DNA of 33,216 nt, taken from contig DATCTN010000023.1 in the NCBI GenBank assembly GCA_036567965.1, positions 1 to 33,216 of the forward strand, written 5' to 3'. A program made the translations under genes and the position numbers. Shown in pieces: positions 1 through 33,216 of the stretch. The notes beneath the pieces are model-generated. The model ran no database searches. It saw only the letters and a program-made list of their open reading frames with translations, and had not been told where the DNA came from. Positions within the stretch are counted from its first letter, which is position 1; each line of letters opens with the position of its first letter. This stretch comes from Candidatus Kryptoniota bacterium (GTDB taxonomy: Bacteria; Bacteroidota; Ignavibacteria; Kryptoniales; JAKASW01).

Positions 1-1
1 G

Positions 2-109
2 AGACTTTTTGAGTATCTCGAGATATTCTACAACCGGGTTCGTCGCCACTCCGCACTCGGTTACAAATCACCTGTGGCTTTTGAAAATGAACTATCAACT
101 GTGGCTTAA
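2..109 (+). CDS. IS3-family transposase OrfB, C-terminal fragment (cut by window edge)
   Basis: The reading frame from position 2 gives a 35-residue tail that contains [20 protein letters not shown] and ends at TAA 107-109. The pattern YN-x-x-RRHS-x-LGY-x-SP-x-x-FE is the characteristic end of the rve integrase domain of IS3-family DDE transposases. It catalyses strand transfer of the insertion sequence. The catalytic DDE residues would lie upstream, outside the window. The frame is intact as far as it can be seen, so this may be a functional element rather than a relic. Confidence 0.85.
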
Positions 110-114
110 CTCCT

Positions 115-139
115 TGTCCACTTTTCGGGGTGAACTCCA
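115..139. repeat. Putative right terminal inverted repeat of the IS3-family element
   Basis: 25 bp starting TGTCCACTTTTCGGGG and ending in CA at 139, placed just after the transposase stop as expected for an IS right end. The partner repeat is outside the window. Confidence 0.6.
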
Positions 140-307
140 CCATGTGCCACTGCTCATGGAAAAGTCGCGAATGCACCGCAGGATTTTTTTGGTAGACGCT
201 ATGCGACACGCGCTGTACGTTTCAGGACTGAGATAGGAATACTAATCAGAATATCAACAATCCTTTTTCTGTCGATTACAGGTTACCGGCCATTACTGTG
301 CCAAGAG

Positions 308-994
308 GTGGTTCCTCTTCGATATTCGGACACAACATCCTCCGAGAATGGTCAATATTTCGTAACGGTGACGGGAAAGTGGTGCGATGACGTGCCGTGT
401 GGAGTCCAAAGGGTAGACCTACATCATCGCGACGGTAAATCAATTTGGAACAAAAGTCTCGACGAGCTCTCTGATATGCCTATAGTCTCCAATATTGGAG
501 ATGTTGCGATTACAGTAGGGACTAAAGTCAGTTTCTTCAGCGAAAGGGGAAACCTCAAAGGAATTTGGAACTCTCGCACCGGATTTCTTGGGGATTCGTT
601 TGAGATGCTTGAGGCTTATTCATCAAGCGGCAAATACTATTACACGACGATAGGTTCGGATATGGACTCCCTATGTTTGTTAACCTTATCAGATTCTGGA
701 GTCGAATTACACAGGGAGCCTCTCAATGCTTTACATCCATGCGAGAGGGATGGCTTCCAAGCCTACAAAGATAAGCTGATCGTGTTTGATTGTGGTGCCT
801 ATAATGATCCTGACTATGTAAACAACTGCTGTGTATTCAATGAACGGGGTGAACTCATTTGGGAGTACGACGAGCAATTAATCGATCGATCCCGAGAGCG
901 GAGGTGGCATGTGATGTTCGATCCGCTGAACGGATTACTTACAATAATCAATGGTGTTAACAGAAAGACATTTATAGTTGACACGCTACAATGA
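308..994 (+). CDS. Exported beta-propeller-like protein, probable start-codon loss
   Basis: No family is recognised with certainty. The 228 residues from GTG 308 are rich in short beta-strand-like segments with repeated aromatic/GxL patterns (for example SFFSERGNLKGIWNSRTGF and FNERGELIWEYDEQ), which suggests a WD40/PQQ-like propeller. The frame is open upstream to 134, and the residues just before GTG 308 look like a signal peptide (ILIRISTILFLSITGY, then PLLCQE). No ATG, GTG or TTG occurs in frame between 134 and 307. A likely original start is the ATA at 233, which has AGGA 5 nt upstream. Either a non-standard start is used or the gene has decayed next to the IS end at 139. Starting at 308 would give a cytoplasmic protein without its export signal. 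Confidence 0.5.
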   Translation: MVPLRYSDTTSSENGQYFVTVTGKWCDDVPCGVQRVDLHHRDGKSIWNKSLDELSDMPIVSNIGDVAITVGTKVSFFSERGNLKGIWNSRTGFLGDSFEMLEAYSSSGKYYYTTIGSDMDSLCLLTLSDSGVELHREPLNALHPCERDGFQAYKDKLIVFDCGAYNDPDYVNNCCVFNERGELIWEYDEQLIDRSRERRWHVMFDPLNGLLTIINGVNRKTFIVDTLQ

Positions 995-1088
995 ACCGCG
1001 TAAATCACCGACACGCGCGTTGCATAACACTGCGCCATGACGCTCGACATCGATGACTGCATGCTAAGCATTGAACGCTTGCACTACG

Positions 1089-1117
1089 TTGTCAATACCT
1101 GACCAGATCACTAACAT
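1089..1117 (+). promoter_or_regulatory. Possible sigma70-type promoter for the 1165 gene
   Basis: TTGTCA (1089-1094), a 17-nt spacer and TAACAT (1112-1117) lie about 48 bp before the ATG at 1165. The spacing is ideal but the -10 box is only a 4/6 match. The 995-1164 gap otherwise shows nothing. Confidence 0.35.
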
Positions 1118-1164
1118 CGAATCGCTACACGATAAAGGACAGGCTAAATGACAGAACGAAAGGC

Positions 1165-2592
1165 ATGGTCTTGAAGTTTGGTTTGATTCTGGGCATATGT
1201 CTTTTCGGCATTGGTCAGTTATCCGTGGTTTATGGCCAAGGGATTTCTTCTCAGCGCCTCGGCAAAGGTATAGGGATGCTCTCGTCATTTTGCGACAGTA
1301 GCAACAATACCAAAGGGATAGATAGACCTGATGGTAGCACAGTAGGAACGGTGGTAGACAACTTTGTGGTTCCCATCCCCGAGCCAAGCGGATTGTGCAC
1401 TGACGGTTCTTCGCTTTGGATCCCGAATTACGCACTGGCTAGCGGTCCTCAGAGAATCTATAAGATGAATATCTGGACGCACCAAATAGTCGATTCGATC
1501 CGTGCGCCTGGAACCTGGATGGCTGGGATCGCCTGGGATGGGAGCAATCTGTGGGCTCTGACCGACTATCCAACCTATCAAGATTTCAGTCTGGTAAGGC
1601 TATCGTCATCGGGTGGGATCTCCGTTCATTACCCCGCAGTATACTCCTGCTATTGGTCCGGGATAGCTTGGGACGGAAGAAGTATCTACTACGGGAACAA
1701 CGTCTGCGGGACTTCACCAGTGGGACAGAAGAGCATGATCTACAAATTGAATCCGAACACGGGTGCGATTATCGATTCCATTCATTCTCCAACGGGAAGC
1801 GTTAACGGAATCGTTTACGATCGCGGTCATCTCTGGTACTGCGACGATTATTACAAGTACATTTTTGAAATCGACACGACTGGAAATATCCTTCGTGAGT
1901 TTCCTTCATACGGAGGATTGTTGTCAGGGTTGACGATTGCGAAAGGTTATCTGTGGGCTGTCGATATGGCGGGGATAGGTGGATGTAGAGTCTACGAGAT
2001 CGACATTGGTCTCGCGCCACCTATTCCGAGTGGACCTGTTTACTTTCCAGGAGTTGTAGGTGCCATTAAGTTCATATGGCAGCCGACTGTGGATTCCGAA
2101 TTGAAAGCGTACCGGATTTATAGGAGCAATTCGGACGAGTTGACTAACGCTCAACTGATTGACTCAGTCGCCGGGACCGTCACCACCTATATTGACAGCA
2201 CAGTCCCGCATGGAATGCCCTTCTATTACTGGATAAGCGCAGTTGATAGCGACGGAATTGAGAGCTATCCGTACTCCATTGGAGAGGCTTCGGCTCTGCC
2301 ATACCTCTCCTTTCGACTTTCCCAAAACTATCCAAATCCTTTCAACGCTAGCACCACGATAGCGTATGAAGTGCCACTCAATGGAGAGTCATTCAACAAA
2401 ACGACGACACACGTAAGCATTAACGTCTATGACATACTCGGAAGGAAGATGGCGACACTAGTTGACGCGGAATTGGGACCGGGCGATAAGTCGGTCGTGT
2501 TCAACGCCGGTAATCTGCCAAGTGGAGTCTATTTTTGCAGGATGCAGACGGCGAAATTTATTTCTGCCAGGAAAATGCTTTTGGTTAAATGA
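1165..2592 (+). CDS. Secreted propeller/FN3 protein with T9SS C-terminal sorting domain
   Basis: 475 residues. Residues 1-25 form a signal peptide (MVLKFGLILGICLFGIGQLS followed by VVYGQ). Residues about 45-285 hold repeats of the type 'G-I-A-W-D-G-x-x-L-W/I-Y', as in SMP30/NHL-like propellers (WMAGIAWDGSNLWAL, YWSGIAWDGRSIYYG, VNGIVYDRGHLWY). Residues about 290-380 resemble a fibronectin type III domain (ELKAYRIYRS, FYYWISAVDSDG). The tail from about 385 is a type IX secretion sorting domain: SQNYPNPFNASTTIAYEVP, then VYDILGRKMATL and PSGVYFCRM, ending KMLLVK. The protein is therefore predicted to cross the outer membrane and be surface-attached or released. The binding partner is unknown. 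A hairpin follows the stop. Confidence 0.88.
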   Translation: MVLKFGLILGICLFGIGQLSVVYGQGISSQRLGKGIGMLSSFCDSSNNTKGIDRPDGSTVGTVVDNFVVPIPEPSGLCTDGSSLWIPNYALASGPQRIYKMNIWTHQIVDSIRAPGTWMAGIAWDGSNLWALTDYPTYQDFSLVRLSSSGGISVHYPAVYSCYWSGIAWDGRSIYYGNNVCGTSPVGQKSMIYKLNPNTGAIIDSIHSPTGSVNGIVYDRGHLWYCDDYYKYIFEIDTTGNILREFPSYGGLLSGLTIAKGYLWAVDMAGIGGCRVYEIDIGLAPPIPSGPVYFPGVVGAIKFIWQPTVDSELKAYRIYRSNSDELTNAQLIDSVAGTVTTYIDSTVPHGMPFYYWISAVDSDGIESYPYSIGEASALPYLSFRLSQNYPNPFNASTTIAYEVPLNGESFNKTTTHVSINVYDILGRKMATLVDAELGPGDKSVVFNAGNLPSGVYFCRMQTAKFISARKMLLVK

Positions 2593-2621
2593 GATTTCAA
2601 GAAAGAAATTTAATCTAATTC

Positions 2622-2640
2622 CTGTGCTGATTGAGCACAG
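2622..2640 (+). terminator. Stem-loop after the T9SS protein
   Basis: Perfect 7-bp inverted repeat CTGTGCT/AGCACAG with a 5-nt loop, 30 bp after the stop at 2592. It is followed by A/T-rich sequence but no clean T run, so it is a possible but not convincing intrinsic terminator. Confidence 0.35.
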
Positions 2641-2649
2641 ATATATTGA

Positions 2650-2677
2650 TTCACTTTCTCTGTGACAGTGATATAAT
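2650..2677 (+). promoter_or_regulatory. Possible promoter for the acetyltransferase gene
   Basis: A perfect -10 box TATAAT (2672-2677) is preceded by TTCACT (2650-2655) with a 16-nt spacer. An alternative -35, TTGATT at 2646-2651, would give a 20-nt spacer. A small inverted repeat TCACT/AGTGA (2651-2671) surrounds the spacer and could be an operator. The transcript would have a leader of about 130 nt. Confidence 0.38.
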
Positions 2678-2815
2678 CATCCGTGAACAATCAGAAAACG
2701 TTGTCACACTCTTCAGAAAAATTCTCCGGCATTCTTCCCAAGGAACATGGAACTTACAACTTTCGTTTTGATTTAGAATTTCAGAGACCAGTGAAAGGGG
2801 AATCGGGATTATAGA

Positions 2816-3385
2816 ATGAATTGCATAATTGAAACGCAACGACTCTGTCTGAGATTATGGGAAGAAAAAGACAGAGAGACATTCAGGGTGATGAATTCTG
2901 ATCCGCAAGTCATGGAATATTTTCCCAAGACGCTGACTGTCAACGAAAGCGATGAGTTCCTGGACGGAGTTATAGACCGGATCTCGAAAAAGGGTTATGG
3001 ATTCTGGGCAATGGAGGTAAAAGATGGAGGGCAATTCGCCGGCTACATCGGATTCAACGACGCGACTTTTCCAAGTTACCTCACACCTTGCGTCGAAATA
3101 GCGTGGAGGCTGACGAAGAATATGTGGGGGAAAGGATATGCAACCGAAGGCGCGAAGGCTTGCCTCAAGCATGGCTTCGAAGTCATCGGCTTCAAGGAGA
3201 TCTACTCATTCACCTCAACATTAAACAAGCGGTCCGAAAAAGTTATGGTTAAGATCGGGATGAAAAAGATGGGGGAATTCAATCATCCTCAAGTCGAATT
3301 GGAGAGCCCGCTCAGAAAACATGTTTTGTACAGGGTTACCAGAGAGGATTATCTCACGAGTTCCACGTCCCGCGATCAGCGTTAA
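2816..3385 (+). CDS. GNAT-family N-acetyltransferase (RimJ/RimL type)
   Basis: 189 residues, the usual length for single-domain GNAT enzymes of the RimJ/RimL branch, which transfer acetyl from acetyl-CoA to an alpha-amino group or small amine. The N-terminus IETQRLCLRLWEEKDRETF is the typical 'TeRLiLRpw' strand. Residues 102-112 (NMWGKGYATEG) match the acetyl-CoA pyrophosphate-binding loop (Q/R-x-x-G-x-G/A). Residues 137-149 (NKRSEKVMVKIGM) match the 'N-x-x-S-x-x-v-x-x-k-x-G-m' motif. It stands alone on the plus strand and converges on the 3393-3977 gene with 7 bp between stops. The substrate cannot be told from sequence; ribosomal protein, antibiotic or amino acid are all possible. Confidence 0.88.
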   Translation: MNCIIETQRLCLRLWEEKDRETFRVMNSDPQVMEYFPKTLTVNESDEFLDGVIDRISKKGYGFWAMEVKDGGQFAGYIGFNDATFPSYLTPCVEIAWRLTKNMWGKGYATEGAKACLKHGFEVIGFKEIYSFTSTLNKRSEKVMVKIGMKKMGEFNHPQVELESPLRKHVLYRVTREDYLTSSTSRDQR

Positions 3386-3392
3386 GGGGCTT

Positions 3393-3977
3393 TCAATTCC
3401 CGAAGTCACCGAACTGAAGAATCAGCATCACGCCCGCGAACGATCTCGCCGAGCCGAAGCCGTATTCCCCGAACGCACAGAGTCCAATACCCAGGAAATT
3501 CGTCGGCGTCCACGACAAACGCGCTTCCGCGGGCAGCCCGACACCGAAGTGCTTGTCCGTATCGTATGAATACTGGTACGTGGCTGGATGGAAGTATGGT
3601 TCGGAGTACAGAGCCGCAGATGAGACTCCGAGACCCGCCGAAATAGAAGCCGAGCCGTAGCTTGCTCTTGCAATCCTTCCGTAGAGAAAACCTAACTCCC
3701 AGATTTTATTGTCAGGGCGGGTCTCGCCGAAGATATTCAGTCGAAATTCATTTGTGTAGAGAAATCTCACAGTGAAAAGTTGTTCTTCGATTTCGGCTGA
3801 AAGGCTCGCGCCCACAGTTACCGCGAGTGCGCCCCTCCAGCTTCCATCCCCAACTCCGAGACTTGCCCAACCCCGCACGTAATCGGAAGACGTCCCAAGA
3901 GTGTCTGCGGCGAAAGAGTATTTGCTGGATAGCAAGACAAGTATCGGGAGCAAAATTAAAATAGATCGTCGGTTCAT
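3393..3977 (-). CDS. Small exported protein, possible outer-membrane barrel
   Basis: Family not recognised. From ATG 3977 the protein has 194 residues and starts with a clear signal peptide (MNRRSILILLPILVLLSSKY, then SFAAD). An upstream ATG at 4055 would put 26 charged residues before the signal and overlap the hairpin at 4017-4057, so the downstream start is preferred. The mature part has alternating hydrophobic/polar strands with glycine and aromatic residues (GRIARASYGSASISAGLGVS, LSWTPTNFLGIGLCAFGEYG) and ends on a strand with the pattern FAGVMLILQFGDF, all typical of an outer-membrane beta-barrel. It lies downstream of the 5'-nucleotidase on the same strand, separated by an inverted repeat. 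Confidence 0.72.
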   Translation of the reverse strand: MNRRSILILLPILVLLSSKYSFAADTLGTSSDYVRGWASLGVGDGSWRGALAVTVGASLSAEIEEQLFTVRFLYTNEFRLNIFGETRPDNKIWELGFLYGRIARASYGSASISAGLGVSSAALYSEPYFHPATYQYSYDTDKHFGVGLPAEARLSWTPTNFLGIGLCAFGEYGFGSARSFAGVMLILQFGDFGN

Positions 3978-4016
3978 TTCATATTCTCGATTCCGTTCCC
4001 AGAACCAGAAGCCAGA

Positions 4017-4057
4017 TTGTGCCCGCCCACGGGTCGATCGCTTAAGGACGGGCACAA
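4017..4057 (-). terminator. Hairpin between the 5'-nucleotidase and the small exported protein
   Basis: A 9-bp perfect inverted repeat TTGTGCCCG/CGGGCACAA encloses a 23-nt loop that contains a second small palindrome (CCCACGGG). On the minus strand it starts 11 bp after the nucleotidase stop. There is no T tract, so it may be an mRNA-stabilising or attenuating structure rather than a full terminator. Confidence 0.4.
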
Positions 4058-4068
4058 GGGAATATAAC

Positions 4069-5979
4069 TTATTTTACAAACATCATTTTCTTAACCGCCT
4101 GGAAGCGCCCGGCTTCGATACGGCAGAAGTAAACGCCGCTCGGGAACCGATCAGCGTTCCATATTACTGAGTGATCTCCGGGAGCAAAAACACTTTCGGC
4201 CAGAGTTGCCATTTCCACGCCCAGAACATTATACACTTTGAGCGTCACGAATGATTTTTCAGGAAGCGAAAAACTGATCGTCGTTGAAGGGTTGAATGGA
4301 TTCGGGTAATTCTGATTCAGCGAGAAAGTCTTCGGAAGGTATTTTCCGCTCACCGGAACCCCGTCGACAGGGCCTTCGATAACTCTGCGGCGGGCCGCCG
4401 GCACGAGCGTGTCTGCAGCTGCGGCGTAGGCGTATACTGCCTGGAATTCTGTCGTGTCAGGCATGACGTGAGGATCCACGACGGTCATTCCCATTTGCGG
4501 TGCGATGACACCTGATATCATTCCAAGAACAAATTCATTTGAAGTGACGGTGTACATCTTGGTTGGATTGATCGCAGCACCGCCGACGTTTACCGAGTAC
4601 ACACGCTGACCGGGATTTTGACCTGCAACGTACGAATATCTCATTCCGGAAACCTGCATGAAGAACTCGTCGTTCGCTTCTATTGTCCCGAGAGTGTACT
4701 CGAGACCTTTTATCAGATCTTCGCCGGAGAGTTTAAATGTCGCAAGCCGGTAACCGAAACCGTTATCCGTGTTGTAGCCGTAACTTATCATTCTATAAAT
4801 GTCCTGCCCGGTGACCGGTCCATGATGCAGAGGCTGAGCCGTCGATCCGCCCGCGGTAATCGCGATGTCTGTTCCCGTGAGCGCACGAAAAGCGTCCGTC
4901 ACTAGATCGCCGACAGGGGTGTCGTGCAGTCCGGGATTCGATAGGGAATCCGCGACCTCGGTGAAATCGCTCTTCACGTAACTCGTCTTGTTGAAAATCA
5001 TATTATAAATATCCTGGCCGACCACGGATTGCATTCCGGCGTCGAGGCCGTCGACGATTGCCGAGATGGTTTGATCTTCGGGGATAGTGTTATCGAGATG
5101 GATCAGCTGATAATCAAGAAGGTGCGCCCTCCCGGAAGTGATGCGCAGGCGGAGTTTCCCCGCGTATTCATAAAACGCGCCTGCCTGCACGATCCATGTC
5201 GTATCCGACGACGGATTGACCACCGGTACCGGCTGCGTCAGAACATAATGGTCATGGCCGCCGACGATCACGTCTATCCCGGGGACGTAAGAGGCCACTG
5301 CCTCGTCGAATGCCAGCCCGAGATGAGACAGAAGAATTACGACTCCGCACCCTTTGTTCTTCAACGTATCGACATACGCCGCTGCCGTCTGGATGAAGTT
5401 CGTGTCGACAAAGACGGGTGCCGGGAGCGAAAGCAGATTCGTCTCAGGAGTGGTGAGACCGATGATTCCGACCTTTAGTCCTCCGAGAGTCTTAATCGTG
5501 TAAGGCTTCACGTACTTGTGAAGGGCTTGAAGTGTGTCCGGCGGATAAACCAGGTTAGCGGAGAGAACAGGAAATGCCGCCGAGGTGTCAAATACTGAGG
5601 AGAGCTCGAAAGCGAAAACATCCGGCGTGAGATCGAACTCGTGATTTCCCACCGTCATCGCATCAAGGCCAAGTTGCTGCAGGATCGACAGCTCCGGCAT
5701 TCCAAGGTAAGCATTAAAATAAACGTCGCCTATGGAGAAATCGCCCGCATGAAGGAACATTACATTCGGTTCGGTCTCCCTGGCGTTCTTCAGGACTGTG
5801 GCGACTCTCGCAATACCACCGACCGTGCCATGAAGACTGGCGTCCCGAGGGCCGAGAGGTGAGAGGTTCGAATGCGAATCGTTCACATGGATGATTGTTA
5901 TCGTGTCCGTCTGGGCCACAGCAGTGATCCATGACATCGCGATAACCAGCGCGAGCCGCATTGCGGTTTTGATAATCAT
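4069..5979 (-). CDS. 5'-nucleotidase / metallophosphoesterase (UshA-like) with T9SS sorting domain
   Basis: 636 residues from ATG 5979, chosen because GGGGG lies 5-9 nt upstream and a signal peptide follows at once (MIIKTAMRLALVIAMSWITA, then VAQ). An earlier ATG at 6069 would bury the signal. The metallophosphatase domain shows all metal motifs: D34-x-H36 (HVNDSHSN), HAGD at 77-80, GNHEFD at 111-116, SHLG at 218-221 and GGHDH at 240-244. A 5'-nucleotidase C-terminal domain follows (GDLVTDAFRALTGTDIAIT; GYNTDNGFGY). The tail is a T9SS domain (NQNYPNPFNPSTTISFSLP ... GVYFCRIEAGRF). The family hydrolyses extracellular nucleotides or UDP-sugars to nucleosides and phosphate. Here it should act on the cell surface, consistent with phosphate or nucleoside scavenging. 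Confidence 0.93.
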   Translation of the reverse strand: MIIKTAMRLALVIAMSWITAVAQTDTITIIHVNDSHSNLSPLGPRDASLHGTVGGIARVATVLKNARETEPNVMFLHAGDFSIGDVYFNAYLGMPELSILQQLGLDAMTVGNHEFDLTPDVFAFELSSVFDTSAAFPVLSANLVYPPDTLQALHKYVKPYTIKTLGGLKVGIIGLTTPETNLLSLPAPVFVDTNFIQTAAAYVDTLKNKGCGVVILLSHLGLAFDEAVASYVPGIDVIVGGHDHYVLTQPVPVVNPSSDTTWIVQAGAFYEYAGKLRLRITSGRAHLLDYQLIHLDNTIPEDQTISAIVDGLDAGMQSVVGQDIYNMIFNKTSYVKSDFTEVADSLSNPGLHDTPVGDLVTDAFRALTGTDIAITAGGSTAQPLHHGPVTGQDIYRMISYGYNTDNGFGYRLATFKLSGEDLIKGLEYTLGTIEANDEFFMQVSGMRYSYVAGQNPGQRVYSVNVGGAAINPTKMYTVTSNEFVLGMISGVIAPQMGMTVVDPHVMPDTTEFQAVYAYAAAADTLVPAARRRVIEGPVDGVPVSGKYLPKTFSLNQNYPNPFNPSTTISFSLPEKSFVTLKVYNVLGVEMATLAESVFAPGDHSVIWNADRFPSGVYFCRIEAGRFQAVKKMMFVK

Positions 5980-6104
5980 GATTCCCCCTATTTCAATTGG
6001 TTGGTATGAAATATTTGCACGAGAATTATTCGAGAGTTCACGCGTATATATCCTGGTTGCTCTCATCAATTGTAATTCTATCGACCAGGTTTCAATGACA
6101 TGTC

Positions 6105-6125
6105 ACAAGAAATTCTGATTCTTGT
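6105..6125. promoter_or_regulatory. Inverted repeat upstream of the 5'-nucleotidase
   Basis: ACAAGAA and TTCTTGT separated by 7 nt, 126 bp upstream of the nucleotidase start and 93 bp after the end of the SDR operon. It could be an operator or a weak hairpin; no T run is present on the minus strand. Confidence 0.25.
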
Positions 6126-6217
6126 AAAAGAATTGTAAAGACCATCGGCGACTTGACTCCTTTTGGATTATAGATGAACGAGCCCTGCGCCGCCGTACCG
6201 GAAATCTCCGATGCGGC

Positions 6218-7201
6218 TTAGCTCGGGAGCCAGCCGTTTTTCCTGTACCAGTCATATGTCATGGCGATTCCCTCGTCGAGTGGAATTTTTGGCTGGAAAT
6301 CCAGGATCCGCCGGGCTTTTTCAATCGAACATGTCCATGCGGTCTGCGCTGCTTCTCTCGCCTTTTGCACGTTGAAGAGAGTTGCTGCGCCAGTGCATTT
6401 GCCGACAGCACCTGCCACGGCTCCAACTACGTAACCCATGTATTCAGGAATCCGGACCTTCACCGGGTGAACGTGCTCGACGAGCGCGATCGTGTTGCAT
6501 ATTTCTTCTGTCGAGTAATTTTTGTCGCTGCCGAGAAGGAAGATTTCTCCCTCGGCCAGATTGCTTCCTGCCGCAAGGATGATACCATCAACAAGATCTG
6601 AGACGTAAACCATGTTCAGGTATTTCCTGGTTCTGCCGAAGATCAGTCCTATGTGAAGCCTGATCGTCTTGTAATATTGGTAGAGGTCCCTGTCTCCGGG
6701 TCCATACACGGCAGCGGGTCTGATGACTGTGGCGGGCAGCCTGTCCGCCGCCCGCAGCACTTCGAGTTCAGCCATCATTTTGCTCTTACCATAATGCGAG
6801 ACGGGGTGATACTCGGCTGACTCGGTGATTTCTTCTCCGTTACGACGAGGTCCTATTGCTGTAAGACTGCTGATGCATATGAACCTTTTCAGATGCGGCG
6901 ACTTTAAGCAAGCTTCGACGAAATGTTTCGTAGCCAGATAATTGCCTTCGTAATAGTCGTTGGTTCTTTTTGCTCTAGTAACTCCGGCCAGGTGAAAGAT
7001 CATTTCCGCACCGTCTAGGTGGCGTTGGTATGTACTCGGCTCGTTCAGATCGCATTCGACCAGTTTCACGCCGGACTCTTCAAACCTTGCGGCATTCGCG
7101 CGGTCCTTAGCCAGGCAGGTGATGTCGTGGCCGCACTCGTGAAGGCGATTGATGAGGTGAGTTCCGATGAACCCCGTTCCTCCTGTCACGATTGTTTTCA
7201 T
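6218..7201 (-). CDS. NAD(P)-dependent epimerase/dehydratase (extended SDR)
   Basis: 327 residues. The N-terminus is the Rossmann nucleotide loop TGGTGFIG (6-13). The catalytic set of extended SDRs is present: S111/S112 (CISSLTAIGP) and Y137-x-x-x-K141 (HYGKSK). RPAAVYGPGD is the usual substrate-side motif. Members act on nucleotide sugars, sterol-like or dihydroflavonol-like substrates; the family alone does not tell which. The start has a good ribosome site (GAGGAA 7-12 nt upstream). It is the last gene of the minus-strand run, 20 nt after the PAP2 gene. It is a distant paralogue of the SDR at 8876-9880, so two related redox or epimerisation steps may occur in the same pathway. Confidence 0.88.
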   Translation of the reverse strand: MKTIVTGGTGFIGTHLINRLHECGHDITCLAKDRANAARFEESGVKLVECDLNEPSTYQRHLDGAEMIFHLAGVTRAKRTNDYYEGNYLATKHFVEACLKSPHLKRFICISSLTAIGPRRNGEEITESAEYHPVSHYGKSKMMAELEVLRAADRLPATVIRPAAVYGPGDRDLYQYYKTIRLHIGLIFGRTRKYLNMVYVSDLVDGIILAAGSNLAEGEIFLLGSDKNYSTEEICNTIALVEHVHPVKVRIPEYMGYVVGAVAGAVGKCTGAATLFNVQKAREAAQTAWTCSIEKARRILDFQPKIPLDEGIAMTYDWYRKNGWLPS

Positions 7202-7221
7202 TTTCGCTTCCTCGCGTTCTT

Positions 7222-8151
7222 TTAAGTCTCTCCAAGAGTTTCTTTATAAGTGGAGTCTTTGAATTCAAATGCGAAGATTCTTTTGACGGCAGTTGCAACG
7301 ACGGGAGAAAGATAGACAGCGACAATACCGACAATTATCCCTGTAAGCATGTCCGCAGCGTAGTGGTACCTGCAGTAGACAGTTGCCGGGAAGACAGCAA
7401 GCAGAATCGGCGCGACAAGGAAGAAATATTTCTTGTTGTATTTGAATGACAACATCATCATTGCCGCTGCTACAGCACAATGAGCGCTCGGGAGACTTTC
7501 GCCGGGGAGGTGCAGGTTCACTCTCACCCATTCGCCGCAAGCGGTGAAGAAGCCTCCCTGCAGCGGTACCGAATACTGGTTCGGGTCGAAGCGGAGCGGC
7601 CCGGCAACCGGGAATGTGACGAACCCGATGTCACACAGAATATTTGCCAGAGATATTGCGACAAGATAATCAAGCGCGGCGGGTCTGCCCGATTTCATGT
7701 AACACGCAAAGGCAGTCGTAAATATCAAGAGCCCGTAAATTACATATGCGAACATCAAGCCTTCGGTCAATGCCGGTGACATAAATTTTTGGAGATACAC
7801 TGAGGGCTCATCGCCCATCAAACTTCTTTCAAATGCGGCGAGGGAACTATCGAGCCAGCCTCTAAAGAAGATGTGCTGCATCTCGCCGACCATTTGATAG
7901 GCGAAACCGTATAGTCCGATCGTCGCGACGATGAGCGGAGTGATTGAGTACTTTTCCGGGAGACGAGACAGCATCCAGTAGCTGCAGATGCAGAGCGCAT
8001 CCGCCGCCAACAGTTTGTGCAGGAGCGCGTCATGATTTTCGATTCTTGTCCCGGCAAGGAGTGCGAGCACAGTAAGGAGGAACAGGAATCCGCTTCCCAA
8101 AACCGCGACCGTTTTCAAACCGCCCTGTGTATCGTAATCAAGATTCTGCAT
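7222..8151 (-). CDS. PAP2-superfamily membrane protein (inositol-phosphorylceramide synthase-like)
   Basis: 309 residues with six or so hydrophobic segments (for example 13-34, 71-88, 132-150, 162-182, 243-258, 268-290). The PAP2 active-site elements are visible: LPSAH at 220-224 and RYHYAAD at 261-267 (H263 and D267). This form, with R-Y-H-Y-x-x-D directly after a transmembrane strand, resembles the PAP2_3/AUR1 group more than classic lipid phosphatases. Enzymes of this group dephosphorylate lipid phosphates or transfer phospho-head groups onto ceramide or diacylglycerol at the membrane surface. It starts 2 nt after the stop of the CPBP gene and is followed 20 nt later by an SDR, so it is surely co-transcribed with them. 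The lipid substrate is unknown. Confidence 0.83.
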   Translation of the reverse strand: MQNLDYDTQGGLKTVAVLGSGFLFLLTVLALLAGTRIENHDALLHKLLAADALCICSYWMLSRLPEKYSITPLIVATIGLYGFAYQMVGEMQHIFFRGWLDSSLAAFERSLMGDEPSVYLQKFMSPALTEGLMFAYVIYGLLIFTTAFACYMKSGRPAALDYLVAISLANILCDIGFVTFPVAGPLRFDPNQYSVPLQGGFFTACGEWVRVNLHLPGESLPSAHCAVAAAMMMLSFKYNKKYFFLVAPILLAVFPATVYCRYHYAADMLTGIIVGIVAVYLSPVVATAVKRIFAFEFKDSTYKETLGET

Positions 8152-8153
8152 GG

Positions 8154-8879
8154 TCAGCCGATCCTCACGCTACTGATGACCACGAAAAAGTCGGTTGTTA
8201 CGCCGATCAAGAAATGAAGAATGAACGGCCAGAGGATAGACTTTGTGCGGAGCGCCATCATGCCGAAGAGGATGCCGCCTGCGATGGAAGCGAAGAGCTC
8301 GCCCCCCGGACCACCGATGTGCCACATGCAGGACGGGATTGTCTGGATGCAAATTGCCAGGTTGTCTCCGACACTCCGGCGGAGGCCGAACAGAAGGAAT
8401 CCCCAGAAGAAAAACTCCCATGCGGGGTAAAAGAAAATCCCGCGTAACGATTCGAATCTTGCGAAGGCATGTAGGGAATTCCCGGCGGACTTGTCGTAAG
8501 GGAACGCCATCCGCATTTCCGGATTGAAGGAAGAAGGGTAAAGGAGCAGGAGAGCTATCAACGGAAAGAGGATCAACACAGTCATGGCACCATCTCTCCA
8601 ATTGCCTGCCGTGATTCCGTATTCTCTTAATCCTTCGTGGAAAAGGTAACGGATAATCAGAGCCGGCATTACGCCGAACAAAATAAACAAACCGGCGAAC
8701 ATGACAGCCACGTCGGACCTGATGCCGAGAATATTTCCTGAGGACGAATGAGTCCCAAGCCACATGAAATATTTGTGGGCTGCAGGAACTAGCGCCGCCA
8801 GGATCAAAATCACCGAGGGTTTGAAATCGTCGGAGCCCGTGAAGGTTTTTAAGCGGGCGATTTCAGATTTGTATGTCAT
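8154..8879 (-). CDS. CPBP (CAAX-protease-like) membrane protein with altered active site
   Basis: 241 residues from ATG 8879; this start overlaps the upstream SDR stop as ATGA, while the in-frame ATG at 8918 would overlap by 43 nt. Several transmembrane segments are apparent (about 22-40, 56-79, 98-114, 147-165, 197-210, 215-236). The CPBP/CAAX-protease hallmark EE-x-x-x-R appears here as W154-E155-F-F-F-W159, so one glutamate and the arginine are replaced. The two downstream histidines are kept: MWH187 and LH222 with D230. CPBP members include prenyl-protein proteases and bacteriocin-immunity proteins; the changed motif makes protease activity uncertain. The context suggests a role in membrane lipid or envelope processing. 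Confidence 0.7.
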   Translation of the reverse strand: MTYKSEIARLKTFTGSDDFKPSVILILAALVPAAHKYFMWLGTHSSSGNILGIRSDVAVMFAGLFILFGVMPALIIRYLFHEGLREYGITAGNWRDGAMTVLILFPLIALLLLYPSSFNPEMRMAFPYDKSAGNSLHAFARFESLRGIFFYPAWEFFFWGFLLFGLRRSVGDNLAICIQTIPSCMWHIGGPGGELFASIAGGILFGMMALRTKSILWPFILHFLIGVTTDFFVVISSVRIG

Positions 8880-9880
8880 AAATTTGCCGTGATGTAAGTC
8901 CAGTTGTGATTTATCCAATCGACAGTCGCCTCGAGTCCTTGCTTCAGCGGGGTGATCGTGTATCCAAGTTCATGATGTGCTTTCTCGCTTGAGGACGCCC
9001 AGTCGAGCAAAAATGTCTTTGCCCATTCCGGCGTTATCCTCGGATAACCGTTGAATAATTTTGCTCTCGTCAGTTCGCAATAAGCGATCGCGACCGAAAT
9101 GGTGGCCGGAACATGAATCAGGAAATATTTCCTGCCGGTGATTTCTGAAACGAGATTGAAGAAAGCGTCGTATGATATGTTTTCTCCACCGAGTATGTAG
9201 CGGCTTCCCGATATCCCGTTTTCCATTGCGAGCACCAGACCTTTTACGACATCGTCGACGAATGCGTAATTCCCGATCGCGTTCCCGTCACCCGGAACGA
9301 CACGCCATTTCCCGGTCATGTAAAGTGCAATTAGTTTTGTCGCGGAATTCGCTTCGGTCAATAGACCCGGTCCGAAGACACGGGTCGGATGCACGGTCAC
9401 CAATTCGAGTCCGCTGCTGCCGTACTCAGAAGCAACCTTGTCGGCTTCAGCTTTTGATTTCTCATAGTCGGTCAGAAGTTGTCCATGGCGGACGGTGCTT
9501 TCAATGACGGGGGACCCGTTGGACGGTCCGATTGTCATGATCGTAGATGTGTGCAAGACTCTGTCCACTCCGGCTCGCATTGAGGCCCTTATGATGTTCG
9601 CGAACCCGTCGACGTTCATTCTCGAAAAATCAGATTTGTCACGCGACCAGTTCCTTGCGTACGCCGCGAGATGATATACGCGCTTGCATCTGTGAGCTGC
9701 CGCGTAGAGACTTTCAGGGTTCAGGAGATCGCCGTAGCAAATCGCCGCGCCGATCCGACGAAGTTCAGACGTGTCGGACGTCGGTCTGCATAATGCCCTC
9801 ACTTTTTCGCCGCGCTCGACAAGGGTTCTCACAAGGTGTCTCCCGATGAATCCTGTCGCGCCGGTTACCAGTACAGTCAT
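8876..9880 (-). CDS. NAD(P)-dependent epimerase/dehydratase, HpnA/dihydroflavonol-reductase-like
   Basis: 334 residues. It has the extended-SDR nucleotide loop TGATGFIG (6-13), D51-L between strand 3 and helix 3, S112/T113 and Y139-x-x-x-K143 (DYEKSK) as catalytic residues, and HPTRVFGPG. The overall pattern, including RPTSDTSEL near residue 32-40, resembles the 'hopanoid-associated sugar epimerase'/dihydroflavonol-4-reductase branch. That suggests a lipid- or sugar-linked redox step, but the substrate is not determinable here. The gene begins with a 4-nt ATGA overlap with the DUF3108 gene and ends with another ATGA overlap with the CPBP gene, so all three are translationally coupled. Confidence 0.88.
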   Translation of the reverse strand: MTVLVTGATGFIGRHLVRTLVERGEKVRALCRPTSDTSELRRIGAAICYGDLLNPESLYAAAHRCKRVYHLAAYARNWSRDKSDFSRMNVDGFANIIRASMRAGVDRVLHTSTIMTIGPSNGSPVIESTVRHGQLLTDYEKSKAEADKVASEYGSSGLELVTVHPTRVFGPGLLTEANSATKLIALYMTGKWRVVPGDGNAIGNYAFVDDVVKGLVLAMENGISGSRYILGGENISYDAFFNLVSEITGRKYFLIHVPATISVAIAYCELTRAKLFNGYPRITPEWAKTFLLDWASSSEKAHHELGYTITPLKQGLEATVDWINHNWTYITANL

Positions 9881-10767
9881 TTTTCGCCTCTCCTTACGAT
9901 CGCGATTGTGTCGGTGGACCTCGATGCGACTGGTGGGACCCAGCCCTCACGCGTGAAAGACTCAAGCTCAACCCTGACACTCCCGACTGCAATCTTCATC
10001 TCGACGAGGAGCGGTACAGCCGCAGAGTCGGCACTTGTCCAGCCGGTCATCTTTCCATTCATCCCCGCGGAATGAGAGTCGGACCAGTCTCCGGTTGTTT
10101 CAAATCTGTGTGCAAGAACCGGTTCGTCGGACAGTCCGATAGTTATCTTCTCGATTTCTTTATGGAAGATTATCTGAGTCTTCTTCAGGCAATTTTGCAT
10201 GATGAGCGGAACAGTTAGCCGATATCCTGAACCTGATAGGGCTCGGACAAACATCATAAATCCGAGCGCGTCGAAGCATTGCTCTTCGCAATAAATTTTT
10301 GTGGTGGTTGTGTCTTTGCCGTCGTCTATGCCTGTCATCGTTTCGATGCTCGTGCAAGAATCATAGGAGAAATCCGCACCGCTTCTTGCGCTGCTGTTGT
10401 CTATGAATCTGAAATCGCAGTTTCGGGGATTATGTGAGGAGAGTGTCGCCCGGTTAATCAGGTCCACGTTCACGAACGGGAGTCCGGCAGCGGAGCGGGC
10501 TCGTGCGACGAGCCTGTACAGCTGCGGGTCTTGCTGACTCACTCGCTCCTGATACATGAAAACACTACCGAGTCGGACAAATCCCCACTTCACTTTGAAC
10601 TGCAGTTGCTCTCCGACTTTGAAGGGCGCTTCATTGTAGTTCGAGTTGTTCACATACCACTGAGCCTGAGAAACCTGCAAAAGGACCACGAGAAGAAAAA
10701 CCGACCGCACGGCTGCAATCAAAGACTTGTGACCTTGTTTTCTCACGTTTCTTGGATTTGTGTTCAT
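9877..10767 (-). CDS. Exported DUF3108-family protein
   Basis: 296 residues from ATG 10767, selected because GAGGG lies about 10 nt upstream and a signal peptide follows (AAVRSVFLLVVLLQVSQAQ). ATG 10788 is an alternative that overlaps the preceding micropeptide stop. The mature chain has the DUF3108 pattern: FKVGEQLQFKVKWGFVRLGS near the N-terminus, then FDALGFMMFVRAL, and the end block GKMTGWTSADSAAVPLLVEM followed by KIAVGSVRVEL. DUF3108 proteins are periplasmic or outer-membrane-facing and of unknown function. It is encoded between an ABC transporter and lipid-type enzymes, so a periplasmic lipid-carrier or sensor role is a reasonable guess, no more. Confidence 0.78.
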   Translation of the reverse strand: MNTNPRNVRKQGHKSLIAAVRSVFLLVVLLQVSQAQWYVNNSNYNEAPFKVGEQLQFKVKWGFVRLGSVFMYQERVSQQDPQLYRLVARARSAAGLPFVNVDLINRATLSSHNPRNCDFRFIDNSSARSGADFSYDSCTSIETMTGIDDGKDTTTTKIYCEEQCFDALGFMMFVRALSGSGYRLTVPLIMQNCLKKTQIIFHKEIEKITIGLSDEPVLAHRFETTGDWSDSHSAGMNGKMTGWTSADSAAVPLLVEMKIAVGSVRVELESFTREGWVPPVASRSTDTIAIVRRGEK

Positions 10768-10780
10768 CGAAGTCACGCCC

Positions 10781-10918
10781 TCATTCATATCGGAGAAACG
10801 CACCCGCGCCGGATTTCAACAATGCCTTCACTGCTCTGAAAAGAATTCCGCCAAGAACCGCTGCTCCACCGGCTGCCAGGAGCAGGTATGTTGCTGATGA
10901 CTTCAGTATTGTATCCAT
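10781..10918 (-). CDS. 45-residue single-span membrane micropeptide
   Basis: Reading back from ATG 10918 gives MDTILKSSATYLLLAAGGAA, then VLGGILFRAVKALLKSGAGA and FLRYE, 45 residues with one glycine/alanine-rich hydrophobic span (about 10-28) and a basic amphipathic tail. A strong Shine-Dalgarno (GAGGAAAG) lies 3-10 nt upstream. It sits in the 203-bp space between the ABC ATPase stop (10970) and the DUF3108 start and ends 13 nt before the latter. Small membrane peptides of this kind often accompany transporter or lipid-enzyme complexes. No known family is recognised; conservation would decide whether it is real. Confidence 0.55.
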   Translation of the reverse strand: MDTILKSSATYLLLAAGGAAVLGGILFRAVKALLKSGAGAFLRYE

Positions 10919-10969
10919 GACTTTCCTCGTTTGTAGATCTTGATTCGATTTTCTGGAATCTCGTTTTCA

Positions 10970-11746
10970 TTACGCTTCAATTTGATTCCTGTCGACTACT
11001 TCCGTGTCACCGATTTGTAAGCGATCCGTAAAAGTTTTGGCGGATCGGTCCACATCGATAGCGCGCAATCTTCCGTCCTCGAGCCTGAAAACCACATCGG
11101 CGTATTCTGTAAGTCTCAGATCGTGGCTCGCGACAATGACGCAGCGGTTATCCGTTTTCGCGATCGAATGGAGAATTTTTATTATGCCGAATCCCTGCGC
11201 GGAATCAAGAGATGCTGTCGGTTCGTCTGCGAGGAGAAGAGACGGCGTGTTCACAGATGCGCGGGCGATCGCGACTCGCTGTTTCTCCCCCTGACTCAGG
11301 TTCGTGGGATAGCGGCCGGCCAGATGACCGGCGCCGACTTTTTCAAGAGCCGCTCGCGCATTCCATTTTGTCGAGATGCCGCTCTCTCCTAAAAACTCCG
11401 ATGGGAGGGCGACATTCTCGACCACGGTCAACCAATCGAGGAGAAGAAAATTCTGGAATATGAACCCGATCTTTTCTGCCCTGAAAGCTTGCACGCTTTT
11501 GCGATCGACACTTGCAAGATCTGTCCCATTGATTCGAATTGTTCCCGATGTAGGTTTCACAAATCCTGCAATGAGCATCAGCAATGTTGTTTTCCCGCTC
11601 CCACTTGGACCCAGGATAAGCGAAAGTTGTCCTCTGCGGAAAACCGCCGATGTCTCGATCACTGCGTTGATTTTGTGGTGATCCTCCGGGTATGTTTTGG
11701 AAACCCTTTCCATCAGGACGACTTCAGTTGGGTCGTTGACTCTCAT
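10970..11746 (-). CDS. ABC transporter ATP-binding protein (LolD/MacB class)
   Basis: 258 residues from ATG 11746, which has GGAGG 7 nt upstream and overlaps the permease stop as ATGA. A longer ORF from 11941 lies inside the permease gene and is rejected. Walker A is GPSGSGKT (46-53), the signature is LSQGEKQRVAIARA, Walker B is LLLADEPTASLD, and the switch histidine is in VASHD. The Q-loop reads FIFQNFLLLDWLTVVENVAL. This is the class of ATPase that powers lipoprotein release (LolD) or MacB-type efflux rather than import. With the single adjacent FtsX-like permease it should form a homodimeric-permease transporter for a lipid, lipoprotein or peptide substrate. Confidence 0.92.
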   Translation of the reverse strand: MRVNDPTEVVLMERVSKTYPEDHHKINAVIETSAVFRRGQLSLILGPSGSGKTTLLMLIAGFVKPTSGTIRINGTDLASVDRKSVQAFRAEKIGFIFQNFLLLDWLTVVENVALPSEFLGESGISTKWNARAALEKVGAGHLAGRYPTNLSQGEKQRVAIARASVNTPSLLLADEPTASLDSAQGFGIIKILHSIAKTDNRCVIVASHDLRLTEYADVVFRLEDGRLRAIDVDRSAKTFTDRLQIGDTEVVDRNQIEA

Positions 11747-12867
11747 GTGAATGCCTCCGAAGGATAAATTTTTCTGATTCGACGGATGGATATGATCGCA
11801 CTTATATAACCAACTGCGATTGAAATGGCCTGTACCAGGATGATCTGCTGGAGATTTGTTTCGGTAGTGAGCTCCGGAAATAGACTCTCGAGAATTGTCA
11901 TGAGCGGAAAAAAGAAAACGAGTGTCGAAAGACTCCCGCAAAGCGAGAGGACAAGAGCTTGACCGGTTATAAATCGGGGTAGAAAATTTGAGGGTGAACC
12001 TAAAGCCATCATGACAGCGAAACTCCTGCGGTTTTCGGTAATATTCATTGTGAGAATTGCAGTGAGTATCGTGCCCAGCACAAACGCCGAGATGAATGCA
12101 ATGATCCAGAGTATCGGAAGGAAACCCGCGCGCATTTCATTTAGATTGTTTCTCGTGAATTCTCCCTGCGTGTAGACTTCGATTCCCGGGATTGTCTTCT
12201 TGATGCGGGTGACTACCGAATCGATGTCGTTCGATTTCGACACAGACACTAAATAACACGATACGATGCCCGGATATCCAAGTATCTCCTGTGCTTGCGC
12301 GAGTGTCGTGAAAGCATACTGGATCACGAACATGTTCGTGCCTGAGGAAATCCCGACGACCTTCAGATTTTCCTTGTGGATCGTCACGTAATCCCCAATT
12401 CGTATGTTGCATTTGTCCGCGAACGAGCGGTCAAGAACGATCTCGCCCGATTGTTTTACGCGTCTGCCGGATACAATGCCGGGCGGACCGCCGCGCTTGT
12501 CAGGTGCCAGGTATCCGGCGATTTCTATTGTGGAGGTGTGTCCGTTTGCCCTCGCCTGTCCGAGGACGTACAAGACGGGTTCGACGGTATCGACACCGTC
12601 GATCTTCTTCAGCTTCTCACCCATTGTCGAAAAGAGGACCGACGACCCGCGCATTATGTTTGTGACCCCGTCCTGGAGGACCCAGAGGTCAGCGCTGTTT
12701 CGATTTATGTAAGTCATTGAACCCACCTCTACGCCGCGATACACAGAGAGAAGGAAGAGCATTAACGTGGCGCAAAGACTGCCTGACCCGATCGTGAACA
12801 GGGTCCTGACCGGCTGCTTCATGACCGACTTCAGGGAGTACCTCAATGTGTTTTTCATAATTGACAT
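11743..12867 (-). CDS. FtsX/MacB-like ABC transporter permease
   Basis: 374 residues. Topology is that of the MacB/LolE superfamily: a transmembrane helix near residues 22-43, a large periplasmic domain (about 44-248, with the MacB-PCD-like stretch IEIAGYLAPDKRG and SGEIVLDRSFADKCNIRIGD), then three helices at about 250-276, 300-325 and 340-362. The cytoplasmic loop contains ITENRRSFAVMMALGSP, typical of FtsX domains. ATG 12867 is used; ATG 12858 is equally possible. It is the first gene of the minus-strand run and is coupled to the ATPase by a 4-nt overlap. A separate promoter could not be identified in the 197-bp divergent region it shares with efp. Confidence 0.9.
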   Translation of the reverse strand: MSIMKNTLRYSLKSVMKQPVRTLFTIGSGSLCATLMLFLLSVYRGVEVGSMTYINRNSADLWVLQDGVTNIMRGSSVLFSTMGEKLKKIDGVDTVEPVLYVLGQARANGHTSTIEIAGYLAPDKRGGPPGIVSGRRVKQSGEIVLDRSFADKCNIRIGDYVTIHKENLKVVGISSGTNMFVIQYAFTTLAQAQEILGYPGIVSCYLVSVSKSNDIDSVVTRIKKTIPGIEVYTQGEFTRNNLNEMRAGFLPILWIIAFISAFVLGTILTAILTMNITENRRSFAVMMALGSPSNFLPRFITGQALVLSLCGSLSTLVFFFPLMTILESLFPELTTETNLQQIILVQAISIAVGYISAIISIRRIRKIYPSEAFT

Positions 12868-12994
12868 CGGTATCTTAGCTCGCTGCGCAGATCAGGATGT
12901 CATTCAGCTGTCAGTTTTGTGTAAAAGAAATCCGTTTGTCCGGACTCCGTCCATCACGGCGAGGCGTCCCACTTTTCAGCCTCTCCGCTCAACC

Positions 12995-13023
12995 TTGATT
13001 CTTGGGGCTTCCAAAACTATATT
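12995..13023 (+). promoter_or_regulatory. Sigma70-like promoter of efp-accB-accC
   Basis: TTGATT (12995-13000), an exact 17-nt spacer and TATATT (13018-13023), 42 bp before the efp ATG. The promoter would lie within any longer efp reading frame starting at 13002, which supports the downstream start. Confidence 0.65.
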
Positions 13024-13064
13024 TTTTGGCAATATCCACGAAACATCAAGATTTATGGGAGTTT

Positions 13065-13625
13065 ATGGCAAGCACAACAGATTTTAGAGCTGGTTTGACT
13101 ATCCGTTACAACAACGACCTTTGGACAATCGTAGAGTTTCAGCATGTCAACCCGGGTAATTGGCGGGCATTTGTCCGCGCCAAGATGAAGAACCTGAAGA
13201 CCGGGCGTGTAATTGAAAATAGATTCCGCGCAGGCGAAGCAGTCGAAATCGTCAGGATCGAAACCCGCAATTACCAGTACCTCTATCGCGACGGCGAAAT
13301 GCTCGTGTTCATGGAAAACGAGACGTTCGAACAGATTCACGTTCCGGTAGACGTTGTTGGCGAAGGAGCAAGATTCCTCAAGGAGAATGAAACCGTTCAG
13401 ATAGCTTTCAACGACACGGAGATACTGGGCGTTGAAGTCCCGATATTTGTTAACTTGCGAGTCGTCGAGACGGAGCCCGGCATGAAGGGAGACAGCGTCA
13501 ACAACGTCATGAAGCCGGCGAAGCTCGAGACTGGCGCATCAGTGAACGTCCCCATATTCGTCAACGAGGGAGATCTTCTGAAGATAGACACGCGCACCGC
13601 TGAGTACGTGGAGCGGGTGAAGTAA
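13065..13625 (+). CDS. efp: Elongation factor P
   Basis: 186 residues from ATG 13065, the normal EF-P length; a GGGAG precedes it, and the in-frame ATG at 13002 overlaps the -10 box and lacks homology. EF-P binds between the P and E sites and relieves ribosome stalling at polyproline. The three beta-barrel domains are recognisable by DFRAGLTIRY (N-terminus), TFEQIHVPVDVVGEGARFLKE truncated here to its core pattern TFEQI, and the end signature KIDTRTAEYVERVK. The loop that in E. coli carries modified Lys34 reads NPGNWRA, so the tip is Asn32. I recall PGN-type loops in Chlorobi and Bacteroidetes EF-P. The next genes accB-accC follow in the same orientation, a common arrangement. Confidence 0.96.
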   Translation: MASTTDFRAGLTIRYNNDLWTIVEFQHVNPGNWRAFVRAKMKNLKTGRVIENRFRAGEAVEIVRIETRNYQYLYRDGEMLVFMENETFEQIHVPVDVVGEGARFLKENETVQIAFNDTEILGVEVPIFVNLRVVETEPGMKGDSVNNVMKPAKLETGASVNVPIFVNEGDLLKIDTRTAEYVERVK

Positions 13626-13697
13626 TCGGTCGGGAGGTATCCGCCCGGGTTCGCTAGCGGCGGTGCTTTCTGCCTTTCTTATTTTATCGGAGACGAC

Positions 13698-14195
13698 ATG
13701 GACATTAGCTACATCAAGAAGCTCATAAAACTTCTGGACGAGAGCGGGATAGACGAGATTGAGATCGAGGAGGATGGCAAGAAGGTAAGGGTAAGCAAAG
13801 CTCACCATAATTCAAGCGCGATCCCCTTCTATTATCCTGCCGCGATGCCTTACCAGCAGGCACCTCCGCCTCCACAGGCGCCTCCGCCCGGATCCGATCC
13901 GGCACCTCAGGATGCATCGTCTCCCACCACGGCACCACAAGCTCCGGAAAAGAAGTACCACGAGGTCCGCTCACCGATCGTTGGCACTTTTTACCGCGCA
14001 CCTGCGCCAAATGCCGACCCATATGTGGAAGCAGGTTCGGACATTCAGAAGGGTTCGGTCCTCTGTATAATCGAGGCGATGAAACTCATGAACGAAATCG
14101 AATCCGAAGTTTCAGGTAAAGTCGTTCAGATTCTCGTGGAGAACGGGCAGGCGGTCGAGTACAACCAGCCACTCTTCCTGGTCGAACCGGCCTAG
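13698..14195 (+). CDS. accB: Acetyl-CoA carboxylase biotin carboxyl carrier protein
   Basis: 165 residues, usual BCCP length. The N-terminal part ([20 protein letters not shown]) is the helical region that binds biotin carboxylase. A proline/alanine-rich linker follows (about 45-85, [10 protein letters not shown]). The C-terminal biotinyl domain begins near [13 protein letters not shown] and carries EAMKLMNE with biotin-accepting Lys129. It shuttles the carboxyl group from biotin carboxylase to the carboxyltransferase in the first step of fatty-acid synthesis. A GGAG lies 6-9 nt before the ATG. The partner accC follows 177 nt downstream, across a palindromic repeat. Confidence 0.96.
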
Positions 14196-14227
14196 GTGAG
14201 TATTGGGAGAGTTGCAGGAACTTGGAG

Positions 14228-14358
14228 CAAATTCGAAATACGAAATCCAAACCCTTAACAATTATGAAGTCCGAATATCAAAACCAGGAGTTAGATACGT
14301 TTGAATTTCGATTTTGGAATTTGTTTACGATTTAGTGCTTAGTATCTAGAATTTTATT
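14228..14358. repeat. Decayed palindromic intergenic repeat, copy A (before accC)
   Basis: The accB-accC gap is filled with A/T-rich half-palindromes: ATTCGAAATACGAAATCC on the left and GAATTTCGATTTTGGAATTT on the right, ending in TAGAATTTTATT (14347-14358). The end block matches that of a second element at 15733-15866. Such gaps are non-coding and resemble dispersed palindromic repeats seen in many environmental genomes. Confidence 0.5.
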
Positions 14359-14372
14359 AGAGAAGGATTTGA

Positions 14373-15713
14373 GTGTTCAAGAAGATACTGATCGCAAATA
14401 GAGGCGAGATAGCTCTCCGGATCATCAGGACCTGCAAGGAGATGGGGATCGAGACGGTGGCCGTTTACTCGGAGGCCGACCGTGATTCGCTTCATGTGCG
14501 GTTCGCCGACGAAGCAGTTTGCATCGGTCCGCCGCCGGGGCGTGAGAGCTACTTAAGTATTCCTCGGATCATCTCTGCCGCGGAGATTACAAACGCGGAT
14601 GCAATCCATCCAGGATACGGATTCCTCGCGGAGAACGCGAAGTTCTCCGAGATTTGCGAGAGCAGCGGCATAAAATTCATAGGCCCATCACCCGCGATGA
14701 TCAATGCGATGGGCGACAAAGCATTTGCCAAGGACACGATGCGCAAAGCGGGTGTGCCCGTTGTCCCCGGCAGTGACGGCGTTATTGAAGACATGAAATC
14801 GGCGAAAGAGATTGCCGACGGGATCGGGTACCCTGTGATAATCAAGGCAACTGCCGGCGGCGGCGGAAAAGGAATGCGACTCGTCTGGAACGCCGACGAG
14901 TTCGAGAAGCAATTTCAGATGGCGCGGACAGAAGCCGAAGCCGCATTCGCCAACCCGAGCGTTTATATAGAAAAATATGTCGAGGGACCCCGACACATCG
15001 AGTTCCAGATCTTCGGCGACCAGCACGGCGAAGTCATTCATCTCGGCGAGCGAGAATGTTCGATACAGCGGAGGCATCAAAAACTAATCGAGGAATCGCC
15101 TTCTCCGATGATGGACTCCGAGCTGCGTGAAAAGATGGGCGCTGCCGCCATCAAAGGCGCAAAAAGCGTGAAGTACGAAGGGGCGGGAACGATCGAGTTC
15201 CTCGTCGACAAGTACAGGAATTTTTATTTCATGGAAATGAACACGAGGATTCAGGTCGAGCACCCCGTCACGGAACAGGTTACGGGCATGGACCTCGTGA
15301 GAGAACAGATCAATATTGCGGCGGGCGCGAAGGTCGGGAAGAAGAAGCTGAAACAAACAGGCCATGCAATCGAATGCAGGATAAACGCCGAAGATCCCTA
15401 CAAAGATTTTCGGCCCAACCCGGGAACGATTACTGGTTTCCACACGCCCGGAGGTTACGGCGTCCGCATCGATTCTCACGCATACGTCGGTTATAAGATT
15501 CCACCGTATTACGATTCGCTGGTGGGAAAACTGATCACGTTCGGCTCAAACAGGAACGAAGCGATCGACCGGATGTACCGTGCTCTCGAAGAATTTATCG
15601 TCGAAGGCGTTGCCACGACGATTCCGTTTCATATGAAAGTCATGAAAGACGAGCGATTCAGAAAAGGCGAATTCGATACTCACTTCCTGGACTCATTCAA
15701 TTTTGCGGACTAA
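14373..15713 (+). CDS. accC: Acetyl-CoA carboxylase, biotin carboxylase subunit
   Basis: 446 residues from GTG 14373 with AAGGA 6-10 nt upstream; length matches the family (about 445-450). It carboxylates the biotin on AccB using ATP and bicarbonate. It starts with [20 protein letters not shown], the standard beginning of biotin carboxylases. The glycine-rich ATP-grasp loop [10 protein letters not shown] (about residue 161-170), the HIEFQIFGD strand, the [16 protein letters not shown] segment and [14 protein letters not shown] (about 288-301, metal and bicarbonate site) are all present. It is flanked by similar palindromic repeats on both sides and followed by an intrinsic terminator. Confidence 0.97.
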
Positions 15714-15732
15714 AGTGGGACACAAGGCAGCT

Positions 15733-15866
15733 GAAATCCCGAATCCTAATCTCTAAACTCTAAAGAAATGTGAATGACATAAATCCAAAGTATCAAACCC
15801 TCGGGTTTTGAGATTTTTTTTCGAGTTTGTCCCGTATTTCGAATTTTGTATTTAGAATTTTATTTT
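15733..15866. repeat. Decayed palindromic intergenic repeat, copy B (after accC)
   Basis: Related to copy A: the right half reads CGTATTTCGAATTTTGTATT and then TAGAATTTTATT, and the left half has GAAATCCCGAATCC. It contains the accC terminator. Together the two copies bracket accC. Confidence 0.45.
15793..15821 (+). terminator. Rho-independent terminator after accC
   Basis: TCAAACC and GGTTTTGA pair (one bulged T) around a CTCG tetraloop, followed by GA and a run of eight T at 15814-15821. It lies 80 bp after the accC stop and separates efp-accB-accC from the gcv genes. Confidence 0.7.
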
Positions 15867-15899
15867 GACGATTGTTCAGATATTTAACAGGAGATTTAT

Positions 15900-16280
15900 A
15901 TGGAGTTTCCCTCAAACCTGAAGTATACGAAAGACCACGAGTGGATCCGCGTCGAAGGCGAGACCGGTGTGGTTGGGATAACTGATTACGCGCAGGGCGA
16001 ACTCGGAGACGTCGTGTACGTCGAAGTTCCTGCCGTAGGAACCAAACTTGAGCAAGGAAAGCAATTCGGAACAATCGAAGCGGTGAAGACAGTTTCGGAT
16101 CTTTACGCACCCGTAAGCGGAGAGATTATCGCAGTGAACGAGGGGCTCAAGGACTCACCTGAAGTGGTCAACAAGGATCCGTATAAGGGCGGCTGGATGG
16201 TGAAGGTGAAGATCGCGAACAAGAGCGAGCTGAACAATCTCCTGGACCCGGTGAAGTACCAGGAGATGGTCGGCCACTGA
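15900..16280 (+). CDS. gcvH: Glycine cleavage system H protein
   Basis: 126 residues, standard length. The lipoyl domain shows [13 protein letters not shown] at the start and [20 protein letters not shown] with lipoyl-lysine K63. GcvH carries the aminomethyl group from P protein to T protein during glycine oxidation. AGGAG lies 7-11 nt before the ATG. The stop overlaps the next possible start as TGATG. No glycine riboswitch is visible in the 15714-15899 leader. Confidence 0.97.
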
Positions 16281-16423
16281 TGCGGAAAAAAGAAAGCAGT
16301 TTCCAAGTACCGGAATCCGAACGACTCCTCAGATCCGTGAAGAGAGATCTGTCATCGGGAAATCGGTCCGACGTTGTCGAAACAGATCCTGATAGTATTT
16401 GGAATTCAACGGAGAATTTCTAA
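16280..16423 (+). CDS. Possible 47-residue ORF bridging gcvH and gcvPA
   Basis: From the ATG that overlaps the gcvH stop (TGATG) the frame stays open for 47 codons and ends at a TAA that overlaps the gcvPA ATG (TAATG). The product begins [20 protein letters not shown] and ends SIWNSTENF; it is hydrophilic with no recognised domain. Such exact 1-nt overlaps at both ends are what translational coupling looks like. It could still be chance, because the gap is short and a similar TGATG occurs after gcvPA. An inverted repeat CAGATC/GATCTG lies inside. No homologue is known to me. Confidence 0.35.
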   Translation: MRKKESSFQVPESERLLRSVKRDLSSGNRSDVVETDPDSIWNSTENF

Positions 16424-17763
16424 TGCCTTATTATCCGAATACGGATGACGATCGCCGGGAAATGCTGAGCGCGATCGGCGTGAAAGATTTCGACGATTTA
16501 ATAAAAGATATTCCGCCGGAAGTAAGACTCAAGGGCGATCTCAAGATACCCGAAGCGATGAGCGAGCTTGAAGTGACGAGGCATCTCGCGTCGCTTGCCG
16601 CGAAGAATGTCAATACGCAGGATGCCGTCTCATTTCTTGGTGCCGGAGCTTATGACCATTTCATTCCGTCGGCGGTCGGTGCAATATTGAGCCGGTCGGA
16701 ATTCTACACGGCGTATACTCCGTACCAGGCCGAAGTCAGCCAGGGGACACTGCAGGCGATCTACGAATACCAAACGATGATATGCAGGCTGACCGGAATG
16801 GATGTGTCGAACGCATCTTTGTATGACGCCGGTAGCGGGCTCGCTGAAGCGGCGCTGATGGCGGTTGCACACACGGGAAGGAAGAAGGTGGTTGCCGCGC
16901 ATCCCATCCATCCGTATTACATGCAGGTGGTCAGGACATACGTGCACGGACAGGGATTCGAGATAGTGGAAGTCGCCGCGCGCGACGGAGCGGCAGATAT
17001 CGATTCAATAAAGAAAGTTGCAGATGAAAAGACTGCAGCCATCATGGTACAGCAGCCGTCATTTTATGGGACGCTCAGCGATGTCTTTGCAATTGCTGAC
17101 ATCGCACATTCGAAGAACGCACTGTACATAGTCGATGCGTCTCCGGTATCGCTTGGGTTTCTAAAGGCACCCGGAGAGTACGGTGCCGACGTGGTCGTCG
17201 GTGAAGGCCAGCCGCTGGGTATACCGCAGAGCTTCGGCGGACCCTTCCTTGGAATCTTCGCGGTGAAGGAAGCGCTCACAAGAAGGCTCCCCGGGAGATT
17301 GGCGGGAGTAACTGTTGACGCGAAGGGCGAAAGAGGATTTGTCCTCACTCTTCAAACGCGCGAACAGCAGATCAGGCGCGAGAAAGCCACCTCGAATATT
17401 TGCACGAACGAAGGCCTCATGATGCTCGCCTCGACAGTTTATATGGAGCTCCTGGGGAAACAGGGGATACAGGAAGTTGCGAAACAGTCAGGCGCGAAGG
17501 CACATTACCTCGCGGAACGAGTCTCGCAGATTCCTGGATTCGGATTGAAGTACCGCAAGCCGTTCTTCAACGAATTTCTTTTGTCGACGCCGGTTCCGGC
17601 CAAGAAGATCATCGATGCAGGAGTACAGAAGAAAATTCTTGCGGGTGTCGAGGTCTCTTCGTTGGTGCCGGGCGAGAGCGGTCTCCTGGTTGCGGTGACC
17701 GAAAAACGTACGCGGGCAGAAATGGACGGGTTCATCGAATTCCTCCGGACTTTTTCACGATGA
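16423..17763 (+). CDS. gcvPA: Glycine dehydrogenase (decarboxylating) subunit 1
   Basis: 446 residues from ATG 16423, which has GGAG 8-11 nt upstream; a longer start at 16399 is not needed. Two-subunit P proteins have a subunit 1 of about 447 residues, and this matches: PYYPNTDDDRREMLSAIGV at the N-terminus, ASLYDAGSGLAEAALMA, VGEGQPLGIPQSFGGPFLGI and the conserved end region TREQQIRREKATSNICTNEG. Together with subunit 2 (which holds the PLP lysine) it decarboxylates glycine and loads the methylamine group on GcvH. gcvPB and gcvT are not adjacent, so they must be encoded elsewhere. guaA follows, a functionally unrelated neighbour. Confidence 0.96.
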   Translation: MPYYPNTDDDRREMLSAIGVKDFDDLIKDIPPEVRLKGDLKIPEAMSELEVTRHLASLAAKNVNTQDAVSFLGAGAYDHFIPSAVGAILSRSEFYTAYTPYQAEVSQGTLQAIYEYQTMICRLTGMDVSNASLYDAGSGLAEAALMAVAHTGRKKVVAAHPIHPYYMQVVRTYVHGQGFEIVEVAARDGAADIDSIKKVADEKTAAIMVQQPSFYGTLSDVFAIADIAHSKNALYIVDASPVSLGFLKAPGEYGADVVVGEGQPLGIPQSFGGPFLGIFAVKEALTRRLPGRLAGVTVDAKGERGFVLTLQTREQQIRREKATSNICTNEGLMMLASTVYMELLGKQGIQEVAKQSGAKAHYLAERVSQIPGFGLKYRKPFFNEFLLSTPVPAKKIIDAGVQKKILAGVEVSSLVPGESGLLVAVTEKRTRAEMDGFIEFLRTFSR

Positions 17764-17857
17764 TGCTGAAAATGTCGGAACGCGAAGAGGAATTTCGGAA
17801 TTTCTCTTTTGCACGGCGGGCAGCCGTGAAAGCGGCGGGGGCAAGTTTTGATTTTAT

Positions 17858-19390
17858 ATGGATAAGATCCTAATTCTCGATTTCGGCGGCCAGTACACGC
17901 AGCTCATCGCGAGACGGATTCGCGAGCTGAATGTCCTGAGTCTGGTTGAGAATTTTGATTACCCTGTTGAAAAAATCCGCGAGCTCGCCCCGAAAGGAAT
18001 AATTCTTTCCGGCGGGCCGTCGAGCGTGTTCCAGGATAACGCGCCGATCCCCGATAAGAAAGTGCTTGATTCCGGCATTCCGGTACTCGGCATATGTTAC
18101 GGCCTCCAGCTTGTCGCGCACCTCCTGGGTGGGGAAGTCGACAGGTCGGCGAGACAGGAGTTCGGGAAGGCGATGCTGGTCGTAGATGACGCGAGAGATC
18201 TCCTTGCGGGCGTCGGCGATGTTACGAAAGTCTGGATGAGTCATGCCGACAGGGTTACAAAGCTTCCGAGCGGGTTCACTCCAATCGCGCATACGGACAA
18301 TTCACCGGTCGCCGCGTTCAGCTCAAAATCCAGGAAGATCTATGGCGTGCAGTTCCATCCAGAAGTAGTCCACACTTCCCAGGGAAAACAGATTCTTTCG
18401 AACTTCCTGTTTAAAGTCTGCGGCTGCACACCTGATTGGGAGGCGGGGAACTTCGTAGAGGAAAAGACTGAAGAGATCAGGAAAACCGTCGGGAATGAGA
18501 AGGTTATCTGCGCCCTCAGCGGCGGCGTAGACTCGGCGGTCGCGGCGGTCCTCATTCAGAGAGCGGTCGGTGATCGGCTCCACGCAGTCCACATCGACAA
18601 CGGACTAATGCGCAAGGATGAAAGCCGGAAAGTGGTCGAGTATTTCAAACAGAATTTCGAAATGAATCTTCACCATCTCGATGCGTCGGAAACATTCCTG
18701 AAGAGACTCAGCGGGGTCATCGATCCGGAGAAGAAAAGAAAAATAATCGGCAATACATTCATCGAGGTTTTTGAGAAAGCTGCGCACGAGATCAGCGGTG
18801 TGTCATACCTGGCGCAGGGAACGCTCTACCCGGACGTCATCGAATCGCAGTCTCACAAGGGCCCGTCCGCGAAAATCAAGACGCACCACAATGTCGGGGG
18901 ACTTCCGGAGGTGATGAAACTGAAACTCATCGAGCCGTTCCGCCTTCTCTTCAAGGATGAGGTGAGAAACGTCGGCCGTGAACTAGGAATCGCCGACGAG
19001 ATCATAGAGCGACACCCATTTCCCGGACCGGGTCTGGCTGTCAGGATACTCGGAGACGTCACTCCCGATAAACTGGAAATTCTCCGTCAGGCAGACGATA
19101 TTTTCATAGATGAGATCAGAAAGCACGGCATCTACACGGAGATATGGCAGGCGTTCGCGGTTCTTCTCCCGGTGCAATCCGTCGGCGTCATGGGAGATGA
19201 GCGCACCTATGAGTTCACGATCGCTCTGCGTGCCGTCACGAGCGAGGACGGGATGACGGCGGACTGGGCGCAGGTGCCCTATGATCTTCTGGCTAAAGTG
19301 TCAGGCAGGATTATAAATGAAGTGCGCGGTGTGAATAGAGTTGTATACGATATCAGCAGCAAGCCTCCCGCCACGATCGAGTGGGAATAG
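17858..19390 (+). CDS. guaA: GMP synthase (glutamine-hydrolysing)
   Basis: 510 residues. It converts XMP to GMP using ATP and ammonia from glutamine. The N-terminal class-I amidotransferase starts [19 protein letters not shown], has the nucleophile C80 in GICYGLQ and the histidine/glutamate pair in QFHPEV. The PP-loop ATP pyrophosphatase domain has [12 protein letters not shown]. The C-terminal dimerisation part contains [15 protein letters not shown] and ends KPPATIEWE, the canonical terminus. The Shine-Dalgarno is weak (a G run about 15 nt upstream), which may mean coupling to the preceding gene 94 nt away. Confidence 0.97.
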
Positions 19391-19416
19391 AAGAATGTTT
19401 CTGCCGCTGAAAGTGA

Positions 19417-19555
19417 CCACAGAGGCACGGACCCACGGAGAGCTCGCAGCGAACCCGAGGTTTGATCCGTCGAAATCATTCCAGCGATCCGGTTTATGCC
19501 TCCAGCAGGTCACCTCGATCTTGTGTTCCTCTGTGTCTCACGTGTCTCCGTGTTT
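19417..19555. repeat. CACAGAG-type inverted repeat after guaA
   Basis: The 210-bp gap between guaA and the TPR gene contains a left arm CCACAGAGGCACGGACCCAC (from 19417) and a right arm with CCTCTGTGTCTCACGTGTCT (about 19528-19547) in opposite orientation. Both arms are built from degenerate CACAGAG/CACGGAG units. It is likely an imperfect dispersed palindromic element; no ORF of note lies in the gap. Confidence 0.45.
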
Positions 19556-19600
19556 GGATCTCCTGAACGTAATCTCCTTTCGCTTTGAAGTATCCGCCTG

Positions 19601-20485
19601 ATGGCTCAATCGGCTAAAATACTTCTTGACGAGGCGGTCGGCTTTCTCAGTGAGGAGAAGCCTCTCCATGCCATACAGATTCTCCGGAGAATAATCGCCG
19701 ACGATCCTGATTATGGCGACGCTTACCTTAAGCTCGCCGAAATATATATCGGGACACGAAGTTACACCGCCGCCGAGGGCCTTTTAGCGGAGGGTCTCGC
19801 GAGGATCCCCGGCGACTACAAGCTGGTTTATGCACTCGGAAGCCTTTACTATAATCTTGGTGAGTTGGAACGCGCCCTGCCGCTTCTCAGGATGCTCGGT
19901 TCATGGCGAAATCCAAGCGTGCATCTTGCGTTATCGACGATCTTCCTCGAGCAGGACCAATTCGAAGAGGCGGCCACCGAGGTGAAACTGGTCCTCAAGA
20001 ACGATGCTAAGTATCCCGACGCAAACGGCATACTCGGCAGGATATATCTCAGGCAGAAAAATTTCCCTAGTGCGATCAAATATCTTAAGCGGGAACTTGC
20101 CGCGAACGATACTTCCGTGGAGTTCCGGTTGGACCTCGCGACCGCTTATTATGTCCTTGGCGACCTTCATGCCTCGCTCGAGGAGTTCACACTTCTGATA
20201 GATACCGATCCGGATTTTTTCCCGGGCTGGTACATGTGTGGAAAAATTTTGCTCGAGCTCGGGAAGACTAGCGAAGCGGAGTATTATCTCAGCCGTGCCC
20301 AGAGCATCAACCCAAAAAGTCCCGAATTGAAACAGGTTTTCGCAAACCTGTACAACAGTATCGGCGAGCTGGAAAAAGCGCGAGCCCTTTTCGACGAGCT
20401 GGCAGACTCTGATACCGTTGCCGAAGACGACAGCGAATTGCTTTACCGCCTTTCGAGGAACCAGAGGAAAAGACGCCGGCGGTGA
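19601..20485 (+). CDS. Tetratricopeptide-repeat protein
   Basis: 294 residues without a signal peptide, composed of about seven TPR units from residue 5 to about 270. Typical repeats are YGDAYLKLAEIYIGTRSYTA, YKLVYALGSLYYNLGELERA, YPDANGILGRIYLRQKNFPS and FFPGWYMCGKILLELGKTSE, each with the W/L-G-Y-A-P spacing. The C-terminus is strongly basic (RNQRKRRRR). TPR stacks bind protein partners; no enzymatic domain is seen. The stop overlaps the start of the next gene as GTGA, so it is translated together with a periplasmic TPR/binding-protein fusion. No clear Shine-Dalgarno precedes ATG 19601. Confidence 0.85.
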   Translation: MAQSAKILLDEAVGFLSEEKPLHAIQILRRIIADDPDYGDAYLKLAEIYIGTRSYTAAEGLLAEGLARIPGDYKLVYALGSLYYNLGELERALPLLRMLGSWRNPSVHLALSTIFLEQDQFEEAATEVKLVLKNDAKYPDANGILGRIYLRQKNFPSAIKYLKRELAANDTSVEFRLDLATAYYVLGDLHASLEEFTLLIDTDPDFFPGWYMCGKILLELGKTSEAEYYLSRAQSINPKSPELKQVFANLYNSIGELEKARALFDELADSDTVAEDDSELLYRLSRNQRKRRRR

Positions 20486-22425
20486 AGACAGGACTAGCCT
20501 TTGTCGTCGTGGCCGTCGTGTTCGTCTCATCTGCGCATTCGCAGATACCGTTCAGCCAGACCGACGAAACGAGCTTTACGCTTGGGCTTCAGAGTTTCAA
20601 GCAGGGCGATTACTCGACCTCCTACCTGTATTTCAAACAAGTGATGGACGATTCCCTGAACCAGCGGTCGGAAGAAGCGTTCTATTATGGGGCACGAAGT
20701 CTTTTCAACCTTCGCAGGTATTCGGAGTCGTCAGCCGCGATAGACACATTTCTGGTCAGGTTCCCCTCTGATGAGCGTAGATATGAAATGATGTATCTAC
20801 TAGGCGCGGATTACTACGAGCTGGGAAAATATCCTTCCGCCGCGTCGCGTTTCATCGTCGCTTCCGACTCTGCGTTCGACCCGACCGTGAGGGATCGCGC
20901 CGTCGCGAGTCTCCGCTCACTCATCGATACGAACATCGGCTTCGACGAAGTGGAAGCCGCTTTCGAGCAATGCAAGACGAGATTATCCGCGTCCACGGTA
21001 GCGCTTGCCTTTGCCCGGAGAGCGTATGACTCCGACAGGCTTTCGGACGCTGCAAAGATGCTTCACGAGTTTTCCGCGCGCTATCCGCAGCCAGGGACAG
21101 GAACGACGGAAATTACGAGATGGCTCGCGAGGATAGTAGACGACAGCCTGAGGAACAACGCGCAGGTAAGAATCGGCGTTCTTCTTCCCCTCGAATACGG
21201 CAGCGGGGTCGGAGATAAACTTCTTCTCGGGATCCAGCTTGCGCTCGACGGCTATAATGAGACCGCTCAGACGAAGATTGGAATGACGGTAAGAAATTAC
21301 GCGGGGAATATCGTGACACTTTCATCGTCTATGAGGGCTCTCGCTAAAGACCCTAACGTAAAAGCTGTGATCGGGCCGGTGTTCAGCGGAGAGGTTTCAC
21401 AGGTGGTCAGCCTCGCAGGAAGCGCGGGTCTTCCGACAATTACGCCGACGGCTACACAGGTCGGACTTACCGCCGAAGGCTCATATGTCTTCCAGGCTAA
21501 TCCTAACTACATGACCAGGGCTGATGCCATAGCCGATTTCGCGGTCGATGTCCTCCATCTCAAGCGGTTCGCAATCCTGGCGCCGTCAGACTCTTACGGG
21601 AAGACGATCGCAGGTTATTTCGCGACGCGGCTCAACTCCAAGGGAATAAGTGTTATCTCCTCGGCCGAATACGAAAGCGGGTCAACGGATCTGGTAGATC
21701 AAATTGGAAAGATAAAAACCGCTGCCGCGCTCGCTGGCGAGCCGTACGTGGATTTCACGAAACTAACGAAGCCGCAGCAGGCAAAGCTGGCCGAGTTCGG
21801 GATTCCCTCCGCCTACGTCGACTCGGTCGCCAACTCCAAAGGAACCCTCGATGCTTACGATCTTCTCGGGAGCAATCCTGTGCACATTGCAGACTCGCTC
21901 GGAATTCCAATAACGATGAGGACGACGCTCGACCAGTTCGAAGCGCTGCGTTCGTTGGACGCAGTCTTCATTCCGCTTACGTCCTCGAAGGACATCGGTG
22001 TCATCGGCGCGCAACTGGCGTACTATAACGTGAAGACACAGATCCTCGGGACGGATGATTGGTACGACGTAAACCAGCTCTCAAACAACGATCTTTATGT
22101 TGACGGGATTATTTTCTGCAGCGACACTTACTTCAATACGGTTTCACCCGCGTTTACGGCAGCAAGCGATTCACTTTCGCAGATTTCGGACATGGAGCTG
22201 GATCGCACAGTAGCTTACGGTTTTGACACCGCGAGTCTCATCCTGAGCGCAATAAAATCAGGCGGCACCAACCGTTCCGACATCTACAACGCGCTCAGGG
22301 CCGAAGCATACCCCGGCTTACACTCGATGATCTCGTTCGCGAAGGATAATTCCAATCACTATCTATACATTTTACAATTCAAGAAAGGAAACATAGTAGA
22401 TCTGGGTGAAGTGAATCCAAACTAA
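20482..22425 (+). CDS. Exported TPR plus periplasmic-binding-protein fusion (LpoA-like)
   Basis: 647 residues from GTG 20482, coupled to the TPR gene by a 4-nt overlap. Signal peptide: KTGLAFVVVAVVFVSSAHS. Residues about 25-215 are TPR-like outer-membrane assembly modules (FTLGLQSFKQGDYSTSYLYF, YELGKYPSAASRFIVASDSA). From about residue 225 a Peripla_BP_6/leucine-binding-type domain follows: VRIGVLLPLEYGSGVGDKLL, then VKAVIGPVFSGEV and RFAILAPSDSYGK. The TPR-plus-binding-protein layout is that of LpoA, the activator of penicillin-binding protein 1A, and of related Bacteroidota proteins. A role in peptidoglycan synthesis control is inferred from layout only; a solute sensor is the alternative. 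Confidence 0.8.
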   Translation: MKTGLAFVVVAVVFVSSAHSQIPFSQTDETSFTLGLQSFKQGDYSTSYLYFKQVMDDSLNQRSEEAFYYGARSLFNLRRYSESSAAIDTFLVRFPSDERRYEMMYLLGADYYELGKYPSAASRFIVASDSAFDPTVRDRAVASLRSLIDTNIGFDEVEAAFEQCKTRLSASTVALAFARRAYDSDRLSDAAKMLHEFSARYPQPGTGTTEITRWLARIVDDSLRNNAQVRIGVLLPLEYGSGVGDKLLLGIQLALDGYNETAQTKIGMTVRNYAGNIVTLSSSMRALAKDPNVKAVIGPVFSGEVSQVVSLAGSAGLPTITPTATQVGLTAEGSYVFQANPNYMTRADAIADFAVDVLHLKRFAILAPSDSYGKTIAGYFATRLNSKGISVISSAEYESGSTDLVDQIGKIKTAAALAGEPYVDFTKLTKPQQAKLAEFGIPSAYVDSVANSKGTLDAYDLLGSNPVHIADSLGIPITMRTTLDQFEALRSLDAVFIPLTSSKDIGVIGAQLAYYNVKTQILGTDDWYDVNQLSNNDLYVDGIIFCSDTYFNTVSPAFTAASDSLSQISDMELDRTVAYGFDTASLILSAIKSGGTNRSDIYNALRAEAYPGLHSMISFAKDNSNHYLYILQFKKGNIVDLGEVNPN

Positions 22426-22439
22426 GAAGGGGGTCGGGT

Positions 22440-23195
22440 ATGAAGAAGGGACAAGCAGGGCAGAACTCCAGTCCGGCGGAAGGCGCCGGCGTCCGCGAGA
22501 AGGGGCAAACTCTCCGCGAGTGGCCAGAAAGCGAGAAGCCGCGCGAAAAACTTCTCTCGCAGGGGGCAACAAAACTCACAGACGTGGAACTCATAGCGAT
22601 TCTTCTGAGAACCGGAACGAGGACAAAGTCGCGATCAAAGACTGCGCTCGATGTTGCCAGGGAACTTTTCATGAGTTATGAAAATTCCCTCGACATGATT
22701 TCGATGCGTGACGCGATGGAGCTGTCAGGTACGGCGGGAATAGGAAAAGTTAAAGCCGTCACTCTTGCCGCGGCGTTTGAGCTTGGAAGGAGGACCGGTA
22801 GCTCGGCGATAAATGAAGCCCCGCTACTGAATAATCCGGAGGCAGCTTACAAGTTCGTAGCGCGCGATTTCGCCGGAGAGAAACGCGAAATATTCAGGGT
22901 GATCGCTCTCTCAACCTCGGGAAGAGTCAAACGAGTAAAGACCCTCACCGAAGGTACTCTCAGTGCAAGCCTTGTCGACGCGAGAGCCGTGTTCAAATTC
23001 GCGATACTGGAAGACGCGGCGAGTGTCATCGTGGTGCATAACCATCCGAGCGGAAAGCTCGACCCGAGCAAGGAAGATATTCAAATCACCAAGGACCTTG
23101 TTTACTCGGGCGAGTTCATTGGAATACCCGTGCATGACCACCTCATTGTCGGCCCTACGGGGTATTTAAGCATGAAGAACGCAGGATATATTTAG
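22440..23195 (+). CDS. radC: RadC-family JAB/MPN-domain protein
   Basis: 251 residues, preceded by GGGGG 8 nt before the ATG. After a polar N-terminus the RadC start LREWPESEKPREKLLSQGAT is clear, with a helix-hairpin-helix-like DVELIAILLRTGTRTKS and GIGKVKAVTLAAAFELGRR. The C-terminal JAB1/MPN metallo-domain keeps H200-N-H202-P-S-G and D213 (HNHPSG ... SKED). The family name comes from an old DNA-repair assignment that is now doubted. The biochemical role is unresolved; a metal-dependent hydrolase or nuclease accessory is likely. It is the last gene before the CRISPR-Cas locus and follows the LpoA-like gene by 14 nt. Confidence 0.92.
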   Translation: MKKGQAGQNSSPAEGAGVREKGQTLREWPESEKPREKLLSQGATKLTDVELIAILLRTGTRTKSRSKTALDVARELFMSYENSLDMISMRDAMELSGTAGIGKVKAVTLAAAFELGRRTGSSAINEAPLLNNPEAAYKFVARDFAGEKREIFRVIALSTSGRVKRVKTLTEGTLSASLVDARAVFKFAILEDAASVIVVHNHPSGKLDPSKEDIQITKDLVYSGEFIGIPVHDHLIVGPTGYLSMKNAGYI

Positions 23196-23685
23196 GGCGA
23201 GGAAGCCACGTTGTGGCGAAGCCGCAAACGGAAACGGGGGATTGTAAGGCGACCGGTATCCTGAGGAAGCCGATCGATCTCCGGCGGAGGGGTTGGCTGA
23301 AGACGAGCTCTCGAATTCTGAGGATCCGATGACGAAGAGGTTCGGGGACAACCCATTTAACCTTGGGTCGCCAGTAAACTTTGACTTGGTTTGAAACGGG
23401 AGCTATATTCGAGCAAGAACGTCAGGGAAACCACTCGAAAGTCAGTGAGGAAATGACTTGAGGGAGTCGTGGAATCTGTCCAGGGAGAAAATTCGTATCG
23501 TGGCATCGAATTCCTTCTGAGGGTCTATCTAATGGAGCCGCAGGAGGAGAAATTTCGTGGAGGGTCGCGGCTGCGCTTTAAGCGACTGAGCGAATCGCCT
23601 GGCGGGAGATGAAAATGACCAGCAGTGATAGATTTTTTGCGCATTCGGAAAATAAGACGTCAATTGGGTTGAAAGGTGTGGCAAT
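23196..23685. other. Non-coding 490-bp gap between radC and cas3
   Basis: No convincing gene is seen. The gap holds a short hairpin (GCCAC/GTGGC at 205-217 past 23000), a good promoter at 23381-23409, an AATTCG/CGAATT inverted repeat at 23490-23512 and a G-rich stretch. The predicted cas mRNA leader is about 270 nt. Confidence 0.6.
23381..23409 (+). promoter_or_regulatory. Sigma70-like promoter of the cas operon
   Basis: TTGACT (23381-23386), exactly 17 nt, then TATATT (23404-23409). It nearly repeats the efp promoter (TTGATT-17-TATATT). It lies 276 bp upstream of the cas3 ATG, and no better candidate is seen nearer. Confidence 0.6.
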
Positions 23686-26148
23686 ATGAAAAGGGAATTC
23701 ATAGCACATCTTCGTAAGACTGGCGAGCCGCAATATCTTTGGACACACCTTGAAGAAGCGTCAAAGCTTGCAGGGCAATTTGCTGACAAGATTGGCTTGA
23801 AGGAATGCGGTGAACTGATTGGACTGCTTCACGATTTGGGTAAAGCCAGCCAAGAGTTCCAAAACTATATTCTCTCCGCAGAAGGGAAGATTGATCCAGA
23901 TGCTGATGAATATGTTGATGCAAAAGCGCAGAAAGGAAAAGTAGATCACTCCAGTGCGGGCGCGCAAGTTATACACAAAAGGTTGTCGACCATGGGAAAA
24001 GAAGGAGCAATTGTCGGAGAATTCCTCTCTTTGTGCATCGCATCCCACCATTCAGGCATGATCGATTGTCTCGCGCCAGATGGCTCAAACAACTACGAAC
24101 GGCGGATGAGAAAGCCAGAAGAGAAAACACATGGCGAAAAGGCTTATTCGAATTTGGATGATGCTGAGCGTGAAAAAGTAGAGAAGTTCTTTTCGGATAA
24201 CCTTATTGAACAACTCTCAGCTAAGTTGCAGTCTCTCAAGGAAGAAAACGATTCCAAACAAAGTTTGATATTCAAGTTCGGCCTTTTAGCGAGATTTCTG
24301 TTTAGTTGTCTAATCGACGCAGACAGACTCAGTACCGCTGATTTTGAATTTCCGAGAAATGATAAGATTAGAAACCAGGGCGAGTATGTTGCATGGGAGG
24401 CATTGATTGAACGATTTAACGCCAAGAAGTTTGATAACAAAAACAGGGTTGACGTTTTGCGCGATGCAGTTTCCCGTGAATGCCTAGAATTCTCCAAGAG
24501 ACCGAAAGGGCTATATCAATTAACTGTTCCAACGGGCGGAGGTAAGACCTTTGCGAGCTTGCGGTTTGCTTTGAACCATGCTGAGTTACACAAGATGGAT
24601 CGGATCATATACATCATTCCATACACATCAATCATCGACCAAAACGCCGACGAGGTCAGAAAGATTTTGGAAGAGAAAGATGATAATGGGAAGTATTTGG
24701 ATCGGGTTGTCCTAGAGCACCATTCCAACTTGACTCCAGACGAAGAAACGCGCCGACAGAATCTTCTTTCCGAAAATTGGGATGCACCGATTGTCTTCAC
24801 AACAAGCGTTCAGTTTCTCGAAGCGTTGTTCGCGTCTGGTACGAGAAGCGCTCGAAGGATGCACCAGCTTGCAAACGCCGTAATAATCTTCGATGAGGTA
24901 CAGACCCTTCCAGTTCGGTTTGTGCATATGTTTAACGTTGCCATTCGTTTCTTGGTTAAGGGATGTGGGTCAACCGTTTTACTATGCACCGCCACTCAAC
25001 CATTATTGGACAAAATTGAGATTAAAGAACGAGCCCTTCAACTTTCAAAAGACCAGCAAATAATTCAGAATGTGGAATCTCTATTTCAAAATTTAAAACG
25101 CGTCGAAGTTTATGACCAGCGAAAGGCTGCGGGGTGGTCCGAAAGCGAAATAATAAGTCTCGCGCAACAAGAGACTCAAAAGAACGGCAGCGTCCTTATT
25201 GTCGTCAACACAAAAACATCGGCGAAAAATCTCTATCAGCAATTCAAGAGCGCGAACATAAAAGACATTTTTCACTTAAGCACCGACATGTGTCCTGAGC
25301 ATCGGTTGAATGTGCTGAACAATATCAAGGAACGATTAAAGAACAATCAGGCGACGATTTGTGTCAGCACCCAATTGATAGAAGCTGGTGTAGATATAGA
25401 CTTTGGATCAGTTATTAGATACTTAGCTGGACTTGATTCCATCGCACAGTCAGCGGGACGCTGCAACAGGCATGGCTTAAGAACAAAATACGGAAATGTA
25501 TTCATTATAAATCCACAAGACGAGAATCTCAACCGCCTAGAAGAAATCAGAATTGCTGCTGAAGACGCCCAACGAGTGTTAGGCGAATTTAAAGAATCAC
25601 CTGAGCGATTTAAGAATGATATTCTGTCGCCGGCGGCAATGGAGCAATACTATAAATATTATTTCTTTGACCGCAGAGACAAAATGAATTATCCAGTACC
25701 AAGTAAGTCGCCAGTCGGAAGAGAAGACAATCTCTTTGATTTGCTTTCGACCAATCCAAAATCCGTTCAGGAAAATCAACGAACTCACGACACTCCGTTG
25801 ACCATTTCGTTGTGGCAATCATTTCAGACAGCATCAAAGGCATTCCGAGCAATTGATTCGCCAACAATGGGAGTCATCGTCCCTTATGGAGAAGAAGGCA
25901 AACAGATAATAAATGAACTATGCTCAACGTCTGAAGTTGACAAGGAGTACAAACTCTTGAAGAGAGCCCAAAGATTTTCTGTGAATGTTTATGAAAATAT
26001 TTTTAGTAATCTCACTAAAGATGGAATCATTAAAGAGGCTCAAGCTGGCATAGGAATTTTCTATTTGGATTATCAGTACTACAGCAGCGAATTCGGTTTA
26101 AGCAGCCAAATTGTAAATGAAATGGAAACGTACATAGTGGGAAGGTGA
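23686..26148 (+). CDS. cas3: CRISPR-associated nuclease-helicase Cas3 (type I-C)
   Basis: 820 residues, AAGGTG 7-12 nt before the ATG. Cas3 is recruited to Cascade-bound DNA, nicks the displaced strand and degrades it while unwinding. The N-terminal HD domain shows H21 (WTHLEEA), LLHDLGK with H49-D50, and ASHHSG. The SF2 helicase part has Walker A VPTGGGKT (about 280-287), DEVQ at about 403 (IIFDEVQTLP), LLCTATQP, and motif V/VI in STQLIEAGVDIDFGSVIR and AQSAGRCNRHG. HD and helicase are fused in the usual order. It is first in the operon, followed after 3 nt by cas5. Base composition is visibly A+T-richer than radC and guaA. Confidence 0.97.
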   Translation: MKREFIAHLRKTGEPQYLWTHLEEASKLAGQFADKIGLKECGELIGLLHDLGKASQEFQNYILSAEGKIDPDADEYVDAKAQKGKVDHSSAGAQVIHKRLSTMGKEGAIVGEFLSLCIASHHSGMIDCLAPDGSNNYERRMRKPEEKTHGEKAYSNLDDAEREKVEKFFSDNLIEQLSAKLQSLKEENDSKQSLIFKFGLLARFLFSCLIDADRLSTADFEFPRNDKIRNQGEYVAWEALIERFNAKKFDNKNRVDVLRDAVSRECLEFSKRPKGLYQLTVPTGGGKTFASLRFALNHAELHKMDRIIYIIPYTSIIDQNADEVRKILEEKDDNGKYLDRVVLEHHSNLTPDEETRRQNLLSENWDAPIVFTTSVQFLEALFASGTRSARRMHQLANAVIIFDEVQTLPVRFVHMFNVAIRFLVKGCGSTVLLCTATQPLLDKIEIKERALQLSKDQQIIQNVESLFQNLKRVEVYDQRKAAGWSESEIISLAQQETQKNGSVLIVVNTKTSAKNLYQQFKSANIKDIFHLSTDMCPEHRLNVLNNIKERLKNNQATICVSTQLIEAGVDIDFGSVIRYLAGLDSIAQSAGRCNRHGLRTKYGNVFIINPQDENLNRLEEIRIAAEDAQRVLGEFKESPERFKNDILSPAAMEQYYKYYFFDRRDKMNYPVPSKSPVGREDNLFDLLSTNPKSVQENQRTHDTPLTISLWQSFQTASKAFRAIDSPTMGVIVPYGEEGKQIINELCSTSEVDKEYKLLKRAQRFSVNVYENIFSNLTKDGIIKEAQAGIGIFYLDYQYYSSEFGLSSQIVNEMETYIVGR

Positions 26149-26151
26149 ATC

Positions 26152-26862
26152 ATGGAAAACAAAGTCGGATTTAAAGTTTATGGCAAATACGCTCTCTTCA
26201 CTGATCCACTGACAAAGATCGGTGGAGAGAAATGCTCATATCAGATCCCAACTTACGAAGCATTGAAAGGGATTATTAGTTCGGTCTATTGGAAGCCGAC
26301 GATCATCTGGATTATTGACAGAGCGCGAGTGATGAATCGGATCAAAACGCAGACCCGAAACGCCAAGCCAATCAAATATAGTGGTGGGAACGACCTTTCT
26401 ATTTATACATATCTTGCCGATGTCGAATACCAGGTGCAGGCGCACTTCGAATGGAACATGCATCGTGAGGATATGGCAAACGATAGAAATGAAAACAAAC
26501 ATTACTTCATCGCCAAACGTATGATAGAACGCGGTGGACGGCGTGACGTCTTTCTTGGCACGAGAGAATGTCAGGGCTATGTCGAGGTTTGCAAATTCGG
26601 AGAAGGACAAAGCTTCTATGATAAATATGGTGAGCTTTCGTTCGACTTGATGTTCCACGGATTTGATTATCCCGACGAATTGGGAAAGGATGAATACTAT
26701 TCCCGTTTTTGGCGGCCGAAGATGAAAGATGGAATCATTGAGTTCATCAGACCCGAAAAGTGCACTATCCGTAAGTTTGTTAGACCGATGACAGCGCACC
26801 CTCCACAGTCGATTGGTTTTGAGGAAGAAGGTTTGTTAGAAGGTTACGAGGAAAGGAGCTGA
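26152..26862 (+). CDS. cas5c: Cas5c/Cas5d: crRNA-processing and Cascade subunit
   Basis: 236 residues, strong GGAAGG site 8-13 nt before the ATG. In type I-C systems Cas5 replaces Cas6: it cuts pre-crRNA at the base of the repeat hairpin and stays on the 5' handle. The start VGFKVYGKYALFTDPLTKIG is diagnostic for the Cas5d RAMP fold. The residues reported as catalytic in the Bacillus halodurans enzyme (Y46, K116, H117) fall at the same numbers here: SSVYWKP with Y46, and ENKHYF with K116-H117. Processing activity is therefore expected, and no cas6 is present in the locus. It is 3 nt downstream of cas3 and 3 nt upstream of cas8c. Confidence 0.96.
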   Translation: MENKVGFKVYGKYALFTDPLTKIGGEKCSYQIPTYEALKGIISSVYWKPTIIWIIDRARVMNRIKTQTRNAKPIKYSGGNDLSIYTYLADVEYQVQAHFEWNMHREDMANDRNENKHYFIAKRMIERGGRRDVFLGTRECQGYVEVCKFGEGQSFYDKYGELSFDLMFHGFDYPDELGKDEYYSRFWRPKMKDGIIEFIRPEKCTIRKFVRPMTAHPPQSIGFEEEGLLEGYEERS

Positions 26863-26865
26863 GCG

Positions 26866-28839
26866 ATGGCTTGGATACAAAAGCTTTATGAGACATACGA
26901 GGCATGTTCCTCAATGGTAGGTTATTCTGGTGAAGAGGGAAAAAGACCATTGCTTCCAATTTGTCACATCACCGCGCAAGCGAATATTGAGGTGACGCTT
27001 GGTAGGAATGGCGACTTCTTGAGAGCATCGGTCATTCCCGATCCCCATGAAGCAACGACCATAATTCCATGCACAGAAGAATCAGCGAGCAGGGCAGGGA
27101 AAAAACCCGAATGTCATCCACTTTGTGACAATCTGCAATATGTGGCTGGTGATTTCACGAAATATGGCGGGGTGGTTACTTCGGGGTTCGCAAAAGATCC
27201 TGAGGAGCCATACCGTGACTATGTCAAGATTTTGAGTGACTGGTGTTCATCGAAATTTGGTCACCAAAAGGCGAAAGCGATTTTGAATTACGTCAAGAAG
27301 AAAAGATTGATCCATGACTTAGTGAACCACAAAATCCTCTTTCTTGGAAGCAATAAGAAATTCTTGCATAAAAAAGAACGAAAGAAGGATAAGAACCGAT
27401 CAGATATTTTCGATGTAGTCAGCGACCAGGGCGATGCGTTCGTCCGTTGGCGCGTCGAAATTCCAGGAGAACTCGAAACAAATCTCTCGAAGGATAATAC
27501 TCTCTGGCACAGTTGGACTCAATATTATTTGAGCACGAAAGAAAAGAAGCCCCTGTGTTACGTTACAGGCAACGATGCATTGTTATCGACTCAACATCCT
27601 AAATATATACGAGCAAAAGGTGATGGTGCTAAACTCATTTCTTCTAATGACACGAGTGGCTTCACTTTCAGAGGACGTTTCTTAACTGATGCACAAGCTT
27701 GCGGTGTTAGCCTTGAAGTGACACAAAAAGCACACAATGCACTGATATGGCTCGTTGGTAGGCAAGGCAAGGTTTTTTGGGTAAAAGGTGATGGTGGAAG
27801 AAAACAACCTGCGTTGACTGTGGTAGCCTGGGCAACTTCCAATCAGAAAATTCTTCAACCGACTGAGAGCGCTTTCGATATCTTTCCAGAATTTGCTGAA
27901 CTACCAAGCGATGAAGCGGTGACGGCATACACAGCGCAAGACATTGCTCTAAAATTGCGAAATAAAATACTCGGGTATAAAGTTGAAATTGGAGAGACAA
28001 AAGATGTACAGGTGATGGCTATGGATTCGGCATCGAAAGGGCGATTGGCTATAACTTATTATCGCGAACTGAAGGGTTCAGATTATTTGGAGCGAATAGA
28101 GAAATGGCACCGTGAGTGTGCTTGGATTCACAACTATGGATATAACGAGGAGAAGCATAAACAATTTTCCTTTGTCGGCGCACCAGCACCTGTCGACATC
28201 GCAGAAGCCGCTTATGGTGAAAGGGTCGATGATAAGTTGAAAAAAACCACGGTTGAACGCCTTCTTCCTTGCATCATCGATGGTCAACCGATACCGAGAG
28301 ACATCGTAGAGTCCACGGTGCGTCGAGCGTCGAATAGAGTCGCATTGGAAAATTGGCAATTCAACAAGACACTGAGCATCGCTTGTGCTCTCTATAGAAA
28401 ATTTATCGATGATAAACAAAAGGAGAACTATTCTATGGCACTCGATCCAAAGAGAAAGACGAGAGACTATCTATACGGGCGACTCTTGGCTATTGCAGAT
28501 AGTCTCGAAAATTGGGCTTTAAACAAAGCAAACGAAGATAGGCAGACTACCTCTGCTCGCCTGATGAATCGCTTTGCAGAGCGACCATTTAGCACGTGGA
28601 GAACGATTGAACTCGCGCTTTCGCCATACAAGGCACGGCTTGGCGGAAAATCGAAGAAGCGGCAAAGAATGATTGATGAAGTGAAAGACCTCTTTGAGCC
28701 GAATGATTTCACTAACGACAAGCGATTGAATGGAGAATTCCTGCTTGGATATTCATGCCAGCGGGAGTTTTTGAGAAATAACTCAGAAACGCTCAAAGAA
28801 AAAGAAGAAGTGAACGAAGAAAATTCAAGAAATAATTAA
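26866..28839 (+). CDS. cas8c: Cas8c (Csd1), large subunit of type I-C Cascade
   Basis: 657 residues with AAAGGAG about 9 nt before the ATG. Cas8c reads the PAM and opens target DNA within Cascade. The N-terminus MAWIQKLYETYEACSSMVGY and the segment LLPICHITAQANIEVTL are standard Csd1. PHEATTIIPCTEESASRAGK, HPLCDNLQYVAGDF, FRGRFLTDAQACGVSLEVTQ and LIWLVGRQG are also family blocks. The C-terminal part contains its own start for Cas11c (28435). It is the marker gene for subtype I-C. The stop lies 12 nt before cas7. Confidence 0.96.
   Translation: MAWIQKLYETYEACSSMVGYSGEEGKRPLLPICHITAQANIEVTLGRNGDFLRASVIPDPHEATTIIPCTEESASRAGKKPECHPLCDNLQYVAGDFTKYGGVVTSGFAKDPEEPYRDYVKILSDWCSSKFGHQKAKAILNYVKKKRLIHDLVNHKILFLGSNKKFLHKKERKKDKNRSDIFDVVSDQGDAFVRWRVEIPGELETNLSKDNTLWHSWTQYYLSTKEKKPLCYVTGNDALLSTQHPKYIRAKGDGAKLISSNDTSGFTFRGRFLTDAQACGVSLEVTQKAHNALIWLVGRQGKVFWVKGDGGRKQPALTVVAWATSNQKILQPTESAFDIFPEFAELPSDEAVTAYTAQDIALKLRNKILGYKVEIGETKDVQVMAMDSASKGRLAITYYRELKGSDYLERIEKWHRECAWIHNYGYNEEKHKQFSFVGAPAPVDIAEAAYGERVDDKLKKTTVERLLPCIIDGQPIPRDIVESTVRRASNRVALENWQFNKTLSIACALYRKFIDDKQKENYSMALDPKRKTRDYLYGRLLAIADSLENWALNKANEDRQTTSARLMNRFAERPFSTWRTIELALSPYKARLGGKSKKRQRMIDEVKDLFEPNDFTNDKRLNGEFLLGYSCQREFLRNNSETLKEKEEVNEENSRNN
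28435..28839 (+). CDS. cas11c: Cas11c, internal in-frame product of cas8c
   Basis: ATG 28435 lies in frame with cas8c (codon 524) and is preceded by AAAAGGAG at 28418-28425, nine nt upstream, a better Shine-Dalgarno than many true starts in this window. It would give a 134-residue helical protein (MALDPKRKTRDYLYGRLLAI ... NSRNN). Internal translation of a Cas11-like small subunit from the 3' part of cas8c is established for type I-C systems, where it lines the belly of Cascade. The signal is seen in the sequence; translation here is inferred. Confidence 0.72.
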   Translation: MALDPKRKTRDYLYGRLLAIADSLENWALNKANEDRQTTSARLMNRFAERPFSTWRTIELALSPYKARLGGKSKKRQRMIDEVKDLFEPNDFTNDKRLNGEFLLGYSCQREFLRNNSETLKEKEEVNEENSRNN

Positions 28840-28851
28840 ACAAGGAGAGGG

Positions 28852-29754
28852 ATGATTAAAATGGACGCATTAAAAAACAAAATCGATTTCGCCGTCATTA
28901 TCAGCGTGAACAATGCAAACCCTAATGGAGATCCGCTAAATGGAAATCGCCCACGTGTAAATTATGATGGGCTTGGCGAGCTTTCCGATGTCTGTATTAA
29001 AAGAAAAATCCGAAACCGCTTGATGCAGGAGGGGCATTCAATCTTTGTCCAATCAGATGATAACAAAGTGGATAATTATCCGAGCCTTCGGGCAAGAGCA
29101 GATGGCGAGCTCAAGAAAGACGATTGGAAGGACGAGAAGAAATTCCGAGATGCCGTTTGCAAGAAATGGTTAGACGTGCGAGCATTCGGTCAAGTATTTG
29201 CATATAAAGGCGACTCAGAAGGTGAGGGAGTATCTGTGGGAATTCGCGGCCCAGTCTCTGTTCATCCAGCTTTTTCAATTTCTTCTGTCAATGATCGTGT
29301 TTCAAGCACGCAAATTACGAAGAGTGTAAGCGGTGAAGGAGAAGGGAAGAAGAAAGCATCGGACACAATGGGCATGAAGCATCGTGTTGACCATGGCGTC
29401 TATGTTTTCTATGGAAGCATGAATCCACAGCTTGCTGCGCCTCCTCGCGGGACAGGGTTTAGTGATGAAGACGCTGAAGCGATCAAGAAAGTGTTGAAGA
29501 CGCTTTTTAGAAATGATGAGTCCTCGGCCCGGCCTTCTGGTACGATGGAAGTTCACAAGGTCTATTGGTGGAAACACAATTCGAACAATGGTCAGTACTC
29601 ATCTGCTAAAGTGCATCGGTCTGTTTCGAAGAGGATCGGAGTCAAGGAGCGCATCACAGAACCGAAGAGTATTGACGATTATTCGATTCCTGAAAAATCC
29701 GAGATTGAAAAAGAACTTCCCGGCTTAAAATGTGAGGTTGTTGATGGTGAATAG
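28852..29754 (+). CDS. cas7c: Cas7c (Csd2), Cascade backbone subunit
   Basis: 300 residues. Cas7 copies polymerise along the crRNA spacer. The N-terminus DFAVIISVNNANPNGDPLNG and RPRVNYDGLGELSDVCIKRK is the standard Csd2/Csh2 beginning; VSVGIRGPVSVHPAF and GMKHRVDHGVYVFYGSMNPQ are further family blocks. AAGGAG lies at 28842-28847; ATG 28852 or ATG 28861 (three codons later) could be used, the latter giving a 13-nt spacing. It follows cas8c in the usual order. Confidence 0.96.
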   Translation: MIKMDALKNKIDFAVIISVNNANPNGDPLNGNRPRVNYDGLGELSDVCIKRKIRNRLMQEGHSIFVQSDDNKVDNYPSLRARADGELKKDDWKDEKKFRDAVCKKWLDVRAFGQVFAYKGDSEGEGVSVGIRGPVSVHPAFSISSVNDRVSSTQITKSVSGEGEGKKKASDTMGMKHRVDHGVYVFYGSMNPQLAAPPRGTGFSDEDAEAIKKVLKTLFRNDESSARPSGTMEVHKVYWWKHNSNNGQYSSAKVHRSVSKRIGVKERITEPKSIDDYSIPEKSEIEKELPGLKCEVVDGE

Positions 29755-29766
29755 GAACAATCAAGA

Positions 29767-30417
29767 GTGATTGTTCTACCGAATCCAATTATGTACACCG
29801 AAGATGACTTCTTTCAGATAAGCGCGCTGCAGCATTATGTCTATTGTCCGCGACAATGTGCGTTGATACACGTCGAAGATGTGTGGCAAGAGAACGTCTT
29901 CACCGTTCGCGGCGATATCTTACACGAGAAAGTCGATACCGATACCTACGAATCCCGTGGGACATTAAAGACGGTGCGCGGACTCAAGATTCATTCGTTT
30001 AGACTTGGGATTTCAGGAAGATGCGATGTGGTGGAGTTTCGGAGAGCAAGTGATGGTGCCGATGAGCCGATGCCCGTCGAGTTCAAATCTGGCGAACCCA
30101 AAGACGACATAAGCGATAAAGTTCAGCTCTGTGCGCAGGCTCTATGCTTGGAAGAGATGCTGAACTCTTCAGTCAAGCGCGGGTCATTCTTCTATGCGAA
30201 AATCCGCCGCCGCGTGCAGGTGGAGATTGATGAGCATTTGCGAAAACAAACTGAGGAGGTTATTGCAAACGTTCGCGAGCTGATTGCAAACAAGCGGACT
30301 CCGGCAGCAGATTTCTCGGCAAAGTGCCGGAATTGCTCGTTGGAGGCGGTTTGTATGCCGAAGGCAAGGAACAATAGAAAGCTGAAACGCTACATGGAGA
30401 TGCTATACCTGCCATGA
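29767..30417 (+). CDS. cas4: Cas4 (RecB-like 4Fe-4S exonuclease)
   Basis: 216 residues from GTG 29767 (AGGA 10 nt upstream); family comparison favours ATG 29791, because MYTEDDFFQISALQHYVYCP is where I-C Cas4 proteins start. Cas4 trims prespacers and helps choose PAM-proper ends with Cas1-Cas2. Iron-sulfur cysteines are visible: C27 (and C31) in YCPRQC, and C187, C190, C196 in CRNCSLEAVC. The RecB nuclease motifs are CDVVEF, PVEFKSGEPK and QLCAQALCLEEM. The stop overlaps the cas1 start as ATGA. Confidence 0.95.
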   Translation: MIVLPNPIMYTEDDFFQISALQHYVYCPRQCALIHVEDVWQENVFTVRGDILHEKVDTDTYESRGTLKTVRGLKIHSFRLGISGRCDVVEFRRASDGADEPMPVEFKSGEPKDDISDKVQLCAQALCLEEMLNSSVKRGSFFYAKIRRRVQVEIDEHLRKQTEEVIANVRELIANKRTPAADFSAKCRNCSLEAVCMPKARNNRKLKRYMEMLYLP

Positions 30418-31487
30418 AAAAGCACTTAAATACACTTTACATTACTTCCGACGATGCCTATGTACACAAGGAGCGAGAAACGTTCGTTGTCGAAGTTGAC
30501 AATAAGAAGGTATTTCAGGCACCCGTTCATTCGATTGAGAATATCGTTTGCTTCGGCTTCAAGTCTCTTTCTCCTCCGCTCATGGCATTCTGCGCGGAGA
30601 ACAATGTCGGCATCAGTTATTTGTCGGAGAATGGAAGGTTCCTCGCCCGCGTAACCGGACCTCAGCAAGGAAACGTCCTTCTTCGCAAAGCTCAATACGC
30701 GATGTCAGACAGCGAGCCACAATCATTATCTGTCGCGCGACCGATCATTGCAGCGAAGGTGGCAAACTACAGGAATCTTTTACTCCGTCACCAAAGAAAT
30801 CGTCCGCCTGTCGGAGATCCTGTAAACGGGGAAGATTCAGAGGAACCGGAATCCGAAGAAGAACCCTCTAAAGCTGTGGAATCCGTCGCAGCGGCGATGG
30901 GCGGTAGGTTAGAGGGCATCCGGAAGGCAGAAACTCTTGATGAGCTCCGCGGCTTAGAAGGCGAATGTGCTGCGATGTATTTTGGAGTTTTGTCGGCATT
31001 GATAAAGGTGAAAGATTTTGAATTTACTTCCCGGTCGAAGCGACCGCCACTCGATCCCGCGAACGCACTGCTCTCGTTTCTGTATGCAATCCTGGTAAAT
31101 GACGTTCGTTCTGCTTTGGAAACTACCGGACTCGATCCGCAGGTCGGGTTTCTTCATCAGTTAAGATCGGGAAGACCGAGTTTGGCTCTCGACATTATGG
31201 AAGAATTCCGTGCGTATCTCGGAGATCGCATTATGCTGAATCTGATTAATCTGAAACAAGTATCGAAGGAGGATTTTGAGATCCGAGAATCTGGAGAGGT
31301 GAGAATGTCGGACGAAGCGAGGAAGACTGTGCTTGCCGCATACCAAAAAAGGAAGCAGGAAGAGATTACGCATCCGTTTCTCGGGGAGAAGATGACCATT
31401 GGACTTTTGCCGCACATTCAAGCACAGTTGTTGGCGAGATATGTCCGAGGCGATATGCAGGAGTATCCGCCATTTTATGTCAAGTAG
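30414..31487 (+). CDS. cas1: Cas1 (type I-C integrase)
   Basis: 357 residues; coupled to cas4 by a 4-nt overlap. Cas1 joins with Cas2 to insert spacers at the leader end. The N-terminal beta domain begins HLNTLYITSDDAYVHKERET. The metal ligands are in LRGLEGECAAMYF (E182), FLHQLRSGRPSLALD (H248) and DIMEEFR (D260, E263-E264). Between the two domains there is an acidic stretch at about 135-152 (DPVNGEDSEEPESEEEPSK), which makes it roughly 14 residues longer than the I-C Cas1 proteins I remember (about 343). Confidence 0.96.
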   Translation: MKKHLNTLYITSDDAYVHKERETFVVEVDNKKVFQAPVHSIENIVCFGFKSLSPPLMAFCAENNVGISYLSENGRFLARVTGPQQGNVLLRKAQYAMSDSEPQSLSVARPIIAAKVANYRNLLLRHQRNRPPVGDPVNGEDSEEPESEEEPSKAVESVAAAMGGRLEGIRKAETLDELRGLEGECAAMYFGVLSALIKVKDFEFTSRSKRPPLDPANALLSFLYAILVNDVRSALETTGLDPQVGFLHQLRSGRPSLALDIMEEFRAYLGDRIMLNLINLKQVSKEDFEIRESGEVRMSDEARKTVLAAYQKRKQEEITHPFLGEKMTIGLLPHIQAQLLARYVRGDMQEYPPFYVK

Positions 31488-31550
31488 AGAATTGTGAGAT
31501 GGATATTCTAGTCAGTCCGTTGCTCTGATGAAAACAAGGATAACAGTCAT

Positions 31551-31841
31551 ATGATGGTACTTGTAAGTTACGACGTTTCGACGATGACAGCTGCGGGAGT
31601 CAAGCGGCTTCGGAAGATATCTGAGACATGTGTCGATTACGGAATGAGAGTTCAGAACTCAGTTTTCGAATGCAATGTCGAACCAGCGCAATGGGAGAGT
31701 CTCAGAGATCAATTGCTTTCGATGTACGAAGGAAAGAGTGATAGCTTGAGATTTTATTTCTTAGGTTCGAATTGGAAGAGGCGGGTTGAACATCATGGAA
31801 AGACAGGATTATCGGATGTAGAAGAGCCGATTATTGTTTAA
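31551..31841 (+). CDS. cas2: Cas2
   Basis: 96 residues, the normal I-C Cas2 length. Cas2 dimerises between two Cas1 dimers and holds the prespacer. The beta-alpha-beta ferredoxin fold starts MVLVSYDVSTMTAAGVKRLR with the conserved D8; RVQNSVFECNVEPAQWESLR and DSLRFYFLGSNWKRRVEHHG follow. ATG 31551 or the adjacent ATG 31554 may be used; AAGGA lies about 12 nt upstream. It is 63 nt after cas1 and directly before the leader. Confidence 0.96.
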   Translation: MMVLVSYDVSTMTAAGVKRLRKISETCVDYGMRVQNSVFECNVEPAQWESLRDQLLSMYEGKSDSLRFYFLGSNWKRRVEHHGKTGLSDVEEPIIV

Positions 31842-31980
31842 CGCTAACCGAAGCGTACATGAATGAAGACCCTTGTTTTCGTTGTGTAGACATTAAATGT
31901 TCTTTGACAAACTTGAGGTAAGCGATGGAGGGCAAATTTTCCGGGTAAAAGAGATGATTTGAGATATTTTTGGTAGTACA
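31842..31980 (+). promoter_or_regulatory. CRISPR leader
   Basis: A 139-bp A/T-rich region between the cas2 stop and the first repeat. TTGACA at 31904-31909 has no -10 at the usual distance. TATTTTTG at 31965-31972, eight nt before the repeat, fits the Bacteroidetes -7 pattern TAnnTTTG but lacks an obvious -33. It must hold the array promoter and the integration anchor, inferred from position. Confidence 0.6.

Positions 31981-33216
<1,236 letters not shown>

Follow-up and report, generated by a model that had tools for sequence, protein, structure and literature searches.

A recurring DUF3108-SDR-CPBP-PAP2 gene module in a Candidatus Kryptoniota genome and its possible role in finishing and exporting a long-chain lipid

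A group of minus-strand genes in a Candidatus Kryptoniota genome contains a conserved core of DUF3108, extended SDR, CPBP, and PAP2 genes, often accompanied by a second SDR gene. Neighborhood comparison found the DUF3108-SDR-CPBP-PAP2 set again in distant genomes, and because of this recurrence the gene set is more than a chance arrangement. In our judgment, there is an even chance that this locus completes a long-chain lipid and exports it, the most likely such lipid being a sphingolipid of the ceramide type. The window referred to below is the whole stretch of DNA that was analyzed (33,216 nucleotides).

Gene Organization

Table 1. Eight open reading frames read from the sequence at 6218-12867, all on the minus strand, and a ninth gene of the neighborhood
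Feature	Protein	Coordinates	Strand	Family matches
FtsX/MacB-type ABC permease	P0001	11743..12867	-	Pfam MacB_PCD and FtsX
LolD/DevA/FtsE-type ABC ATPase	P0002	10970..11746	-	Pfam ABC_tran
45-aa micropeptide ORF	P0003	10781..10918	-	Pfam/NCBIfam: none over cut-off
DUF3108 protein	P0004	9877..10767	-	PF11306, 40.4 bits (cut-off 26)
SDR1, extended SDR	P0005	8876..9880	-	Pfam Epimerase, 127.5 bits
CPBP membrane protein	P0006	8154..8879	-	Rce1-like PF02517, 34.3 bits (cut-off 22.4)
PAP2_3 membrane phosphotransferase/phosphatase	P0007	7222..8151	-	PAP2_3, 44.7 bits (cut-off 27); PAP2
SDR2, second extended SDR	P0008	6218..7201	-	Pfam Epimerase, 117.5 bits
UshA-like 5′-nucleotidase (ninth gene)		4069..5979	-	Metallophos, 5_nucleotid_C, Por_Secre_tail

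The layout given in the initial annotation, eight minus-strand reading frames that overlap by ATGA three times and are otherwise separated by 2, 13, 20, and 51 nt, agrees with the sequence in full. The overlaps lie at the permease/ATPase (11746-11743), DUF3108/SDR1 (9880-9877), and SDR1/CPBP (8879-8876) junctions, and the gaps separate CPBP from PAP2 (2 nt), PAP2 from SDR2 (20 nt), the ATPase from the micropeptide (51 nt), and the micropeptide from DUF3108 (13 nt, assuming a DUF3108 start at the ATG at 10767). Were DUF3108 to start earlier, at ATG 10788 or GTG 10803, that last gap would become an overlap. Scans for promoters (10 versus 7.7 in shuffles) and terminators (11 versus 9.3) stayed at shuffle level. 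The eight listed genes hold, but as a complete neighborhood the list had omitted the 5′-nucleotidase gene, which is situated 238 nt downstream of SDR2 and encodes a protein bearing a C-terminal signal for type IX secretion. Relatives scoring 541-801 bits were found at the module in L085, L088, and L111 and at the ABC pair in L243 and L244, with the next score among the loci searched at 100, and the 5′-nucleotidase belongs to the neighborhood.

Treating the eight genes as a single system was rejected because, across the loci examined, conservation of the core does not extend to the ABC pair and the micropeptide. Close relatives of the permease were identified at 10 places in 9 of 118 other genomes of the class. 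The ATPase adjoins the permease in all 10 regions examined, and none of these regions, some of which are short contigs, has a match to DUF3108, CPBP, or PAP2. The ABC pair is joined to the module in the window genome and located elsewhere in the relatives examined. Its nearest relatives sit in clusters that can be read as pathways for lipids or natural products. The best NCBIfam model for the ATPase is LolD (TIGR02211) at 180.2 bits, below the cut-off of 307.75. The micropeptide is probably not a conserved part: tblastn over 114 loci matched only its own place (next E value, 0.2). Its sequence includes basic residues with a hydrophobic stretch; the match to an LPXTG-anchor model (13.5 bits) is below the cut-off of 20. 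Separation of the genes in relatives had been named at the outset as an observation that would count against the proposal; the ABC pair and micropeptide do occur apart, whereas the core stays together.

Recurrence of the Core

From the 224 loci of a CPBP scan the best 80 were taken, of which 79 were scorable, and an SDR or PAP2 gene adjoins the CPBP gene in 74 of these 79. L056 was left out of this count because its CPBP and PAP2 were read as one reading frame. A recount that includes L056 and removes six loci whose identity to rows of the CPBP profile itself reaches 80% or more gave 69 of 74. The loci with neither neighbor among the best 80 are L073, L075, L081, L102, and L130. Lower-scoring CPBP relatives, a more distant group chosen as the control after it was seen to lie apart, have an SDR or PAP2 neighbor in 0 of 22 loci, and a pdxJ-like gene adjoins CPBP in the three loci of this group that were inspected. 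Eight high-scoring loci in the control set all have an SDR or PAP2 gene but are not independent, since seven are profile rows originally found via PAP2; the sole new one is L141 (G196).

DUF3108 lies within the module in 11 of the best 80 of 224 loci, two of which (L085 and L088) represent the same organism. SDR2 occurs together with CPBP in L074, L085, L088, L100, L103, L111, and G132. CPBP was found in only 1 of 20 genomes of the order, that of the window (E ≤ 1e-20), and orthologs of P0007 in 5 of 295 other genomes of the phylum (E < 1e-44). In the literature searched, we found no description of the four-part core and nothing on CPBP combined with sphingolipids, PAP2, and SPT. The matches listed for the CPBP/SDR/PAP2/DUF3108 gene set and for Ignavibacteria with sphingolipids included nothing relevant, nor did those for DUF3108 as judged by titles and the starts of abstracts.

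Predicted Properties of the Core Proteins

An altered CPBP protein had been noted initially, and this observation extends beyond the window. In the clade examined, Trp replaces the first catalytic Glu, so that EExxxR becomes WExxxR, and the CPBP of the window has also exchanged Arg for Trp. All 30 loci that the profile search supplied have Trp (29 by pattern and L137 read separately; seven are profile rows), as do 36 of 36 rows of alignment A8, of which 35 came via a scan pattern requiring Trp. P0006 is predicted to have the CPBP fold: the nearest solved folds to its model (pLDDT 93.8) are SpdC (Z 15.3) and Rce1 (Z 13.4), far above the other rows listed. A sequence search of solved structures returned no match for CPBP. 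Trp in place of the water-activating Glu argues that this clade is probably not a protease.

The DUF3108 protein has an N-terminal signal-like hydrophobic stretch, as judged by eye, and a predicted beta fold that matches DUF1849 (Z 14.9), LolA (Z 7.4-9.7), and LolB (Z about 7.5-8.2). With a mean model pLDDT of 77.7 and LolA matches of middling Z, the protein is predicted to be LolA/LolB-like; the sequence search of solved structures gave nothing convincing for it. P0007 belongs to the PAP2 superfamily by its score over the cut-off and its His/His/Asp motifs, with PSxH and RxHYxxD invariant in 6 sequences. Its score against NF052609, the model for phosphoinositol dihydroceramide synthase, is 17.9 bits, far below the cut-off of 480, and its only solved-structure match by sequence is a weak one to a lipid-phosphate phosphatase (E 0.076). 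The YxxxK motif of SDR1 is likewise invariant in 6 sequences, and a profile of six sequences gave 3wj7 as its best PDB match (223 bits).

Link to Serine Palmitoyltransferase (SPT)

In Bacteroidota, SPT and GNAT acyltransferase genes lie near related CPBP and PAP2 genes in 11 of the best 80 of 224 loci, mostly with a third SDR type (SDR3). SPT, GNAT, PAP2, and CPBP genes are consecutive on one strand in L094, L096, L097, L112, L115, and L129, and the SPT of L112 scores 512 bits against the solved Sphingobacterium SPT (next family, 323). The SDR of the operons next to SPT is of the SDR3 clade, an SDR2-type gene is near SPT in L131, and no SPT or GNAT gene was found within 7 kb on each side of SDR1-type modules among the 80 loci.

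The window genome (G000) has its module on C23 and, not adjacent to it, an SPT-type gene with an adjoining GNAT gene on contig C21. This SPT-type gene is predicted to encode a serine palmitoyltransferase, as it scores 401 bits against the solved Sphingobacterium SPT (next family, 288) and has the SPT model NF047600 as its best NCBIfam match (485 bits, below the cut-off of 640). Its neighbor, a GNAT family member, is a candidate ceramide synthase-type acyltransferase. Across genomes, an SPT-type gene (489 bits or more, with the next score at 440 and the line drawn after the scores were seen) occurs in 35 of 37 with a PAP2-bearing module, L112 and L131 among the 35 having been known beforehand to have SPT, and in 9 of 21 with a PAP2-less module. 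In G097, one of the two misses, the GNAT match runs out at a contig end. Among the 12 of 21 genomes with a PAP2-less module in which no SPT-type gene scored, that of L089 measures 1.6 Mb and has the CPBP gene at the end of a contig, and those of L120 and L109 have truncated matches. SPT-family matches are present in 295 of 296 phylum-sample genomes, in which relatives such as KBL are not separated, and G039 and G240 have clear SPT-type genes without an orthologous CPBP; for these reasons, the co-occurrence is weak, with ancestry as a confounder. The window genome also encodes a further PAP2 protein (on C7), of a type present in many genomes of the class, and additional SDRs (on C27 and C19); each of these could act on sphingolipids instead.

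Proposed Function

We infer each reaction, the identity of the lipid, and the direction of transport in the following scheme. SPT and the GNAT acyltransferase, whose genes lie outside the locus, would produce a keto-ceramide or keto long-chain base, which SDR1 (and SDR2) would reduce or otherwise oxidize or reduce. At the membrane, PAP2 would add a phospho head group to the lipid or take a phosphate off, and CPBP, lacking the water-activating Glu, may bind or position the lipid or a partner enzyme with no peptide cutting. The ABC pair, LolCD/MacB-like and added in the window genome, would lift the lipid from the inner membrane, and the LolA/LolB-like DUF3108 protein would ferry it across the periplasm. 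Envelope-lipid synthesis and handling, as initially proposed, gains from the recurrence of the core as a unit, the SPT and acyltransferase genes near related CPBP and PAP2 genes, the predicted DUF3108 fold, and the setting of the ABC relatives. We regard as unlikely the broader proposition that a nonproteolytic CPBP clade is dedicated to sphingolipid-type synthesis across several phyla, with DUF3108 and ABC export to the outer membrane here. If true, it would provide a conserved nonprotease CPBP in sphingolipid-type synthesis and a Lol-like export route to the outer membrane in this genome.

Alternative Explanations

The foremost alternative, somewhat unlikely in our view, is that the module tailors another long-chain lipid (a keto-lipid, a capnine-type lipid, or a glycerol lipid), was recruited to sphingolipid operons in Bacteroidota, and still acts on a nonsphingolipid substrate in the line of the window. 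Such a history would fit the SDR types near SPT, which are SDR3 and in a single case an SDR2 type, with SDR1, SDR2, and SDR3 forming separate clades. It would also fit the 12 of 21 genomes with PAP2-less CPBP-SDR pairs in which no SPT-type gene scored and the best NCBIfam match of SDR3, OleD (2-alkyl-3-oxoalkanoate reductase; 160 bits, cut-off 580). The homology of CPBP and PAP2 in both settings speaks against it, as does the SPT-type gene in 35 of 37 genomes with PAP2-bearing modules, a count uncorrected for ancestry. That these are ordinary co-transcribed membrane genes with no single common pathway is improbable; the ABC pair, the micropeptide, and the module do differ in history, but the core genes adjoin each other in distant genomes and the control gave 0 of 22.

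Slighter still is the chance of a polyisoprenoid or hopanoid pathway, in which an HpnA-like SDR would act with a PAP2 polyprenyl phosphatase. HpnA (TIGR03466, titled hopanoid-associated sugar epimerase, hypothetical equivalog) is the best NCBIfam match for SDR1 (236.9 bits) and SDR2 (142.7 bits), both below the cut-off of 367.65, and in L044 the strand opposite the module carries an amine-oxidase/desaturase-like gene close by. However, the squalene-hopene cyclase family PF13243 has no match in the window genome, in all 10 high-quality genomes examined, or in 28 of 32 genomes overall, the other four (G312, G319, G339, and G340) having partial matches over the cut-off. Because this check concerned the C-terminal cyclase family alone, the polyisoprenoid option among the lipids first suggested is weakened for hopanoids and not for other polyisoprenoids. 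Grouping of the SDRs with nucleotide-sugar enzymes, also named early on as potential counterevidence, is not clearly seen, with HpnA the best match, OleD-type reductases and the named sugar epimerases scoring below HpnA for both SDRs, and all models below their cut-offs; a nucleotide-sugar reading of their sequences is possible but not favored. A myxosortase-like protein-sorting system, in which the micropeptide would be a CTERM-like substrate, is very improbable and was set aside, since the best NCBIfam match of CPBP (archaeomyxosortase MrtA, 74.6 bits, cut-off 200) and the hydrophobic, basic micropeptide with its subthreshold anchor match are countered by Trp at the catalytic Glu in 30 of 30 loci, the lost Arg of the window, and the lack of micropeptide relatives among 114 loci.

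Comparison with Known Systems

LolCDE, LolA, and LolB constitute a lipoprotein route. The window shares with it a LolD-like ATPase, an FtsX/MacB-type permease, and a predicted LolA/LolB-like DUF3108 fold, but the ATPase is below the LolD cut-off, there is one permease only, and the DUF3108 modules of the relatives inspected have no such ABC neighbor. The CPBP fold is common to Rce1, MrtX, SpdC, and LnsB. Rce1 and MrtX are described as glutamic proteases, whereas SpdC and LnsB are thought to be nonproteases (PMC11980579, PMC7387801); LnsB of S. aureus, a relative without the catalytic residues, is reported as required for lipoprotein N-acylation (PMC7387801). Unlike Rce1 and MrtX with their EExxxR motif, the window clade has Trp for the first Glu, and the CPBP of the window is also without the Arg. 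The recurring SPT-GNAT-PAP2-CPBP-SDR block and its sister in the window suggest a lipid role for a widespread CPBP branch that is otherwise liable to protease annotation.

In B. thetaiotaomicron, the AUR1 homologue BT_1522 is required for phosphoinositol dihydroceramide (PMC9246714). The PAP2_3 protein of the window weakly matches the corresponding model, and the extracts of that report name no CPBP, SDR, or DUF3108 in the BT_1522-1526 inositol sphingolipid cluster. The same 2022 report called the Bacteroidetes sphingolipid enzymes after SPT uncharacterized, and a ketosphinganine reductase was also reported that year (PMC9278070).

The bacterial ceramide pathway of Caulobacter is described as Spt-bCerS-CerR (PMC11087976, PMC11324152), and in Bacteroidota these genes are stated to be unclustered (PMC11334938). 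The window genome shares SPT-type and GNAT-type genes with this pathway, in Bacteroidota such genes lie near the related module, and an SDR-type reductase step would be expected in both pathways; compared by description, CerR is NDUFA9-like, whereas the module SDRs best match HpnA. The route of sphingolipids to the outer membrane was stated in 2024 to be not known, with second LptC/F/G copies and a potential flippase proposed without test in Caulobacter (PMC11324152), and these Lpt-type candidates are the only ones that we found in the literature searched, as far as the extracts of the sources extend. Here, PAP2, CPBP, DUF3108, and a MacB/LolD-like ABC pair are present instead, and the SPT-GNAT-PAP2-CPBP-SDR block of Bacteroidota, together with its DUF3108-bearing sister in the window, provides candidates for reducing the lipid, attaching its head group, and carrying it through the periplasm.

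Gene layout and recurrence of the core

Eight open reading frames occupy the minus strand from 6218 to 12867, where the initial annotation had placed them, and the junctions agree with it as well: ATGA overlaps join permease to ATPase, DUF3108 to SDR1 and SDR1 to CPBP, and gaps of 51, 13, 2 and 20 nt separate the others. None of the eight proteins reaches a curated NCBIfam cut-off among its best 25 matches, so these models supply no named function.

Features of the window and the basis on which each was assigned
Feature	Positions	Strand	Basis or remark
MacB_PCD/FtsX permease		minus	Pfam
ABC ATPase		minus	Pfam
45-aa ORF (micropeptide)	10781-10918	minus	no Pfam family over cut-off
DUF3108		minus	Pfam
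Extended SDR (SDR1)	8876-9880	minus	Pfam
Rce1-like (CPBP)		minus	Pfam
PAP2_3		minus	Pfam
Second extended SDR (SDR2)	6218-7201	minus	Pfam
Secreted-type 5'-nucleotidase	4069-5979		gene after SDR2
CRISPR-Cas-like set: cas3-, cas5-, cas8-, cas7-, cas4-, cas1-, cas2-like, then repeat-rich ORFs	23686-33216		by eye, first residues

A search of the PAP2 protein against 296 genomes of the phylum returned five orthologues outside the window's genome (E < 1e-44; next match 6.5e-17). In most of the 76 genomes that gave a PAP2 match, the match is solely to another PAP2 protein, which the window's genome also carries on a separate contig, C7. The orthologous gene stands together with DUF3108, SDR1 and CPBP in three relatives' genomes (G132, G004 and G228), with SDR2 present as well in G132, and together with SDR1 and CPBP in two more (G097 and G078).

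Scanning GTDB genomes with a CPBP profile gave 245 stretches fitting the pattern, 224 of them relatives, and the best 80 loci of the 224 were kept; by record title these come from Bacteroidota, Ignavibacteriota, Planctomycetota, Chloroflexota, Zixibacteria, Aminicenantes, Calditrichota and others. Of the 79 loci with a scorable CPBP ORF, 74 have an SDR or PAP2 gene on the same strand within 400 nt of CPBP: 64 have an SDR, 48 have PAP2 and 38 have both. The corresponding counts for the 62 loci flanked by 1.3 kb or more on each side are 58 for either gene, 53 for an SDR, 35 for PAP2 and 30 for both, and once six loci sharing 80% identity or more with profile rows are removed, either gene is found in 69 of 74. 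Thirty CPBP loci that a profile search had found in the phylum sample served as the control and were counted by the same rule: an SDR or PAP2 adjoins all of the top eight (248-385 bits), seven of which are the profile's own rows, and neither adjoins any of the other 22 (139-198 bits). DUF3108 lies within the module in 11 of the best 80 loci, two of which (L085 and L088) are one organism. Other neighbours were seen locally. A lipid A acyltransferase-like gene follows PAP2-CPBP-SDR in L121, L124, L125 and L128 (PF03279 in L121), and in the Chloroflexi loci L091 and L104 a classical SDR (Pfam in L091) precedes CPBP and two extended SDRs follow it.

A separable transporter

The initial annotation had read all eight genes as a single system for envelope-lipid synthesis and export. 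In the loci examined, the DUF3108-SDR1-CPBP-PAP2 core holds together as that reading would have it; the ABC pair and the micropeptide do not stay with it. Among 119 genomes of the class, close permease relatives occur at 10 places in nine genomes besides the window's (at least 248 bits vs 45 for the next). The ATPase adjoins the permease in all ten regions fetched, and no match to DUF3108, CPBP, PAP2 or serine palmitoyltransferase (SPT) is found in any of them, four being only 4.8 to 12 kb long. The micropeptide has no relatives in 114 loci. Neighbours were legible in eight regions, by Pfam scan of the L243 and L250 proteins and from similar sequence in the others: L243, L245, L251 and partly L246 have diacylglycerol-kinase-like, GNAT (acyltransferase-family), PLP-decarboxylase and aldolase-domain genes beside the pair, and L247-L250 have carbamoyltransferase, radical SAM and SDR genes. 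Judging by these neighbours, the pair seems to move between lipid or natural-product clusters. Positions 9062-17475 of L243, ahead of the pair, hold diacylglycerol-kinase-like, DUF3419 (confirmed), GNAT-like, PLP decarboxylase and aldolase-domain genes, possibly another lipid pathway. High-scoring relatives of the 5'-nucleotidase occur, in the loci searched, only at the module (L085, L088, L111) or the ABC pair (L243, L244).

CPBP and DUF3108 proteins

The catalytic water of myxosortase and Rce1 is held by a His together with the first Glu of EExxxR (PMC11980579). All 30 CPBP loci of the phylum profile search (seven being profile rows) have Trp at that Glu site, 29 by pattern and L137 read separately. 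The Arg is kept in 29 of the 30, the window alone having Trp there. A 36-row alignment, whose Trp count is fixed by how the scan was built, shows no variation at the second Glu or at either His, and the Asp is present in 33 rows. The predicted fold (pLDDT 93.8) matches SpdC (Z 15.3; 202 residues, 4.2 Å) and Rce1 (Z 13.4; 193 residues, 4.0 Å), and all other rows listed score below 5. PMC7387801 rates SpdC as almost certainly a non-protease and describes LnsB as a CPBP relative without catalytic residues that is required for lipoprotein N-acylation. The loss of the water-holding Glu to Trp, the fold and these precedents together make a membrane scaffold or lipid handling more likely than peptide cutting. 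A related CPBP subgroup (L226, L227, L229) adjoins a pdxJ-like gene, as read by eye, and relatives in that score range also have Trp-Glu.

The DUF3108 model (mean pLDDT 77.7) is mostly beta, and its best Foldseek match is DUF1849 (1.2e-6). VIA-align gave 17.2 for an unnamed sperm-axoneme chain, 14.9 for DUF1849, 11.3 for a YmcC-like protein, up to 9.7 for LolA and about 8 for LolB, which suggests a LolA/LolB-like fold for the predicted structure, outside the LolA family.

Possible connection to sphingolipid synthesis

A tree of 93 SDRs resolves SDR1 (support 91/95, drawn open), SDR2 (100/100) and SDR3 (100/99). SDR1 and SDR2 occur together in the window, G132, L074, L085, L088, L100, L103 and L111, and many Bacteroidota loci have an SDR3 gene following CPBP. 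It is with this SDR3 form that SPT and GNAT proteins turn up. Near the module, an SPT gene is found in 11 of the best 80 loci (ten Bacteroidota, one Calditrichota) and a GNAT gene in 15. Six of the 11 carry SPT-GNAT-PAP2-CPBP as an unbroken same-strand series, and SPT is oppositely oriented in four. In L131 an SDR2-type gene is found beyond SPT, SDR3 stands some 7 kb away in L094 and L096, and L082 and L083 have no SDR3 row in the tree. Against the solved Sphingobacterium enzyme, the SPT next to the L112 module reaches 512 bits, vs 323 for the next family.

The chief rival explanation is that SDR1-type modules work on another long-chain lipid, since none of those seen adjoins SPT. In the window's genome, SPT adjoins GNAT on contig C21 and the module is separate, on C23; against the solved SPT this one gives 401 bits, compared with 288 for the next family and 240 for cysteate acyltransferase. 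In an SPT profile search of 60 genomes no score fell between 489 and 440 bits, and the line was set in this gap after it had been seen. Of 37 genomes with PAP2 in the module, 35 have SPT above the line, vs nine of 21 without PAP2 near CPBP (Fisher p 2e-5, or 7e-5 with SPT in eight of 18 once contig-end cases leave the latter group, both uncorrected for ancestry); two of the 35 positives were known beforehand, and the test leaves aside 30 of the scan's 80 loci. Among the 37, SPT falls short of the line in L092's genome and in G097, where a GNAT match ends at the contig end beside a gene resembling the one that follows GNAT in the genome of the window. Two of the 12 PAP2-less cases under the line (L109, L120) have truncated SPT matches. 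Because ancestry is uncorrected and 295 of 296 phylum-sample genomes have SPT-family matches (relatives pooled with SPT), this co-occurrence is weak evidence, and the neighbourhood shared by SPT and the module is the stronger part. Four Planctomycetes genomes with a CPBP-SDR1 pair (G310, G315, G341, G343; loci L071, L078, L127, L132) have no SPT-level match; SPT-family domains do occur in them, within open frames 1080-1188 aa long, and three of the four have tandem GNAT genes.

Proposed pathway and comparison with known systems

Our best reading is lipid finishing and export, most likely of a ceramide-type sphingolipid. SPT and GNAT would produce a keto-lipid in the cytoplasm, which the SDRs would reduce or modify. 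The AUR1-type enzyme BT_1522 (PMC9246714) serves as the model for PAP2, which may then swap or take off a phospho group at the membrane. The CPBP protein could present the lipid or an enzyme, DUF3108 would ferry the lipid over the periplasm and, in the window's organism, the ABC pair may lift it out. We hold the chances of this reading, in which every reaction is inferred, to be even. The lack of independence among the top-scoring control loci and the transport candidates already published keep it from being rated slightly higher.

The literature searched, mostly outside subscription journals, yielded no description of this gene set, whether sought through CPBP in a sphingolipid, PAP2 or SPT context, through CPBP/SDR/PAP2/DUF3108 or through DUF3108. 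The locus reads as a lipid biosynthesis system whose class is plausible and whose gene set is undescribed in that literature. In Caulobacter, a 17-gene region includes proposed Lpt-type transport genes (PMC11324152) and differs in gene set from the window locus.
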